A model generated the notes under the pieces. It saw only the letters and a program-made list of their open reading frames with translations. It had not been told where the DNA came from and did not search any database. Below, one piece after another: positions 1-64,000 of a DNA stretch of 64,000 nt. The stretch spans positions 434,001 to 498,000 of the forward strand of contig NZ_OBEA01000002.1 in NCBI RefSeq assembly GCF_900215355.1, given 5' to 3'. The first letter of the stretch is position 1. The number at the start of each line of letters is the position of its first letter. A program made the translations under genes and the position numbers. This DNA comes from Pseudooceanicola antarcticus (GTDB lineage Bacteria; Pseudomonadota; Alphaproteobacteria; Rhodobacterales; Rhodobacteraceae).

Positions 1-1
1 C

Positions 2-592
2 AACAAGACCCCGCGCGCAAAGCCTCCGCGCGCGGGGTCACGCTTTCAGAACGTCATCCGCATCCGCAATTTCCAGGCGCTGTTCCAGCGCTATGCGCGA
101 CCCGGAGACCTGATCTTTGCCAGCGCCTTCATGGTGCTGGCCCTTCTTCTGCTCGCCCTGCTGCCGGTGGAAACCACCTGGGCCGCGCGCACCAAGCTCT
201 ACCAGCAGCCGGCCTTCTGGCCCGGCGTCGCCATCCTGTCGATGGTGCTCTTCGCCGCTGGTCACCTGCTGGGCGCGCTGGTCTCGACCCGCCGCCCCGG
301 CTGGCAGGCCGAGCTCTGGGCTTGGCTGCGCAGCCTCGAGTTCGCCGCCTGGTTCCTGGCCTATGTCTGGCTGGTGCCGCAGGCGGGCTACCTGCCCTCG
401 ACCGTGGCCTTCTGCTGCGCGCTCGCCTTCCGCATGGGCTATCGCTCCTGGCGCTGGATGGGCATCGCGGCGCTCTTCGCCCTGGCCGTTGTGGTGGTCT
501 TCAAGAGCTTCCTGCAGGTGAAGATCCCCGCAGGCGCCGTCTATGACCACCTGCCCGACCAAATCCGTACCTTCGTCATGATCAACTTCTGA
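2..592 (+). CDS. tctB: TctB-family small membrane subunit of a tripartite tricarboxylate transporter (5' end outside window)
   Basis: The frame is open from base 2 to a TGA at 590-592. The first ATG (131) falls inside the first hydrophobic segment, so the true start is upstream of it, probably outside the window. The visible product has about four membrane segments (LIFASAFMVLALLLLALLP, then segments near PGVAILSMVLFAAGHLL, FAAWFLAYVWLV and GIAALFALAVVVVFK), the usual TctB layout. TctB is the small, poorly conserved membrane partner of TctA; with a periplasmic TctC binding protein the two import carboxylates. It sits 8 bp upstream of tctA on the same strand, which is the main support. The tctC gene is expected just upstream, outside the window. 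Confidence 0.75.
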   Translation, partial: NKTPRAKPPRAGSRFQNVIRIRNFQALFQRYARPGDLIFASAFMVLALLLLALLPVETTWAARTKLYQQPAFWPGVAILSMVLFAAGHLLGALVSTRRPGWQAELWAWLRSLEFAAWFLAYVWLVPQAGYLPSTVAFCCALAFRMGYRSWRWMGIAALFALAVVVVFKSFLQVKIPAGAVYDHLPDQIRTFVMINF

Positions 593-600
593 GGCCCCCG

Positions 601-2094
601 ATGGAGATGTTCCTTTCCGGCATCCAGATGCTGATGCATATCGACGTGCTGGTCGCCCTGTTGATCGGCTCGATCGGTGGCGTGGTGATCGGCGCCATCC
701 CCGGTGTCGGGCCCGCCGTGGCCATCGCCATCCTGCTGCCGGCCACCTTCGCCATGGAGCCGCTGGTCGGCCTGACCATGCTTCTGGGCATCTACGGCTC
801 GTCGATGTTCGGCGGCGCGCTGCCCGCGATCCTGATCAACACCCCCGGCACGGCGGTCAATGCGCTGACCACCTATGACGGCCACCCGATGACCCGGCGC
901 GGAGAGGCCCTGCGCGCCCTGGGCCTGGCCTATGGCGCCTCCTTCGCGGGCGGCATCCTGTCGATCATCGCGCTGATCCTTCTGTCGCCCGTCCTGGCGA
1001 AGATTGCGCCCATGTTCGGCTCGCGCGAGATCTTCCTGGCGGCCCTGCTGGGCCTCGTCCTCGTGGTGCTGGCACACCGGGGCCAGACCTTCGCCGCCGG
1101 CATGCTGGCAGCGCTCGGCATCTTCCTCGGCACCGTCGGGCTGGAACCGGTCAAGTACACCCAACGCTTCACCTTCGGGCAGCAATGGCTGGGCTCCGGC
1201 TTCGACCTGATCGTCGTGGTGCTGGGCCTCTTCGCCCTGTCGCAGGCCTTCCTGCTGCTGACCGAGCCCGAAAGCGCGCCGAAGACGGAAAAAATCACCG
1301 GCTCCATGGGCCGCGCCATGTCAGAGGTGCTGGGCTTCAAGCGCATCGCCGGGGTCGGCGCGGGCTTCGGCGTGCTGATGGGGATGATCCCCGGCGTCGG
1401 CGAATTCACCGCCCAGTTCCTCAGCTACACCTACGCCCAGAAGACCTCGAAGACCCCCGAGGCCTTCGGCAAGGGCAGCCCAGAGGGGCTGGTGGCCAGC
1501 GAAAGCGCCAACAACGCGGTGCCCGCCGCCACGATGATCCCGCTGCTGGCCCTCGGCATCCCGGGCGAGGCGCTGACCGCGATGATGCTCTCGGTCTTCT
1601 ATGTCCACAACGTGATCCCCGGCCCGCAGCTCTTCCAGGGTCAGCTGGATTTCGTCTACGCGCTCTACGTGGCGATGATCCTTCTGAACGTGATCGTGGT
1701 CTGCTTCATGCTGGTGGCCTCGAACGGGCTTCTGAAGATCATCCGCATCCCGACGCGGTTCCTCGGCGTGATGATCCTCACGCTCAGCTTCGTCGGCGTC
1801 TACTCGCTGCGCAACTCGACGGTGGATTGCGCCATCGCGGCGGGCTTCGGCGTGCTGGGGCTGATCCTGAAACGGCAGAACCTGCCGGTGGTGCCCATCG
1901 TGCTGGGCATGGTCCTGGGCGGCATCATGGAGGTCAAGCTGCGCCCCGCCATGGCCCGCGTGAAGGTATTCACCGACTTCTTCGACCGACCCATCGCGGC
2001 CTTCCTCGGCCTGGCGATCCTCACCCTGATCACCCTGCATTTCGTCGGCCTCTACCGCGAAAACCGCAACCGTGACCCGGAAGAACAACCCTGA
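601..2094 (+). CDS. tctA: TctA-family large permease subunit of a tripartite tricarboxylate transporter
   Basis: The 497-residue polytopic protein is of normal TctA length. The two inverted family repeats are visible: IPGVGPAVAIAILLP near residue 30 and IPGVGEFTAQFLS near residue 264, each followed by proline/glycine-rich substrate-site segments (LPAILINTPGTA; PLLALGIPGEA). It forms the transport channel in the inner membrane and uses an ion gradient; the carboxylate transported cannot be told from sequence. It starts 8 bp after tctB and ends just before a strong hairpin, so it is the last gene of the operon. Confidence 0.93.
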   Translation: MEMFLSGIQMLMHIDVLVALLIGSIGGVVIGAIPGVGPAVAIAILLPATFAMEPLVGLTMLLGIYGSSMFGGALPAILINTPGTAVNALTTYDGHPMTRRGEALRALGLAYGASFAGGILSIIALILLSPVLAKIAPMFGSREIFLAALLGLVLVVLAHRGQTFAAGMLAALGIFLGTVGLEPVKYTQRFTFGQQWLGSGFDLIVVVLGLFALSQAFLLLTEPESAPKTEKITGSMGRAMSEVLGFKRIAGVGAGFGVLMGMIPGVGEFTAQFLSYTYAQKTSKTPEAFGKGSPEGLVASESANNAVPAATMIPLLALGIPGEALTAMMLSVFYVHNVIPGPQLFQGQLDFVYALYVAMILLNVIVVCFMLVASNGLLKIIRIPTRFLGVMILTLSFVGVYSLRNSTVDCAIAAGFGVLGLILKRQNLPVVPIVLGMVLGGIMEVKLRPAMARVKVFTDFFDRPIAAFLGLAILTLITLHFVGLYRENRNRDPEEQP

Positions 2095-2098
2095 GCAA

Positions 2099-2133
2099 GA
2101 AGGGCGCCCCGCTATCCACGAGGCGCCCTTTCA
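2099..2133 (+). terminator. Rho-independent terminator of the tct operon
   Basis: An 8-bp perfect stem, AGGGCGCC (2101-2108) with GGCGCCCT (2122-2129), has a 13-nt loop and is followed by a short T run. It starts a few bases after the tctA stop codon. Confidence 0.7.
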
Positions 2134-2143
2134 CATCACCAGG

Positions 2144-2193
2144 CTGAAAATACTCCGGGGGAATCCGCGTCAGCGGATGGGGGCAGAGCCCCC
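2144..2193. repeat. Rhodobacterales-type intergenic double-hairpin element
   Basis: Two small hairpins lie back to back: ATCCGC-GTCA-GCGGAT (2163-2178) and GGGGGC-AGA-GCCCCC (2179-2193), preceded by TGAAAATACTCCGGGGG. I recognise this arrangement from memory as a common dispersed intergenic element in Rhodobacteraceae genomes; only one copy is seen here. It lies between the convergent tctA and amidase genes and may also stop transcription of one or both. Confidence 0.5.
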
Positions 2194-2213
2194 CCCCTGA
2201 CATCCGACGGCCC

Positions 2214-3650
2214 TCACACCACCGGATCAATCGGCCCGAGCGGCCCGCCCATGGCGCGTTCGATGATCCGGGCCGCGGTCAGCAGCGCCGCTTCACCCCG
2301 CGGCTTGCCAATCAGTTGCAGACCCACCGGCAGGCCGCGCGGACCCAGCCCCACGGGAACCGAGATCGCAGGCAGTCCGGTCACCGGCGAGACGAAAGAG
2401 AACTTCAGCCAGGCGATGTAATCCTCCAGCGGGCGGCCGTCGATCTCGACCGGGTATTCCTGCTCGACCGGGCCGGGCATCAGGCCCACCACAGGGCACG
2501 CCAGCACGTCGAAGCCCCGCATGAAGCCCGCCACGATATCGAAGAGCCGCGACTTGGCGCGCTGCGCGTCATAGATGTCGGTGACGCTCAGCATGCGGCC
2601 GTATTCGATGTTCTCGCGCAGGGTCGCCTTGAAGTGCTTCGACATCCGCGGCTCGGCCTGGCCCAGCTCGGCGGCCCAGAGCATGGCGCGCAGCACCCGG
2701 TAGGTGCCGTCGAGCTCGGGCAGCGGCGGGCAGGTCTCTTCCACCACCGCGCCATCACGGGCCAGCAGATCCATCACGTCGCGCAGATGCGCCTCCATCT
2801 CGCTCGACACCGGGGCAAAGCCGCCGAGGTCCGGCGAGAAGGCGATGCGCAGCCCGCCCTCGGCGCGCGCCACCGCCTGCTGGTAGGGCGCATCCGGCGC
2901 GGGACAGGAAAGCGGCTCGGCGGCATCGAAGCCGGCCATGGCATCGAGGAACAGCGCCGCATCGGTCACCGAACGGGCCATGGGGCCCTGCACGGCCTCG
3001 CTGTGAAAACGCATGTGCCCCGGCGCGCCGGGCACGATGCCGGGAGAGGGCCGAAGGCCCACGACCCCGCAGAAGGCGGCAGGTGTCCGCAGCGAGCCCG
3101 CCAGGTCCGACCCATGGGCCAGCCAGACCTCGCCCGAGGCCAGCGCCGCCGCCGCCCCGCCCGAGGATCCCCCGGCGCTCATCGCCGTGTTCCAGGGGTT
3201 GCGGGTATAGCCGAAGACATCGTTGAAGGTATTGGCCCCGGCACCGAACTCGGGCGTATTGGTCTTGCCGATCACCAGCCCGCCGCGCGCCTCGATGCGC
3301 CGCACCACAGCGCCCGAGGTCTCGGGGACATGGGCGGTCAGGGCGCGGGTGCCCATGGTGGTGCGCACGCCCGCCACCTCGGTCAGATCCTTGATCGCCA
3401 CCGGCAGACCGGCCAGCCAGCCGGGGTGGGCCGTGTCCCCCGAGAGCGCCCCGGCCGCAGCCAGCGCGCGTTCGCGGCACAGGGTCGGCATGGCGTTGAT
3501 CAGGGGCTCCGCCTCGTCCAGCCTGGTGAAGGCCGCGTCGATCAGTTCCGGCGGCGAGACCTCGCCCCGCCGCAGCATTGAGACCACCTCATGGGCCTCG
3601 AGACGGCACAGATCCGGACCGGTGAAGGAGGGGGGGCTGACGGCGCTCAT
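2214..3650 (-). CDS. Amidase-signature (AS) family amidohydrolase
   Basis: This 478-residue protein belongs to the amidase-signature family, which hydrolyses amide bonds with a Ser-cisSer-Lys triad. The triad is visible: Lys87 in PVAIKDL, cis-Ser162 in GGSSGG, and the nucleophile Ser186 in GSDLAGSLRTPA. The last motif has Ala where the family usually has Gly (GSDxGGS). No signal peptide is seen, so it is probably cytoplasmic. The substrate cannot be assigned; AS enzymes include indole-acetamide, aryl-acylamide and nylon-oligomer hydrolases as well as GatA. It is not GatA, since no gatB or gatC is nearby. It follows the EPS operon terminator on the same strand, so it is probably a separate unit. 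Confidence 0.9.
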   Translation of the reverse strand: MSAVSPPSFTGPDLCRLEAHEVVSMLRRGEVSPPELIDAAFTRLDEAEPLINAMPTLCRERALAAAGALSGDTAHPGWLAGLPVAIKDLTEVAGVRTTMGTRALTAHVPETSGAVVRRIEARGGLVIGKTNTPEFGAGANTFNDVFGYTRNPWNTAMSAGGSSGGAAAALASGEVWLAHGSDLAGSLRTPAAFCGVVGLRPSPGIVPGAPGHMRFHSEAVQGPMARSVTDAALFLDAMAGFDAAEPLSCPAPDAPYQQAVARAEGGLRIAFSPDLGGFAPVSSEMEAHLRDVMDLLARDGAVVEETCPPLPELDGTYRVLRAMLWAAELGQAEPRMSKHFKATLRENIEYGRMLSVTDIYDAQRAKSRLFDIVAGFMRGFDVLACPVVGLMPGPVEQEYPVEIDGRPLEDYIAWLKFSFVSPVTGLPAISVPVGLGPRGLPVGLQLIGKPRGEAALLTAARIIERAMGGPLGPIDPVV

Positions 3651-3669
3651 GGCGACCTCTCGAAGAAAC

Positions 3670-3699
3670 CTGACACCCCCCGAGTTAGGGGGGTGTCAG
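3670..3699 (-). terminator. Strong terminator at the end of the EPS glycosyltransferase operon
   Basis: A perfect 12-bp inverted repeat, CTGACACCCCCC (3670-3681) and GGGGGGTGTCAG (3688-3699), has a 6-nt loop. Read on the minus strand it is followed by GTTTCTT. It lies 41 bp after the stop codon of the last glycosyltransferase gene and 19 bp before the amidase start, so it separates the two units. Confidence 0.8.
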
Positions 3700-3740
3700 C
3701 GCAGAAGTCAAAGCGAGCGCCGGTGCGGGTCGACCTTTGA

Positions 3741-4742
3741 TCAGGTCTGCGGCAGGGCGATCACATCACCTCCGGCATGGATCTCCGCCAGCAGCTGGCG
3801 CCAGCCGCTGATGGTCTGCTGCTCTTCGATGCGGCGCGCGGGAAGGGAGGTCGGCATCTGGGTGCCGGCGATCTGCGCCATGGCGGCGGTCCAGCCCTCG
3901 ACCGACAGATCGGGGACGCGGATCGCGCCCATCTCGACGTGATCGGCCAGCCCGTCGACGCCCGAGACCAGCAGCGGACGCCGCGCGGCGCGGGCCTCGG
4001 CGGCGGCGATGCCATAGGGCTCCCAGCGGGACGGCATCAGCATCACGTCGCATTGCGCCACGGCGCGAACGGGATCGGGGGCGAAGCCGGCGAAGCGGAT
4101 ACGCACGTCGCCCGAGGCCAGCTCTTCCAGCCGGGCGCGCTCGGGGCCATCGCCGTAGAGGGTCAGGCGCAGGTCGTTGCCCGGCAGGTCGCGGAAGGCC
4201 CGGATCATCACGTCGAAGCCCTTCTGGCGGTCGAACCGACCGATGGCCCCGAAGTTGTGCAGGCGGCCCTCGGGGGCGGGCAGGGCGCGGAATTCGGACA
4301 TGTCGACGCTGGGACGGATCACCGCCAGCGTCTCGGGCCGGACGAGGCCACGGCGGGTCAGCCAGTCGCCCTGGGCCTGGCTGACCGCGACTACACGGTC
4401 AAAGAGCGCATAGGCACAGCGCAGCAGGGTGTGGAAACGGGCCCGCGCGGGCACATTGGCGGCGGTGAAACCTTCCGAGTAGCTGTGCTCGACATGGACC
4501 ATGGGCGTTCCGGCGTGGCGCGCGCGCAGCGTGATCAGGCCGGGCAGCCCGCGCCAGCTGACGGCCAGGTGCGAGACGATCAGATCGGCCTCGAAGCGGA
4601 CCGAGGCCGGGTGGGTGCGCGGCACCGGCACGATCATGTGGCGCGCCAGCTTGGCCATGCCGGGGGTGTGGGCGATGAAGTCGAGGTAGCGGGTGACGCC
4701 GCCGGGGGATTGGTCGTCGATCAGGTGGGCGATGCGGAGCAT
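3741..4742 (-). CDS. GT4-type (GT-B fold) glycosyltransferase of the EPS cluster
   Basis: The 333-residue protein starts at an ATG at 4742 (MLRIAHLIDD); longer in-frame readings are antisense-like and unsupported. The C-terminal half has GT4 features: a nucleotide-sugar loop GAIGRFDRQKGF near residue 178 and PSRWEPYGIAAAEA near residue 245, which fits the E-x7-E signature region. The N-terminal GGVTRYLDFI is the usual acceptor-domain glycine loop. It probably adds a sugar to the lipid-linked EPS repeat unit at the cytoplasmic membrane face; donor and linkage are unknown. It is last of four minus-strand genes, 11 bp after the preceding GT2 gene. Confidence 0.88.
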   Translation of the reverse strand: MLRIAHLIDDQSPGGVTRYLDFIAHTPGMAKLARHMIVPVPRTHPASVRFEADLIVSHLAVSWRGLPGLITLRARHAGTPMVHVEHSYSEGFTAANVPARARFHTLLRCAYALFDRVVAVSQAQGDWLTRRGLVRPETLAVIRPSVDMSEFRALPAPEGRLHNFGAIGRFDRQKGFDVMIRAFRDLPGNDLRLTLYGDGPERARLEELASGDVRIRFAGFAPDPVRAVAQCDVMLMPSRWEPYGIAAAEARAARRPLLVSGVDGLADHVEMGAIRVPDLSVEGWTAAMAQIAGTQMPTSLPARRIEEQQTISGWRQLLAEIHAGGDVIALPQT

Positions 4743-4753
4743 GGTCTGTCCTT

Positions 4754-5758
4754 TCAGGCCGAACGGCGGCCGACGAGGGCGAGGGCGCGGTTGATGGCTG
4801 CGGGGCCGGCCATGGCCAGCACCAGGGTGGCGCCAAGGGTGGTGACGGTCTTCACGGGTTCCTCGAGCAGCGGCCGTTTCGAGCAGGCAAGAGAGGCGCG
4901 CATGCGGTTCACTGCCTCGGCACCGTTGCCCGCACTGACGGCGCGGCGGGCCAGGTAGCGGTTCTGGTAGGCGCGGGCCACGGGCGTCTCGCGGGCGAAG
5001 AACTCGGGCGCCAGCGGGGTCAGCTTCTCGACCATGCGTTCCCAGAAGGCGAACTGGCGGGTGATCCCGGCCGAAAGCCCCCCTGGTGCCACGCGGTAGC
5101 GGGTCAGCAGGCCGCGCAGGCCCTCGATTTCCCAGTCGGTGGTCAGCATCATGCGCAGCCAGCATTCGATATCCTCGGACTGGCGGAAGCTCTCGTCGAA
5201 CCACCAGTCACGGGCGGTTTCCTGCGCCGGGCGGAAGGCGATGGCATCGAGCGCCGCGCGGCGGATCACCGGGGCCGAGCCGTTGCCGATCGGGTTGCGC
5301 TTGAAGACATGGGCGGCGGTGATCCCGGTCAGCCGGGGGCGCTGTGCGAGACCGGTGGCCTGGCTTTCGCTGTCGATCAGCTCGGAGCCCGAGAAGGAGA
5401 TGCCGACATTGGGCCTGGTCTCGAGGTGGCGCACATGGGCGGCCAGCTTCTCGGGGCGCCAGAGGTCGTCGGCATCGCAGAAGCCGATGTATTCCCCACG
5501 GGCGTGGTGAATGCCGGAGTTGCGTGCTCCGGCCAGGCCCCGGTTGGGCTGCTGGATCAGGCGCAGGCGACGGTCGCCGAAGCTGCGGGCGATGGCCGGC
5601 GTGCGGTCGCTGGAGCCATCGTCGATGACCAGCAGCTCGAAGTCCTGGAAGGTCTGCGCCAGCAGCGAGCCGAGCGTCTCGGCCAGGGTTTCGGCCGCGT
5701 TGTAGGCGGGCACCACGATCGAGACACGGGGGGCGGTCGAGGAGATGAGATGGGGCAT
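4754..5758 (-). CDS. GT2-family glycosyltransferase of the EPS cluster
   Basis: I chose the ATG at 5758, preceded by GGAG at suitable distance, over an in-frame TTG at 5782. The 334-residue product has a GT-A domain: VSIVVPAYNAAETL near residue 11, IDDGSSDRT, NRGLAGARNSG, and the metal-binding motif CDADDLW near residue 94. Its role is probably sugar transfer during EPS repeat-unit assembly. The C-terminal region (about residues 215-334) resembles the helical tail common in GT2 enzymes and lacks a clear membrane anchor. The 35-bp gap to the upstream gene contains a partial duplication of that gene's last codons. Confidence 0.9.
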   Translation of the reverse strand: MPHLISSTAPRVSIVVPAYNAAETLAETLGSLLAQTFQDFELLVIDDGSSDRTPAIARSFGDRRLRLIQQPNRGLAGARNSGIHHARGEYIGFCDADDLWRPEKLAAHVRHLETRPNVGISFSGSELIDSESQATGLAQRPRLTGITAAHVFKRNPIGNGSAPVIRRAALDAIAFRPAQETARDWWFDESFRQSEDIECWLRMMLTTDWEIEGLRGLLTRYRVAPGGLSAGITRQFAFWERMVEKLTPLAPEFFARETPVARAYQNRYLARRAVSAGNGAEAVNRMRASLACSKRPLLEEPVKTVTTLGATLVLAMAGPAAINRALALVGRRSA

Positions 5759-5773
5759 GTCAGGTCTCCGGTC

Positions 5774-5807
5774 AGTTTGCAAAGACGGGGGGCTTAGTTT
5801 GCAAAGA
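5774..5807. repeat. 12-bp direct repeat at the end of a glycosyltransferase gene
   Basis: AGTTTGCAAAGA occurs at 5774-5785 and again at 5796-5807. The second copy covers the last codons and stop of the neighbouring gene (5794-6708, minus strand), so the first looks like a small tandem duplication of that gene end. Confidence 0.6.
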
Positions 5808-6708
5808 GCGTTTTACGCAGGGCGGCGGGCAGGATGGGGGCCATCAGGGCTCCCCCCAGAGTGAGGGCGCCACGGCGCAGGTCGGAGAACCAGCCGCGCG
5901 GGCTGGCGCCCAGACCGCGCAGGGCCAGGCCCAGGGTCTGGCGGCGCGGGGCGCCGGTGCGCAGGGCACGGCGGGTCAGGTAGCGCAGGTGGATCGCCTC
6001 GTCGCGCGGCGAGGGGCGGTTGCCGTAGCGGGCGGCCGTGGTCAGCGCGGCGAGACGCCCCGCGGCCATGGCGGGCAGATCCGCCGAGAGGCCGGTGACC
6101 GAGGTGCGGTACATCACCTGGACCTCGTCGATCCCGGCAAGGCGGTGGCCTTCACCGACGAGGCGGATCAGGAACTCCAGATCCTCGTTGTGCACGATGC
6201 GCGCATCTAGCCCGCCGCGGGCGCGGAAGACATCGGCGCGCAGGGCCAGGTTCGACATGGTGCAGACCGGGTTCTCGCCCAGCAGGTCGCTGACGGTGAC
6301 GTCGCGCGACAGGATGCGGCTGCTGCTGCGGGTGCCCTCGGCGTCGAAGAAGGCCACGCGCGCATAGGTTGCGTCGATGGTCGGATCGGCAAAGCGCCTG
6401 GCCAGGCTCTCCAATTTGCCGGGCAGCCAGAGGTCATCGGCGTCGCAGAAGGCCAGGATCTCTCCACGGGCTTCGGACAGGGCGAGGTTGCGTGCCTCTG
6501 AGGGGCCCTTGCCGGAATTGCGCATCGGGCGGAAGCGGGGGTCCTGCTGGGCGAAGCGGCGGGCAATGTCGAGGCTGTCGTCCACCGAGCCATCGTCGAT
6601 GACCAGCGCTTCCCAATCGCCGAGGCTCTGCGCGCGCAGGCTGTCGAGGGTCGCGCCGAGGGTGGCGGCGGAATTGTAGCAGGGGATGACGATCGTGAAG
6701 CGGGGCAT
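5794..6708 (-). CDS. Second GT2-family glycosyltransferase of the EPS cluster
   Basis: The start is the ATG at 6708 (MPRFTIVIPCYNS), whose A is shared with the TGA of the flippase gene (TGATG), so translation is probably coupled. The 304-residue protein has a GT-A fold: TIVIPCYNSAATLGATL, IDDGSVDDS near residue 36, PSEARNLALSEARG, and FCDADDLWLPGKL near residue 92 with the metal-binding DxD. The C-terminal third, rich in Arg and Leu, probably contacts the membrane. It resembles the neighbouring GT2 gene and may be an old paralogue. It probably adds one sugar of the EPS repeat unit. Confidence 0.9.
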   Translation of the reverse strand: MPRFTIVIPCYNSAATLGATLDSLRAQSLGDWEALVIDDGSVDDSLDIARRFAQQDPRFRPMRNSGKGPSEARNLALSEARGEILAFCDADDLWLPGKLESLARRFADPTIDATYARVAFFDAEGTRSSSRILSRDVTVSDLLGENPVCTMSNLALRADVFRARGGLDARIVHNEDLEFLIRLVGEGHRLAGIDEVQVMYRTSVTGLSADLPAMAAGRLAALTTAARYGNRPSPRDEAIHLRYLTRRALRTGAPRRQTLGLALRGLGASPRGWFSDLRRGALTLGGALMAPILPAALRKTLFAN

Positions 6709-7949
6709 CAGGCAAGCTCCATCCGGCGAGAGGTCACGAGGGCGGGGCCGATGGCGGGCAGGGCGGCTCCGATCTGGGTCACCAGGGCGACCACGAGGTA
6801 GCCCATGGCAATGGCGGTGAGGCCGTAGGGGGCCAGGACGATGGTGTTGGCGATCAGGGCGGCGGTCATGGCGAGGGTGGCCAGGAACTCGACCTGCGGC
6901 TTGTCGTGGGCGCGCAGCCACTGGGCGGCGGCGGACCAGATGACGCCGGGGATGGCGGCGAGGCAGAGGATCGAGACCACGTCCTCGATGCCCGACCAGC
7001 CGTCTCCGAAGAGCACCGGCACGTAGTAGGGCGCGGCCAGGGCCTGCAGCATCACCGCCGGGGCGATGATCGAGACCGACAGGATCAGCGAGCGGCGCAG
7101 CGCGGCGGCGCGGTCAGGTGCGGTGACCAGGTGTGGGAAGAGCACCGTGGCGAAGGCCTGGCTGAACGAGGTGGCGAGACCGAGACCGGCGTTGAAGGCC
7201 ATGAAGTAGAGGCCCAGCATCTCGGTGCCCAGAAGCGCGCCGATGACCAGCTTGTCGGCCTGCAGGCGCAGCGCCTTGACCACCTCGACCCCCAGCACGG
7301 CCCAGCCATAGGCCAGGAAGGGGCGCAGCGGCGCTGCCGTGGCAGAGCGGTCGGGGCGCCAGGGGCGCAGGCGGCGCATGGCGACAAGCCAGACCGGCGC
7401 CGCCATCAGGCGCGGCAGGACCAGCGCGATGGGACCGGGGAAGATCAGCGCCAGCAGGGCAGAGGCGACATTGGCGGCGACGACCTGGCCCCCGGCGATG
7501 GCGGCGGTCTGCTTCATCTTGCCTTCGCGCATGGCCAGGGCGCATTGCACGAGGCCTGCGGGCATGAAGAGGTATTCTCCGGCCAGCACCGCGATCAGGG
7601 CAAAGAGCATCACGTCGCCGGTCATCGCCCAGATGGCGCCGCCGGCGGCCACCTGCAGGGCGAAGAGACCCAGGCACCAGGCCCAGAAGATGCGATGCGC
7701 GGTGCGGGTGGTGGCGGCCAGGTCCTCGTCGCGGGCGGCGATGACGCGCTGGCCGACGCCGTTCTCGGTCAGCGACTTGACGATATCCGAGGCGGCCATG
7801 GCGGCGGCGGCCAGGCCGATGGCACCGGCATCCATGGTCCGGGCCACCGCGATGACGACCAGCAGGCGCGATCCCTTGGCCGCAGCCTCGGAGAGGCTGT
7901 AGGCAAGAAGATGCGCAGCGAAGCTGCCGGGGCGGAGGAAGCGGATCAT
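6708..7949 (-). CDS. Wzx-type polysaccharide flippase (MOP superfamily)
   Basis: The start is ATG 7949 (MIRFLRPGSFAAH), preceded by AGGA; longer in-frame reading upstream runs through the promoter region. The 413-residue protein is hydrophobic throughout, with about 12 membrane segments and the opening pattern of the Polysacc_synt family (LSEAAAKGSRLLVVIAVART). It should flip lipid-linked EPS repeat units across the inner membrane. It is first gene of the minus-strand operon flippase-GT2-GT2-GT4, transcribed away from the export lipoprotein gene. The 218-bp divergent region holds regulatory box A. Confidence 0.88.
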   Translation of the reverse strand: MIRFLRPGSFAAHLLAYSLSEAAAKGSRLLVVIAVARTMDAGAIGLAAAAMAASDIVKSLTENGVGQRVIAARDEDLAATTRTAHRIFWAWCLGLFALQVAAGGAIWAMTGDVMLFALIAVLAGEYLFMPAGLVQCALAMREGKMKQTAAIAGGQVVAANVASALLALIFPGPIALVLPRLMAAPVWLVAMRRLRPWRPDRSATAAPLRPFLAYGWAVLGVEVVKALRLQADKLVIGALLGTEMLGLYFMAFNAGLGLATSFSQAFATVLFPHLVTAPDRAAALRRSLILSVSIIAPAVMLQALAAPYYVPVLFGDGWSGIEDVVSILCLAAIPGVIWSAAAQWLRAHDKPQVEFLATLAMTAALIANTIVLAPYGLTAIAMGYLVVALVTQIGAALPAIGPALVTSRRMELA

Positions 7950-8054
7950 CGAGAAAGTCCTGGTGAATATGCGGTGATGCCCCCTGATAAGGGCTCTTTG
8001 GCCCTTGCGTCTTTCGCGCCCTAGGAGAGTGCAGGGGGGCAACAGGCAAAGAGA

Positions 8055-8072
8055 CCTATCCATTCGGATGGG
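8055..8072. promoter_or_regulatory. EPS box A: CCTATCC-N4-GGATGGG dyad
   Basis: The 7-4-7 inverted repeat has one mismatch in the right arm. It lies in the divergent region, 106 bp from the flippase start (7949) and 95 bp from the export-lipoprotein start (8168). Toward the lipoprotein gene, CTGACC (8076-8081) and TTGAAT (8099-8104) are 17 bp apart and could be a weak -35/-10 pair just downstream. The same dyad recurs at three other EPS promoters, which is why I call it an operator. Confidence 0.65.
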
Positions 8073-8167
8073 CGGCTGACCCTGAGTAAGCTGGACGCTT
8101 GAATCCCGCCCGGTATAGGGTGACTGCAAAGCCCGAGATCAAAGCCCAAAGCTATTCGGACCAGACA

Positions 8168-9406
8168 GTGACCCGCATCCGCTCTTTCCTGCCCCTCCAA
8201 GGCGCCGCGACGCTGGCCCTCGCCCTGGCCGCCTGCAGCGCGCCGCCTGCGGCCCGCAACATAGAGCCGGTGGCCGAGGGCGCTGCCTTCCAGGCGCAGT
8301 ATCGCGCCTTCGAGGAGGCCTCGCGCGGCGAGACGGTGGTGCTGCGCGCTCCGGCGATGAATGCCGCGCGCTGCCTGCCGCCGGCGGGCGACCTGGGCGG
8401 TGTCGGGGGCAAGGGTGGCGCGGCCACTCCCGTGGCCTTGCAGGGCGAGCTGCTGAGCCGGGGCGACCTGGTCCAGGTGCAGCTGCCCCAGGACGAGACC
8501 TTCACCGGCGAATACGTGATCTCGCGCGATGGGACGCTGAAGCTGCCCTATCTGCCGCCGATCATGGCGCAGGGCCGCAGCGTCCAGCAGGTCTCGCGCG
8601 AGATCCGCGCGGCGCTGACCGATGGCGCCTTCTACGCCGCCGAGCCGCAGCTGTCGCTGCTGGTGATGGACCTGGCCCCGGTGCGCGTCGCCGTGCGCGG
8701 GGCCGTCTTCGAGGCCCATGCGCTGGATATCGGCGGTGTGCCCGGTGATGCGGTGGACAGCCGCCGCCAGGCCGCCCTTGGGGCCTCGACCGAGGGGCGC
8801 AACCTCTCGGTGGCGCTGCGCAGCGCGGGCGGGGTGCGCCCCGATGCGGATCTCTCGGCGGTGCGGCTGACCCGTGGCGGGGTGAACTACACCCTCGACC
8901 TGCGTGGCGTGATCGAGGGCCGTGCGGCGCCGGACGTGATGCTGGTCACCGGAGACGAGATCTTCGTGCCCTCGCGCGGCTGCTTCCAGGATGACCTGAT
9001 GCGCCCCAGCCCGATTTCTCCGCCGGGGATCTCTCTTTACCTGTCGAACCTGACCCAGCCGGCCAGCAACAACGCCAGCTCTGCCATCGGCCAGACCGTG
9101 CGCGAACTGCCCTACGGCGCGCGCTACATGCAGGCGGTGGTGAATGCCAATTGCGTCGGCGGGGCGCGGGCCTCGAGCGCGGCCCGCTCGGCGGCGCTCT
9201 TTACCCGCAACCCGATCAGCGGCGTCTCGGCGGTGATCGAACGCCCGGTGGAAAAGATGCGCCAGCGCGCCGACCGGGATGACTACGATCCCTACCTGCT
9301 GCCGGGTGACGCCATCGCCTGCTACGACAGCTCGGTGACCAACCTGACGGAGGTGGGCCGGGTGCTGGGTGTGCTGGGGGCCGTGGCGGTGCTGGGACGC
9401 GACTGA
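8168..9406 (+). CDS. Wza-like outer-membrane polysaccharide export lipoprotein (OPX family)
   Basis: I chose the GTG at 8168 because the product then begins with a lipoprotein signal (MTRIRSFLPLQGAATLALAL, lipobox LAAC). An in-frame TTG at 8099 would add 23 residues without a leader. The 412-residue protein has a poly-export domain (VQVQLPQDETFTGEYVISRD, about residues 95-190), SLBB-like segments (VALRSAGGVRPDADL) and a hydrophobic C-terminal helix (VGRVLGVLGAVAVLG), like the Wza segment that spans the outer membrane. It should form the EPS exit channel. It stands alone as a plus-strand gene, convergent with the kinase gene. Confidence 0.88.
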   Translation: MTRIRSFLPLQGAATLALALAACSAPPAARNIEPVAEGAAFQAQYRAFEEASRGETVVLRAPAMNAARCLPPAGDLGGVGGKGGAATPVALQGELLSRGDLVQVQLPQDETFTGEYVISRDGTLKLPYLPPIMAQGRSVQQVSREIRAALTDGAFYAAEPQLSLLVMDLAPVRVAVRGAVFEAHALDIGGVPGDAVDSRRQAALGASTEGRNLSVALRSAGGVRPDADLSAVRLTRGGVNYTLDLRGVIEGRAAPDVMLVTGDEIFVPSRGCFQDDLMRPSPISPPGISLYLSNLTQPASNNASSAIGQTVRELPYGARYMQAVVNANCVGGARASSAARSAALFTRNPISGVSAVIERPVEKMRQRADRDDYDPYLLPGDAIACYDSSVTNLTEVGRVLGVLGAVAVLGRD

Positions 9407-9525
9407 GGCAGCGGGCCTCGGCGCGCGCCTTGTCTTGCCGGACGCAGGACGCCCTCAAGATCCATGATCCGCCCCCGGCGGCTGCGCGCCGTCCCAGGTC
9501 GTCCGAGGTTTCTGACGGCCTTGGC

Positions 9526-12123
9526 TCAGGCGGCGGTCAGGCGCTTGTCGATGACCTTGAGCTGCTCGAGGCTGTCGCGCCACAGGGGCTCCAGCGCAGA
9601 GAGTTCCGCCTGCTCGACCTCCTGGTTGCGCTTCGTCTTGGTCTCGATCTCGGCGAGGGCCTGGCGCAGGGCGGTCAGGCCGAAGGTGCCGCAGGTGCCA
9701 GCGGTGGCATGGGCCAGGCGGGCGATCTCGGAGCGGTTGCCGGGGCCCGAGACGAGGGCGGCGATGCAGCCGTCGGTCTCGGCGATGAAGCGATCCAGCA
9801 GCTTGCGGCCGGTGGCGGCGCCGGTGCCGCTGAGCAGGGATTCGATCTGGCTGCGGTCGATCAGGGTGACCGGGCTGTGCGGCGCATCGGTCTGCGGATC
9901 GGGCGACGAGAGCCGCCCGTTGGCCACGTCGTCGAGGCAGCGGGCCAGCACGTTGCGGTCGATGGGCTTGGGCAGCACGTGGGACATGCCGACGGAGCGG
10001 AACCGCTCGACCTCTTCGGGCAGCGCATGGGCGGTCAGGGCGATGATCGGCACCTCGGCGGAGGCACCATTGCCCGAGCGGATGCGGCAGGCGGCTTCGG
10101 CGCCGTCCATGACCGGCATCGAGATATCCATCAGGATCACGTCGAAGCGCTGCGCCATGGCCCATTCCACGCCGGCCTGACCGTCGACGGCCTCGGTCAC
10201 CTGGTGGCCTTCGCTTTCCAGCATCTCGCGGGCAATGAAGCGGTTGATCTCGTTGTCCTCGACCAGCAGCACTTCCATCGGGGTGATGGCGTTCTGCGGA
10301 CGGTCGCCCGAGGTGTCGTCTTCGACGTCCAGCGCATTGGCCGGGGTCACGGGCAGGCGGACCCAGAACAGGCTGCCTTCGCCGGGTTCGCTCTCGGCAC
10401 CGACTTCACCATCCAGCAGCTCGACCAGGCGGCGGACGATGCCAAGGCCAAGGCCGGTGCCGCCAGCCTGGCGCGCATAGGAGGAATCCAGCGTCTCGAA
10501 ATCGTTGAAGATGCGCTGCAGGTCGCCTTCGGCGATGCCGATACCGCTGTCGATGACGCGGAATTCGATCTGGTTGTGCTCGGGGCCGAGCATCTCGACC
10601 TCGATCTCGATGCCGCCGCCGCGGGTGAACTTGGCGGCATTGCTGACCAGGTTGAGAAGGATCTGGCGGATCTTGCGGCTGTCGCCCAGCAGGCGGTCTT
10701 CCGAGGCGCCGATCCAGGACCAGTTCAGGTCGTTGCCATGGGTGCTGGCCAGCGTGGCGGTGGATTCGACCACCCCATCCATCATGCGCGAGATCGAGAA
10801 GGGGCGGGACTCGGTGGTCATCTTGCCCGCTTCGAACTTCGCCAGGTCCAGAACGTCGTTCACCAGGCCCAACAGGTGCTGGCCGGAGCCCTGCATCAGG
10901 TCCAGCAGCTCGCCCTGGGCCTCGTTCAGACCGTGGTCGCGCAGCAGCTGCATGGAGCCCAGCAGGCCGTTCAGCGGGGTGCGCATCTCGTGGCTCATCA
11001 CCGCGAGGAATTCCGACTTGGCCCGTTCGCCCGCAAGCGCGCGGTCGCGGGACTGGGTGATCATCTCTTCCTGCGCCTTGCGCAGCGAGATGTCGCGGAC
11101 GAAGAAGACGTAGAGATGCTTGTCGTCGGCGGCCTGGTCGAAAGAGATTTCCGCCGGGAAGCGGCGTCCGAAGCGATCGACGGCGATGATCTCGTGGGGG
11201 TGCAGCACCTGGTCGCCGCGCTGGCGCGAGCGGATCACGGTCTGCACCACGCTCTGCAGCTCGGCGGCCTGCTCGTCGCTGAGAAGGATCTCGCTGACAC
11301 GGCGCCCGATGGCCTCGTCGCGGCGATAGCCGAAGACGCGCTCGGCGGCGGAGTTGTAGTCGCGGATCATCCCCATGTCGTCGGTCACGACGATGGCGTC
11401 GATCGAGGTCTCGACGATGGTGTGCATCCGCTTGGCGCGGCCCTCTGCCTGCTCTGCATGTTCGCGGGCTTCGCGGGCCAGGCGGGTCAGCACCAGGGCG
11501 ATCAGCGACAGGCCGGCGATAAAGGCAAAGAGCACCGCCGCCACCATCGACAGCTTGCGGATCAGGCTGTCTTCGCGCTCGTCGCCGACGCGCACGAAGG
11601 TTTCGAGCGCGGCCAGCGAGAACTCACGCACCAGCGGGCTGGTTTCCTGCGCATCGGCGACCAGGGTGCCGATATCGGCGGCAAGCGCCTCGTCGTCGCT
11701 GTCGATCAGCGGCACCGAGCGCTGCAGGAAGTCCTCGACCGCGCGGCGCGGTGCCTCGAAGGCCTCGACACCGATCAGCGCCTGGAACGGATCGGCGTGG
11801 TCGATGGTATACATGCGGCTGTAGAAGACGTCGAAGCGGGTCCGGGTCTCGTCCAGCGCGGTCGAAAGCGCCTCGGGGGAGGTCGTCTCTCGAACCTCGT
11901 TCAGCGCCTTGTAGGCGGCGATGCGGAAGTGCAGGAAATCGACATCGGTCTGCGACAGGCTCCATTGCAGGCTGTCCGACTTCGACGCCGAGAGTTTCTC
12001 GATCTCGTTCAGAATCCCCCAGGCCATGCCTGCCATGAGAGCGACGCAGAGCCCTAACGTGGTAATGGCCGCTACTGGTTGTTGCCAGAAAGCGGGCCTG
12101 TAGGGTTTCTGTTCAAGGGTCAT
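9526..12123 (-). CDS. Membrane hybrid histidine kinase (sensor-PAS-HisKA-HATPase-REC-HPt)
   Basis: The 865-residue kinase has TM1 at about 18-38, a periplasmic region at about 40-188, TM2 at about 191-213, a PAS domain at about 232-345, a HisKA helix with phospho-His378 (SHEMRTPLNG), an ATPase domain (N box NLVSNAAKF, G2 GGTGLGLGI), a receiver with Asp666 (ILMDISMP), and a C-terminal HPt with His805 (RLAHATAGTCGTFG). This is a full His-Asp-His arrangement that needs an outside response regulator. The LuxR-type regulator at 14486 is the obvious candidate. The gene starts 29 bp after the PruR-like periplasmic gene, so the two are almost surely co-transcribed; the periplasmic protein is the likely ligand-sensing partner. 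The EPS setting suggests control of EPS synthesis. Confidence 0.92.
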   Translation of the reverse strand: MTLEQKPYRPAFWQQPVAAITTLGLCVALMAGMAWGILNEIEKLSASKSDSLQWSLSQTDVDFLHFRIAAYKALNEVRETTSPEALSTALDETRTRFDVFYSRMYTIDHADPFQALIGVEAFEAPRRAVEDFLQRSVPLIDSDDEALAADIGTLVADAQETSPLVREFSLAALETFVRVGDEREDSLIRKLSMVAAVLFAFIAGLSLIALVLTRLAREAREHAEQAEGRAKRMHTIVETSIDAIVVTDDMGMIRDYNSAAERVFGYRRDEAIGRRVSEILLSDEQAAELQSVVQTVIRSRQRGDQVLHPHEIIAVDRFGRRFPAEISFDQAADDKHLYVFFVRDISLRKAQEEMITQSRDRALAGERAKSEFLAVMSHEMRTPLNGLLGSMQLLRDHGLNEAQGELLDLMQGSGQHLLGLVNDVLDLAKFEAGKMTTESRPFSISRMMDGVVESTATLASTHGNDLNWSWIGASEDRLLGDSRKIRQILLNLVSNAAKFTRGGGIEIEVEMLGPEHNQIEFRVIDSGIGIAEGDLQRIFNDFETLDSSYARQAGGTGLGLGIVRRLVELLDGEVGAESEPGEGSLFWVRLPVTPANALDVEDDTSGDRPQNAITPMEVLLVEDNEINRFIAREMLESEGHQVTEAVDGQAGVEWAMAQRFDVILMDISMPVMDGAEAACRIRSGNGASAEVPIIALTAHALPEEVERFRSVGMSHVLPKPIDRNVLARCLDDVANGRLSSPDPQTDAPHSPVTLIDRSQIESLLSGTGAATGRKLLDRFIAETDGCIAALVSGPGNRSEIARLAHATAGTCGTFGLTALRQALAEIETKTKRNQEVEQAELSALEPLWRDSLEQLKVIDKRLTAA

Positions 12124-12152
12124 CCGTTGTCCTTCTGCGGCTCTCCCGCCGG

Positions 12153-12641
12153 TCAGTCGATGACCTTCAGGCGGTCGAGCTGCCAGATGCTGCGCGAATA
12201 AACTACATCACTACGGTACGCAGCGCCCGAATCGAAGGGATAAATGACCCAGAGAGGCCCCTTTGCCCTTACGGACATCGGTTTGCCGTGGTTCTTGTAG
12301 GCGATGATCGGAAATTCCTCGTCCCAACCGTCGGCCGGAATCTGCACCGCGTAGTCGTTGATCGCGGTCGCATCGACCGCGCTGGCCTCGGGGGCGATAT
12401 CCGCGATCAGGCTGGCCAGCGGCACGCCGGTGAAGTCCTGCATGCCCTCGGTCCAGTTGGTCGTGGTCTCGACCTGGGTCGATGGCATGGCTTCGAGATC
12501 GGCAAGGGTGAACTCTGCCAGAACCTCGTCTTCCTCGTTCAGCACGGTCAGAAGCACCTTGTCGTCTGCCTGCACGGCGACGGTTCCGGCGAGAAGGGTC
12601 AGGGCCGCAAGGAGGGGGGTGATGCGAGAGCGGATGGTCAT
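12153..12641 (-). CDS. PruR-like periplasmic SUOX-fold protein, probable pterin-binding sensor subunit
   Basis: I chose the ATG at 12641 because it gives a clean Sec signal (MTIRSRITPLLAALTLLAG, cleavage near AVQA-DD); an ATG at 12677 would add 12 residues before it. The 162-residue product matches small proteins annotated as molybdopterin-dependent oxidoreductases: FTLADLEAMP, WTEGMQDFTGVPL, and the tail KGPLWVIYPFD then SIWQLDRLKV. It has no cysteine at all, so the molybdenum-ligating Cys of true sulfite oxidases is missing and it is unlikely to be an enzyme. In Agrobacterium the related PruR binds pterins and controls a partner signalling protein. Here the gene directly precedes a membrane kinase gene, so a ligand-binding partner role is inferred. 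Confidence 0.78.
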   Translation of the reverse strand: MTIRSRITPLLAALTLLAGTVAVQADDKVLLTVLNEEDEVLAEFTLADLEAMPSTQVETTTNWTEGMQDFTGVPLASLIADIAPEASAVDATAINDYAVQIPADGWDEEFPIIAYKNHGKPMSVRAKGPLWVIYPFDSGAAYRSDVVYSRSIWQLDRLKVID

Positions 12642-12715
12642 GGAGCGATTCCCTAATTTTTCGTTCAAGTCTCGCATGTTTCCGAGTATTTTTCTTGGCG
12701 CATTGGAAGACCCGA

Positions 12716-12733
12716 CCTATCCGAAAGGATAGG
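12716..12733. promoter_or_regulatory. EPS box B: perfect CCTATCC-N4-GGATAGG dyad
   Basis: A perfect 7-4-7 inverted repeat (spacer GAAA) lies 74 bp upstream of the PruR-like gene start, so it is placed to control the sensor/kinase operon. It is the best copy of the motif shared by four EPS intergenic regions. A smaller palindrome CACGT-TT-ACGTG lies beside it at 12739-12750. Confidence 0.75.
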
Positions 12734-12780
12734 TTGTTCACGTTTACGTGGGGAGGAGGCTACCTATTTCGACCCCTGGG

Positions 12781-14172
12781 TCAATAGGCTCCCCGTCCTC
12801 CGATGACGGCCCGTGCCGTCAGCGCCAGCAGGAGGGTATCCAGCAGCAGCGAGCGGGAACGGATGTAGGCGAGATCCATGTCGATCATCTTGTCGAAGCC
12901 GATTTCAGCGCGTCCCGAGACCTGCCAGAGGCCGGTCAGGCCGGGTTTCACCTCGAGGCGGCCCATGGCGCGCTCGGGGTAGGCCGCCACCTCTTCGGGC
13001 AGGGCGGGGCGGGGGCCGACGATCGACATGTCGCCCTTCAGCACGTTCAGGATCTGGGCCAGCTCGTCGATCGAGAGGCGGCGCAGGATGCGGCCCACCC
13101 GCGTGATGCGGGGGTCGTTGCGGGACTTGAAGCAGATGCCCTCTCGGTCCGAGGTCGCAAGCAGCGCGGCGCGGCGGGCCTCGGCGTCGGGATACATCGA
13201 GCGGAACTTGAGCATGGTGAAAGGGGTGCCGTCCTTGCCGACGCGGGTCTGACGGAAGAGCACCGGGCCGCCGCTTTCCAGCCGGATCGCCAGGGCGGTG
13301 AGCAGCAGGATCGGTGCCAGAATAATGAGCGCCGCGGCAGAGACCGTGACATCAAAGACACGGCGCGCGGTGTCTCCGGCGGGGCGTTGCGCCCGTGCAT
13401 CGAGGTAGGCGCGGCCGAGGAAGGCGAAATTGCCGATCAGGTAGCGGCGGGCCATGCGGCGGGGCTCCATGGCCAGGCGCCAGGCCCATTCGGCGCGCGC
13501 CTTGCGCACGATTGCCGGGGCGCGCTTGACGCGACCGGCCAGGAAATCGAGGAGCGCGCCGACGCCCATGGTGATGCGCGGCGACAGCCGGGCCTCGTGC
13601 TTGGCCAGCCAGTTGTCCTGGAAGGGCACGCCAAGGGCAACCAGCAGGATATCGGCCCCCGATGCGTTCACTGCAGCGACCGCGGCGTTCTCGTCGGTCA
13701 TGCCGTCGTAGCCGTCACGGGTGCCGGCGATCTTCAGTCCGGGGATGTCGCGGCCCAGGCGCTCGGCGGCCTCGGCGGCAACACCGGGCTGGCCGCCCAG
13801 CAGGAAGACGGACAGGCCGCGCCGTGCCGCTGCCTGCAGCAGGCGGGGGGTGAAATCGGTGCCGTTGAGGTTCTCGGTCAGGCTCTGGCCGCTCATCCGG
13901 GCGGCCATCTCGACGCCGATCCCGTCGGGCAGGATCATGCCGGCGGTGACCAGTGCATCGCGGTAGGTCGGATTGCGCGCGGCGATATTGCCGCAATGGG
14001 CATTGAGGAAGGCAAGCCGGGTGCGGCGACCGGGCTGAAGCAGGCGGGTGATCACCGCATCGGTGGTGGCGTCTACGATATCGAGACCGAACAGACGGAT
14101 GCGCGACAGGGCCTTGGGAGCCGGTGCGGGGCGGACATCGTGCAGTCGGGCGAGCTGGGCAGTGGCGTTCAT
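12781..14172 (-). CDS. Fusion of WecG/TagA/CpsF glycosyltransferase (GT26) with an initiating sugar-phosphate transferase
   Basis: I chose ATG 14172 (MNATAQLAR); ATG 14181 is an alternative. The 463-residue product has two enzymes. Residues about 20-245 are GT26: LNAHCGN, LPDGIGV with the conserved Asp, GVPFQDNWL, and EPRRMARRYLIG. Residues about 270-463 are a monotopic phosphoglycosyltransferase: a hydrophobic hairpin (AALIILAPILLLTALAI), SGGPVLFRQTRVGKDG, KFRSMYPDAE, the catalytic DE pair in LSIDELAQILNVLKGDMS, VGPRP and KPGLTGLWQVSGR. The second domain should load the first sugar phosphate onto undecaprenyl phosphate and the first should add the next sugar, so one chain could do steps one and two. 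It is transcribed away from the response regulator gene. Confidence 0.92.
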   Translation of the reverse strand: MNATAQLARLHDVRPAPAPKALSRIRLFGLDIVDATTDAVITRLLQPGRRTRLAFLNAHCGNIAARNPTYRDALVTAGMILPDGIGVEMAARMSGQSLTENLNGTDFTPRLLQAAARRGLSVFLLGGQPGVAAEAAERLGRDIPGLKIAGTRDGYDGMTDENAAVAAVNASGADILLVALGVPFQDNWLAKHEARLSPRITMGVGALLDFLAGRVKRAPAIVRKARAEWAWRLAMEPRRMARRYLIGNFAFLGRAYLDARAQRPAGDTARRVFDVTVSAAALIILAPILLLTALAIRLESGGPVLFRQTRVGKDGTPFTMLKFRSMYPDAEARRAALLATSDREGICFKSRNDPRITRVGRILRRLSIDELAQILNVLKGDMSIVGPRPALPEEVAAYPERAMGRLEVKPGLTGLWQVSGRAEIGFDKMIDMDLAYIRSRSLLLDTLLLALTARAVIGGRGAY

Positions 14173-14485
14173 GGTGAGCATCCGAAGTTGCGTTGAAGTT
14201 GCATTCAGATGGATGACGCTGCGGCATGAACTCCAGCGCGCGGCGGGTGAGGTTGCGGGGACATTAGCCGAGCACTGCGCCTGCACGGGGGGTCTGGACA
14301 CCCCAGGCGGGAATGACCCTTGATCCGGGGGAGTCAGGCAACTATCCCTAAGAATAGGATACCACTCCGAGGGGTCTCCCCGATTTGGTCACATTCTTGG
14401 TGTCGGGTTAACCAGTGGCTAACGTCTTGATTCGGAATGGCGGGATTTACGATTGATTACGGCAACACCCAGTCAGGAAGCTTCG
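14173..14485. other. Divergent intergenic region of the fusion transferase and response regulator genes
   Basis: These 313 bp separate two divergent genes and contain EPS box C, plus a T-rich stretch around 14384-14400. I see no small gene or convincing -35/-10 pair in it. Confidence 0.6.
14341..14358. promoter_or_regulatory. EPS box C: ACTATCC-N4-GAATAGG dyad
   Basis: The 7-4-7 dyad has one mismatch in each arm relative to CCTATCC-N4-GGATAGG. It lies 127 bp upstream of the response regulator start (14486) and 168 bp upstream of the divergent fusion gene start (14172). If functional it would allow autoregulation of the regulator. Confidence 0.55.
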
Positions 14486-15124
14486 GTGCGAAAGATGTCT
14501 CAGGGCGGTATGCGGGTCCTCATCGCGGATGATCACGATCTGCTCAGGGATACCCTGCAAGCATTTCTCAACGCCGAGGGCGGTTTCGAGACCGTGACCG
14601 TGGCCTCTTATGACGAGGCCGTGGAGCGGGTCGAGAACGACGAGAGCTATGATCTCGTGCTTCTGGACTACTCCATGCCCGGCATGTCCGGCATCGAGGG
14701 GTTGCAACGTATGATGGAACAGACCGGCCACAGCCGCGTCGCCATCATCTCTGGCACCGCCAGCCGCGAGATCGCCGAAGAGGCCCTGGCCATGGGCGCC
14801 GCAGGCTTCCTGCCCAAGACGCTTTCCGCCAAGTCGCTGATCAACGCGGTCCGCTTCATGGCGATGGGAGAGCAATATGCGCCGCTAGAGTTCATGCGCG
14901 CGCCCACCGAGGAAGAGAGCAACCCGCTGGCCGACAAGCTGTCTCATCGCGAGCTGCAGGTGCTTGAGGGCCTGACCCAGGGCAAATCCAACAAGGAGAT
15001 TGCCCGCGACCTCGATATCCGCGAGCCGACGGTGAAGCTGCACGTGAAGACGCTCTATCGCAAGATCGGCGCGTCGAACCGCACCCAGGCGGCCATCATC
15101 GCCAAGGAGGCGGGGCTCTTCTAG
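14486..15124 (+). CDS. LuxR/NarL-family response regulator of the EPS locus
   Basis: I chose GTG 14486 because AGGAAG lies 5 bp upstream; the frame can be extended to a TTG at 14453 without a ribosome site, and ATG 14495 is also possible. The 212-residue protein has a receiver domain (LIADDHDLL acidic pocket, phospho-acceptor Asp61 in LVLLDYSMPG, Lys in FLPKTLS) and a C-terminal LuxR HTH (LSHRELQVLEGLTQGKSNKEIA then VKLHVKTLYRKIG). It lies alone between box C and box D. As the only DNA-binding response regulator in the EPS locus it is the best candidate partner of the HPt-bearing kinase and the best candidate to bind the four boxes. Confidence 0.93.
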   Translation: MRKMSQGGMRVLIADDHDLLRDTLQAFLNAEGGFETVTVASYDEAVERVENDESYDLVLLDYSMPGMSGIEGLQRMMEQTGHSRVAIISGTASREIAEEALAMGAAGFLPKTLSAKSLINAVRFMAMGEQYAPLEFMRAPTEEESNPLADKLSHRELQVLEGLTQGKSNKEIARDLDIREPTVKLHVKTLYRKIGASNRTQAAIIAKEAGLF

Positions 15125-15154
15125 GCCCTCCCGCCAGCCCCGTTGCCGGGAAGC

Positions 15155-15172
15155 CCTATCCTTGGGGATAGT
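15155..15172. promoter_or_regulatory. EPS box D: CCTATCC-N4-GGATAGT dyad
   Basis: The 7-4-7 dyad (spacer TTGG) has one mismatch at its outer end. It lies 90 bp upstream of the chain-length gene start (15263) and 30 bp after the response regulator stop, so it is placed to control the chain-length/polymerase operon. Confidence 0.7.
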
Positions 15173-15262
15173 TAACATGGGCTTTCGCGCGTCCCCGCAA
15201 CCCTTGGGCGTCCCCCTGCAATCCAGTGATGTCAGGTAGAACCTGGGGCAAGGAGATCAGCC

Positions 15263-16792
15263 ATGCCCCATGCCTCGAATGACGATCTGACGCCTCGCAC
15301 CAAAACTGTCCGGCCTGCGCCCGAGGGTGGGCGCCGGCTTGTGCCGCGTCTCATTCGCAAGCCGCTGGGGGCGCTTACCGCCATGCGCCTGCTGCGTGGC
15401 GGGCGTATTGCCGATGCCGGGCGCTTGCCGCGCTACCTGGCGCTGCTGGCCCTGGGCGGCGTCGCCATCTGGGCGCCGATCCTGAGCTATCTCGACCGCG
15501 CGCCGTTGCGCTACACCTCCAGCATGTCGCTGATCCTGCCCGGCTCCGGTGCCTCGGCCTCGGTCAACCTGGCGCAGATCGGCCAGGCCTCCTCGTCCTC
15601 CAATTCGCCCTTCAATGGCGGTTCGGTCAGCCCGACCGAGACCTACAAGCGCCTGCTGGCTGCCGAGCGCATCGTCGCCGGGGCGGCGGGGGCGCTGGAC
15701 ATGCCGTTGCGCGATTTCGGACAGCCGCGGGTCGAGCTGGTCGACCAGACCGGGCTGATCCATATCGCGGTGACCGGCAATTCGCCCGAGGATGCCCGCG
15801 CCCGAGGTACCGCCCTGCTGGACAACTTCTTCCAGGAGATCGACCGTCTGCGCTCGGACGAGATCGCCACCCGAGAGCTGCGCGCCGGCTCCGCGATCGA
15901 GGAATACCGTGCCTCGGTCATGGCCACCCGCGACGAGATCACCCGCCTGCAGACCGAAACCGGCCTGCTGTCGCCGGACCAGTACAACACCCTGGTGGCG
16001 GAAACCGACACCCTGGCACAGCGTGTGCAGGATCTTGAGGCCAAGCTGCAGGAGAGCTCTCGCGCGGTGGATGCGCTGGCGGGGTCCCTGGGCACCAGCC
16101 CGCGTCTTGCGGCGGCAGCCCTGCGGCTGCATGCGGATACCGAGTTTGCCGCGCTGAACGACGAGGTGTCCCAGCGCGCAACCGAGTTGTCGCAGGCCCG
16201 TGCCCGCTATGGCGCCTCGCATCCCACCTTGCAGAACGCGGCGGCGGGGCATCGTTCGGCCCATGCCGAGGCTCTTGGCCGTGCCATTCGCCTGACTGGC
16301 CTCTCCGAGGCCGAGATCGAGGCGCTGGACTTCTCGCACGTCGGCTCTCGCACCAGCCTGCTGAGCGAGCTGGTCACCCTCGACAGCGCGCGCGCCGGGC
16401 TCGAGGCCGAATACCGGAGCGTCGCCAGCCAGCTGGCCGTGGCCGAAGCGCGCCGGACCTCGCTGATCGAGCCGGCCGCGCGGCTGGAGGATCTGCAGCG
16501 TGATTTCTCTGTGGCCGAGGCGGTCTTTGCCTCTGCCATGGCGCGCAGCCAGACCGGCAAGGCCGATCTCTATGCCTCCTACCCGCTGGTGCAGGTGCTG
16601 GAAGATCCCTCGCTGCCCTTCGAGCCCTCCTCGCCGCGCCGCATGCTGGCGCTGGCCGCCGGTGTCGCCGCCTCGCTGATGTTCTTCATCGGCCTGACCC
16701 TTGCCTGGATGCGCCGCCCGATGATCGACCGGCTGATCGACAGCGGCAAGAACCGCTATGGCGAGCCCGGCCTGATCGTGGCGGCGGAATGA
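15263..16792 (+). CDS. Polysaccharide co-polymerase / chain-length determinant (Wzz/GumC-like, no kinase domain)
   Basis: The 509-residue protein starts at ATG 15263 with AAGGAG upstream. It has a basic cytoplasmic N-terminus, TM1 at about 57-75 (LALLALGGVAIWAPIL), a long periplasmic part with a coiled-coil (Q/E/A-rich helices, about 220-430), and TM2 near the C-terminus (MLALAAGVAASLMFFIGLTL), followed by a short cytoplasmic tail. This is the polysaccharide co-polymerase layout, but the usual fused tyrosine kinase is absent and no separate kinase is seen. A Ser/Asn-rich stretch near residue 113 (SSSSNSPFNGG) sits in the first periplasmic domain. It probably sets EPS chain length with the polymerase gene, which it overlaps by 4 bp. 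Confidence 0.85.
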   Translation: MPHASNDDLTPRTKTVRPAPEGGRRLVPRLIRKPLGALTAMRLLRGGRIADAGRLPRYLALLALGGVAIWAPILSYLDRAPLRYTSSMSLILPGSGASASVNLAQIGQASSSSNSPFNGGSVSPTETYKRLLAAERIVAGAAGALDMPLRDFGQPRVELVDQTGLIHIAVTGNSPEDARARGTALLDNFFQEIDRLRSDEIATRELRAGSAIEEYRASVMATRDEITRLQTETGLLSPDQYNTLVAETDTLAQRVQDLEAKLQESSRAVDALAGSLGTSPRLAAAALRLHADTEFAALNDEVSQRATELSQARARYGASHPTLQNAAAGHRSAHAEALGRAIRLTGLSEAEIEALDFSHVGSRTSLLSELVTLDSARAGLEAEYRSVASQLAVAEARRTSLIEPAARLEDLQRDFSVAEAVFASAMARSQTGKADLYASYPLVQVLEDPSLPFEPSSPRRMLALAAGVAASLMFFIGLTLAWMRRPMIDRLIDSGKNRYGEPGLIVAAE

Positions 16793-18135
16793 CCGAGAGG
16801 CTGGCCCCGGCCAACCCCGCCGAGGGGCTGATCTGGTTCACCCTGCGCTGGACCTGGCCCTTCTATTTCATCGGCGCGCTCTATGTCGTCGGCCCCGTGC
16901 TGGCCTGGTTGCTGGCGGGGCTGGCGGCCTTCACGCTCTACTTCGGCCCGGTGATGCGGGACGGCCTGAAACCCCGAGGCCCGATCCCCCCGGTGATCTG
17001 GGGCTGGATCTTCGGCATGGCGGTGATGCTGGTCGTGCTCTGGATCGGCCATCTCAACTGGCACCTTGGCACCGGCCGCACCATCAAGAGCTCTATCGGC
17101 TGGGCCAAGGGCTGGGCGTTGCTGGCGCTCTTTCCGCTGGCCGGCGCGGTGCTGCCGATCCGCCGCGAGATCCTGATCCGCGCGCAATGCATCGTCGGAC
17201 TCTGGACGCTCTGCCTGCTGCCGATCATGTTGGCCGCGCCCTACGTGGGCCTGCCCGAGCGCATCTTTACCTCTCCCTTCCGGGCCATCGGCGGACCGGG
17301 GCCCGAGTACTTCAGCGTCTACTTCTTCACCTGGGATCCGGCCAGCTGGACCCCGCGCTGGCAGTTCTTCGCCCCCTGGGCTCCCTTCGCGGCGCTTCTG
17401 GGCGTCCTGCAGGTCTGTTTCGCGCTGGAAGAGAGCGACCGCAAATGGCGCAGCATCGGCATCGCGGCCGGCATGGCGATGATCTTTCTGTCGAAGTCGC
17501 GCATGGGGCTCGTGGGCGTGGTGGCCTGCACCCTCGGCCCGCGCCTGCTGCCGCTGGTGCTGAAGGGCTGGGCCTGGATGATGCTGGCGGCGCTGACCGC
17601 CTCGCTTGCGGTCTTCGGCACCTGGGCGCTGTCGACGCTGAAGGACGGCGTGGCCGCCTTCAAGGGCGCGCGCGCCGACAGTACCCGCGTCCGCGCCACC
17701 CTGCAGCGCATCGCCGGAGAGCGCTGGCAGAACGAGGCCTTCTGGTTCGGTCACGGTACCGTCCAGCCCGGCCCGCACCTGGTGGAATACATGCCGATCG
17801 GCTCTCATCACACCTGGTGGGGGCTGTTGTTCGTGAAGGGCCTGGTTGGGATGCTGGCGCTGCTGCTGCCGCTGGCCTGGCATACGCTGATCGTCATGGT
17901 CGATGCGGCGCGCCATCCGCGCGGCCGGCTGCCACTGGCGGTGATCATGACCATCGTGCTGCTGTCCTTCGGCGAGAACCTCGAGATCGAGGCCTACATG
18001 ATCTGGCCCGGCCTGGTGATCCTGGGGACGCATGCCCAGGACGTGGCCCAGGATGCACGGCGCCGCCTTGCGGCGGGGGCGGAGGTCACTCCGGAGGCAG
18101 GACCCGGCCCTGCCCAAGCAGATCCGCGGGATTGA
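16789..18135 (+). CDS. Wzy/O-antigen-ligase-type EPS polymerase
   Basis: The start ATG overlaps the previous stop (ATGA), so the two are translationally coupled. The 448-residue protein has about 10-12 membrane segments and a large periplasmic loop followed by the O-antigen ligase region (WFGHGTV near residue 322 and GSHHTWWGLLFVKGLVG near residue 340, with the conserved His residues). These enzymes join repeat units to a growing chain or to an acceptor; given the Wzx, co-polymerase and export genes nearby, the polymerase role is more likely. The last 50 bp overlap, antisense, the end of the FAD dehydrogenase gene. Confidence 0.82.
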   Translation: MTERLAPANPAEGLIWFTLRWTWPFYFIGALYVVGPVLAWLLAGLAAFTLYFGPVMRDGLKPRGPIPPVIWGWIFGMAVMLVVLWIGHLNWHLGTGRTIKSSIGWAKGWALLALFPLAGAVLPIRREILIRAQCIVGLWTLCLLPIMLAAPYVGLPERIFTSPFRAIGGPGPEYFSVYFFTWDPASWTPRWQFFAPWAPFAALLGVLQVCFALEESDRKWRSIGIAAGMAMIFLSKSRMGLVGVVACTLGPRLLPLVLKGWAWMMLAALTASLAVFGTWALSTLKDGVAAFKGARADSTRVRATLQRIAGERWQNEAFWFGHGTVQPGPHLVEYMPIGSHHTWWGLLFVKGLVGMLALLLPLAWHTLIVMVDAARHPRGRLPLAVIMTIVLLSFGENLEIEAYMIWPGLVILGTHAQDVAQDARRRLAAGAEVTPEAGPGPAQADPRD

Positions 18136-19456
18136 GCGCGGCGCGCAGGCGCCGCAGCAGCGCGATCTCGGTCTCGGTGCGCACCAAGGGCAGGTAGCGC
18201 ACCTTGTCCTGGCCCAGCCCGTGCTCGGCGGTGATCGAGCCACCCATGCTGGCGGCCAGGGCATTGAGCCCGCCCGTGACCTCGGAGCCCTTCCCGGTAT
18301 TCACGATGTAATGCAGGTTGCCGTCGCCGATGTGACCAAAGACGAAGGGCTGCGCCTCGGGGTCGATCCGGGCCAGCAGGCTGCGGGCGGCGTCGAGGAA
18401 CTCGGGCAGGGTGCGGGCGGGCAGGGACAGGTCGTGCGCCACCAGCTCTCCCAGGCTGAAGGTATATGCCACGCAGGCTTCGCGCAGCGCCCAGAGCTTG
18501 TCGTATTCGCTTGCCGACTGGGACACCACGATATCCGAACAGAGCCCGGCCTCGTAGGCCTCGATCAGCGCCGCCTCGAAGGCCTCTTCGCGCAGGACCT
18601 CGGCCATGCCCTGGACCTCGAGCAGCACGTAGAGCCCGGCGCCGGGGGGCAGGGGCGGGGTGCCGATGCGGGCGGCGGCGCCCTCGTAGACCTCTGGCCA
18701 GATGCCCTCGCAGGCTGAGAGCAGCGGGCCGAGCCTCGCCCGCATGTGTGCCAGCAGCTCCTGCGCGCGGGCCGCATCGGGCACGGCGCAGAGCGCGTTG
18801 ATCTGCAGGCTGGGGGCGGGGTGCAGGCGGAGCAGGGCGCGGGTGATCACCCCATGGGTGCCCTCGGATCCGATGAAGAGCTGCCGCAGGTCGGGGCCTG
18901 CGTTGTCCTTTTCGAGCCCCCGCATGGCATCGATTACCGAGCCATCGGGCAGCACCGCCTCGAGCCCCGCCACCTGGGCGCGCATCATGCCGTAGCGCAG
19001 CACACGGATGCCGCCCGCATTGGTGGCGATCATGCCGCCGATGGTGGCCGAGGCTCGGGCGCCCAGGTCGACCCCGAAGATCATCTGCTGCGCCTGGGCG
19101 ACCTGCTGCACCGATTGCAGCGTCGCACCCGCCTGGACCTCGACCTGCGCCGCGATCCGGTCCACCGGGGCCACGTTGGTCATCCGTTCGAGCGAGAGCA
19201 CCACCTCGCCCGCGCGGGGACGGGCGCCGCCGGAGAGGCCGGTCAGCCCGCCCTGCACGATGATCGGCCTGCGGACCGCGAAACAGGCCGCAAGGGCGGC
19301 CGAGACGCCGGCCGTATTCACCGGGCGCAGGACGAGCCTTGGCTGGGCTCCGCCACGCCGCGTGGCATCCGTGGAAAACCTCGCGGTGTCCCTGGGAGCC
19401 GTCAGCGGCGCCAGGTCATGACCCGCCAGCTGTGCCAGCAGCAGCGCTTCAGGCAT
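18086..19456 (-). CDS. FAD-binding 2-hydroxyacid dehydrogenase (GlcD / D-lactate / D-2-hydroxyglutarate dehydrogenase family)
   Basis: The 456-residue protein has an N-terminal PP-loop FAD domain (IIVQGGLTGLSGGARP near residue 70, GVDLGARASATIGGMIATN near residue 129) and a FAD-oxidase C-terminal domain with the diagnostic GHIGDGNLH near residue 370 and ITAEHGLGQDK near residue 405. These enzymes oxidise D-2-hydroxy acids and pass electrons to quinone, cytochrome c or ETF. The substrate cannot be settled; no glcE or glcF subunits follow, so single-subunit D-lactate or D-2-hydroxyglutarate dehydrogenase is more likely than glycolate oxidase. The 3' end overlaps the EPS polymerase gene by 50 bp on the opposite strand. 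Confidence 0.88.
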   Translation of the reverse strand: MPEALLLAQLAGHDLAPLTAPRDTARFSTDATRRGGAQPRLVLRPVNTAGVSAALAACFAVRRPIIVQGGLTGLSGGARPRAGEVVLSLERMTNVAPVDRIAAQVEVQAGATLQSVQQVAQAQQMIFGVDLGARASATIGGMIATNAGGIRVLRYGMMRAQVAGLEAVLPDGSVIDAMRGLEKDNAGPDLRQLFIGSEGTHGVITRALLRLHPAPSLQINALCAVPDAARAQELLAHMRARLGPLLSACEGIWPEVYEGAAARIGTPPLPPGAGLYVLLEVQGMAEVLREEAFEAALIEAYEAGLCSDIVVSQSASEYDKLWALREACVAYTFSLGELVAHDLSLPARTLPEFLDAARSLLARIDPEAQPFVFGHIGDGNLHYIVNTGKGSEVTGGLNALAASMGGSITAEHGLGQDKVRYLPLVRTETEIALLRRLRAALNPADLLGQGRVLPPE

Positions 19457-19834
19457 CGTTTCTGGAACCGGTGCAGATCATGATCAGTACCTACCTTCAT
19501 TCCGGTTTTGCCAAATGTGCCTCGGAGCAAAGCCGGGCGGCGGACTCGGCCATACCCTTGGGGATCGCGGCGGATAAGAGAAGCCCTCCTTTGGACGTAC
19601 ACACAGGGATTACCCCCGTGCGCTGAGTCACCCGCGCGGGTGCCCTCACCGGCATGGCAAGGGTGGCCAATTGCGGTGCGGCGCGGGGCATCGGGCCGAG
19701 GTGCCGCCCTCGCGCAGCTGCCCCCGGCCTTGTGCCGTTAGGCGCGCGGGCTTCGCCGGGCCGGCCATGGCATGGCTCTGGTATGAAGGCCGAAAAGGCG
19801 GTAGTTTTTAGGACTTGCAGGCAAGGGAGGCGTC
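19457..19834. other. Divergent intergenic region of the FAD dehydrogenase and XRE-cupin genes
   Basis: These 378 bp probably carry both promoters. An imperfect dyad, CATACCC-TTGG-GGATCGC (19551-19568), resembles the EPS box but has four mismatches and is not called as a site. I see no small gene. Confidence 0.5.
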
Positions 19835-20422
19835 ATGACCGACGCGGCATTCGATATCGGCGCCAGGCTTCTGGCGATGCGGAAGGCGGCGCAGCTCTCG
19901 CAACGGCAGCTGGCCGAGCGGGCAGGCGTGCCCCATGCGCAGATCTCGATCATCGAAAAGAACAAGTCCTCGCCCTCCATCGCTACACTGCGCAAGATCC
20001 TCTCGGGTCTCGGCATGACCATGGCCGATTTCTTCGACAGCGAGCGCACCGCCCCCGAGGGGCCCTTCTTCGGCCCCGAGGACCTGCTGAACCTGACCTC
20101 GAAGCTGCCGGTGACCGGCGCGTCCGACGTGGTGGGGCAGGTGGCCTTCCGCCAGATCGGCGATGCCCGCCGTCACAACCTGCAGATCCTGCACGAGGTT
20201 TACGAGCCCGGCTCCGACACCGGCGAAACCATGCTCGAGCATTTCTCGAACGAGGGCGGCTATGTCATCGAGGGCGAGCTCGAACTGACCGTGGGCGAGG
20301 AGGTGCGCATCCTGCGCCCCGGTGATTCCTACCTGTTCGACAGCCGCATCCCGCATCGCTTCCGCAATGTAGGTGCGGTGCGCACCGTGGTGATCTCGGC
20401 CTGCACGCCCCCCTATCTCTGA
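19835..20422 (+). CDS. XRE-family transcriptional regulator with C-terminal cupin domain (PuuR-like)
   Basis: The 195-residue protein has an N-terminal helix-turn-helix (LSQRQLAERAGVPHAQIS, about residues 22-39) and a C-terminal cupin_2 barrel (about 115-190) with the GGYVIEGELEL strand and RPGDSYLFDSRIPHRF containing the conserved His. Proteins of this form bind a small ligand in the cupin and regulate neighbouring catabolic or transport genes. It lies upstream of the ugp-type transporter on the same strand but is separated by a hairpin, so control of the transporter or of the divergent dehydrogenase is only a guess. Confidence 0.88.
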   Translation: MTDAAFDIGARLLAMRKAAQLSQRQLAERAGVPHAQISIIEKNKSSPSIATLRKILSGLGMTMADFFDSERTAPEGPFFGPEDLLNLTSKLPVTGASDVVGQVAFRQIGDARRHNLQILHEVYEPGSDTGETMLEHFSNEGGYVIEGELELTVGEEVRILRPGDSYLFDSRIPHRFRNVGAVRTVVISACTPPYL

Positions 20423-20426
20423 GACC

Positions 20427-20492
20427 GAAAGCGCCGCAGGAGACGCGCTGCCGACGTTGGGTCGGGCCCGTGCGCGGGCGGCGCTTTCTCTT
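20427..20492 (+). terminator. Long-stem terminator after the XRE-cupin gene
   Basis: GAAAGCGCCGC (20427-20437) pairs with GCGGCGCTTTC (20478-20488) over 11 bp. The 40-nt loop can itself fold in part, and TCTTGTTT follows. Confidence 0.5.
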
Positions 20493-20640
20493 GTTTGAAC
20501 TCCCGCACGCCCACCTGGCTGCTCACCTGCGCATCCGGCCCTTTCTGATGCGCTTCCTTGCGCGGGTTCACAGGTTTGAAAGAGCATCATTACCGGAACT
20601 TCATCGAGGTGAATCAAATCTGTCACGGAGCGCCCGTAGC

Positions 20641-20662
20641 AGGACGTCATTCACTACGTCCT
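20641..20662. promoter_or_regulatory. Inverted repeat in the ugpB leader
   Basis: AGGACGT (20641-20647) and ACGTCCT (20656-20662) form a perfect 7-8-7 dyad 18 bp before the ugpB start and 7 bp before its GGAG ribosome site. It could be an operator or an mRNA hairpin that affects translation. Confidence 0.45.
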
Positions 20663-20680
20663 CTTCGATGGAGTTTCCCG

Positions 20681-22003
20681 ATGCAGCGTTCCCTGATGGC
20701 AGGCCTTGTCCTGACCAGCGCCCTGGTGGCCCCCCTGGCGGCTTCCGCTCAAACCGAAATCACCTGGTGGCATGCCATGGGTGGCCGTCTGGGCGAAAAG
20801 GTTGACGAGATCGTCGCCGCCTACAACGACAGCCAGGACCAGTTTCACCTGACCGCCACCTACAAGGGTGGCTATGCCGAAACCATGACCTCGGCCATCG
20901 CCGCCTTCCGCGCCGGCGAGCAGCCTGACCTGGTTCAGGTCTACGAAGTCGGCACCGGCACCATGATGGCCGCCGAAGGCGCCGTCTATCCGATCTACCA
21001 ACTGATGGAAGATCACGGCCAGGACTTCGACCCCTCGGCCTACCTCTCGGCCGTTGCCGGCTACTACACCAACACCGACGGCCAGATGCTGTCGATGCCG
21101 TTCAACTCGTCGACCCCGATCCTGTACTACAACAAGGACATCTTCGCGGCCGCCGGTCTGGACCCCGATGTCGCCCCGGTAACCTGGGCCGACGTCGAGG
21201 CTGCCTCGCGCGCCATCGTCGAATCCGGTGCGGCCACCTGCGGTTTCACCTCCGGCTGGATTTCCTGGGTGCAGCTCGAGAACTTCTCGGCCTGGCACAA
21301 CCAGCAGATCGGCACCAACGAGAACGGCTTCGGCTCGATGGACAGCAAGCTGACCGTCAACGGTCCGGTCCAGGCCCGTCACTGGGAAAACCTGGCCAAG
21401 TGGCAGGCTGAAGGCCTGTTCAAGTACGGTGGCCCCGCCGGTGGTGCCGATGCTCCGCCCGCCTTCTACTCGGGTGAATGCGCCATCTACATGAACTCCT
21501 CCGCTTCGCGCGCCGGTGTTCTGACCAACATCGACTTCGACCTGGGCCTGGGCATGCTGCCCTACTACGCCGACGTCGAAGGCGCGCCGCAGAACTCGAT
21601 CATCGGCGGTGCCACCCTCTGGGCCCTGGCCGGTGCATCCGACGACGAATACGAAGGCCTGGCCGACTTCCTGACCTTCCTCTCCTCGGCCGAGGTCCAG
21701 GCGGACTTCCACCAGTTCTCGGGCTACCTGCCGATCACCAACGCAGCCTACGAGCTGTCGATCGAACAGGGCTACTACGACGAGAACCCCGGCGCCGACC
21801 TGGCGATCAAGCAGATCACCCTGAACGAGCCGACCGCGAACTCCAAGGGTCTGCGCTTCGGCAACTACGTCCAGATCCGTGGCGTGATCGACGAAGAGTT
21901 CGAGGCCCTGCTGGCCGGTGACAAGACCGCCCAGGAAGCCCTGGACGATCTGGTCGAGCGCGGCAATTCGCTGATCGCCGACTTCGTCGAAGCCAACGGC
22001 TGA
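20681..22003 (+). CDS. ugpB: UgpB-like ABC transporter substrate-binding protein (sn-glycerol-3-phosphate type)
   Basis: The start at ATG 20681 is fixed by GGAG 7 bp upstream and by a clean Sec signal (MQRSLMAGLVLTSALVAPL, cleavage after ASA-QT). The 440-residue protein opens its mature part with ITWWHAMGGRLGEKVDEIV, the characteristic start of UgpB-type family 1 binding proteins, and continues with RAGEQPDLVQVYEVGTGTMMA. It should capture glycerol-3-phosphate or a glycerophosphodiester in the periplasm. Related SBPs for other sugars look similar, but the WWHAMGG motif and gene order B-A-E-C favour ugp. A hairpin after the gene probably keeps its mRNA level above that of the permease genes. 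Confidence 0.87.
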   Translation: MQRSLMAGLVLTSALVAPLAASAQTEITWWHAMGGRLGEKVDEIVAAYNDSQDQFHLTATYKGGYAETMTSAIAAFRAGEQPDLVQVYEVGTGTMMAAEGAVYPIYQLMEDHGQDFDPSAYLSAVAGYYTNTDGQMLSMPFNSSTPILYYNKDIFAAAGLDPDVAPVTWADVEAASRAIVESGAATCGFTSGWISWVQLENFSAWHNQQIGTNENGFGSMDSKLTVNGPVQARHWENLAKWQAEGLFKYGGPAGGADAPPAFYSGECAIYMNSSASRAGVLTNIDFDLGLGMLPYYADVEGAPQNSIIGGATLWALAGASDDEYEGLADFLTFLSSAEVQADFHQFSGYLPITNAAYELSIEQGYYDENPGADLAIKQITLNEPTANSKGLRFGNYVQIRGVIDEEFEALLAGDKTAQEALDDLVERGNSLIADFVEANG

Positions 22004-22019
22004 CCCTTCGCACTTCCAG

Positions 22020-22051
22020 ACAGGCCCGCGTGTTGCGCGCGGGCCTGTTTC
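22020..22051 (+). terminator. Intercistronic hairpin between ugpB and ugpA
   Basis: ACAGGCCCGCG (22020-22030) pairs with CGCGGGCCTGT (22038-22048) over 11 bp with a 7-nt loop and a short T run. Inside an operon such a hairpin commonly acts as a partial terminator or stabilises the upstream binding-protein mRNA. Confidence 0.7.
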
Positions 22052-22074
22052 CATTTCCGCCCTTCGGGTTCCCC

Positions 22075-22959
22075 ATGCAGACCAAGCGCACAACTTTCCG
22101 CAGCTACTGGCTGCCCTACCTGCTGATCGCGCCACAGCTCGCGATCACGCTGATCTTCTTCATCTGGCCCGCCGGCCAGGCCGTCTGGCAGAGCTTCCTG
22201 CAGGAAGACGCCTTCGGCCTGTCGACGAAATTCGTCGGGCTCAGGAACTACGTGAAGCTCCTGAACAGCCCCGAGTACCTGGCCTCCTTCGAGACGACGG
22301 TGATCTTCACCGTCTGTACCGCCGGCCTCTCGCTTGGTCTGGCGCTGCTCTTTGCCGTGGCGGTGGATCGGATGATCCGGACCGCCAGCGCCTATACGAC
22401 CTTCATCCTCTGGCCCTACGCCGTGGCCCCCGCCATTGCCGGTGTGCTCTGGTGGTTCATGTTCAATCCCTCGGTGGGGGTGCTGACCTATGCGCTTCAG
22501 ACCATGGGCTATGACTGGAACCACCGCCTGTCGGGCACCGACGCCATGATCCTGGTGGTGCTGGCTTCGAGCTGGAAACAGATCAGCTACAACTTCCTGT
22601 TCTTCCTCGCCGGGCTGCAATCCATCCCGCAGAGCTTGCGCGAAGCGGCTGCCATCGACGGCGCGGGTCCGGTGAAGCGTTTCTTCACCGTGGTCTTTCC
22701 GCTGCTCTCGCCGACGACCTTCTTCCTGCTGGTCGTGAACATCAACTACACGATGTTCGACACCTTCTCGACCATCGACGCCTCGACCGCGGGCGGCCCC
22801 GGCCAGTCCACGACCATCCTCGTCTACAAGGTCTACGAGGACGGCTACAAAGGGCTCGATCTTGGCTCCTCCGCGGCCCAGTCGGTGATCCTCATGGGGA
22901 TCGTCATGGTCCTGACCTTCATCCAGTTCCGCTACATCGAGCGGCGCGTGCAATACTGA
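22075..22959 (+). CDS. ugpA: UgpA-like ABC transporter permease
   Basis: I chose ATG 22075 (MQTKRTTFRSYWLPYLLIAP), since upstream in-frame sequence overlaps the hairpin. The 294-residue protein has six membrane segments and the ABC permease EAA loop (EAAAIDGAGPVKRFFTVVFP, near residue 200) that docks onto the ATPase. It forms the inner-membrane channel with UgpE. The UgpA-typical N-terminus and neighbours B, E and C support the assignment; the substrate follows from ugpB. Confidence 0.88.
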   Translation: MQTKRTTFRSYWLPYLLIAPQLAITLIFFIWPAGQAVWQSFLQEDAFGLSTKFVGLRNYVKLLNSPEYLASFETTVIFTVCTAGLSLGLALLFAVAVDRMIRTASAYTTFILWPYAVAPAIAGVLWWFMFNPSVGVLTYALQTMGYDWNHRLSGTDAMILVVLASSWKQISYNFLFFLAGLQSIPQSLREAAAIDGAGPVKRFFTVVFPLLSPTTFFLLVVNINYTMFDTFSTIDASTAGGPGQSTTILVYKVYEDGYKGLDLGSSAAQSVILMGIVMVLTFIQFRYIERRVQY

Positions 22960-22971
22960 GGAGGCGCACCC

Positions 22972-23820
22972 ATGGTCGAAAACCGTCCCTTCCTGACCTT
23001 CCTGGCGCATCTGGTGCTGATCCTCGGCGTGGCCTTCGTGGCCCTGCCGGTCTGGATCGCCTTCGTCGCCTCCACCCATGACCAGGCCACCTTCCTGGGC
23101 GGCTCCATGCCGCTCTGGCCCGGCTCGAACATGTGGGAGACCTACCGCACGATCCTGACGGATGGTGTGCCCAACTCCGGCACGCCGCCGCTGACGATGA
23201 TGATGACGAACTCGCTGATCATGGCGCTGATCATCACCTTCGGGAAGATCGCCATCTCGGTGATCTCGGCCTTCGCCATCGTCTACTTCCGCTTCCCCTT
23301 CCGGGTGCTGGCCTTCTGGATCATCTTCGTGACCCTGATGCTTCCGGTGGAAGTGCGGATCATGCCCACCTTCAAGGTGGTCGCCGACCTCGGGCTGCTG
23401 AACAGCTACGCGGGCCTGTCGATCCCGCTGATCGCCTCGGCCACGGCGACCTTCCTCTTCCGTCAGTTCTTCCTGACCATCCCCGAAGAGCTGGTCGAGG
23501 CCGCGCGCATCGACGGCGCCGGGCCGATGAAGTTCTTCCGCGACATGGTGCTGCCGCTCAGCCAGACCAATATCGCGGCGCTCTTCGTCATCCTCTTCAT
23601 CTACGGCTGGAACCAGTACCTCTGGCCGATGCTGATCACCACGGACGAGAAATTCTACACTGTCGTCATGGGCATCAAGCGGATGTCCGACGTGGCCGAC
23701 AGCGACCCCCAATGGAACTTCGTCATGGGCTCGGCCATGCTGGCCATGCTGCCGCCCGTGCTCGTCGTCATCTTCATGCAGAGGCTTTTCGTCAAAGGCC
23801 TCGTGGAACAGGAGAAGTAA
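22972..23820 (+). CDS. ugpE: UgpE-like ABC transporter permease
   Basis: The gene starts 12 bp after ugpA with GAGGAGG upstream. The 282-residue product has six membrane segments and the EAA loop [20 protein letters not shown] near residue 176. It is the second channel subunit. The tail [20 protein letters not shown] is typical of UgpE/MalG-type permeases. The stop codon is 2 bp before the ugpC start. Confidence 0.88.
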
Positions 23821-23822
23821 TC

Positions 23823-24863
23823 ATGGCCGGTATCAAGCTTTCCGCCGTGAAAAAGACCTACCCCGGCAGCAGTGAGCCTGCCGTGAAAGGTGTGGACCTG
23901 GATATCCAGGACGGCGAATTCGTCGTGCTGGTCGGCCCCTCGGGCTGCGGCAAGTCCACCCTTCTGCGGATGATCGCGGGGCTCGAGACCATCTCGGCCG
24001 GCGAGATCGTCATCGGGGACAAGGTGGTGAACACCATGGAGCCCGCCGAGCGCGACATCGCCATGGTGTTCCAGAACTATGCGCTCTACCCGCATATGTC
24101 GGTGCGCCAGAACCTCTCCTACGGGCTGAAGAACCGCAAGATGGCCCGCTCCGAGATCGACCGCCGCATCGAAGAGACCGCCGCCATCCTGCAGATCGGC
24201 GACTACCTGGAGCGCAAGCCGCGCGCCCTTTCGGGGGGCCAGCGCCAGCGGGTCGCCATGGGGCGGGCCATCGTGCGCGACCCCGCGGCCTTCCTCTTCG
24301 ACGAGCCGCTCTCGAACCTCGATGCCAAGCTGCGCCTGCACATGCGTGGCGAGATCAAGCATCTGCACAACCGCCTGCGGACGACCTCTGTCTACGTGAC
24401 CCACGACCAGCTCGAGGCGATGACCCTGGCCGACCGGCTGGTGGTGCTGAACAACGGGCTGATCGAACAGGTGGGCCGTCCGCTGGATCTCTACCAGAAG
24501 CCGGCCTCGACCTTCGTCGCGGGCTTCCTGGGCGCACCTGCGATGAACCTGATGGAGGCCGAAGTGGCCGAGGGCGCCCTGATGCTGGGCGGCGCGGCGC
24601 TGGCGGGCGGGCTGCAGGCCCGGCCGGGCCGCGTCACCGCCGGTATCCGCCCCGAGGCGATCCGCCTGCGCGCAGAACCCGGCAACTTCCGTCTCGACTA
24701 CGTGGAAGAGCTGGGCGGCACGCGGATCGTGCATGGCCATATCGGCGCGCAGCGCATGATCGCCCAGACCGACCTGGCCACCGAACTCTCTGACGAGATG
24801 ACGGCGGAGCTGCCCGGCGCAGAGCTGCACTTCTTCCACGCCGAGACCGGCCAGCGTCTGTGA
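23823..24863 (+). CDS. ugpC: UgpC-like ABC transporter ATPase
   Basis: The start is ATG 23823 ([15 protein letters not shown]); longer in-frame sequence upstream is antisense to ugpE and not real. The 346-residue protein has Walker [10 protein letters not shown] near residue 38, a Q loop, ABC signature [14 protein letters not shown] near residue 135, Walker [12 protein letters not shown], and H-loop [11 protein letters not shown]-terminal TOBE/OB domain ([14 protein letters not shown] onward) is the regulatory domain of the MalK/UgpC group. It powers uptake through UgpA and UgpE. Confidence 0.92.
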
Positions 24864-25204
24864 ACCAGGACGCCTCCGGCACCTGACCAGAGCGGCCCGG
24901 ATCATGTCCCAAATGTGGCATGATCCGGGCCGTTTGCCTTGGCGGCCCCCTCTGCGGCACCGATTCGCGCGGTTGCGCAAACATGTCGGTACGCATCTGA
25001 ACTTTGGCAAAACGAGGCTAATTCGCGTCAGAAATGTGGCGATCCGCGATTTTTGCAACTGTGGACTTGTGCGAAAGAAGCGGCTTCAAAGCGCTTTTAT
25101 AGGGTCCTGTACCCCCGCGTATGCTTCTCAGCCCCCACTTCGCTTGGTACGATTTTCAGGACGAAAGTCGTGTGTGTCAAAATTTTTACCTAGTGGGGTG
25201 CTCC
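24864..25204. other. Intergenic region between ugpC and the RTX-like gene, with terminator and AT-rich leader
   Basis: These 341 bp hold the ugp terminator (24893-24932), then about 270 bp with clearly more A and T than the rest of the window, for example around 25010-25100 and 25165-25195. No ORF with a ribosome site is seen in the AT-rich part. It is unusually long for this window and may hold a complex promoter, such as one repressed by a nucleoid protein, or a horizontally acquired boundary. Confidence 0.45.
24893..24935 (+). terminator. Terminator of the ugp operon
   Basis: A perfect 14-bp stem, CGGCCCGGATCATG (24893-24906) with CATGATCCGGGCCG (24919-24932), has a 12-nt loop and is followed by TTT. 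It is the longest perfect hairpin I noticed in the window. Confidence 0.82.
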
Positions 25205-26785
25205 ATGGAGCTGGTGTGTGTTCTGTGCCTTATTGTGTTCTTGTCTCTTTCCGCGATGGGACAAGCGAACGGTTTAACCCCTGCCCAAGCGATGGCAGGA
25301 CGCGGTCTTCATTCTCTTCGCAACATGCAGCGCAAGCGTGCATGGGAACGGGCCACCGCGCGGCCCGAGCCGGTCTGCCGTCAGGGCGGTGCCGAGGTCG
25401 ACGCGCCGGTGCCGGCTTCCGCCGGGGGCTCCCGCCCGGCGGAAGCGCCGAACATGATGCTGGTGGTCGAGGGTCTTTGCCTCGACACACATCGCTTCCC
25501 TGCCGAACTGGGCGATGGCTCTGCCGAAACCGAAGGGCGTGACTGGCTTGATATCACGCGGCTCCGTCGCGGCCCCGACGGCGTGCCGCGTCTGTCCGAG
25601 GAACTTCTGGTGGCGCTCGACTGGGCGCGCGATCCCGAAGGCCTCGGCCAGGCGGGCACGTCCGAGGCGCTGACCCTGGTGATCCCGGTGCGCCATGTGC
25701 CGCTGGCCGATTACGCCGCCTATGCCCGCGAGCTGGCGCTCTTCGCCGCCCTCGTCTTGCGCCGCGCCGGTGGCCAGGTCCGGGCCTTCGAGATCGGCAC
25801 CGCCGACTGGACCGAGATCGGCGCCGGTGAATATGCCACCAAGGCCCGCATGGTGATCGCCGCGCTGGAAGGCGCGATGGATGCGATGGACCTGCGTGGC
25901 GGCGCGCGTCCCGAGATCCTGGTGCAATTCCCCCTGCCGCCGCGCCCGCCCTGCGCCCGTGACGAGACCCCCGCAGCCGATCGTGCCATCGGCAAGGGTC
26001 TCGAGGCCCGCAAGGCCGAGGTTCTGGGCGCTGCCCGTGCCATCGACACCCGGTTCACCGCCGAAGACGGCGCGGTCGAGATCTCGGCCTTCGAGGACGA
26101 GGGCCGCGTGGTGGCCTATGTCCGCTCGCGGGTCGCCACGCCGCTGGCGCTGGATGTCGACTTCTCCGACCTGGTGCCCTCCTGGCAGATGGTCCAGGCG
26201 CGCCGCATCGGCCTGGCGGGCGGCTCTGCGCGCCGGGGTGGCGCGATGCGCCAGGGCAACGTGATGCGCCTTTCGGCGCCCGTGACCGAGGCCGAGGGCT
26301 GGGCCCTGAGCATGGTCGAGATGGATGACGGTCTGCTGGACGTGGAACTGGCGCCCTTCGAGGCGGTCGAGGTGGTCTTCCATCTTTCCGCCACCAGCTC
26401 CGAGGCGCAGCAGATGCGCCTGGTGGATGGTGGGCAGTCGAGCTTCGACACCGCCCGCGACCCGCGTCGTGGCTCTGCCGCGACGGGTCGGGAGGGCGGC
26501 GGCCTGAAGGGCAGCCCGCAGCCCGACGAGATGATCGGCTGGATCGGAGAGGATGTCTTCGTCTTCGGTCAGGACTGTGACGAGACCGGCCCGGTGATCC
26601 GCGATTTCGCCCCCGGCCGCGACGTGATCGACCTGGTGCTGCCGGGCCTCAGCGCGTCGGACCTGCGCCTGCGCGACCACGCCGAGGGCGTGCTGATCGA
26701 AGCCGGCCCCGATGCGCGTTTCCTGCTGGGCGGCCTGCTGCGCGCCGAGCAGATCGACCTGTCGCGGGATATCCGGGTGCTCTGA
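25205..26785 (+). CDS. Secreted protein with glycosidase-like middle region and RTX-type C-terminal domain, function unknown
   Basis: The start is ATG 25205 with a hydrophobic N-terminus (MELVCVLCLIVFLSLSAMG). The 526-residue protein is not a confident family member. A middle segment (FEIGTADWTEIGAGEYATKA, about residues 198-217) resembles the EIGNEYW region of glycoside-hydrolase-like type I-secreted proteins found with EPS genes in Rhodobacteraceae, but its Asn-Glu pair is lost. The last 80 residues (GEDVFVFG, VIRDFAPGRDVIDLVL, LLRAEQIDL) match the end domain that follows calcium-binding RTX repeats, yet no GGxGxDxxx repeats are visible. A degenerate relative is possible. It lies 7 kb from the EPS locus. 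Confidence 0.5.
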   Translation: MELVCVLCLIVFLSLSAMGQANGLTPAQAMAGRGLHSLRNMQRKRAWERATARPEPVCRQGGAEVDAPVPASAGGSRPAEAPNMMLVVEGLCLDTHRFPAELGDGSAETEGRDWLDITRLRRGPDGVPRLSEELLVALDWARDPEGLGQAGTSEALTLVIPVRHVPLADYAAYARELALFAALVLRRAGGQVRAFEIGTADWTEIGAGEYATKARMVIAALEGAMDAMDLRGGARPEILVQFPLPPRPPCARDETPAADRAIGKGLEARKAEVLGAARAIDTRFTAEDGAVEISAFEDEGRVVAYVRSRVATPLALDVDFSDLVPSWQMVQARRIGLAGGSARRGGAMRQGNVMRLSAPVTEAEGWALSMVEMDDGLLDVELAPFEAVEVVFHLSATSSEAQQMRLVDGGQSSFDTARDPRRGSAATGREGGGLKGSPQPDEMIGWIGEDVFVFGQDCDETGPVIRDFAPGRDVIDLVLPGLSASDLRLRDHAEGVLIEAGPDARFLLGGLLRAEQIDLSRDIRVL

Positions 26786-26813
26786 TCTCTCCACGCCCCA
26801 AGCCGCGACCGAA

Positions 26814-26842
26814 ACGGGCTCCGCCATGGCGGGGCCCTTTTG
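26814..26842 (+). terminator. Terminator of the RTX-like gene
   Basis: GGGCTCCGCC (26816-26825) and GGCGGGGCCC (26828-26837) form a 10-bp stem with one G-U pair, followed by TTTT. It stands between two convergent genes; the T run on the plus strand fits the 25205 gene. Confidence 0.75.
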
Positions 26843-26858
26843 CGTCGCGCGGACGGGC

Positions 26859-27212
26859 TCAGAGCCGGCGGAACGGTCCCCGGAAGCGCCAGAGGTGGAA
26901 CGCCAGTGACAACGCCCCCAGCCAGGAGGCGACCGTGATCATCAGGAAGACCATCTCGCTCAGTCCACGCACCGGAATGCTGTAGCCAAGAGCGATGAGC
27001 CCGGCGCCGAGCGCGGCAATGAAGCCCAGCCAGCCCAGCCCGCGGATGCGCCGCAGGAGCGCGGTGGCCAGCACGCCCCAGAAGATCCCCGCGAAGAGCA
27101 GCGCCAACAGGTGCTCACCATGGCTCAGTGCCGCCGCCACGAGGTGCATCAGAGCCGAGACATAGAAGGCGCTGGCGGCCAGGAAGAACCCGTCAGTGAA
27201 GTTGCTGCGCAT
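26859..27212 (-). CDS. Small four-helix membrane protein, function unknown
   Basis: The 117-residue protein has about four hydrophobic segments (FLAASAFYVSALMHLVAAAL, LLALLFAGIFWGVLATALL, LGWLGFIAALGAGLIALGY and MVFLMITVASWLGALSLAF). A His pair (HLVAAALSHGEHLL) in the first hairpin could bind haem or metal, but this is not established. It is last of a minus-strand group with the dihaem cytochrome and Mo/Fe-S oxidoreductase genes, 12 bp after the cytochrome gene, so it may serve as a membrane anchor or electron partner for that enzyme. Confidence 0.7.
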   Translation of the reverse strand: MRSNFTDGFFLAASAFYVSALMHLVAAALSHGEHLLALLFAGIFWGVLATALLRRIRGLGWLGFIAALGAGLIALGYSIPVRGLSEMVFLMITVASWLGALSLAFHLWRFRGPFRRL

Positions 27213-27224
27213 GTGGTGTTCCTC

Positions 27225-27893
27225 TCAGCTTTCCGGGCAGGGCATGCCCGCCGCGCCCCAGGTCAGGATATCCTCGACATGGGTCTGCAGCGAGTAGGGG
27301 GCGGGTTCGCGGTTGCCGCCGGGGTTCCAGCCCCAGAGCACGAAACCGCGGTGGCCCGCGTCCTCGGTCAGGTGCCGGGCCAGCTCGACCCAGTCGCGCC
27401 CTCCGGTGCGCTCGGGGTCCGAAAGCTGGGCGCAGACCTGGGCCGCGCTGCGGTCGAACCACTGGAATTCGACCGGCGGCAGGCGCCAGTCCAGCCCGGC
27501 GCGGGGCGGGGCATGGGGGTCGGTGTCGAAATCGCCGTTGGTACGGTGGCAGGTCGAGCAGAGCAGCGTCTCGGCGCCGATCCGGCTCTCGCCCGCGGTG
27601 ATGTTCATCCCATGCGGGCGCGGCGCGCCGTAGGAGGGGCCGGACCACATCGGCCGGTTGTCCTCGCCCACGTGGCAATTGGCGCAGCGCGGGTGGCTGA
27701 CCACCTCGTAGATCCGCTCGAAAGCTTCGGCGCCCAGGGTCGGCGGGACCGAACCGGGCTCGGGGATCTCGAAGGAGATCTCTGGCCCGCTGGTCTCGGC
27801 ACCCGCCGGGCCGAGCGCCAGAGAGAGCGGCGCCAGGGCACAGAGCAGGGCGGCCAGCCCGAGGCCCGCGCGTCTGGTGATGGCTTGGCTCAT
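27225..27893 (-). CDS. Periplasmic dihaem c-type cytochrome of the isoquinoline-1-oxidoreductase type locus
   Basis: The start is ATG 27893, with GGAG upstream overlapping the stop of the previous gene. The 222-residue product has a Sec signal (GLGLAALLCALAPLSLALG) and two c-type haem motifs, CANCH near residue 70 and CSTCH near residue 112. Similar proteins are often annotated as an isoquinoline 1-oxidoreductase subunit and are taken to carry electrons from the Mo enzyme to the respiratory chain. It lies 10 bp downstream of the Mo-subunit gene, which supports that role. Confidence 0.82.
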   Translation of the reverse strand: MSQAITRRAGLGLAALLCALAPLSLALGPAGAETSGPEISFEIPEPGSVPPTLGAEAFERIYEVVSHPRCANCHVGEDNRPMWSGPSYGAPRPHGMNITAGESRIGAETLLCSTCHRTNGDFDTDPHAPPRAGLDWRLPPVEFQWFDRSAAQVCAQLSDPERTGGRDWVELARHLTEDAGHRGFVLWGWNPGGNREPAPYSLQTHVEDILTWGAAGMPCPES

Positions 27894-27903
27894 GGCGGGC
27901 TCC

Positions 27904-30138
27904 TCAGGCGAAGGTGACGAATTTGTCGAAAGGCATCTCGCGCAGGCGTCGCCCGGTGGCGGCGAAGATCGCATTGGCCAGAGCGGGCGCGGCGGGGGGC
28001 ACGGGCGGCTCGCCGATGCCGCGCACCTTGGGGCCGGTTTCCAGCACCCGCACGTGGATCGGCGGGCATTGGTAGAGCCTGAGCCCCGCGTGGGCGTGGT
28101 AATTGGTCTGCTGGGCCATGCCGTCGGCATAGGTGATCTCCGAGTTGATCGCATGGCCGAGGCCGAATACCACACCGCCCTGGATCAGGTTCTCGATGTT
28201 CACCGGGTCCAGCACCCGGCCCACGTCGGCGGCCACCCAAGCATTGGTCATGCGCAGCCCTGCCGGCGTGTCCTCGACCTCGATCACCTCGGCGACGGGG
28301 GTGCCGAAGGACATCACCATGGCCACGCCGCGGCCGCGCCCCTCGGGCAGCGGCTCGCCCCAGGAGCACATCTCAGCCACCGCTTCCAGGCAGGCGCGGG
28401 CGGGGGCGTAGTTGCACAGGCGCAGGCGTTCCAGCAGCGGATCGGCCTGGCCCTCGTGGATCAGCTCGTCCAGGGCGCTTTCGGCGAAGAAACCCGCATG
28501 CGAGGCACCGACAGAGCGCCAGGAGCTGATCGGCGCCAGGTCCGGCGCGCGATGGGCCGTGACCCTGAGCGCGGGGATCGCGTAGGGCATGGACCAGGCG
28601 CCGGCGACGATCTGGCTGTCGGGACCCGGCACCGACAGGCCGATCCGCGACATCTGCGACGCGGTCACCGAGGGCGCGGCAATGGAAAGGTCCAGCGCCT
28701 CGACCTCTCCGCCCAGGATCGTGCCCTGGGCCCGCGCCATGGCGATCTGGCGGGGGAAGTCATGGGCCATGTCCTCTTCGCGCGAATAGGTCAGCTTGAC
28801 CGGGGTGCCACGCAGGGCGGTGCCGATCTCGGCGGCGCGGGTGACGTTCTCGAATTCCAGCCGGTGCCCGAAGGAGCCCCCGGCATATTGGTTGTGCAGA
28901 TGCACGGCCTCCAGAGGCAGGCCGGTGATTTCGGCCACCATCTGCTGCGCCATGCCGGGGAACTGATGCGCCACCCAGATGTCGCAGCGGTCCGCGGTGA
29001 CCTTGATCAGCGCGCCGATGGGTTCCAGCGGGGCATGGGCCAGGTAGGGCGCGCGGTATTCCATCGGCCAGCCGGTGGCCCGGCTCTCGGCATCGCCCTC
29101 GTCACGCCAGACCTTCTCGGGCGGGGCGTCCAGGGCATCGCTCAGCGCCTGCCAGTGGTCGGCCTGTTCGGCGGGGAAGGCGGCGGGCCCCCAGGTGCAT
29201 TCCAGCGCCTCCGCTCCCTTGAAGGCGGTCCAGGTATCACTTGCGATGACAGCCAGGCCGCCGGTCACGGGCAGCACCCTCTCGACCCCCGGCAGCGCCC
29301 GTGCGGCGCTGTCGTCATGAGCCTCGAGCACGCCGCCGGGGCGGGGGTTCAGGCGCACCGCGGCATGGACCATGCCGGGCAGCCTCAGGTCGATGCCATA
29401 GGTCAGGGTGCCGGTGGACTTGGCCAGCACGTCCAGCCGCTGCATGGGCTTGCCGAGGATGCGCCACTGGCCGGGGTCGCGCAGGGGCACGTCGTAGCGC
29501 GGCCGAAGCTCTGCGGCGAGCTCTGCCAGCTCGACATAGGGCAGGGCGCGACCGTCGGGCAGATGGACCGCACCGCGCTCGGTGCGCAGCTCTTCGACCG
29601 CCACCCCATGGGCCCTGGCAGCGGCGAGCTTCAGCGTCTCGCGGGCCATGGCCCCGGCCTGACGCAGCTTCTCGTAGCTGTCGGGCACCGAGGACGAGCC
29701 CCCCGTCCCCTGCAGCCCGAGCGCCCCCATAAGCCGCCCCGCCACATCGCGCGAGATCTCGGCCAGCGGGGTCATGTCCTGGGTCATGAAGGGCAGGCCC
29801 TCGTCGGCAAGGGCGCGGTTGGCATAGGCGGCAGCGGGCGGGCCGGTCTCGATCACCAGCTCGGGCTGGTCGAGGTCCACGTCCAGCTCTTCGGCGATCA
29901 GCGCCGCCTGCATGTGGCGGATGCCCTGGCCCAGGTCGGTATGCGGCGCGATCAGGGTGATCCTGCCATCGGCGATCCGAATCCAGGGATTGAAGCTGAC
30001 CGCCTCGGGGGGCAGGTCTTCGGCCAGCGGGTTCTCGGGCTCGCGGTTGAGCGCATAGACCCCGAAGGCCACACCCCCGGTGACGGTGACGGAGCCCAGG
30101 ATGAAGGCGCGGCGGGTCAGGCGGGTCAGGCGCGACAT
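27904..30138 (-). CDS. Molybdopterin-binding large subunit of a xanthine-dehydrogenase-family oxidoreductase (IorB-like)
   Basis: The 744-residue protein begins with a twin-arginine-type leader (LTRRAFILGSVTVTGGVAF), as is usual for IorB-like periplasmic subunits exported folded. The family fold is recognisable from HTDLGQGIRHMQAALIAEEL near residue 67, and the catalytic Glu in GIGEPPVPPAAPALANAIF near the C-terminus. These enzymes hydroxylate N-heterocycles or oxidise aldehydes with water. The gene order [2Fe-2S] subunit, Mo subunit, cytochrome fits the isoquinoline/nicotinate/aldehyde group, but the substrate cannot be read from sequence. No Moco chaperone (XdhC) gene is in the operon. Confidence 0.87.
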   Translation of the reverse strand: MSRLTRLTRRAFILGSVTVTGGVAFGVYALNREPENPLAEDLPPEAVSFNPWIRIADGRITLIAPHTDLGQGIRHMQAALIAEELDVDLDQPELVIETGPPAAAYANRALADEGLPFMTQDMTPLAEISRDVAGRLMGALGLQGTGGSSSVPDSYEKLRQAGAMARETLKLAAARAHGVAVEELRTERGAVHLPDGRALPYVELAELAAELRPRYDVPLRDPGQWRILGKPMQRLDVLAKSTGTLTYGIDLRLPGMVHAAVRLNPRPGGVLEAHDDSAARALPGVERVLPVTGGLAVIASDTWTAFKGAEALECTWGPAAFPAEQADHWQALSDALDAPPEKVWRDEGDAESRATGWPMEYRAPYLAHAPLEPIGALIKVTADRCDIWVAHQFPGMAQQMVAEITGLPLEAVHLHNQYAGGSFGHRLEFENVTRAAEIGTALRGTPVKLTYSREEDMAHDFPRQIAMARAQGTILGGEVEALDLSIAAPSVTASQMSRIGLSVPGPDSQIVAGAWSMPYAIPALRVTAHRAPDLAPISSWRSVGASHAGFFAESALDELIHEGQADPLLERLRLCNYAPARACLEAVAEMCSWGEPLPEGRGRGVAMVMSFGTPVAEVIEVEDTPAGLRMTNAWVAADVGRVLDPVNIENLIQGGVVFGLGHAINSEITYADGMAQQTNYHAHAGLRLYQCPPIHVRVLETGPKVRGIGEPPVPPAAPALANAIFAATGRRLREMPFDKFVTFA

Positions 30139-30141
30139 GGC

Positions 30142-30606
30142 TCAGCCCTCCAGCTTCTGGGCCGCGGCGTGAATGGCGGCTCGGATACGGGGATAGGTGC
30201 CACAACGGCAGAGATTGCCCGACATGGCGGCGTCGATCTCGTCATCCGAGGGGGCGGGGTTGAGATCCAGCAGGGCCGCGGCCTGCATGATCTGGCCCGA
30301 TTGGCAGTAGCCGCATTGCGCCACCTGGTGCTCGACCCAGGCGTCCTGCACCGCGTGCAGCGCCTCCGGGCGGCCCAGGCCTTCGATGGTCAGCACTTCG
30401 GCGCCCTCGAGCTCCTGCGCCTGGACCTGGCAGGCGCGCACAGCCTGGCCATCCAGATGCACCGTACAGGCCCCACATTGCGCGATGCCGCAGCCGTATT
30501 TGGTGCCCGTCAGCCCGAGGTGGTCGCGCAGCACCCAGAGCAGGGGCATCTCGGCGGCCACGTCAACGCTTTGCGCTGCACCATTTACCTTGAAGCTGAC
30601 TTTCAT
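30142..30606 (-). CDS. [2Fe-2S] small subunit of a xanthine-dehydrogenase-family oxidoreductase (IorA-like)
   Basis: The 154-residue protein has both cluster motifs: [17 protein letters not shown] with a downstream C near residue 38 (plant-type ferredoxin fold), and [11 protein letters not shown] then [11 protein letters not shown] near residue 98 (helical domain). It passes electrons from the Mo subunit, whose gene follows after 3 bp, to the cytochrome. No signal is seen, so it probably rides out with the Tat-targeted large subunit. It is first gene of the operon, divergent from the AraC regulator. Confidence 0.9.
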
Positions 30607-30780
30607 CGCCCGTCCTCGCTACCAGCGCATTGCGCGTCACTAAACACTTCCCGACCAGCCTATCAGAACATCCGGCAAAGGCACTCGCAATACGCGACAA
30701 AGCTCCAACGGATCCTGCCAGACGGGCAGAATGACTTGGCGGGACCAGGGGGCCGGGGCAAGTTGACCCCGAGGGGCCCA

Positions 30781-31821
30781 ATGCCCAATCTAGCCGAAAA
30801 GAAAGTTAGTTTCATGAGTCATGTCCGCAAGTACCCGGTCCGAGCCTCTATCCGCCAAGCTTGTGCGCTGCTTCATCTTTCCGAGGGCCGGGTGCTCAGC
30901 CGTGCGGGGCTGTCGGCGGATTTCTTCAATGGCCCGGAAGAGCTGGTGGATGTGCGCGGCTTCTTCCGCCTCTGGCATGCGATCGAAAGCGAGGCCGAAA
31001 GCCTCGAGGTGCTCTTCCTCGCGGGGATGGAGGCGGCACGGGGCCCGTTCAATCCGGCGCTTCTGGCCTTTTCCTGCAGTCCCGACATCAAGACCGGGAT
31101 CGAGCGGATCGCCCTTTTCAAGCCGATTGTCGGGCCCTTCCGGCTGGACAGCAGCCTTGCCGGCGGGCGCCTGAGCGTGGTCTGCCGCTCTTCCCTGTCT
31201 GCCATGCCGCTGCCGCCGACCCTGGCAGCGCTCGAGGCGGTTTTCCTGGTCAGCTGCGCGCGGGTCTTCACCGGCAAGCCCGTCATGCCGCTGGAGGTGG
31301 CCGTGCCCGACCCGACACTCTATTCTGAGGTGATCCGGAACCAGCTCGGGGTGACGCCGCGCCGGGGGGCGGGCTGCACCGTGGTCTTCTCGGAGCAGGA
31401 CGCGCTGCGGCCGCTGATCTCCGAGGACACCGCCTTCTGGGGGCTCGTGCAGGCAGAGCTGCACAGCCGGCTGAACGCCGAACAGGCGCGGGCGGAAGAG
31501 CCCGCCCTGTCCGAGCGGCTGCGCGACGTGCTGGTCGACATGCTGCCGGGCGGGCAGGTCTCGGTCGCGCAGGCGGCGGCCCGGCTGGGTCTGTCGGAGC
31601 GTTCCCTGCAGCGGCGGCTGAAGGCCGAGGGGACCTCTTTCCAGTCCCAGCTCGACCGGGTGCGCTCGGACCTGGCGCGTGCCTACCTGGCGCGGGGCGA
31701 CATGGGGGCGGAAGAGATCTCGTACCTCCTGGCCTACCGCGATCCGAACAGCTTCTACCGCGCCTTCCAGGGCTGGACCGGCATGACCCCGGCCCAGGCC
31801 CGCGGCGAGCTGGCCGAGTAA
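30781..31821 (+). CDS. AraC-family transcriptional regulator (Arabinose_bd + HTH_18)
   Basis: I chose ATG 30781, preceded by GAGGGG at about 6 bp; ATG 30814 is an alternative. The 346-residue protein has an N-terminal AraC-type ligand domain (about 20-200) and a C-terminal double HTH (VSVAQAAARLGLSERSLQRRL near residue 261, then YLLAYRDPNSFYRAFQGWTG with the AraC signature). It is divergent from the Mo/Fe-S oxidoreductase operon with 174 bp between, so it is the likely activator of that operon, responding to its substrate or a related compound. Confidence 0.88.
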   Translation: MPNLAEKKVSFMSHVRKYPVRASIRQACALLHLSEGRVLSRAGLSADFFNGPEELVDVRGFFRLWHAIESEAESLEVLFLAGMEAARGPFNPALLAFSCSPDIKTGIERIALFKPIVGPFRLDSSLAGGRLSVVCRSSLSAMPLPPTLAALEAVFLVSCARVFTGKPVMPLEVAVPDPTLYSEVIRNQLGVTPRRGAGCTVVFSEQDALRPLISEDTAFWGLVQAELHSRLNAEQARAEEPALSERLRDVLVDMLPGGQVSVAQAAARLGLSERSLQRRLKAEGTSFQSQLDRVRSDLARAYLARGDMGAEEISYLLAYRDPNSFYRAFQGWTGMTPAQARGELAE

Positions 31822-31890
31822 GCCGCCGAAAGGCTGGCAAAATCGCGCGCCACCTGCCACTTATGGGGTGGGTAAATGCGGAGTGGCGGC

Positions 31891-32568
31891 ATGGCTGTGA
31901 CCCAGTCGGATTGGATCGAGAATTTCGAGGGGCTGAACCAGCTGCCCTCCGAGCTGAAGGAGGAGCTGGTCGCGGGCTCGCGCATTGTCGAGATGAAGGC
32001 CGGGACGGTGGTCTTCTCTCCGGGCCAGTCGGCGGACAACCTGCTGCTTCTGCTGCGTGGCACGGTCCGCGTGCAGCAGAAGTCCGAAACCGGGCGCGAG
32101 GTCTTCCTCTACCGGGTTCACGCCGGTGACAGCTGCGTGCTGAGCACCGCCTGCATGCTGGCCTTCGAGGATTACGCCGCCGATGGGATCGCCGAGACCG
32201 ATATCCGCGCCGTGGCCATTCCCCGCGCGACTTTCGACGATCTGGTGGGGCGCTCGAAGCTGTTCCGCCAGTTTGTCTTCCGGGCCTATTCGCGGCGGCT
32301 GACGGATCTCTTTACCTTGATCGACGACATCGTCTTCCAGCGCATGGACGTGCGCCTGGCCGCGCGGCTGCTGGAGCTGGCCGAGGATGACGTGGTCCGC
32401 GCCACGCATCAGTTTCTGGCCAATGAGCTGGGCACGGCTCGGGAGGTGATCTCCCGGACCCTGGCCGAGTTCCAGCGCCGTGGCTGGGTCGAGCTGGCCC
32501 GTGGCGAGGTCCGCATCGTCGGCCGCGCCGGGCTGCAGCGCCTGGCGCGTTCGGCCGGGACCTCCTAG
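31891..32568 (+). CDS. Crp/Fnr-family transcriptional regulator
   Basis: I chose ATG 31891, which has GGAG 7 bp upstream; ATG 31876 is an alternative. The 225-residue protein has a cyclic-nucleotide-type sensor domain (about 15-130; PGQSADNLLLLLRGTVRV) and a C-terminal winged HTH (ATHQFLANELGTAREVISRTL, about 168-190). It lacks an Fnr cysteine cluster at the N-terminus. A Cys pair in the sensor domain (GDSCVLSTACML near residue 87) is typical of small Crp-like regulators near sulfur or stress genes. The sulfur genes at 34206-38093 are the nearest candidate targets; control is not shown. Confidence 0.87.
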   Translation: MAVTQSDWIENFEGLNQLPSELKEELVAGSRIVEMKAGTVVFSPGQSADNLLLLLRGTVRVQQKSETGREVFLYRVHAGDSCVLSTACMLAFEDYAADGIAETDIRAVAIPRATFDDLVGRSKLFRQFVFRAYSRRLTDLFTLIDDIVFQRMDVRLAARLLELAEDDVVRATHQFLANELGTAREVISRTLAEFQRRGWVELARGEVRIVGRAGLQRLARSAGTS

Positions 32569-32606
32569 CGCACTTCGGGCGCGCGCGTCGGGGTCTGGCT
32601 TCGGGT

Positions 32607-33920
32607 CTAGTATCCGGGCGGCAGGGCGATTTCCCAGCCCGTGGGCCAGATGGCGACGATATTGCCCTCTCTCGCAGCCAGCGCCGGGGCCCAGGCGGGC
32701 CCGACGACGGGCATCGGAAGTTGCTGAAGAAAGACCAGCAGCCAGAGCCCCGCCACGACCGCCGCTGCTGGCGCCCAGATCCGCCGCAGCGCGAGGCCCA
32801 GCAGGTAGAAGAGGCCGGTCACCGGGTGCAGGAACCAGCACAGCAGGGCCAGGAAGAGCCACGGCGCGGGCTGCCGTCCGGCGACCAGCGCGGCGGCGAG
32901 CACCAGAAAGACCAGCGGAGCATGGTAGTATCGCGCGGCCGCGCTTGGGACGGTGAGGTATTCCTCGGGCGAACCGAGGGCCAGGAAGGTGCTGAGGATG
33001 GCAGAGAAGAAGGCCGTGGCAAGCATCAGCAGCGCCGCCAGGTTGCCCTGTCGCCAGGCGGCCCAGCCCAGGGCGGCATGGGGCAGCAGCAGCAGCAGGG
33101 GCAGCCAGATCAGTCGCAGGTCGCCGTCCCTCAGATCGGTCAGCCGGGCGAGGCTCCAGTCCAGGGCGATGCCATCAAGCAGCGGGTAGGCGGCGATCTT
33201 GGCCAGCGGGACCAGCAGCAGGGAGGCTTCCAGCGCAAAGTCCCGCCCGGTGACCGCGTCACGGTTCAGCATGATCAGCACAAGCTGCACGCTGGCGGTC
33301 AGCAACAGCACCGCAGCCTCGGCGCCGCGCGCCCGGTCGCGCTCCAGCAGGGCGCGCAGCAGGAAGAAGGGGCCAAGGAAATTGGCCGGCACCCCCGAGA
33401 AACCACAGAGCGCCAGCAGGGCCAGCCTTGCTCCCTGCTCGCCTCGGGAGCCGCAGGGCAGCGCCAGCAGCAGGCCGGCGATCACCGCCGTGTGGAAATG
33501 GGCATTGGTGGCATTGGCCCAGACCTCTGACGGGGTGATCATCAGCATGGCGGCCAGCACCAGCGCGCAGCCGCCGGCAGAGAGGCCCAGGCGTCGGGCG
33601 GGAAAGACCAGCAGCGCCGCCGCGCCCCATTGCAGCGCCAGGGTGCCCAGGGTGGTCACCGCAGGTGCCACCGCAAGCGGCACCTGTCCCGCAAGCCAGA
33701 CCAGGAGGTTGGTCACCAGCTGAAGATGCCCCTGGAAGAGGAACCGCAGGCCCTCAAGCCCCGGCGCGCTCCAGATCGCGGGCGCGAAATAGGTCCCTTC
33801 CTCGGCCCAGAAGCGGCCCGGCGGCAGCAGGGGAGAGACCTTCCAAAGACTGAGCAGGACAAAAGCCAGGAACAACGCAGGGGCCAGGACTCTTCTTGTC
33901 TGCTGCGGGTCTGCGATCAT
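32607..33920 (-). CDS. Polytopic membrane protein, probable GT-C-type glycosyltransferase, function unknown
   Basis: The 437-residue protein has about 11 hydrophobic segments. After the first segment lies WAEEGTYFAPA (about residue 39), which fits the acidic loop-1 motif of GT-C enzymes that use polyprenyl-phosphate sugars. ANATNAHFHTA near residue 135 is another recurring feature of these membrane proteins. Closely related proteins are poorly characterised, so a role in cell-surface glycan decoration is inference. It is a single-gene unit between the Crp/Fnr regulator and the sulfur genes. Confidence 0.6.
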   Translation of the reverse strand: MIADPQQTRRVLAPALFLAFVLLSLWKVSPLLPPGRFWAEEGTYFAPAIWSAPGLEGLRFLFQGHLQLVTNLLVWLAGQVPLAVAPAVTTLGTLALQWGAAALLVFPARRLGLSAGGCALVLAAMLMITPSEVWANATNAHFHTAVIAGLLLALPCGSRGEQGARLALLALCGFSGVPANFLGPFFLLRALLERDRARGAEAAVLLLTASVQLVLIMLNRDAVTGRDFALEASLLLVPLAKIAAYPLLDGIALDWSLARLTDLRDGDLRLIWLPLLLLLPHAALGWAAWRQGNLAALLMLATAFFSAILSTFLALGSPEEYLTVPSAAARYYHAPLVFLVLAAALVAGRQPAPWLFLALLCWFLHPVTGLFYLLGLALRRIWAPAAAVVAGLWLLVFLQQLPMPVVGPAWAPALAAREGNIVAIWPTGWEIALPPGY

Positions 33921-34205
33921 CGAACGGGCCTCGTCTGTCCGCGCGGCGGGGCGGGTTTCAGGCTGGGCCGCGCGTCATCTGGAAATTTTTTGCGGATAAA
34001 AAGGTTTTTGTGTCAATGCATTGAACGATTTTTCATGGCAGATGTCCGCTTCTGTGACCAAGTCACCGAGTCCCAGGCCCCCGACATGCCATAAAGTGGG
34101 CGATCCGATTCACGGAGCCTGACTTTCGTCGGGGTAAACAGACAAGACGACCGGAGTGACCATGACCCGTTCCCGCTTCGCGCTCCCCCTCCGGGAGATG
34201 CAGAA
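33921..34205. promoter_or_regulatory. Divergent control region before the sulfur gene cluster
   Basis: This 285-bp region separates the GT-C-like gene from the YeeE gene. An A/T-rich patch (33981-34015) is followed by the perfect 12-bp palindrome TCAATGCATTGA (34013-34024). GGGAG lies a few bases before the YeeE start. The palindrome is a candidate operator; I do not know its regulator. It does not match the Fnr consensus TTGAT-N4-ATCAA well. Confidence 0.4.
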
Positions 34206-34637
34206 ATGATTACCGAATTCACCCCGCTGACCTCTGCGCTCGGCGGCATGATGGTGGGCCTTGCGGCCACCCTGCTGATGGCCCTTCACGGGCGTATCTT
34301 CGGTGCCACCGGCATCGTCGGCGGGTTGCTCAGACCCGGCGACCGCAATGACTGGATGATGCGCGCCGCGCTGCTGGCCGGCATGGTCGCAGCCCCGACG
34401 CTGCTTCTGGTGCTGACCGGGAAGATGCCGCAGATCCAGGTGCCCGTCTCGACCCCCGCGATCCTCATCGGCGGTGTCGTCGTCGGTGTCGGCGTCTTCT
34501 TCGGCGGCGGCTGCACTTCGGGCCACGGCATCTGCGGCAATGCCCGCTTCTCGCGCCGTTCGATCGCCGCAACCCTGACCTTCATGGCGGGCGCCTTCCT
34601 CAGCGTCTTCGTCATGCGCCACCTGATCGGAGCCTGA
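34206..34637 (+). CDS. YeeE/YedE-family sulfur-compound transport protein, first half
   Basis: The 143-residue protein has about four membrane segments and the diagnostic motif FGGGCTSGHGICG near residue 99, whose Cys is used in thiosulfate or persulfide movement through YeeE-type channels. The partner gene follows after 3 bp and supplies the second half, a split arrangement common next to persulfide-dioxygenase genes. It probably imports a reduced-sulfur species. The substrate here is not proven. Confidence 0.88.
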   Translation: MITEFTPLTSALGGMMVGLAATLLMALHGRIFGATGIVGGLLRPGDRNDWMMRAALLAGMVAAPTLLLVLTGKMPQIQVPVSTPAILIGGVVVGVGVFFGGGCTSGHGICGNARFSRRSIAATLTFMAGAFLSVFVMRHLIGA

Positions 34638-34640
34638 CCC

Positions 34641-35075
34641 ATGCGCCTTCTGACCGCTTTCCTCATCGGCCTGCTCTTTGGCGCAGGCATCCTGATCGCC
34701 GGCATGTCCAACCCTGCCAAGGTGCTGAACTTCTTTGACATCGCGGGCACCTGGGATCCCTCGCTGGCCTTCGTCATGGGCGGCGCCCTGCTGGTGGCCG
34801 TGCCGGGCTACCGCCTGGTGCTGGGCCGTCCGAAGCCGCTCTTCGAGCAGGGCTTCCAACTGCCCGACACCAAGCGTATCGACCTGCCGCTGATCGCGGG
34901 TTCGCTGACCTTCGGCCTGGGCTGGGGTGTCGCGGGCTTCTGCCCCGGTGGCGCACTGCCGGCGCTCGGCACCGGACGCACCGAGGTGCTGATGTTCGTC
35001 GGCGCCCTTGTCACCGGCCTGCTGCTGGCCCGTTACATCCGCAACTTGATGCAGAACAACCTGCAGACCGCCTGA
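34641..35075 (+). CDS. YeeE/YedE-family (DUF6691) sulfur-compound transport protein, second half
   Basis: The 144-residue protein has about four membrane segments and the motif WGVAGFCPGGALPALGTGR near residue 107, with the conserved Cys expected for this half. With the preceding YeeE protein it would form one two-part channel. It is 27 bp upstream of the MBL-fold persulfide-dioxygenase-like gene, in the same operon. Confidence 0.88.
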   Translation: MRLLTAFLIGLLFGAGILIAGMSNPAKVLNFFDIAGTWDPSLAFVMGGALLVAVPGYRLVLGRPKPLFEQGFQLPDTKRIDLPLIAGSLTFGLGWGVAGFCPGGALPALGTGRTEVLMFVGALVTGLLLARYIRNLMQNNLQTA

Positions 35076-35102
35076 ACACCTTCGCCTGGAAAGGAGACGA
35101 TC

Positions 35103-35987
35103 ATGACCTATCAGACCCACCCCGAGGTGACCCCTCAGGTCACCGGCTTCTTTGACGAGGCCACCAACACCATTTCCTACGTGGTCAAGGACCCGAACTC
35201 CAACTCCGTCGCCATCGTCGATTCCGTCATGGACATCGACTATGCGGCGGGGCGGATCTCCTACCATGCCGCGGATGAGCTCATCGGCTTCATCAAGGGC
35301 AATGGCTACAAGCTGGAATGGCTGATCGAGACCCATGTCCACGCCGACCACCTCTCGGCCGCGCCCTATATACAGGGCAAGCTGGGCGGCAAGCTGGGCA
35401 TCGGGCGCAACATCACCACGGTGCAGGATACCTTCGGCAAGATCTTCAACGAAGGCACCGAGTTCCAGCGTGACGGCAGCCAGTTCGACCGGCTCTTCGA
35501 CGATGGCGACACCTACATGGTGGGCGGCATGGAGTGCCTTGCAATCCACACCCCCGGCCATACGCCCGCCTGCATGACCCATGTCATGGGCGATGCGGCC
35601 TTCGTCGGCGACACGCTCTTCATGCCCGACGGCGGCTCGGCCCGCGCGGACTTCCCCGGCGGCGATGCCGGAGAGCTTTACGACAGCATCCAGAAGGTGC
35701 TGGCCCTGCCGGACGATACCCGTCTCTTCATGTGCCACGACTACGCCCCCAATGGCCGCGAAATCCGCTGGGAGAGCACGGTGGCCGAGGAGAAGGCCCA
35801 CAACATCCACGTCGGCGAAGGCCGCAGCAAGGAAGAGTTCGTCAAGTTCCGCACCGAGCGCGATGCCCAGCTCGACATGCCGAAGCTGATCATCCCCTCG
35901 CTGCAGGTGAACATGCGCGGTGGTGAGCTGCCGCCGAAGGACGAGGACGGAAAGACCTTCCTGAAGGTGCCGATCAACGGCCTCTGA
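35103..35987 (+). CDS. Metallo-beta-lactamase-fold protein, persulfide-dioxygenase-like (ETHE1/Blh type)
   Basis: The 294-residue protein has the metal-binding motif THVHADHLSA near residue 78, IHTPGHTPACMTH, GDTLFMPDGGSARADFPGGDA near residue 175, and CHDYAPNGREI near residue 212. The last two match the ETHE1/Blh group, which oxidises glutathione persulfide to sulfite with one iron. It follows two YeeE genes, the arrangement known from the BigR-regulated blh operons, though no bigR gene is in view. A GGAG ribosome site precedes the ATG. Confidence 0.85.
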   Translation: MTYQTHPEVTPQVTGFFDEATNTISYVVKDPNSNSVAIVDSVMDIDYAAGRISYHAADELIGFIKGNGYKLEWLIETHVHADHLSAAPYIQGKLGGKLGIGRNITTVQDTFGKIFNEGTEFQRDGSQFDRLFDDGDTYMVGGMECLAIHTPGHTPACMTHVMGDAAFVGDTLFMPDGGSARADFPGGDAGELYDSIQKVLALPDDTRLFMCHDYAPNGREIRWESTVAEEKAHNIHVGEGRSKEEFVKFRTERDAQLDMPKLIIPSLQVNMRGGELPPKDEDGKTFLKVPINGL

Positions 35988-36341
35988 TCGCGAGGCAGGG
36001 CCCTCCGCCGCAGCGGGGGGCCGGCAATTGCGAGTACCCCGGAGGGGTCGGGACCTGGTCCCGGCAGGGGCAGGACCTCCGGGGAATGTTAATCTACTGC
36101 CCCCCAAGATTTCCGGGCGCGGCCCCGGTGCGACAGCGCCGGACCGTGCCGAGCCTGACTTGGCCCGAGCCCTTCATGCGGGGGGCAGGGCCACGGGGCG
36201 CGGTTCCCGCAAGCCGCTCCCCTGGTGCCGCAGGCCTGTCCCTGCCGGCGGCAACCAGGGGCGAACGGGGCGTCCCGACCCCGTTCGCCCCAGATTTCCC
36301 GGTTCCGGCGCCGCGCGCCGGCCTTACGAAAGATGAGACCC
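35988..36341. other. Intergenic region between the MBL-fold and SulP genes
   Basis: These 354 bp have no convincing gene. A 10-bp stem with one G-U pair, GGCCCTCCGC (35999-36008) and GCGGGGGGCC (36013-36022), is a weak terminator candidate without a T run. The rest is GC-rich and shows no clear promoter. An open frame over 36028-36336 has no ribosome site and biased composition, so I do not call it. Confidence 0.5.
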
Positions 36342-38093
36342 ATGCTGCAAGGCCTTCGCCAATACCTCCCCATTCTCGACTGGGGCCGGAGCTACAGCCG
36401 CAACCAGCTGTCCAACGACCTCGTTGCGGCGGTGATCGTGACCATCATGCTGATCCCGCAGTCGCTGGCCTATGCGCTGCTGGCCGGGCTGCCGGCCGAG
36501 GCGGGGATCTATGCCTCTATCGTGCCGATCCTGCTCTATACGGTCTTCGGCACCTCGCGCTCGCTGGCCGTGGGGCCCGTGGCGGTGGTCTCGCTGCTGA
36601 CCGCGGCGGCGATCTCGGACGTGGCGCAGCAGGGGACCATGGGCTACGCCGCCGCGGCGCTGACGCTGGCGATGCTCTCGGGGGCCATGCTGACGGTGAT
36701 GGGGCTCTTCCGGCTGGGGTTCCTGGCCAACTTCCTGTCGCATCCCGTGATCGCCGGCTTCATCACGGCCTCGGGCCTGCTGATCGCGGCCAGCCAGCTG
36801 CGCCACGTGCTGGGCGTTGAGGCGGGTGGCGGCACGCTGATCGAGCTGGGTGAGACGCTGCTGCCGCAGCTGAGTGCCACCAACCTGGTGACGCTGGCCA
36901 TCGGCCTGCCGGCGATCGGTTTCCTCTTCTGGGTGCGCAAGGGGCTGAAGCCCATGCTGCGCCGGGCGGGCCTCGGGCCGCGCCTTGCCGATGTCATCGC
37001 CAAGGCCGGACCCGTCGCCGCCGTGGTCGTCACCACCGTGCTGACCTGGGGCCTGGGCCTTGAAGAGCGCGGCGTCGCCATCGTCGGTGCCGTGCCGCAG
37101 GCGCTGCCGCCCTTCACCCTGCCGGATCTTTCGCCCGCGCTCATCAGCCAGCTCTTCGTGCCGGCGCTGCTGATCTCGATCATCGGCTTCGTCGAGAGCA
37201 TTTCGGTTGCCCAGACCCTGGCCGCGCGCAAGGGCCAGCGCATCAACCCCGACCAGGAGCTGATCGGCCTCGGCGCCGCCAACCTCGGCGCGGCCTTCAC
37301 CGGCGGCTACCCGGTCACCGGCGGCTTCGCGCGCTCGGTCGTGAACGATGACGCAGGCGCCGAGACCCCGGCGGCAGGCGCCTTCACCGCGCTTGGCCTG
37401 GCCTTCGCCGCTGCCTTCCTGACGCCCCTGGTCTACTTCCTGCCCAAGGCGACCCTGGCCGCGACGATCATCGTCGCCGTCCTCGGCCTCGTCGATTTCT
37501 CGATCCTGCGCCGCACCTGGGCCTATTCGCGGGGAGACTTCTGGGCCGTTGCCGCCACCATCGCCCTGACCCTGGGCTTCGGCGTCGAGACCGGCGTCTC
37601 GGCTGGGGTGCTGATCTCGATCCTTCTGCACCTGCTGAAGACCTCGAAACCCCATGTGGCCGAGGTGGGCCTGGTTCCCGACACCCACCATTTCCGCAAT
37701 ATCGACCGCCATCCGGTGCAAAGCGATCCCACCCTGCTCAGCCTGCGCGTGGACGAGAGCCTCTATTTCGTCAATGCCCGCTTCCTGGAGGATTGCGTGA
37801 TGAACCGCCTTGCCGAAGGCTCGCCGGTCGAGAACGTCGTGCTGATGTTCTCGGCGGTGAATGCGGTGGACTTCTCGGCGCTGGAAAGCCTCGAAGCACT
37901 GGACGCCACCCTGCGCCGTCGCGGCATCAAGCTGCACCTGAGCGAGGTGAAGGGCCCGGTGATGGACCGCCTCAAGGGCAGCCATTTCATCGAGCACCTC
38001 AGCGGAGAGGTCTTCCTGTCGCAATATGATGCCTGGTGCCGGCTGGCACGGCAGGGTCAGACGCCCGGCCCGGTGAAGGCCGCTGCCGAATAG
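36342..38093 (+). CDS. SulP-family anion permease with STAS domain
   Basis: The start at ATG 36342 (MLQGLRQYLPIL) is chosen over ATG 36333 because of its spacing from GAG. The 583-residue protein has the SulP core (DLVAAVIVTIMLIPQSLAYALLAGLPAEAG near residue 25, in the family's conserved first helices), later helices containing FTGGYPVTGGFARSVVN near residue 320, and a C-terminal STAS domain (about 460-560; NVVLMFSAVNAVDFSAL). Such proteins carry sulfate or other small anions, or act in signalling through STAS. The sulfur genes upstream favour sulfate or sulfite, but bicarbonate or another anion is also possible. Confidence 0.9.
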   Translation: MLQGLRQYLPILDWGRSYSRNQLSNDLVAAVIVTIMLIPQSLAYALLAGLPAEAGIYASIVPILLYTVFGTSRSLAVGPVAVVSLLTAAAISDVAQQGTMGYAAAALTLAMLSGAMLTVMGLFRLGFLANFLSHPVIAGFITASGLLIAASQLRHVLGVEAGGGTLIELGETLLPQLSATNLVTLAIGLPAIGFLFWVRKGLKPMLRRAGLGPRLADVIAKAGPVAAVVVTTVLTWGLGLEERGVAIVGAVPQALPPFTLPDLSPALISQLFVPALLISIIGFVESISVAQTLAARKGQRINPDQELIGLGAANLGAAFTGGYPVTGGFARSVVNDDAGAETPAAGAFTALGLAFAAAFLTPLVYFLPKATLAATIIVAVLGLVDFSILRRTWAYSRGDFWAVAATIALTLGFGVETGVSAGVLISILLHLLKTSKPHVAEVGLVPDTHHFRNIDRHPVQSDPTLLSLRVDESLYFVNARFLEDCVMNRLAEGSPVENVVLMFSAVNAVDFSALESLEALDATLRRRGIKLHLSEVKGPVMDRLKGSHFIEHLSGEVFLSQYDAWCRLARQGQTPGPVKAAAE

Positions 38094-38171
38094 GTGGACG
38101 TATCGACTGGTCCTTGCAGGATGATCTTTGCGGGATATGATCTTTCCCGGAAACATCTTCGCGGCGTACCG

Positions 38172-38585
38172 ATGGCCCTGATCCTGTTACTTGAAGACGA
38201 GTTTGACCAGGCGGTCCTCTTCCAGGAGTACCTCTCCAGGGAGGGGCACGAGACCCGCATCTGCACGGGTGCCCGCGAGGCGATGCAGTATCTCGCTGCC
38301 ACGCCCCACGACCTGGTGATCACCGATATCTTCGTGCGCGACCGTGGCGCGGTGGTGCCCGATGGGGGGCTGCGGCTGATCGGTTCGATCCGCCGCGCCT
38401 GGAAACCCGAAGGCTGCGCCACCCCGGCCAATGTGCCGATCCTGGCGGTCTCGGGGGCCTTCGACGGGCCCAGCAAGGAGTATTTCCTGGAACAGGCCCA
38501 GGCCATCGGTGCCGACCTGGCGCTGCCTAAGCCGGTAGAGCCGGAGGCCCTGCACGAGGCGCTGGAAAAGCTGCTGAGCGCCTAG
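38172..38585 (+). CDS. Single-domain response regulator (receiver only)
   Basis: The 137-residue protein from ATG 38172 (MALILLLEDEFDQ) is a lone receiver domain: acidic pocket LLEDEFD near residue 7, phospho-acceptor Asp52 in LVITDIF, and conserved Lys in LPKPVEPE near residue 118. A 10-residue insert (VRDRGAVVPDGG) after the Asp is unusual. It has no DNA-binding domain, so it may act as a phosphate carrier or protein-contact switch. It ends face to face with a hybrid kinase gene and shares 4 bp (CTAG, both stop codons). I see no strong ribosome site. Confidence 0.8.
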   Translation: MALILLLEDEFDQAVLFQEYLSREGHETRICTGAREAMQYLAATPHDLVITDIFVRDRGAVVPDGGLRLIGSIRRAWKPEGCATPANVPILAVSGAFDGPSKEYFLEQAQAIGADLALPKPVEPEALHEALEKLLSA

Positions 38586-40729
38586 ACGGTTTCGTCCCAG
38601 TCCCTCGGGCGGTCGTCCTTGCCCCCACCGGACCCGCCGCCGCTCGTGGCCAGCGCCTCGGCCAGCGCGTCCAGCAGGACCTCGGGGGGGCAGGGCTTGC
38701 GCAGCATGCGGCCTTCGACCTCCAGCCGCCGCCCGGCTTCGGCATGGCCGGTGTAGCCGGTCAGGTAGACCACGGGGATGTCCGGACGTAGCACCCGCGC
38801 CTCGCGGGCCAGGGCGAAACCGTCGAGGTGGGGCATGGCGATATCGGTCAGGATTATGTCGGCCGCCGAAGGGTCCTTCAGCAGGATATCCAGCCCGATG
38901 GAGCCGTTCTCGGCCCCGATCACCCGGTAGCCCGCGCTGGCGACCGTGGCGGTCAGCAGGGCGCGCAGGGGGTCCTCGTCTTCCGCCAGCAGCACGGTCT
39001 TGCCGTCTCCGGGCGTGATCTCTGCCTGGGCCTCGACTGAGGCGGCGGCGGGGGCAGAAGCGGCGGACGCGGGCGTGGTGCGGGGCGGCAGCGGGGCGGC
39101 AGACCCCGCGGCGCGCGGTGGTTCCGGGACAATGCGCCCGGGCCTGGCGGCGGCGACCGGCGGATTGGCAACCATGTCGCTTTCCTGGCCCTGTGGCAGG
39201 ATTAGGTGGATGACCGTGCCCAGTCCGGGTTCGGACTCGATGCGCAGATCGCCCTCGGCGCCGATGGCGAAGGCATGCACCATCGACAGGCCCAGCCCGT
39301 TGCCGGACTTGCCGGGCTTGGTCGTGAAGAAGGGCTCCAGCGCGCGCTCGCGGACCTCTTCGGGCATGCCGGGGCCGTCATCGGCCACGACGATCTCGAG
39401 GTAGCGCCGTTTGGTGTCGAACTTTGGCGCATCGGGCGCCTCGGCACGGATCAGCTCCTGCCGCCGGCCCCCGCGCAGCTCGCCACGGTCGAGGGCGCGG
39501 GCGGTGATGGTGATATGGTGGCCCTGCTCGGCATCGCGCATGGCGTCGCGGGCGTTGATCACCAGGTTCAGCACCGCATCCTCGAGCATGCCGCGATCAC
39601 AGAGCGCCGCCAGGCCGGGCTGTTCGAGCTTCAGCTGCAGATCCAGGTTGGTCTCGGCCAGCTGCGGCCGCGCCAGCGCCTCGATATCAAGGAAGAGATT
39701 CGAAAGTTGCAGCACCTCGGGTGCGCCGCGCCGGGGCCGGGTCGAGGTCAGCAGCCGGCCGGTCAGGCTCTGGCCGCGCTCCACCGCCTTGCGGGCGCTG
39801 GTCAGGAAGTTGCGGGTCTTCTCGGGCAGCTCCTCGGACATCGACAGGTCGAGCGCGTAGTAGATCGTGGCCAGCAGGTTGTTGACGTCATGGGCGATGC
39901 CCGAGGTCACCTGGCCAAGGGTGGTCATCCGGCTGTGCAGCTCTTCGGCGCGGCGGCGGCGCTCCTGCTCGGCCGCGCGCGAGGTGAGCTGGAAGAAGAT
40001 GATCACGCTGGCCAGCAGCAGCAAGAGCGCCGACAGCAGGATGGTCTGGAACCGCAGCTCGCGGGCCTGGGCGGTCTGCCACTCGCGGATGGCCGTCTGC
40101 ACCTGTGTGTGGACCCGGCGCAGGTCCAGCGCCGCCTCGTCGTCGGGCACGCGCACGAGGGCGTCGATCTCGGGGATCGACAGGCCGCGTTGCTGTGCGT
40201 CGCGGGCCAGGTCGATGCGTTCGCGGTAGGCCTTCAGCGTGCCGCGCAGGTCCGAGATGTCGATCTCCTGGTCGATCTGGAGGCCAAGGCGCTGGATGCG
40301 CAGCATGGCGGCGACGGCCGCTTCATAGCTTTCGACGGCGCGGTCGAAGTAGGCGGGTTCGTCCGGGCGCAGGATGGCGTTCTTGAAGTGGTGGATGAAG
40401 CCCGCGTAGCCGATGGCGCGCTCGAGGTCCTGCAGCGCCGAGGGCAGGGATTGGGCGGCGACCTCGGTCTGCCCTCGACGGTCGCGGTCGAGCAGCCCGT
40501 AAAGCGGCGGCGCCAGGAAGGCCAGCGCCGCGACGATCCAGAGAAGCCGCCGCATGAACGGGCGGTTGAGCAGCAGGTAGAGCCGTTCCCAGGGTTTCAG
40601 CGGTCGTTGCAGATGTCGAAAGGGCAACCGGGAACCTCCTGCGGGATCCGGCCTGTCCAGGGAAACCCTGGGCTCCGGGTCAATCCACCGATAGCACGGC
40701 CCCCGCCTTGGGCGAAAGCCCTCGGCCAT
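38582..40729 (-). CDS. Membrane hybrid histidine kinase with C-terminal receiver
   Basis: The 715-residue frame starts at ATG 40729, but the first 58 residues have unusual composition, so a start at ATG 40555 (MRRLLWIVAAL) is possible. TM1 is near 60-80, the periplasmic sensor about 80-227, TM2 about 228-247. The DHp helix has phospho-His280 in GIAHDVNNLL (NtrB/FixL-like class), then a G2 box GNGLGLSMVHAF and a receiver (LLAEDEDPLR near 597, phospho-Asp in ILTDIAMP near 642). A low-complexity Pro/Ala linker joins the kinase and receiver. Its likely partner is the receiver-only protein of the facing gene; the signal is unknown. Confidence 0.87.
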   Translation of the reverse strand: MAEGFRPRRGPCYRWIDPEPRVSLDRPDPAGGSRLPFRHLQRPLKPWERLYLLLNRPFMRRLLWIVAALAFLAPPLYGLLDRDRRGQTEVAAQSLPSALQDLERAIGYAGFIHHFKNAILRPDEPAYFDRAVESYEAAVAAMLRIQRLGLQIDQEIDISDLRGTLKAYRERIDLARDAQQRGLSIPEIDALVRVPDDEAALDLRRVHTQVQTAIREWQTAQARELRFQTILLSALLLLLASVIIFFQLTSRAAEQERRRRAEELHSRMTTLGQVTSGIAHDVNNLLATIYYALDLSMSEELPEKTRNFLTSARKAVERGQSLTGRLLTSTRPRRGAPEVLQLSNLFLDIEALARPQLAETNLDLQLKLEQPGLAALCDRGMLEDAVLNLVINARDAMRDAEQGHHITITARALDRGELRGGRRQELIRAEAPDAPKFDTKRRYLEIVVADDGPGMPEEVRERALEPFFTTKPGKSGNGLGLSMVHAFAIGAEGDLRIESEPGLGTVIHLILPQGQESDMVANPPVAAARPGRIVPEPPRAAGSAAPLPPRTTPASAASAPAAASVEAQAEITPGDGKTVLLAEDEDPLRALLTATVASAGYRVIGAENGSIGLDILLKDPSAADIILTDIAMPHLDGFALAREARVLRPDIPVVYLTGYTGHAEAGRRLEVEGRMLRKPCPPEVLLDALAEALATSGGGSGGGKDDRPRDWDETV

Positions 40730-40759
40730 GAGACCATTCGGCAGGGTCGGTTTCCCGGT

Positions 40760-41593
40760 CTAGTTGCCCTGTTCGGCGGTCTGCGGCAGCAGGAAAAGCC
40801 CGTCCCGAGGGGCCACGCCAATGCGCAGGCGGCAGCCGTAGGCGGTTTCGAGAAGCCTGTCGGTCAGCACCTCTGCGGGCGCGCCAGCACCCAGCACCCG
40901 CCCCTGGTTCAGCAGCACCACCTCCTGGGCGAACATCGCGGTGAGGTTGAGATCATGCATCACCGCGACGACGCCGCCGCCGTTGCGGGCGAAGGCGCGG
41001 GCGATCTCCATGACCTGCAACTGGTGGCCGATGTCCAGCGCCGAGACGGGCTCGTCAAGGAAAAGCCAGCGTGGGCCATGGTGGCCGCGCGGGGCGTCGA
41101 GCTGGGCCAGCACGCGGGCCAGCTGCACGCGCTGCTGCTCGCCGCCCGAGAGCTCCTGGTAGTAACGTTCGGCGTAGTGGCCGAGGTCGACCTGCGCCAG
41201 CGCCTGGCGGGCCCGCGCCGCGCCGCCCGCGCCCTCGGCCCCGAGGCGTACCACCTCGAGCACGGTGAAGGGAAAGGCCAGCGAGGTCGCCTGGGCCAGC
41301 ACGGCGCGGCGCTGTGCCAGCAGCCAGGGCTCGGCGCGGGTCACGTCGAGCGCGCCCATGCGGATGGTGCTGCCGGGGGCGCATTGCCCGGCGATTTCGC
41401 CGGTCAGGCAGCGCAGCAGCGTGGTCTTGCCAGAGCCATTGGGGCCGACGATGGCCGTGACCTCTCCGGGGCGCGCGGTGAAATCGACGCTGTCGAGGAT
41501 CTGCTTGCCGCGCAGGCCGAGGCGGATGTTGCGGCCCGAGAGGTGCTCGTCCGCCTCCGCCGCGGCGGGCGCATGTGTCAGGGGGGCGTTCAC
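40760..41593 (-). CDS. hmuV: HmuV haem ABC transporter ATPase
   Basis: I chose the GTG at 41593, which overlaps the hmuU stop (GTGA); an in-frame ATG at 41629 would lie inside hmuU. The 277-residue protein has Walker A IVGPNGSGKTT near residue 49, ABC signature ELSGGEQQRVQLARVL, and Walker B WLFLDEPVSALD. PTIQ-like haem ATPases of this kind drive HmuU. It is last in hmuSTUV. Confidence 0.92.
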   Translation of the reverse strand: MNAPLTHAPAAAEADEHLSGRNIRLGLRGKQILDSVDFTARPGEVTAIVGPNGSGKTTLLRCLTGEIAGQCAPGSTIRMGALDVTRAEPWLLAQRRAVLAQATSLAFPFTVLEVVRLGAEGAGGAARARQALAQVDLGHYAERYYQELSGGEQQRVQLARVLAQLDAPRGHHGPRWLFLDEPVSALDIGHQLQVMEIARAFARNGGGVVAVMHDLNLTAMFAQEVVLLNQGRVLGAGAPAEVLTDRLLETAYGCRLRIGVAPRDGLFLLPQTAEQGN

Positions 41594-42666
41594 AGGTCCA
41601 GCACTCCTCTCTGGCGCAGCAGGATCCACAGGAAGAACGGCCCGCCGAGGATGGCGGTGACGATCCCGATGGGCAGCTCTGCGGGGGCGATGACTACCCG
41701 GCTGATGATATCGGCGACAAGCAACAGCGCCGCGCCCAGCAGGGCGGCATTGGGCAGCAGCTCGCGGTGGTCGGGGCCCGAGACGAGGCGCAGCAGATGC
41801 GGCACCACGATGCCCACGAAGCCGATGCCGCCGGACATGGCGACGGCGGCGCCGGTGGCGGCGGCGACGGCGAGGATGGCCAGGTTCTTCACCCGCTGGA
41901 TGCGGATGCCCAGGTGGTAGGCGGCGGCCTCTCCCAGGCTCAGCGCATTGAGCCCGCGCGCCAGCAGCGGCGCGGCGCAGAGCGCGGGCAGGATCACCGC
42001 CATGCCGGTCAGCACCTTGGGCCAGGTCGCCCCGGCGAGAGAGCCCATGCCCCAGAAGGTCAGGTCACGCAGCTGGTTGTCGTCGGCGATATAGACCATC
42101 ACCCCCGAGGCCGCCCCGGTCAGCGCGCCGAGGGCGATGCCCGCCAGCAGCATCACCGCGACCGAGGTCCGCCCCGAGCGGGTCGCCACGCGGTAGAGCA
42201 GGATGGTCGAGAGCCAGCTGCCCAGGAAGGCCGCCAGCGGCACCAGGTAGAACCCGAGCGCCGTCAGCAGGCCCAGGGGCAGGAAGGCGCCCAGCACGAT
42301 GGCCGTGATCGCGCCCAGGCCCGCGCCTGCGCTGACGCCGACGATGCCCGGATCGGCGAGCGGATTGCGAAACAGCCCCTGCATCAGCGCGCCCGAAACG
42401 GCCAGCGCCGCGCCCACGCCCATTCCCATCAGCGTGCGCGGCGCACGAATCTGCCAGAGCACGATGCTGTCGGACAGAGGGATCGCCTCGCCGCGCAGCA
42501 CCGCCGCCAGTGACTGCCAGAGGCTGGTGCCCGCCGCGCCGACAGCAAGGCTGAGCAGCACCGTGACCAGCAGGACCCCGGCAAGCACGAGCCTCAGCTG
42601 TCGGGCGCGCCGCCGGCGGTCTCCATGTTCGAGGGCCGGCGCCTCGGGGTGGGGCAGGGCGACCAT
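41590..42666 (-). CDS. hmuU: HmuU haem ABC transporter permease
   Basis: The 358-residue protein has ten membrane segments and the FecCD family motifs GAALAVSGALMQGLFRNPLADPGIVGVSAGAG (near residue 80) and GGIGFVGIVVPHLLRL (near residue 290). It moves haem from HmuT into the cytoplasm. The start is 3 bp after the hmuT stop, and the stop overlaps the hmuV start, so translation is coupled across all four genes. Confidence 0.92.
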   Translation of the reverse strand: MVALPHPEAPALEHGDRRRRARQLRLVLAGVLLVTVLLSLAVGAAGTSLWQSLAAVLRGEAIPLSDSIVLWQIRAPRTLMGMGVGAALAVSGALMQGLFRNPLADPGIVGVSAGAGLGAITAIVLGAFLPLGLLTALGFYLVPLAAFLGSWLSTILLYRVATRSGRTSVAVMLLAGIALGALTGAASGVMVYIADDNQLRDLTFWGMGSLAGATWPKVLTGMAVILPALCAAPLLARGLNALSLGEAAAYHLGIRIQRVKNLAILAVAAATGAAVAMSGGIGFVGIVVPHLLRLVSGPDHRELLPNAALLGAALLLVADIISRVVIAPAELPIGIVTAILGGPFFLWILLRQRGVLDL

Positions 42667-42669
42667 GGC

Positions 42670-43554
42670 TCAGCCCCCTTGGTTGAGGGCGGTGCCGCTG
42701 TCGCGCAGGGCGCGCGCCAGGTCCCGCACCGCATCCGCCGTGCGCACCGAGAAGCCCAGCATGTACATGCCGTCCATGGTGACGAAGGCCTCCGCCTGGC
42801 CCGCTGGGGTGGTGGCGATGGCCGGGTTGGCCAGCAGCATCTCGGTGGTCGAGGTATGCTCTCCGTTGCGCGACATCATCAGGATCACGTCCGGCGCGGC
42901 GCGGGTGATCGCCTCGTCGGTCAGGGTCTTGTAGCCGGGGTATTCGGACACCGCGTTCTGCGCTCCGACCATGTTGATGATCCCGTCGGCCGCGGTGCCG
43001 GTGCCCGAGGCCATGACCCGGCCGCCCTGCATCGAGATGATGAAGAGCACACGCTTGTCCATGGCCCCGGCCTGGGCCATGGCGGCATCCAGATCGGCGG
43101 CCACCTCCTCGGCCAGGGCCTCGGCCTCGGCGCTGACGCCCAGCACTTCGCCCACGCGGTGGATCTTGGCCAGGATCGCCGCGCGGTCGAAGCCCTGCGG
43201 CACTTCGCGGAAGGGGATGCCGGCGTTTTCCAGCAGTTCCACCGTCTCGGGCGGGCCGGCCCCCTCGTCGGTCAGGATCAGGTCGGGCTGCACCGAAAGC
43301 ACCCCCTCGGGCGAGAGCCTGCGGATATAGCCCACGTCGGGCAGAAGCTCTGCCTCGGGCGGATAGGTCGAGGTCGTGTCGCGGGCCACCAGCCGGTGTT
43401 GCTGGCCCAGGGCGAAGACGATCTCGGTCACCCCGCCGCCGATCGAGACGATGCGGCTGGCCGGGGTCTCTGCCAGCGCGGGCGAGAGCGAGACGGGCAG
43501 CGACAGGGGCAGGGCGGCGAGGCCGGCGAGCAGGATGCGTCGGGTCAGGCTCAT
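42670..43554 (-). CDS. hmuT: HmuT periplasmic haem-binding protein
   Basis: The 294-residue protein has a Sec signal (RRILLAGLAALPLSLPVSL, cleavage near ALA-ET) and the Peripla_BP_2 fold: RIVSIGGGVTEIVFALG near residue 34, then VGYIRRLSPEGVLSVQPDL near residue 73, where the Tyr is a common haem ligand. It delivers haem to HmuUV. The start overlaps the hmuS stop by 4 bp. Confidence 0.9.
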   Translation of the reverse strand: MSLTRRILLAGLAALPLSLPVSLSPALAETPASRIVSIGGGVTEIVFALGQQHRLVARDTTSTYPPEAELLPDVGYIRRLSPEGVLSVQPDLILTDEGAGPPETVELLENAGIPFREVPQGFDRAAILAKIHRVGEVLGVSAEAEALAEEVAADLDAAMAQAGAMDKRVLFIISMQGGRVMASGTGTAADGIINMVGAQNAVSEYPGYKTLTDEAITRAAPDVILMMSRNGEHTSTTEMLLANPAIATTPAGQAEAFVTMDGMYMLGFSVRTADAVRDLARALRDSGTALNQGG

Positions 43555-44609
43555 GCCGGGACCTCCTCGGCCAGGCGAGAGGTTTCCTCTTCGACCAGTT
43601 GCAGCCAGGCGGGGTAGTGGTCGCCCTCGGCGCTGCGCAGCCCGAAGACCTGGGCGATGAGCGCACCCTGGGCGTCGAAGAACTCGATCGAAACCGCCGG
43701 GCCGCGCCGCGAGGGCTTCTCGACCGCCCAGACCTCGGTGATATGGTCGCCGCGCAGGTGCATGTCGAAACCGGGATCGAGCACGTTCAGCCAGGGGCCC
43801 ATGGTCTTGATCGGGCCGATGGGGCCCGAGAAGATCTGGATGCAGCCCGCGTTGCCGACGAAGATCATCGAGGGCGTGCCGGTCTCGGCCAGCCGGTCGA
43901 GGATACGGCCCACCGAAGCGATCTCGAGCCGGCGGGCATAGGGGGCGCCGACGATGCGATAGGCGCCGAGGCGGTTGATCTTGTGCTTGCGCATGAGGGC
44001 GGGGAACTTGTGGCTGTCGCCCATCCCGGCCCAGTCGCCGCGCAGGGCCTCGGTCACCTCGGGACGCAGGATCGGGGCCTCGACGGCGGCGCGGGGGGTG
44101 GTCTCCAGCTGTGGCGACTGGTCCTTCAGCCGCAGCGCATCGCGCAGGGCCAGCCAGCCCTCGGGCTCGGCGCCTTTCGGCAGGTAGATCTTGTGTACCG
44201 CATCGCCCGCGGCGTCGAAAACCTGGAAGGAGAGGCGCGGTCCGGCCTTGGTCTCGGCCACCACGGTGAAGCCATGCACCCAGTGACGGCGGAAGATGCG
44301 CAGGTCGATCCCGTCGCCCAGCACCAGGCCCGCGTGTTCGCCGGGACGGTAGCCGCCATAGGACCCCTCGACCTCGCTGACGATGCTCTCGTTGCGGGTC
44401 AGGGCCATCACCGGGCCCAGCGTCTCGACGCCGGGCAGCAGGTTGTCGGGGTCGGCGCTGATCCTCGTCACCTTGTCGCCATCGACACGGGCCGCCAGCA
44501 GGTCGGCCTCGGAGACCCCGAGGCTGGCGGCCAGGTCACGCGGGCGCAGGGTGCTGTCGGCCAGGGCCTGGCGGAGCTGCTCGGGGGTGGGTTTCGTCGT
44601 GTCGTTCAT
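43551..44609 (-). CDS. hmuS: HmuS/HemS-type haem-degrading or haem-trafficking protein
   Basis: The 352-residue protein has the duplicated ChuX/HutX-like fold of HemS/ChuS: an N-terminal half with SYGGYRPGEHAGLVLGDGIDLRIF and HWVHGFTV near residue 110, and a C-terminal half with GNAGCIQIFSGPIGPIKTMGPWLNVLDPGFDMHLR near residue 265. Conserved His residues are present. Proteins of this type bind cytoplasmic haem and release iron. It is first of hmuSTUV, divergent from hmuR, so both are probably iron-regulated from the shared 208-bp region. Confidence 0.9.
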   Translation of the reverse strand: MNDTTKPTPEQLRQALADSTLRPRDLAASLGVSEADLLAARVDGDKVTRISADPDNLLPGVETLGPVMALTRNESIVSEVEGSYGGYRPGEHAGLVLGDGIDLRIFRRHWVHGFTVVAETKAGPRLSFQVFDAAGDAVHKIYLPKGAEPEGWLALRDALRLKDQSPQLETTPRAAVEAPILRPEVTEALRGDWAGMGDSHKFPALMRKHKINRLGAYRIVGAPYARRLEIASVGRILDRLAETGTPSMIFVGNAGCIQIFSGPIGPIKTMGPWLNVLDPGFDMHLRGDHITEVWAVEKPSRRGPAVSIEFFDAQGALIAQVFGLRSAEGDHYPAWLQLVEEETSRLAEEVPA

Positions 44610-44817
44610 CCATCAACCTCTTGGAATTCCCGGAAAGGGGAGAAGGCTGGCATGGACGCAACACTGCGGAGCTGGCTCTCGTGTGATTTGTTGACAGAAA
44701 TACTCGGATAGAATAGGCGGCGCAAGCCCTCCCTGCGGATCGACCCGCGGCGGGGCCTCGCGCCAGCCCCCAGGCCAGCCTTTTCCATGACATCAAGAAC
44801 GAGCCCAGGGGATTACC
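44610..44817. promoter_or_regulatory. Divergent hmuS-hmuR control region
   Basis: The 208-bp region must carry the hmuR and hmuSTUV promoters. A TTGACA (44691-44696) on the plus strand is a good -35 candidate, followed by A/T-rich sequence (GAAATACTCGGATAGAATAG). I could not find a convincing -10, Fur, Irr or RirA box by eye. Confidence 0.45.
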
Positions 44818-46812
44818 ATGCCCGCACGTCACCCCGTGCGCGCGCTGCTACTGTGCAGCGCCGCCTTCAGCCTTCCCGCTTTCGCCTTCGCCCAGGACGC
44901 GATGATCGAGCTTGCGCCGATCACGGTACAGTCCAAGCGCGAGGTGCAGACCGATACCGCCCTTGCCGAAACCATCGTCGATGCGGAGGAGATCCAGGAC
45001 CGGCAGGCCGACACGATTGCCGACCTCATCGAAACCGCCCCCGGCGTGAACCTGATCAATGGTGGGACACCCACTGGTTCGGGTATCAACATCCGCGGCT
45101 TCGGGGCTTCCGGCTCCTACGGCACCGACAGCAAGGTCGGCGTCTTCGTCGGCGGAGCGTCCAAGGGCTCGGAAGAGCTCTACCGTATCGGCACCCAGCT
45201 CTACACCGACCCCAACCTGTACCGCGAAGCCAAGGTACTGCGCGGTGTCGGCGGGACGCTGGAGTATGGCTCCGGCTTCTTCGGCGGCATGATCCGGCTT
45301 GAGCCGATCCAGGCTGCGGACATGACCGACGGCGAACCCGGCTTCAAGCTGCGTCAGCTGTTGCAGTATTCCTCGAACGGGGATGGGGCCGTGTCCTCGA
45401 CCACCCTTGCCTGGCAGCCCAATGACTGGATGGAGCTGCTGGCCAACTACACCTGGCGCGACACGGGCCTGCCCACCGATCCCAACGGTGCCGAGCTGAC
45501 GACCGACAACTCGGTGCTGCCGTCCTGGCTGATCAACAGCCGCTTCACCTTCGGCAACAGCGGCGAGCAGCAGTTGAGCTTCCTGCTGTCCGAAACCGAA
45601 AGCGAAGAGCTGGACGTGCCCTATGATTCCTTCAGCTGGGACAACTCCATGTTCGGGAACGTGGATCGCCGCGTGAAGGACCGGACGGCGGCCCTGCGCT
45701 ATGAGTATGCGTCTCCGACCTCGGACCTGCTGAACCTTCACGCCGAGTTGTCCTATTCGGATCAGGACATCAACCTCGAGGACCTGGGCGGCGGCATGTT
45801 CCCGCTGGACCTGAAGGATGCGGACTATCGCTATGAAACGACCGCGCTGCTGGTGAAGAACACCGCCAATATCCATGGCGCGCTGGCCTCGCACGAGCTG
45901 CGGACCGGGGTCGAGCTGCAGCACCGCGAGCGCTTCAACTCGAACAGCGATGCGCCCGGTGGCATCGACAAGCGCCTCTCGCTCTTCCTTGTCGACGACA
46001 TCACCATGGGCGCCCTGACCCTGACGCCGCAACTGCGCGCGGAAAAGCAGTGGGTCAGCGGCACGAAGTACGGCTACGGCGAGTACGAGAACGATACCCT
46101 CATGGGCGGTGTCTCGGCGCTTTATGACCTGGGGGGTGGCTTTTCGGTTCTGGGCGGGCTGCACTACAATGAAAGCCTGCCGATCATCGACGATATCGCG
46201 GGATCCAACGCCGACGACTTCATGAACACGGTCGAAAAGGCGACGACCATCGAGGCAGGCTTTGCCTACGAGGGCGCCGACCTGCTGGCGGATGGCGATG
46301 CCCTGTCGTTCAAGCTTCTGGCCTATGACACCCACGTCTGGGACAACACCACCTACGGCATGCGTGCCGGGCCGGGAACGACCGTGCATTATGACGCGAT
46401 CGACCTCTGGGGCGCCGAGATCGAGGCCAATTACTCCATGGCCAGCGGTTTCTACGTCGACGCCAATGCCAATATCGCGCGCGGCAGCTACACCCTTGGT
46501 GCAGACCGTGGCGACTTTAGCGGTGTGCCCAACGACGAGCTGCGCCTGTCCCTGGGCCGAAAGTTCGGCGACGAGCTTGATCTGTCCTGGGAAGCGGTCT
46601 TCGCCGCCGACATGGACCGTGCCAGCACGTCCTCGGATGGCTACGTCGTGCATAACCTGCGAGCCACCTACAAGCCGCAACTCGGCATGTTTGAAGGCAC
46701 CGAGGTCCGCCTCGGGATCGAGAACCTGCTGGACGAAGTCTACAAGCCTCATCTCGCGCAGCGCAACGGACCCGGTCGCACGATCAAGGTGAGCCTGGCC
46801 AAGACCTTCTGA
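44818..46812 (+). CDS. hmuR: TonB-dependent outer-membrane haem receptor
   Basis: The 664-residue protein has a Sec signal (MPARHPVRALLLCSAAFSL, cleavage near AFA-QD), a TonB-box-like segment (ITVQSKREVQTDTALAETI), a plug domain (DLIETAPGVNLI, NIRGFGASGSYGTDS, about 45-165), and a beta-barrel ending in LIVSLAKTF-like aromatic residue Phe664. Its place opposite hmuSTUV identifies it as the haem receptor. The FRAP and NPNL motifs that flank the haem His in many haem receptors are not visible in this sequence, so the haem contacts may differ or the substrate may be another iron source. Confidence 0.82.
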   Translation: MPARHPVRALLLCSAAFSLPAFAFAQDAMIELAPITVQSKREVQTDTALAETIVDAEEIQDRQADTIADLIETAPGVNLINGGTPTGSGINIRGFGASGSYGTDSKVGVFVGGASKGSEELYRIGTQLYTDPNLYREAKVLRGVGGTLEYGSGFFGGMIRLEPIQAADMTDGEPGFKLRQLLQYSSNGDGAVSSTTLAWQPNDWMELLANYTWRDTGLPTDPNGAELTTDNSVLPSWLINSRFTFGNSGEQQLSFLLSETESEELDVPYDSFSWDNSMFGNVDRRVKDRTAALRYEYASPTSDLLNLHAELSYSDQDINLEDLGGGMFPLDLKDADYRYETTALLVKNTANIHGALASHELRTGVELQHRERFNSNSDAPGGIDKRLSLFLVDDITMGALTLTPQLRAEKQWVSGTKYGYGEYENDTLMGGVSALYDLGGGFSVLGGLHYNESLPIIDDIAGSNADDFMNTVEKATTIEAGFAYEGADLLADGDALSFKLLAYDTHVWDNTTYGMRAGPGTTVHYDAIDLWGAEIEANYSMASGFYVDANANIARGSYTLGADRGDFSGVPNDELRLSLGRKFGDELDLSWEAVFAADMDRASTSSDGYVVHNLRATYKPQLGMFEGTEVRLGIENLLDEVYKPHLAQRNGPGRTIKVSLAKTF

Positions 46813-46851
46813 TCAGGTTTTGCCCCCTGGGTGCCGCCGCGCGCACCACGG

Positions 46852-46881
46852 ACCCCGCATGGCTCTGCCTTGCGGGGTTTC
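46852..46881 (+). terminator. Terminator after hmuR
   Basis: ACCCCGCA (46852-46859) pairs with TGCGGGGT (46871-46878) over 8 bp with an 11-nt loop, followed by TT. Confidence 0.65.
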
Positions 46882-46927
46882 GCCTCTCCGGGGGGGGCTT
46901 GAAAGAAGGCTGAACGGGCCATTCATA

Positions 46928-46980
46928 ATGACATGAATGTCATGTTGACATCCTTGTCACTCTGAATGACTGTCCGGTCA
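46928..46980. promoter_or_regulatory. Three tandem TGAC/GTCA dyads upstream of the TriABC-like operon
   Basis: ATGACAT-GA-ATGTCAT (46928-46943) and TGACA-TCCT-TGTCA (46946-46959) are perfect dyads; TGAC-N6-GTCA (46967-46980) is a third, shorter one. All use the same TGAC half-site. They lie 24-76 bp upstream of the first adaptor start, where the TetR encoded at the operon's end would be expected to bind. TTGACA at 46945-46950 could also serve as a -35 element. Confidence 0.6.
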
Positions 46981-47003
46981 ACATTCTGAGTCGGGAGTCG
47001 TTC

Positions 47004-48068
47004 ATGGCGATGACAGCACGTATCCGAGGGTTGCTCCTGCTGGGCCTGGTGGCGGCGGGACCTGTCGCGGCGCAGGATGTGCCGCTGCCGGTGCATGTGG
47101 CCACCGCGACGCTCCAGGCGCCGCAAAGGGTCTTCCAGCTGACTGGCACCATCGAGGCGCTGGACCAGTATCCGGCGGGTTTCCGGGACGGTGGCCGGGT
47201 GATCTCGGTCGCGGTGGATGTGGGGGATGTGCTGCGCGCCGGTGACGAGATTGCCAGGGTCGATGCGGCCCGACGCGAGGCCAGCCTGCAGGCGGCACAG
47301 GCTGCTCTCGATGCGAACAGGGCGGCGCTGGCGCAGGCCGAACAGGCCCGCAGCCGGGCGAAGGGCCTGCTTGAGCGCGGCTCGGGCACCCAGGCCGCTC
47401 TCGACCAGGCGACCGAGGCCTTCCTGACCGCCCGCGCCGCCTGCGCCCAGGCCCGCGCCCAGCTGGCCACCGCCCGCCGCGCGGTCGAGGACACCCGCCT
47501 GACCGCCGACCGCGACGCCATCGTCATCACGCGCAGCGCCGAAACGGGGCAGGTGGTGGGCGCCGGGCAGCCCATCGTCACCCTGGCCTCGCTGGAGGGC
47601 CGCGAGGCTGTCTTCCTGACCCCGGACGATCCGCGCCTGAAAGAGGCGCTCGGCTCCGAGGTGACGATCCGCCCGCTTGGCGGGGGCGAGCGCACCACCG
47701 TTCCGGTCAGCGAAGTCTCTCCGGTGGTGTCCGGGACCGGCACCGTGACCGCCAAGGCCAGGATACCCGCTGCGGCGGCGCAGGGTTTCACCATCGGAGA
47801 GCCGGTGCTGGGCGAGCTGCGCCTCGATGACACGCCGGTGATCTCCGTGCCCTGGACCGCGCTCACCGCCAGCGCCGGGCAATCGGCGGTCTGGGTCCTG
47901 CCCGAGGGCAGGGACCGGGTGCGCCTTGTCCCGGTCGAGATCAGCGCCTTCAGCCGCGACCTGGTCGAGATCCGCTCGGGTCTTGCCGAAGGTGACCGGG
48001 TGGTGACCGAGGGGTCTCATCTGCTCTACCCCGGACGCAGCGTGACAGTGAAGGAGGGCAGGGGATGA
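47004..48068 (+). CDS. RND efflux periplasmic adaptor (first of two, TriA-like)
   Basis: The 354-residue protein has a Sec signal (GLLLLGLVAAGPVAAQ) and the membrane-fusion layout: barrel-lipoyl halves around an alpha-hairpin of alanine-rich coiled coil (about 90-160), then beta-barrel and membrane-proximal domains. GGGAG lies 6 bp before the ATG. It starts an operon with a second adaptor, an RND pump and a TetR gene, with successive 4-bp overlaps. No outer-membrane channel gene is in the operon, so a TolC-type protein from elsewhere is needed. Confidence 0.87.
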   Translation: MAMTARIRGLLLLGLVAAGPVAAQDVPLPVHVATATLQAPQRVFQLTGTIEALDQYPAGFRDGGRVISVAVDVGDVLRAGDEIARVDAARREASLQAAQAALDANRAALAQAEQARSRAKGLLERGSGTQAALDQATEAFLTARAACAQARAQLATARRAVEDTRLTADRDAIVITRSAETGQVVGAGQPIVTLASLEGREAVFLTPDDPRLKEALGSEVTIRPLGGGERTTVPVSEVSPVVSGTGTVTAKARIPAAAAQGFTIGEPVLGELRLDDTPVISVPWTALTASAGQSAVWVLPEGRDRVRLVPVEISAFSRDLVEIRSGLAEGDRVVTEGSHLLYPGRSVTVKEGRG

Positions 48069-49198
48069 CCATGACCCGGAAGCCCTCCACCAGGACTGCC
48101 ACCCGATCGGTGGCCCTTTTCCTGCCCCTGGCGCTGCTGGTGCTCTGCATCGGGCTGGCGCTGACCTTGCGCGCCGCCCATGCCGGCGGCGGCGCAGACG
48201 ATCCAGCGGGCGACCCGCGCCCCGTGGTCTCGGAGCTGGTCATGGCCGATCCGACCCGCAAGCGCGCCTTCCCCGGCACCATCGAGGCCAAGCACGAGGC
48301 AGAGCTGGCCTTCCAGACCATCGGGCGCATCGCGCGGCTCGACGTGGCACCGGGAGATGTGGTCTCGAAAGGCGACGTGCTGGCGGTGCTCGACCGGGTT
48401 TCGCTGCAAGAGGACCTGCGCTCTGCAGAGGCGGCGCTGGCCTCGGCGCGGGCGGAGGCGGAATTCGCGGAAGCCAGCTATTCCCGCACCCGCGCCCTGG
48501 CGGATCGCGATATCGCCAGCCAGGCGCTGGTTGAACAGGCCGAGGCCCGGCGCAATGCGACCGCCGCCAAGGTCGCCGCCGCCGAGGCCGATCTGGATGC
48601 CGCCCGCGACGCGCTGAGCTTTGGCAGCCTGGTCGCGCCGATGGACGGGGTGGTGCTGTCGACCGCGGTCGAGGCGGGCTCGGTCGTTTCGGCGGGCACG
48701 ACGGTGCTGACCCAGGCCGAGCTTTCGGGCCGCGAGGCGGTGATCGACGTGCCGACGGAATTTCTGGCCCTGCTGCCCGAGGATGCGCTCTTCGAGCTGC
48801 GCCGTCCGGGGAGCGATGCCGCGCCGATCCTCGCCCGCCTGCGGCTGATCGAACCCGTGGCCGATGACGTCCTGCGTGGCCGTCGCCTGCGCCTGGCCAT
48901 CGAGGGCGACGAGACCGCCCTGCGCATCGGCTCGCTGGTCACGGCGACGCTGGCGGCCGAGAGCCTGCCGGTGATGACCCTGCCACGCTCTGCGATCACC
49001 GGCAGCGAGGCGGCGCCCATGGTCTGGCGGGTTTCGGGGGGTGGCAGCCGCAAGGTCCACCAGGTGCCGGTCACCCTGGGTGTGGCGGTCGGAGAGCGGA
49101 TCGAGATCCGCAGCGGTATCGGGCTGGGCGACGAGATCATCGTCAAGGGCGCCCATTCCCTCAAGGACGGACAGACAGTCGGAGCGCGCGTCGAATGA
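48065..49198 (+). CDS. RND efflux periplasmic adaptor (second of two, TriB-like)
   Basis: The 377-residue protein overlaps the first adaptor by 4 bp. A membrane-spanning N-terminal segment (SVALFLPLALLVLCIGLAL) may be an uncleaved anchor or a signal; the lipoyl/hairpin/barrel order follows. It differs clearly from the first adaptor in sequence, so the pair is not a recent duplication. Two distinct adaptors per pump is the feature of the Pseudomonas TriABC system, where both are needed. Confidence 0.86.
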   Translation: MTMTRKPSTRTATRSVALFLPLALLVLCIGLALTLRAAHAGGGADDPAGDPRPVVSELVMADPTRKRAFPGTIEAKHEAELAFQTIGRIARLDVAPGDVVSKGDVLAVLDRVSLQEDLRSAEAALASARAEAEFAEASYSRTRALADRDIASQALVEQAEARRNATAAKVAAAEADLDAARDALSFGSLVAPMDGVVLSTAVEAGSVVSAGTTVLTQAELSGREAVIDVPTEFLALLPEDALFELRRPGSDAAPILARLRLIEPVADDVLRGRRLRLAIEGDETALRIGSLVTATLAAESLPVMTLPRSAITGSEAAPMVWRVSGGGSRKVHQVPVTLGVAVGERIEIRSGIGLGDEIIVKGAHSLKDGQTVGARVE

Positions 49199-52100
49199 AA
49201 ACCGGTTTCAACCTCTCGGACTGGGCGCTGAACCACCGCTCCTTCGTCTGGTTCCTTATGGTCATCAGCCTGCTGGCCGGTGCCATCTCCTATACCTCGA
49301 TGGGGCGCGAAGAGGACCCGAGTTTCACCATCAAGACCATGGTGATCTCTGCCGCGCTGCCCGGTGCCACCGCCGAGCAGACGGTGGTCCAGGTCACGGA
49401 CCGGATCGAGAAGAAGCTGCAGGAGCTCGACAACCTCAAGAACACCCGATCGGTCACCTATCCGGGGCAGACGGTGATCTATGTCGACCTGATGGACACG
49501 GTGCGCGGCGATGCCGTCACCGATACCTGGCTGAAGATCCGCAACATGATGTCGGACCTCGAGCCGCAGATGCCCGAGGAATTCGCGGGCTTCTACTTCA
49601 ACGATGATTTCGGCGATGTCTTCGGCTCTGTCTATGCCTTCACCTCGGACGGGTTCTCTCCGCGGGAGCTGGAAGAGCGGGTCGATGACATCCGCTCGGC
49701 CGTGCTGCAACTGGATGCCGCCGGCAAGGTCGAGCTGCTCGGCGTGCGCGAGCCTGTGGTGCATATAGAATTCTCGGCCGCCCGGCTCGCGGCGCTTGGG
49801 CTCGACAAGACCACGGTGATGAACACCCTGGCGGCCCAGAACGCCATCGTACCTTCGGGGTTCATCCACACCGGCGCCGAGCAGATCCTGGTGCGGGTCA
49901 CCGGCCAGTTCGCCTCGGCCGAAGAGCTGGCCTATGCGCCGCTGCGCGCCGGTGAGACCTTCTTCACCCTCGCCGATGTGGCCGATATCACGCCGGGCTA
50001 CGAGGACCCGCCCGCGTCGCTCTTCCGCTACAACGGGGACGAGGCCATTGCCCTGGCCGTCGGCATGCGCGCCGGAGAGAACATCCTGGACTTCGGCGAA
50101 GAGCTGCACGCCCTGATGGCGCGCATCTCAGCCGAGCTGCCGGTCGGCATCGAGATGAGCCTGGTCAACGACCAGCCCCATGTGGTCGACCATTCGATCA
50201 ACCACTTCGTCCGCGCGCTGGTCGAGGCGGTGGTGATCGTGCTGGGGGTCTCCTTCCTGTCGCTCGGGGTGCGGGCGGGGCTGGTGGTCTCGCTGTCGAT
50301 CCCGCTGGTGCTGGCCATCACCTTCGTCTTCCTCGACATGATGGACATCACATTGCAGCGGATCTCGCTCGGGGCGCTGATCATCGCGCTCGGCCTGCTG
50401 GTGGATGACGCCATGATCGCCATCGAGACGATGATCTCGCGGCTGGAGCTGGGAGAGAACCTGGCCAAGGCGGCCTCCTATGCCTGGACCTCGATCGCCT
50501 TCCCGATGCTGACCGGCACGCTGGTTACCGTGGCGGGCTTCATTCCCATCGGGCTGAATGCCTCGCAGGCGGGGGAATACACCCGCTCGCTCTTCTACGT
50601 CATCGCGATTTCGCTGATCGCCTCCTGGGTGGTGGCGGTGCTCTTCGCGCCGGTGCTGGGGGCAACCTTCCTGCCGCGCAAGATGAAGCATGAAGCCCAT
50701 CGGACCGGGCGCATCCGCCGCGGCTTCCACGTGGTGCTGCGCGCTGCCATGCGCTTCAAGTGGGTCACCATCGCGGCCACCTTCCTGACCTTCGCCGTTT
50801 CGGTGGTGGGGCTGGGCATGGTCGAGCAGCAGTTCTTCCCCACCTCCGACCGCAACGAGATCCTGGTCGATGTCACCCTGCGCCAGAACGCCGATTTCGA
50901 CGCCACCGACCAGGAGATCGCGGTCTTCGAGGACTGGCTGGCCGAGCAGGAAGAGGCGCAGTACTTCGCCACCTACGTCGGCCAGGGCGCGCCGCGCTTC
51001 GTGCTGACGCTGGATGCGCTGACCGCCACGCCGAACATCGGCCAGGTCATGATCATGACCGCAGACAACGCCAGCCGCGACGCGCTCAAGGCCAAGATCC
51101 AGGCCTTCGACCGCACCCGCACCGTGGCCGAGTACTTCCCCAAGTACCTCGAGCTCGGCCCGCCGGTCGGCAAGCCGGTGCAATACCGCGTCTCGGGTCC
51201 CGACTTTGAAGAGCTGCGCGACCATGCGCGCGAGCTGGCGGCGGTGATCTCGTCTGATCCCCGGCTCAGCGCGATCACGCTGGACTGGAACGAGCCCGCG
51301 CGGGTGGTCCGCGTAGTGCTGGACCAGGCGCGGCTGCGTCAGCTTGGGCTGACCCAGCAGGACGTGGCGCAGGCGCTCTATTCGCTCTTCGAGGGCGCGC
51401 CGGTCACCGATCTGCGCAGCGGCTCGAAGCTGATCTCGGTGCTGGCGCGCGGGGTCGAGGCCGACCGTACCACTCTCGAGGCGCTCGAGAACCTGCAGTT
51501 CGGCAATGCCAATGGCACGCCCATTCCGCTCTCTGCCTTCGCGCGGCTGGAGTGGGGCACCGAGCAGCCGGTCATCCACCAGCGCGACCGGGTGCCGACG
51601 ATCACGGTCAAGGCGGCGATCCTCACCGCGGATCAGCCCGATACCGTGGTCTCGGATCTCGCCGGGGCGGTAGAGGACTTCCGCGCCTCGCTGCCTGCGA
51701 CCTACAGCGTCGAGGTCGGCGGCTCGGTGGAAAGCTCTGCCGAGAGCCAGGCCCCCATCCTTGCCGTGATGCCCATCATGGTGCTGATCATGCTGACCCT
51801 GGTCATGGTGCAGATGCAGAGCTTCCGGCTGATGTTCGTGGTGCTCGCGGTGGCGCCGCTTGGCCTGATCGGCGTGGTGGCGGCGCTGCTGCCCGCCGGC
51901 GCCCCCCTGGGCTTCGTGGCGATCCTCGGGGTGCTGGCCCTGATCGGCATCCTGATCCGCAACTCGATCATCCTCTTCCAAGAAGTGAAGGACCTGCTGG
52001 CGCGCGGCCGCAGCCGCTGGGATGCGGTCTTCGAGGCCTCGGACAGCCGGGCCCGCCCGATCCTGCTGACCGCCGCCGCGGCCTCGCTGGCGCTGATCCC

Positions 52101-52254
52101 GATCTCACGTCAGGTCTTTTGGGGGCCGATGGCCTATGCAATGATGGGCGGTATCATTGCCGGCACGCTGATCACCCTGCTCTTCGCTCCGGCGCTCTAT
52201 TGTGCAGTCTTCGGTGTGAAGCGGCCGCACTCGGGAGACGGAGAACCGGCTTGA
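49195..52254 (+). CDS. RND efflux pump, TriC-like
   Basis: The 1019-residue pump overlaps the second adaptor by 4 bp. The N-terminus NLSDWALNHRSFVWFLM and GREEDPSFTIKTMVISAALP match the TriC/HAE-RND group, and the proton-relay Asp pair in LLVDDAMIAIE near residue 402 is intact. Two periplasmic porter regions and twelve membrane segments are apparent. It should extrude hydrophobic small molecules using the proton gradient. The substrate cannot be given; triclosan export is known only for the Pseudomonas relative. Confidence 0.9.
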   Translation: MKTGFNLSDWALNHRSFVWFLMVISLLAGAISYTSMGREEDPSFTIKTMVISAALPGATAEQTVVQVTDRIEKKLQELDNLKNTRSVTYPGQTVIYVDLMDTVRGDAVTDTWLKIRNMMSDLEPQMPEEFAGFYFNDDFGDVFGSVYAFTSDGFSPRELEERVDDIRSAVLQLDAAGKVELLGVREPVVHIEFSAARLAALGLDKTTVMNTLAAQNAIVPSGFIHTGAEQILVRVTGQFASAEELAYAPLRAGETFFTLADVADITPGYEDPPASLFRYNGDEAIALAVGMRAGENILDFGEELHALMARISAELPVGIEMSLVNDQPHVVDHSINHFVRALVEAVVIVLGVSFLSLGVRAGLVVSLSIPLVLAITFVFLDMMDITLQRISLGALIIALGLLVDDAMIAIETMISRLELGENLAKAASYAWTSIAFPMLTGTLVTVAGFIPIGLNASQAGEYTRSLFYVIAISLIASWVVAVLFAPVLGATFLPRKMKHEAHRTGRIRRGFHVVLRAAMRFKWVTIAATFLTFAVSVVGLGMVEQQFFPTSDRNEILVDVTLRQNADFDATDQEIAVFEDWLAEQEEAQYFATYVGQGAPRFVLTLDALTATPNIGQVMIMTADNASRDALKAKIQAFDRTRTVAEYFPKYLELGPPVGKPVQYRVSGPDFEELRDHARELAAVISSDPRLSAITLDWNEPARVVRVVLDQARLRQLGLTQQDVAQALYSLFEGAPVTDLRSGSKLISVLARGVEADRTTLEALENLQFGNANGTPIPLSAFARLEWGTEQPVIHQRDRVPTITVKAAILTADQPDTVVSDLAGAVEDFRASLPATYSVEVGGSVESSAESQAPILAVMPIMVLIMLTLVMVQMQSFRLMFVVLAVAPLGLIGVVAALLPAGAPLGFVAILGVLALIGILIRNSIILFQEVKDLLARGRSRWDAVFEASDSRARPILLTAAAASLALIPISRQVFWGPMAYAMMGGIIAGTLITLLFAPALYCAVFGVKRPHSGDGEPA

Positions 52255-52934
52255 GCCAGGACCATCGCAGCAAGGTCGCCGCCGAAAGGCGCGAGAAGAT
52301 GCGCCGCCGCCTCGTCGAGGCGGCGGTGATGGTCTTTGCCGCCAAGCCCCAGGGGGACGTGGTGATCGAGGACGTGGTGGCCCGCGCCGAGGTCTCCCGC
52401 GGGACCTTCTACAAGTATTTCGACAGTCTCGACGAGTTGCTGGTCACGGTGAAGATGGCCATCGGCCACGAGGTGCTGGAGCATCTCGCCGCAAGGGGCC
52501 CGGTCTCGACCGACCCGGCCGAGGCGCTGGCCTATGACATCAAGTCCTTCATCCTCACCGTGCGCCGCTATCGCACCATCGGGCGCTTCTCGGCCAGCCT
52601 GGGGCTGGGACCGGGCGAGCTGATCATCGACATGGTGCCGGACTACATGACCTGGGGCGTCTCCAAGGGCCGCTTCTGCGATACGCCCTGCTGGCTTTTC
52701 GGCACCGTGCTGAAGGCCGGGGTGATCTCGGTGATGCTGCGCATCATGTCCGGAGAGGGCGAGGCCGAGGACAGCAACGAGGCGGTGGCGCTGATCCTGC
52801 GCAGCCTCGGCATCCCGCCCGACGAGGCGCAGCGCCTTTCGGCCACGCCGGGGCAGGAGCTGGAGGCGCCGCCGGGCACGCTCATCGCGCGGGTCGACGA
52901 AATCCGCCGTTCCCAGGGGGAAGTGGCCCACTGA
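52251..52934 (+). CDS. TetR-family regulator of the TriABC-like operon
   Basis: I chose the TTG at 52251, which overlaps the pump stop (TTGA) and has GGAG 7 bp upstream; it starts LSQDHRSKVAAERR. The 227-residue protein has an N-terminal TetR HTH (VVIEDVVARAEVSRGTFYKYFDSLDEL, about residues 37-63). The ligand domain has a fairly high Met and Gly content. Placed at the end of its own target operon, it probably represses the operon from the dyads upstream of the first adaptor gene. Confidence 0.84.
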   Translation: MSQDHRSKVAAERREKMRRRLVEAAVMVFAAKPQGDVVIEDVVARAEVSRGTFYKYFDSLDELLVTVKMAIGHEVLEHLAARGPVSTDPAEALAYDIKSFILTVRRYRTIGRFSASLGLGPGELIIDMVPDYMTWGVSKGRFCDTPCWLFGTVLKAGVISVMLRIMSGEGEAEDSNEAVALILRSLGIPPDEAQRLSATPGQELEAPPGTLIARVDEIRRSQGEVAH

Positions 52935-53079
52935 AGCGGGCCTGTGATTTCGGTTTCTGAATTGGGCTTGCCGGTTTCGGATGCAGCCGCGCGGGGCCAG
53001 GTGACGCACAGGGCAGCTATGCAGTTCAGTTTGTTCATTTTGTATTGAACGGAAGCGACCGGCGTGGCAGGAGGCCGCC

Positions 53080-53553
53080 ATGAGCGAGTCACCGATAGAA
53101 GATTTCATCCAGACGATGGGCCTGATGTGGAGCGCCGACGGCGGCCCCCGCATCGCCGGTCAGATCATGGGCTACCTGCTGCTCGAAGGAGAGCCGCGCA
53201 CCCTGGCGCAGATGTGCGATGCCCTGCAGATCTCCAAGGGGTCGGCCTCGACCAATGCGCGCCTGCTGGAGGCCAAGGGCCTTGCCCGGCGGGTGCATCC
53301 GGTCGGCTCGCGGCAGGATGCCTTCCTGGCCGTACCCCATCCCGGCCCTTCGATGCTGAAGACCGTGGCCCTGCGGCTGCGGCGACAGGCGGACGAGATA
53401 TCAAGGATCAGCGCGCAGTTCCCCGAAGACGAGGGCGCGGCGCAGCAAAGGGTCGTGGATTTCGCGGAATTCTACCGCAAATCCGCGGACTTCATGGACG
53501 AGTGGACCGCCCGGATCGAAAGCGATCGCGGCGACGATCCCAAGGAGAACTGA
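53080..53553 (+). CDS. GbsR/MarR-family transcriptional regulator
   Basis: The 157-residue protein has an AGGAGG ribosome site 5 bp before ATG 53080. It has a winged HTH (RTLAQMCDALQISKGSASTNARLLEAKGLARRV, about residues 44-75) typical of GbsR-like MarR proteins, then a helical dimerisation tail. It is first in an operon with an RND adaptor and pump (3 bp and 2 bp gaps), so it probably controls that pump. Confidence 0.86.
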   Translation: MSESPIEDFIQTMGLMWSADGGPRIAGQIMGYLLLEGEPRTLAQMCDALQISKGSASTNARLLEAKGLARRVHPVGSRQDAFLAVPHPGPSMLKTVALRLRRQADEISRISAQFPEDEGAAQQRVVDFAEFYRKSADFMDEWTARIESDRGDDPKEN

Positions 53554-53555
53554 CG

Positions 53556-54968
53556 ATGGCGAAGAAGGACAAGGCAGCGAAGGCGGGCAAGCCCGCGGAC
53601 GCCGCGCCGACCGAGGCCACACAGGCCGCTGCCGTGCAACCCGAGGACAAGAGCTCTGTCACGACGACGGACAAGACGAAAGACAGCCCCATGTCGCAGA
53701 AAGATCCCTCCAAACCCGATTGGGCGCTGAGCCGCCGCGAGCGCAAGGCCAAGGCCCGCGCCGAGGCAGGCCTGCCGCCGAAGAAGAAGCGCGGCTGGAT
53801 CATCGCCCTGATCCTGGTGCTGCTGCTGCTGGGTGGCGGCTGGTGGTATCAGAATGGCGGCGCCGAGGTGCTGGCCGCGATGCAGTCGGACGAGGCAGAG
53901 GCCGGCGATGAAGCCGCCGCCGTTGCGCCAGAGCCCGAGGCAGAGGCCGCGCAGGACGCGGTCTCCGATCAGGCCATGCAGATCCTTCCGAGCGAGCTGA
54001 CCGAGATCGAGACGATGCGCCTGCGCGAAACCGTGAAGGCCACCGGCGCGCTCTCGCCCTCGCAACAGGCCGCGATCTCGGCCGAGGTCTCGGCGCGGGT
54101 GACCGAGGTGCAGGTGCGCCCCGGTGATCGTGTCGAGGAAGGCGCGCTGCTGGCGCAACTCGATATCGAGGGTCTGACCAACCAACTGGAACAGCAACGG
54201 GCCTCTGCCGAGGCCACCCGCGCGCAGCTGCGCCTGGCCGAGACCCAGCTTGAGCGGACCCGCTCCCTGCTGGGCCGTGGCCTGACGCCCGAGTCGCAGC
54301 TGGACGCCGGTCAGGCCAATGTCGACCAGCTTGCCGCCAGCCTGGCCGCGCAGGAGAAGGGCGTGGCCAATGCCGAAGAGAACCTGGCCCATGCCCGCAT
54401 CACCGCGCCCTTCACCGGCGTCGTGTCCTCGCGCTCGGTCGATCCGGGCTCCTATGTTTCCGTAGGCTCTCCGCTGGTGGCGCTGGTCGATCTGACCGTG
54501 CTGGAGTTCGAGGCCGCCGTGCCCGTGCGCTACACCCCGCGCCTCGCCGCGGGCCAGAAGGTCGAGCTGACGGTGGAAGGTGTGGGCGACCACGGTTTCA
54601 CCGGCACGGTCGACCGCATCGCCCCGGTGGCGATCGAGGGTACGCGTATGCTGCCGGTATATGTCTCCATCGAGAACCCCGACGGGCTGCTGCGCGGTGG
54701 CATGTTCGCCGCCGGTCGCGTCGTGCTGGAAGAGACCGCCGAGGCCATCGGCATTCCTGCCGATGCGCTGCGTGAAGACGATGCGGGCACCTTCGTGCTC
54801 AAGCGCCAGGGCGACCTTGTGGTCCGCCAGGGTGTCGAGGTCGCACGCAGCTGGGAAGGCGGCCGCATGGTCGAGATCGCCTCGGGTCTGGAGCTTGGCG
54901 ACGTGATCGTCTCGCAGCCCCTCGATCAGCTGCGTCCCGATACGCAGATCCTTGTTGTCGGAGAGTAA
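53556..54968 (+). CDS. RND efflux adaptor with a long cytoplasmic N-terminus
   Basis: The start at ATG 53556 follows AAGGAGA by 9 bp. The 470-residue protein has about 75 residues of charged cytoplasmic sequence (ALSRRERKAKARAEAGLPPK; Lys, Asp, Ala and Pro-rich), then a membrane anchor (GWIIALILVLLLLGGGWW, about 81-98). A periplasmic membrane-fusion part (lipoyl ALSPSQQAAISAEVSARV, hairpin, barrel) follows. Typical adaptors begin with a short signal, so this tail is unusual and may tether cytoplasmic factors. It directly precedes the pump gene. Confidence 0.87.
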   Translation: MAKKDKAAKAGKPADAAPTEATQAAAVQPEDKSSVTTTDKTKDSPMSQKDPSKPDWALSRRERKAKARAEAGLPPKKKRGWIIALILVLLLLGGGWWYQNGGAEVLAAMQSDEAEAGDEAAAVAPEPEAEAAQDAVSDQAMQILPSELTEIETMRLRETVKATGALSPSQQAAISAEVSARVTEVQVRPGDRVEEGALLAQLDIEGLTNQLEQQRASAEATRAQLRLAETQLERTRSLLGRGLTPESQLDAGQANVDQLAASLAAQEKGVANAEENLAHARITAPFTGVVSSRSVDPGSYVSVGSPLVALVDLTVLEFEAAVPVRYTPRLAAGQKVELTVEGVGDHGFTGTVDRIAPVAIEGTRMLPVYVSIENPDGLLRGGMFAAGRVVLEETAEAIGIPADALREDDAGTFVLKRQGDLVVRQGVEVARSWEGGRMVEIASGLELGDVIVSQPLDQLRPDTQILVVGE

Positions 54969-54971
54969 CTG

Positions 54972-57900
54972 ATGTTCCTGACCCGCATTTCCGTCGGTCA
55001 GCCGGTCTTTGCCACCATGGTCATGGTGGCAATGCTGGTGATCGGCCTCTTCTCCTACCAGCGGCTGCCGGTCGAGCAGCTGCCCGACGTGGATTTCCCT
55101 GTCGTCGCCGTGGTCACCGCCTATCCGGGCGCCACGCCCGAGGCGGTGGAGAACGACATCATCAAGCCCATCGAGGACGCGGTTTCGACCATCTCGGGGC
55201 TGGATTCCATCGAATCCACGGCCCAGACCAGCGCCTCCTTCGTGCTGATGATCTTCGAGCTGGAAGTCGACAGCGCCACCGCCGCGCAGGAGGTCCGCGA
55301 CAAGCTGGCCCAGATCCAGGGCGATTTCCCCGAGGCTGCCAATGAACCGCAGATCCTGCGCTTCGACCCGAACGAGCTGCCGGTGCTCTCCATCGGCATT
55401 TCCTCCGAGGAGATCTCTCAGGGCAGCCTGACCCGCTTGGCCGATGACGTGATCGCCACCCGGCTGGCCAATATCTCGGGCGTGGGCCGGGCCTCGGTCG
55501 TGGGCGGCCTGCCGCAAGAGGTGCAGGTGCGTATCGACCCCGACCGCCAGGCCGCACTTGGCCTTGGCGTCTCGGAGGTGGTCGCGGCGCTGCAGTCGGA
55601 CAACTCCGACCTGCCCGCGGGCCAGATCACCCAGGGAGATTCGGCGCAGTCGGTGCAGGTGCAGGGCCGTATCCCCGGCCTGCGCGACTTCGAGGATGTC
55701 ATCGTCGCCCGTCGCGGCGGCCAGCCCGTGCGCCTCGGCGACGTGGCCGACATCCGCCTCTCGCTGGCCGAGGAAGAAAGCCTGGCCATGCTCGACGGCA
55801 AGCGCGCGCTGGCAGTGGACGTGGTGAAGACCCAGGGCTCCAACACGGTGGCCGTGGCCGAAGCCGTGCGCCACGAGATCGAGAAGATGTCCGCCGAGAG
55901 CCAGTTCGACGGCGTCAAGCTGGAGGTCATCCGCGACAACGCCAAGCCGGTGGAAGAGAGCTTCCACTCGGTCCAGTCGATGATGATCGAGGGCGCGCTG
56001 CTGGCCACGGCCATCGTCTTCCTGTTCCTCAACTCATGGCGCTCGACGGTGATCACCGGCCTGACCCTGCCGATCTCGATCATCGGCACCATGGCGGTGA
56101 TCTACTTCCTGGGCTTCACGCTGAACATGATGTCGATGATGGCGCTCAGCCTCGCGGTCGGCATCCTGATCGACGATGCCATCGTGGTGCGCGAAAACAT
56201 CATGCGGCACCTGCACATGGGCAAGAGCCACGTGCAGGCGGCGCTGGATGGCACCAACGAGATCGGCCTGGCCGTGCTGGCCACCACCCTTTCCATCGTC
56301 GCGGTCTTTCTGCCCGTGGCCTTCATGGAGGGCATCCTCGGCCGCTTCTTCCTGCAGTTCGGGGTGACCGTCTCTGTCGCGGTGCTGATCTCGCTCTTCG
56401 TTTCGTTCACGCTGGACCCGATGATGTCCTCGGTCTGGTATGACCCTTCGGCGGACCCCAACGTGAAGCGCGGCTTCATCGGCCGCATGATCGGCAAGTT
56501 CGAGCACTTCTTTGAATGGGTGGGGCGCCGCTACGCGGCGCTGCTGCGGATCTGCCTGCGCTGGCGCAAGATGACCCTGCTGGCGGCCCTTCTGGCCTTC
56601 GTGGGTGGCCTGATGACCTTCCCCATGGTCGGCGCGGAATTCGTGCCGCCGGCGGATAACTCCGAGATCCAGATCGAGCTCACCACCCCGGTGGGATCGA
56701 CCATCGAGCGGACCTCGGAGAAGATCACCCAGGTCGACCAGGTCCTGCGCGAGACCTTCCCCGAGATCATCGCCACCTATGCGACGATCAACTCGGGCAC
56801 CACCTCGGGCAGCAACGTGGCGACGATCTACGCCAAGATGACCCCGCCGCTGGAGCGCGAGCGCACGCCCGAGCAGATCAGCGGCCCGGTGCGCGATGCG
56901 CTGAAGTCCATTCCGGGTGCCAAGTACAATGTCGCCTCGGATCCGGGGCTGGGCGGGGTCTCGGCACCGATCCAGGTGAAGATCTTCGGCGACAACCTTG
57001 ATGTGCTGGCGCGCCTGGCCGACGAGCTGCGCGTGTCGATGCAGGAGGTCGAGGGGCTGGTGGACGTGCGCACGTCGCTGGACGATCCGCAGCCCACCGT
57101 GGGTATCAAGATCGACCGCGATGCGGCTTCGGACCTCGGGGTGTCGCTGGGCCAGGTGGCCGGCGCGCTGAACCCGATGCTGGGGGGCTCTACCGTGTCG
57201 GAATGGACCGATACCCAGGGCCGTTCGGTCGACGTGATCGTGCGTCTGCCCGAGAGCTTCCGCGATGACATCACCGCGCTCGGCTCGCTGCCCATCACCA
57301 CTTCCTCGGACGGCACCGGGGTCATCCGTCTCGACCAGCTGGCCGAGATCTCGATGACCGAGGGACCCGGCGAGATCAACCGCGAGGGCCGTCAGCGCTC
57401 TGTCCGCGTCACGGCAAACCTCGATGACGTGAAGGTGGGCGAGGTCACCCCCGCCATCCAGGCCAAGATCGACGCCCTGCCGACGCCTCCGGGCTATCGC
57501 GCCACCATGGGCGGCGACGCCGAGGATATCGCCGAGACCGCCGCTGCGGCGGGTGCGGCGCTGCTGCTGGCGGTGATCTTCATCTACCTGGTGCTGGCCT
57601 CGCAGTTCGGCTCATTCCTGCAACCGCTGGCCATCATGTCCTCGCTGCCGCTGGCACTGATCGGCGTGATGCTGGGCCTGCTGGTCGGAGGATCGACGCT
57701 GAACATGTTCTCGATCATCGGTTTCATCATGCTGATGGGTCTGGTGGTGAAGAACGCGATCCTGCTGGTCGACAATGCCAACCAGCGCGTGCGGGAGGGG
57801 CATCACCTCTTCGATGCGCTGGTCGAGGCGGGCTCGACCCGGTTCCGGCCCATCGTGATGACCACCCTGGCGATGATCTTCGGCATGCTGCCGCTGGCTC

Positions 57901-58073
57901 TGAACCTGCATGGTGGTTCGGGTCAGAACGCGCCCATGGCCCATGCGGTGATCGGCGGCCTGATCTCCTCGTCGTTGCTGACGCTGGTGGTGGTGCCGGT
58001 GATCCTGACCTACATGGACAGCTTCGGACGGCGGGTGTCGCGGCTTTTCCCCAAGGCCCCGGATCACGCCTGA
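54972..58073 (+). CDS. AcrB-type RND efflux pump (HAE-1 family)
   Basis: The 1033-residue pump starts 3 bp after the adaptor gene. It has the family N-terminus (TRISVGQPVFATMVMVAMLV), the proton-relay Asp pair in VGILIDDAIVVRENIMRH near residue 400, two porter domains, and twelve membrane segments. The LMGLVVKNAILLVDNAN helix and MTTLAMIFGMLPLAL helix 10 motifs are standard. It exports hydrophobic compounds or acts on membrane components; the substrate is not determined. A strong hairpin follows. Confidence 0.92.
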   Translation: MFLTRISVGQPVFATMVMVAMLVIGLFSYQRLPVEQLPDVDFPVVAVVTAYPGATPEAVENDIIKPIEDAVSTISGLDSIESTAQTSASFVLMIFELEVDSATAAQEVRDKLAQIQGDFPEAANEPQILRFDPNELPVLSIGISSEEISQGSLTRLADDVIATRLANISGVGRASVVGGLPQEVQVRIDPDRQAALGLGVSEVVAALQSDNSDLPAGQITQGDSAQSVQVQGRIPGLRDFEDVIVARRGGQPVRLGDVADIRLSLAEEESLAMLDGKRALAVDVVKTQGSNTVAVAEAVRHEIEKMSAESQFDGVKLEVIRDNAKPVEESFHSVQSMMIEGALLATAIVFLFLNSWRSTVITGLTLPISIIGTMAVIYFLGFTLNMMSMMALSLAVGILIDDAIVVRENIMRHLHMGKSHVQAALDGTNEIGLAVLATTLSIVAVFLPVAFMEGILGRFFLQFGVTVSVAVLISLFVSFTLDPMMSSVWYDPSADPNVKRGFIGRMIGKFEHFFEWVGRRYAALLRICLRWRKMTLLAALLAFVGGLMTFPMVGAEFVPPADNSEIQIELTTPVGSTIERTSEKITQVDQVLRETFPEIIATYATINSGTTSGSNVATIYAKMTPPLERERTPEQISGPVRDALKSIPGAKYNVASDPGLGGVSAPIQVKIFGDNLDVLARLADELRVSMQEVEGLVDVRTSLDDPQPTVGIKIDRDAASDLGVSLGQVAGALNPMLGGSTVSEWTDTQGRSVDVIVRLPESFRDDITALGSLPITTSSDGTGVIRLDQLAEISMTEGPGEINREGRQRSVRVTANLDDVKVGEVTPAIQAKIDALPTPPGYRATMGGDAEDIAETAAAAGAALLLAVIFIYLVLASQFGSFLQPLAIMSSLPLALIGVMLGLLVGGSTLNMFSIIGFIMLMGLVVKNAILLVDNANQRVREGHHLFDALVEAGSTRFRPIVMTTLAMIFGMLPLALNLHGGSGQNAPMAHAVIGGLISSSLLTLVVVPVILTYMDSFGRRVSRLFPKAPDHA

Positions 58074-58419
58074 ATTAGAGATACGTATATTACGTATGTG
58101 GTATTAAATTTCGGGGCGTCGCCATTGTGGCGGCGCCCCGAAGTGCATTACGGCTATTGGAAAATCAAATTGCAGGGATGGTTCTCGAATGGGTCATCGT
58201 CTAGTAGAGTCTGATTCACGATGAATGGGAGGCGTATCTAATTTAGATAGTGATTTCAGATTATTCTCCTTAAGGGTGTATTTCTATTTTTGCTGTTTAA
58301 ATTATTGAGTCTTCTCTTTTAATACGTGTCGGGCGGTCGGGACGCCGCCTGGGTAGAAAATCCGGTGCAGCGAAATCGAAAGGTTATTGTCCTTTCCTGT
58401 TCCGGATCATGTTGGGGAA
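58074..58419. other. Low-GC intergenic region after the pump operon
   Basis: This 346-bp region contains the pump terminator and long A/T-rich stretches (58081-58110 and 58145-58330), unlike almost all other parts of the window. It has two perfect dyads: ATACGTA-TAT-TACGTAT (58081-58097) and TATCTAA-T-TTAGATA (58235-58249). No gene is evident. It could be a regulatory leader for the small protein gene or the scar of an insertion. Confidence 0.5.
58110..58142 (+). terminator. Terminator of the GbsR-adaptor-pump operon
   Basis: TTCGGGGCGTCGCC (58110-58123) pairs with GGCGGCGCCCCGAA (58129-58142) over 14 bp with one G-U pair and a 5-nt loop. The stem is strong but the tail is not T-rich. Confidence 0.65.
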
Positions 58420-58758
58420 ATGGCAATGAAAGATAACGATTTCGGCGGCGGAGCGCGGGGACGTGACTATCCCTCTTCCATGGACGCCAAAGGGGCCGGT
58501 GGCAGAGGCAGCGGACGCAGGCTGCGGTCGGGCAGCGGGTTCGTCATCGCCCTGATCGCGGGCGGTGTCAGCCTGCTATTGGCGGCAGGGGCCTATCTCG
58601 CGGGTCTTGGACTTGGAGCGGCCATCGTGATCTATCTGCTCGGCTCTCCGTTGCTGGCTCTGGGCCTCGGTCTGCTGCTGCTACGTCCGCGCGAGGACGA
58701 AAATAGCGGCGCGAAGGTGTCCGAGCCGCAGCGTTGCCCAAGGATGCTCCTGCTCTGA
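58420..58758 (+). CDS. Small two-helix membrane protein with Gly-rich N-terminus, function unknown
   Basis: I chose ATG 58420 (alternative ATG 58426, with GGGGAA about 6 bp upstream; a TTG at 58387 is less likely). The 112-residue protein has a Gly/Arg/Ser-rich N-terminus (GGGARGRDYPSSMDAKGAGG) then two adjacent membrane segments (FVIALIAGGVSLLLAAGAYLA and AAIVIYLLGSPLLALGLGLL) and a short tail. I do not recognise a family. It lies downstream of the low-GC region and 88 bp upstream of the double-TetR gene. Confidence 0.6.
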   Translation: MAMKDNDFGGGARGRDYPSSMDAKGAGGRGSGRRLRSGSGFVIALIAGGVSLLLAAGAYLAGLGLGAAIVIYLLGSPLLALGLGLLLLRPREDENSGAKVSEPQRCPRMLLL

Positions 58759-58846
58759 GCGAGGGGGGCTTTCCCACAGGCCCTGCGCTTGCTTCGATCT
58801 CTCCGGGCAGGGATGACACCCCATCCCTGCCTTGCTAGAGTCGGCC

Positions 58847-60094
58847 ATGGACCTGCAAGCGCGCCACGACAAACCCGCCCAGGCGGAGCGGGAAACCGAC
58901 CGCTACCGGCTGAAACGGGACGAAATCGTGGCCGCCGCCGCGCGTCAGATCGCCGAGCGCGGCCTCAAGGGGCTGACGCTGGTCGGCGTGGCCGGCATGG
59001 TCGGGCTCTCGACCAACTCGGTCACCTATTACTTCCGCCGCAAGGAGCTTCTGGCCGAGGCCGCCGTCGAGGACGCGCTGGCCCGCTTTGCCGAGGTGCT
59101 GGCGCCGGACAGCCCGCCCTCGACGCCTCGCGACTACCTGCGCGATGTGCTGGCGCGCAACTTCGCCCTGGCCGCGGCGACCCGGCGCGGAGAGGCGCCG
59201 CCGCTGACTGTCCTGTCCGAAGTGCGCGCCCTCGAGGAACCGGCGCGGACCCGGCTGATCGCCGCGTATTTCGCGCTGGTGGCAAGGGTCTCTCGCCGCT
59301 TCGGAGAGGCCGGCGGCGATGCGCGAGAGAAGGGCCGTGCGGTGGCGCGGGCGCAGCTGCTCTGTGATCTGCTGCACTGGGCACGGACCTGGCTGCGGCT
59401 CTATGCGATCGAGGATTTCCCCAGGGTCGAGGCGCGGCTTTTCGACCTGATGGACCGGGGGCTGGCCCAGCCCGGAGCCCGATGGGCGCCGCCCGAGCTG
59501 CCCTTCGACCAGCGCGAGCCCGCCGTGACGGGCACCAATGTCGAGGCCTACCTGCGGGTCGCCACGCGGCTTGTGAACCTGCGCGGCTACCGTGGGGCCT
59601 CGGTCGAGCGGATCGCGGGCGAGCTGCAATTGTCCAAGGGTTCTTTCTATCACCACCTGAACGGCAAGGACGACCTCGTGCGGGCCTGTTTCGACCGTTC
59701 CTTCAACCGCGTCTCGGCGCGCCAGCATTGCGCCTTCGCGCTTGAGGGCAGCTATTGGGACCGGCTCTGTGGCGCCCTTTCGAGCCTGTTGGAGCTGCAG
59801 GTCCTGGACGAGCAGCCGCTCTTGCGCGACACCGCCCTGCTGGCGCTGCCCGAAGAGATGCGCCGCCATGCGATCAACCGTTCGGACCGGGTGGCGCGGC
59901 GTTTCGCGGGGTTGTTGTCGGACGGGATATCAGAGGGCTCGATCCGGCCCATCGACCCGCTCATTGCCTCGCAATGCCTGATCGGGCTGGTCAATTCGGC
60001 CAGTGACATGGCGCCCCGCAGCCATCGCTGGCCGTCCCGCGCCGCCCTGATCGAGGACTACGCGGGACCGCTGCTGTTCGGCTTCTTCCGCTGA
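58847..60094 (+). CDS. Tandem-TetR transcriptional regulator (two TetR HTH domains in one chain)
   Basis: From ATG 58847 the 415-residue protein carries two TetR units. The first HTH is near residues 25-70 (LTLVGVAGMVGLSTNSVTYY), with a ligand-domain-like helical part to about 205. The second HTH is near 228-275 (ASVERIAGELQLSKGSFYHH), with a second helical part to the end. Usual TetR proteins are about 200 residues and dimeric, so this would be a fused pseudo-dimer or a regulator with two DNA sites. The target is unknown; the small membrane protein gene just upstream and tex downstream are neighbours. Its stop lies right against the tex stop (TGATCA). Confidence 0.85.
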   Translation: MDLQARHDKPAQAERETDRYRLKRDEIVAAAARQIAERGLKGLTLVGVAGMVGLSTNSVTYYFRRKELLAEAAVEDALARFAEVLAPDSPPSTPRDYLRDVLARNFALAAATRRGEAPPLTVLSEVRALEEPARTRLIAAYFALVARVSRRFGEAGGDAREKGRAVARAQLLCDLLHWARTWLRLYAIEDFPRVEARLFDLMDRGLAQPGARWAPPELPFDQREPAVTGTNVEAYLRVATRLVNLRGYRGASVERIAGELQLSKGSFYHHLNGKDDLVRACFDRSFNRVSARQHCAFALEGSYWDRLCGALSSLLELQVLDEQPLLRDTALLALPEEMRRHAINRSDRVARRFAGLLSDGISEGSIRPIDPLIASQCLIGLVNSASDMAPRSHRWPSRAALIEDYAGPLLFGFFR

Positions 60095-62461
<2,367 letters not shown>

Positions 62462-62669
62462 GAGAAACCTCTTCTGCTCGGGAGGTTCTTCTTAGCCCCG
62501 CCGGCCCGCCCCGCCAAGTGCCGCCCGCCGCCCCGGCGGAGCTGTGCTGAGCCTTCAGGCAGATCGCACACAGGGAGCCCGGCGCGGCTTCCCCTGCGGC
62601 ACAAATATTTGCATGGTCGGGGCAAAGCGTGAAAGCGTGGGGCAATAGCAATTTCCAGAAGGCGGACAG

Positions 62670-64000
62670 ATGTCGATCAAGGCCGCGATCCATCACCTGA
62701 CCCATTACAAATACGACCGTCCGGTCATGCTGGGGCCACAGATCATCCGGCTACGACCCGCGCCACATTCGCGGACACGGGTGATCTCCCATTCCCTGAA
62801 AGTCTCGCCTTCCAAGCACTTCGTGAACCACCAGCAGGATGCCTACGGCAACTGGCTGGCCCGTTTCGTCTTCCCCGAGCCGGTGCGCGAGTTCAAGATC
62901 GAGGTCGACCTGGTGGCCGACATGTCGGTCTACAACCCCTTCGATTTCTTCGTCGAGGAGGTGGCCGAGGACTATCCCTTCGACTACCCCGAGGCAGTGA
63001 AGGACGACCTGTCGATCTACATGCAGCCCGAACCGGCGGGCAAGCTGGTCGAGGCCTTCCTGAAGACCATCGACCGCAAGAAGCAGCGTACCATCGACAT
63101 GCTCGTCGGTCTCAATGCCCGGCTGGCCGAGGACATCGGCTATGTCATCCGCATGGAGCCCGGAGTGCAGACCCCGGAAGAGACGCTGGAGAAGGCCAAG
63201 GGCTCGTGCCGCGATACCTCCTGGCTGCTGATCAACCTGCTGCGGCACCTCGGGTTCGCCGCCCGCTTCGTCTCGGGCTACCTGATCCAGCTGAAGCCCG
63301 ATCTCGAGGCGCTGGATGGCCCCTCGGGCACCGACGTGGACTTCACCGACCTGCACGCCTGGTGCGAGGTCTACCTGCCGGGCGCGGGCTGGGTCGGGCT
63401 TGATCCGACCTCGGGCCTGCTGACCGGCGAAAGCCACATCCCTCTGGCCGCCACACCACATTACACAAATGCCGCGCCGATCTCGGGCGGGTTCAGCGCC
63501 GATGGCGAACCCGAGGTGGACTTCGACTTCGACATGTCGGTCAAGCGCGTGGCCGAGCATCCCCGGATCTCGAAGCCCTTCTCGGACGAGGCCTGGGATG
63601 CGCTGAACGATCTGGGCGGCAAGGTGGACGAGGCTCTGGCCGCCGCCGACATGCGCCTGACGATGGGAGGCGAGCCCACCTTCGTCTCGATCGACGATTT
63701 CGAGGCGCCCGAGTGGAACACCGCTGCCGTGGGGCCGATGAAACGCGGCTTGGCCGATGGCCTGATCCGCCGTCTGCGCGACCGTTTCGCACCCGGTGGC
63801 TTCCTGCACTACGGCCAGGGCAAGTGGTATCCGGGCGAGACCCTGCCGCGCTGGACCTTCTCCCTTTACTGGCGCCGTGACGGCAAGCCTGTCTGGAAGA
63901 ACGCCGACCTGATTGCGAAGGAAAAGGACCAGCAGGAGATCGAGCCGGAGAAGGCCGGGGAGTTCCTGACCCACATGGCCGAGGCGCTCGGGGTCAATGA
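62670..64000 (+). CDS. Transglutaminase-like protein with DUF2126 domain (3' end outside window)
   Basis: The frame is open from ATG 62670 (AAGGCGG a few bases upstream) to the window end, at least 443 residues. The N-terminal domain opens with [20 protein letters not shown] and has the transglutaminase triad Cys180 (KGSCRDTSW), His229 (DLHAWCEV) and Asp245 (GLDPTSG). The DUF2126 part begins near residue 320 ([15 protein letters not shown]). Full-length homologues are about 1,100 residues. These proteins are conserved in proteobacteria, often beside a second transglutaminase, alpha-E and circularly permuted ATP-grasp genes; a peptide-modifying role is suspected. Confidence 0.9.

Follow-up and report, generated by a model that had tools for sequence, protein, structure and literature searches.

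Genes and dyad repeats of the exopolysaccharide locus

The window analysed here, a stretch of 64,000 nucleotides from the genome of Pseudooceanicola antarcticus, carries an exopolysaccharide (EPS) locus together with a signalling cassette of three proteins and four copies of an inverted repeat (Table 1). The biosynthetic genes resemble a Wzx/Wzy-type set, in which the priming transferase, flippase and export protein were assigned through Pfam, the Wzz-like protein scored below its family cut-off, and the polymerase-like protein had no Pfam or NCBIfam match. The fusion protein that contains the priming transferase reached 284.3 bits against TIGR03025, for which the cut-off is 295.55.

Table 1. 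Coordinates of the genes and dyads of the EPS locus within the window.
Feature	Position	Strand	Remarks
Glycosyltransferase family 2	4754..5782	-	Pfam
Glycosyltransferase family 2	5794..6921	-	Pfam
Flippase, Wzx-like	6708..8129	-	Likely start 7949; PF13440
Box 1	8055..8072		CCTATCC-ATTC-GGATGGG, 1 mismatch; between divergent wzx-like and wza-like genes
Polysaccharide export protein, Wza-like	8099..9406	+	Likely start GTG 8168; PF02563, SLBB
Hybrid histidine kinase, DTB type	9526..12123	-	PAS, HisKA, HATPase, REC, Hpt; N-terminal region without Pfam match
PruR homologue, putative periplasmic pterin-binding protein	12153..12677	-	Likely start 12641; PDB and PF00174
Box 2	12716..12733		Perfect; 5' of the pruR-kinase operon
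WecG/TagA and polyprenyl glycosylphosphotransferase (PGT) fusion	12781..14301	-	Likely start 14172; PF03808, PF02397
Box 3	14341..14358		ACTATCC-CTAA-GAATAGG, 2 mismatches; between divergent wecG/PGT and luxR
REC-GerE (LuxR-type) response regulator, proposed binder	14453..15124	+	PF00072 1.2e-24, PF00196 4.3e-21
Box 4	15155..15172		CCTATCC-TTGG-GGATAGT, 1 mismatch; 5' of the wzz-like gene
Chain-length determinant, Wzz-like	15263..16792	+	TIGR03007 53.4 bits, far under cut-off; synteny
Polymerase-like protein	16789..18135	+	Wzy label assigned without family match; conserved in synteny

Judged by its sequence, the product of the 12153-12677 frame is a PruR homologue. It matched the PDB entries 7KOS (E = 2.7e-24), 7RKB (4e-23), 7KP2 (3.4e-21) and 7KOM (1.6e-19), and also PF00174, at 24.9 bits and barely over the cut-off of 24.0. 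The frame, of 174 amino acids (PruR proteins have about 170) with a SUOX-like domain, contains no cysteine and hence lacks the molybdenum-ligating one, and after the methionine at 12641 its N terminus looks signal-like by eye. Residues W75, N107 and Y109 are present in 63 of 64 PruR sequences and W165 in all 64. Based on the alignment from the 7KOS search and on reading by eye, Y109, N107 and W165 correspond to Y104, N102 and W160 in the consulted portion of a review, the Tyr and Trp being residues of the pterin site (PMC13259868). The pruR and kinase frames lie on one strand, 29 bp apart, and are predicted to form a two-gene operon. The kinase is TorS/BaeS-like, with TorS as its best NCBIfam match, at 382.9 bits and under the cut-off of 676.5. 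At the place of the periplasmic WX7E motif, the 67 kinases compared have W54 in 67/67 and, at the +8 position, E in 62 and D in 4 of 67; the window kinase has D62 there (WX7D). Pairs of PruR and such a kinase are named PruR-DTB in section 8 of the same review, the consulted part of which describes them as widespread (PMC13259868).

The third protein, the LuxR-type regulator, has several start candidates (TTG 14453, GTG 14486, and ATG at codon 15 or 20). Its nearest PDB entry is NarL (1a04), and its GerE domain is the sole DNA-binding domain found by Pfam among the three cassette proteins. One orthologue (G002:C1:7176-7802) reads with a single internal TAG. In the first 50 PruR loci of the family, the next frame had a HisKA motif in 44 and a GGDEF motif in none, and a LuxR match was present in 35, simply divergent from pruR in 31 of these. 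The remaining 15 had no LuxR match in the stretch examined, which spanned 12.5 kb in four of them, including the locus of a second PruR copy of this genome.

A sequence-only reading of this stretch had reported the dyad CCTATCC-N4-GGATAGG at four promoters of the locus, and a pattern scan of the window returned the same coordinates and mismatch counts; the perfect copy (box 2) extends by 1 bp on each side into an 8-4-8 palindrome at 12715-12734. That reading was also right in stating that the window holds no equal match elsewhere: the sole other matches with up to three mismatches, at 13916 and 28773, have three each, and the six matches found at this threshold compare with 1.74 expected from shuffles. 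A scan of all 4.23 Mb of the genome gave 17 places with up to two mismatches, versus one for a reversed-pattern control, and four of the 17 fall within the 7-kb EPS stretch. With respect to likely starts, which were read by hand from the sequence and not taken from a prediction tool, all boxes are intergenic as had been proposed; however, the 6708-8129 frame includes box 1 when read at its full length. The proposed distance of about 75-170 bp to the start codons agrees with the approximately 74 to 168 bp measured to these likely starts: about 74 bp from box 2 to pruR (ATG 12641), 168 bp from box 3 to wecG/PGT (ATG 14172) and 127 bp to luxR if GTG 14486 is used, 90 bp from box 4 to wzz (ATG 15263), and 95 and 105 bp from box 1 to wza (GTG 8168) and wzx (ATG 7949).

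Conservation of the box and its linkage to the PruR-kinase cassette

Using the LuxR protein as query, we collected the loci of the best 80 of 523 relatives, amounting to 1,529,422 bases (1.53 Mb). These best 80 of 523 loci contain 57 perfect, 64 one-mismatch and 49 two-mismatch copies of the dyad with spacer 4. No perfect copy was found in them at spacers 0-3 or 5-10, and 60 permuted arms gave no perfect copy and a mean of 0.18 at up to one mismatch. Of a spacer-9 variant (four one-mismatch and 12 two-mismatch copies), the four one-mismatch copies were dismissed, as they overlap ordinary spacer-4 boxes. The four dyads are genuine: the counts from the window, the genome and the 80 loci, set against their controls, rule out a chance origin by a wide margin. 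From 170 boxes we derived the 20-bp consensus A-CCTATCC-GWWC-GGATAGG-T, the spacer of which tends toward the palindromic GWWC.

Two outcomes that had been named beforehand as counter-evidence did not appear: frequent occurrence of the dyad in unrelated intergenic regions was looked for and not found, and the boxes are conserved in related EPS loci. Across Rhodobacteraceae they hold their positions in syntenic EPS loci; relative to the LuxR start, these are approximately -6.2 or -7.0 kb, -1.75 or -2.6 kb, -0.1 to -0.2 kb, and +0.6 kb. The second of each pair of offsets goes with an additional nucleotidyltransferase gene, which was observed in L044 and L071 and is presumed in the other loci with these offsets; some loci of the same gene order lack the full set of four boxes at up to two mismatches.

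Perfect 7-bp stems are also what would be expected of RNA hairpins (terminators or attenuators), and two perfect copies do stand between convergent genes, in one context shared by G213 and G258 (L174:3056 and L177:3010). These genes, which we take to be a ubiG-like gene and its neighbour, probably enclose a terminator whose hairpin resembles the box. However, no stretch of at least four T residues follows the EPS-locus copies or the three other perfect copies of this genome, the spacer is palindromic in tendency with no perfect copies at the other tested lengths, positions 4500-20000 gave no Rfam match, and the boxes lie upstream of the putative -10 elements. The missing T tract, the spacer and the absent Rfam match rule out that the EPS copies act as terminators or other RNA elements, and as an account of the dyads in general, RNA hairpins are highly improbable. 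In all likelihood the dyad is a genuine operator.

Within the best 80 of 523 loci, the box followed the signalling cassette. Cassette genes were called by tblastn (60 bits for PruR, 300 bits for the kinase), and a box was counted anywhere in the locus. A box with up to one mismatch was present in 59 of the 68 loci with PruR and/or the kinase, namely in 40/42 with this EPS cluster, in 16/21 that have PruR and the kinase without this EPS cluster, and in 3/5 others. In all 16 box-bearing loci without the EPS cluster, a box stands before pruR. Because these 16 of 21 loci keep the box, it is tied to the cassette rather than to the EPS genes, and its use as a mark of EPS genes per se is ruled out. 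Six of the 68 cassette loci had no box at up to two mismatches, three of them showing three-mismatch sites at the expected places. Among the loci without PruR and the kinase, a box was found in one of 12, of which only five are full length and seven are under 20 kb.

Six of the 21 loci without this EPS cluster (L041, L060, L062, L068, L069 and L077) adjoin a non-homologous, synthase-type polysaccharide operon. In L068 (L068:10737-17526) this operon encodes REC-SpoIIE, STAS, HATPase, DUF3131, acyltransferase and GT2 synthase proteins according to Pfam, which was run on L068 only; the operons of the other five loci were assigned by homology to it. A one-mismatch box stands before the synthase-type operon, approximately 616 bp beyond the LuxR start, in L068, L069 and L077. 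The L068-type operon, which adjoins the PruR-kinase-LuxR cassette, has a partner-switching module of its own (SpoIIE phosphatase, STAS and RsbW-like ATPase).

The same linkage was seen among genomes. Within the genus, 13 of 22 genomes encode the regulator at 65% identity or more, and these average 4.4 boxes with up to one mismatch (minimum 2) versus 0.9 in the nine without such a regulator; two of these nine are just 66 and 77% complete. Perfect boxes occur in 10/13 genomes with the regulator versus 0/9 without it. In the family, a perfect box was found in 34 of 295 genomes, and PruR in 32 of these 34 versus 163 of 295 overall. At least 31 of the 49 perfect family sites are within 5 kb of a PruR match among the matches listed; 18 are away from any PruR match among the matches listed, one of them (G027, L178) in an EPS cluster and two being the copies between convergent genes in G213 and G258. 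Two further dyad observations came from these genomes. A degenerate box-like dyad occurs between two divergent genes, presumably carA-like and YqeY-like (for L162, judged solely from gene lengths), in genus members without a close regulator (L136:3047, L140:3025, L162:3043), and a single genome has identical one-mismatch boxes surrounded by genes of equal length (L128:3069, L129:3055), perhaps within a mobile element.

The range of the box extends past the EPS locus. This genome has three further perfect copies outside it: 5' of a VTT-domain gene followed by dsbB (L001:5893), between a gene that we take to be glnA and a gene for 335 amino acids without Pfam match (L002:5888), and 5' of a small ORF and a DUF1775-PCuAC copper gene (L003:6028). 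Sites at homologous places occur in five genus genomes for glnA and the 335-amino-acid gene, five for VTT-dsbB and three for the copper gene (L142, L144, L160, L169; L157, L167, L143, L146; L161, L165). Every genome that shares these sites has a regulator at least 83% identical, and the sites may be further members of the regulon.

Arms of the probable operator and the recognition helix of the LuxR-type regulator

A de novo palindrome search in the pruR-luxR gaps recovered CTATCC-N4-GGATAG in 3/7 loci whose LuxR recognition helix is of the EPT type (shuffle maximum 1), and TATAC-N4-GTATA in 4/21 loci of the EVT/EAT type (shuffle maximum 2). The same split between EPT and EVT/EAT was then predicted for 60 fresh loci, comprising 7 EPT, 36 EVT/EAT, 2 unreadable and 15 without LuxR in the stretch. 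Fresh EPT loci had TATCC in 4/7 (2 perfect) and TATAC in 1/7. In fresh EVT/EAT loci, TATAC with up to one mismatch was found in 16/36 (6 perfect), compared with a maximum of 5 for 14 other arms; TATCC was equally common (16/36, 4 perfect), so that fully separate operators for the two types were borne out in part only. The predicted split held in direction for EPT and by half for EVT/EAT. Over all sets, which include the discovery loci and 63 named loci, perfect TATCC arms were present in 47/79 EPT-type and 5/60 EVT/EAT-type loci, and perfect TATAC arms in 0/79 and 10/60; the loci and genomes compared are relatives, and p-values, which here ignore kinship, come out too small.

Since the operator arms vary with the recognition helix, LuxR is supported as the binder, and we infer that it is the protein most likely to occupy the dyad. 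Another DNA-binding protein, encoded elsewhere, might occupy the boxes instead, with luxR as merely one of its targets. The three copies that this genome carries at a distance from the cassette fit such a protein, as do the LuxR loci without PruR and the kinase, most of which have no box (11/12) despite a recognition helix that is nearly identical where alignable. On the other hand, box presence tracks the cassette across loci, genus and family, no other cassette protein has a DNA-binding domain in Pfam, and the arms shift with the recognition helix, all of which make a binder encoded elsewhere quite unlikely. The earlier proposal of a single regulon with a LuxR-type binder accordingly gains support from synteny, cassette loci without EPS genes, co-occurrence within the genus, and covariation of operator and helix-turn-helix, with the LuxR protein as the probable binder.

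A candidate pterin-responsive circuit

We propose that the neighbouring REC-LuxR regulator uses the dyad as its operator, that it is the output of the PruR/hybrid-kinase cassette and that it activates the four promoter sets, a reading to which we give a probability of about 0.8. The gene downstream of the perfect box is likely of the PruR type that is paired with a PruR-DTB kinase, and a pterin sensor of this kind would likely give the regulon its input. The PruR-type periplasmic protein would bind a pterin, a small redox molecule and the presumed signal, and contact the periplasmic domain of the kinase; the kinase would then pass phosphate, presumably via its own REC and Hpt domains, to the LuxR regulator. 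Phosphorylated LuxR dimers would bind the 20-bp palindrome, often with a third half-site approximately two helical turns away, and the four boxes would control the regulator itself, its sensor operon and the EPS operons.

The promoter layout suggests that the dyad lies upstream of the promoter and is activating, the counts for the -10 element being small. A third half-site, CTATCC with up to one mismatch, is present at +22 in 25/58 pruR-directed boxes and at +23 in 9/39 luxR-directed boxes, where a single box may count in both sets. For pruR and wza, TANNNT was most frequent at +61 to +64 (10 of 44 and 9 of 32 matches, respectively); for wzz, 14 of 25 matches fell at +77, +82 and +83, and luxR-directed boxes gave no TANNNT peak. 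The dyad centre would accordingly stand approximately 65 bp 5' of the putative transcription start for pruR and wza and 80-85 bp for wzz, most likely as a class-I-type activator site. LuxR could also bind the same boxes as a repressor of the EPS genes and its own cassette, relieved by phosphorylation or by pterin. This would suit the autoregulatory box, and the consulted portion of the review reports that the PruR-pterin branch of Agrobacterium reduces both polysaccharide and attachment (PMC13259868). Against repression, the boxes stand 5' of the putative -10, at about -65 to -85 with the third half-site near -50, an activator-like arrangement in which the -10 evidence is weak. We regard a repressor as a doubtful but appreciable possibility, and activation by LuxR as the preferred reading.

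Several known systems resemble the proposed circuit. NarL operators have a 7-2-7 spacing, and in TorT-TorS-TorR a periplasmic accessory protein feeds a hybrid kinase with an OmpR-type regulator as output. The regulator described here is like NarL/FixJ-type response regulators in its REC and GerE domains and its probable binding to an inverted repeat, and unlike NarL in the 7-4-7 operator with a GWWC centre. It shares with the Tor system a periplasmic protein that would feed a hybrid kinase, whose best NCBIfam match was indeed TorS, below cut-off; however, the SUOX-like PruR replaces TorT, and a LuxR-type regulator replaces the OmpR-type one.

The consulted text of the review describes PruR-DcpA of Agrobacterium tumefaciens as a periplasmic PruR in a two-gene operon with a membrane partner and a polysaccharide output (PMC13259868). 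The window shares these features, with a predicted operon and a predicted polysaccharide output, whereas its partner is a hybrid kinase and not a c-di-GMP enzyme, and the signal is proposed to reach a DNA-binding regulator that has an operator of its own. Closer still in composition is Ruegeria pomeroyi DSS-3, for which the consulted part of section 8 describes PruR and a kinase with a WX7E-type periplasmic motif, PAS, HisKA, HATPase and REC (PMC13259868). Unlike it, the kinase of the window reads WX7D at this motif and carries an Hpt domain at its C terminus, and unlike in that account, a regulator and a regulon are proposed here, with operator and targets.

The term 'response regulator' does not occur in the consulted text of this review, section 8 of which, as consulted, gives no regulon or target genes for PruR-DTB (PMC13259868). 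The literature searched gave neither a regulator nor an operator for PruR-DTB, and primary literature may mention the LuxR gene. The present analysis supplies candidates for these parts, namely the conserved neighbouring regulator, an operator of 20 bp and a set of target promoters. We lean towards the view that the PruR-DTB systems of Rhodobacteraceae are transcriptional phosphorelays, in which pterins would set polysaccharide through a dedicated LuxR and operator without c-di-GMP, and that the cassette became linked, in separate events, to two or more polysaccharide machineries that are unrelated to each other. In marine Rhodobacteraceae, pterin redox sensing may thus be linked to exopolysaccharide.
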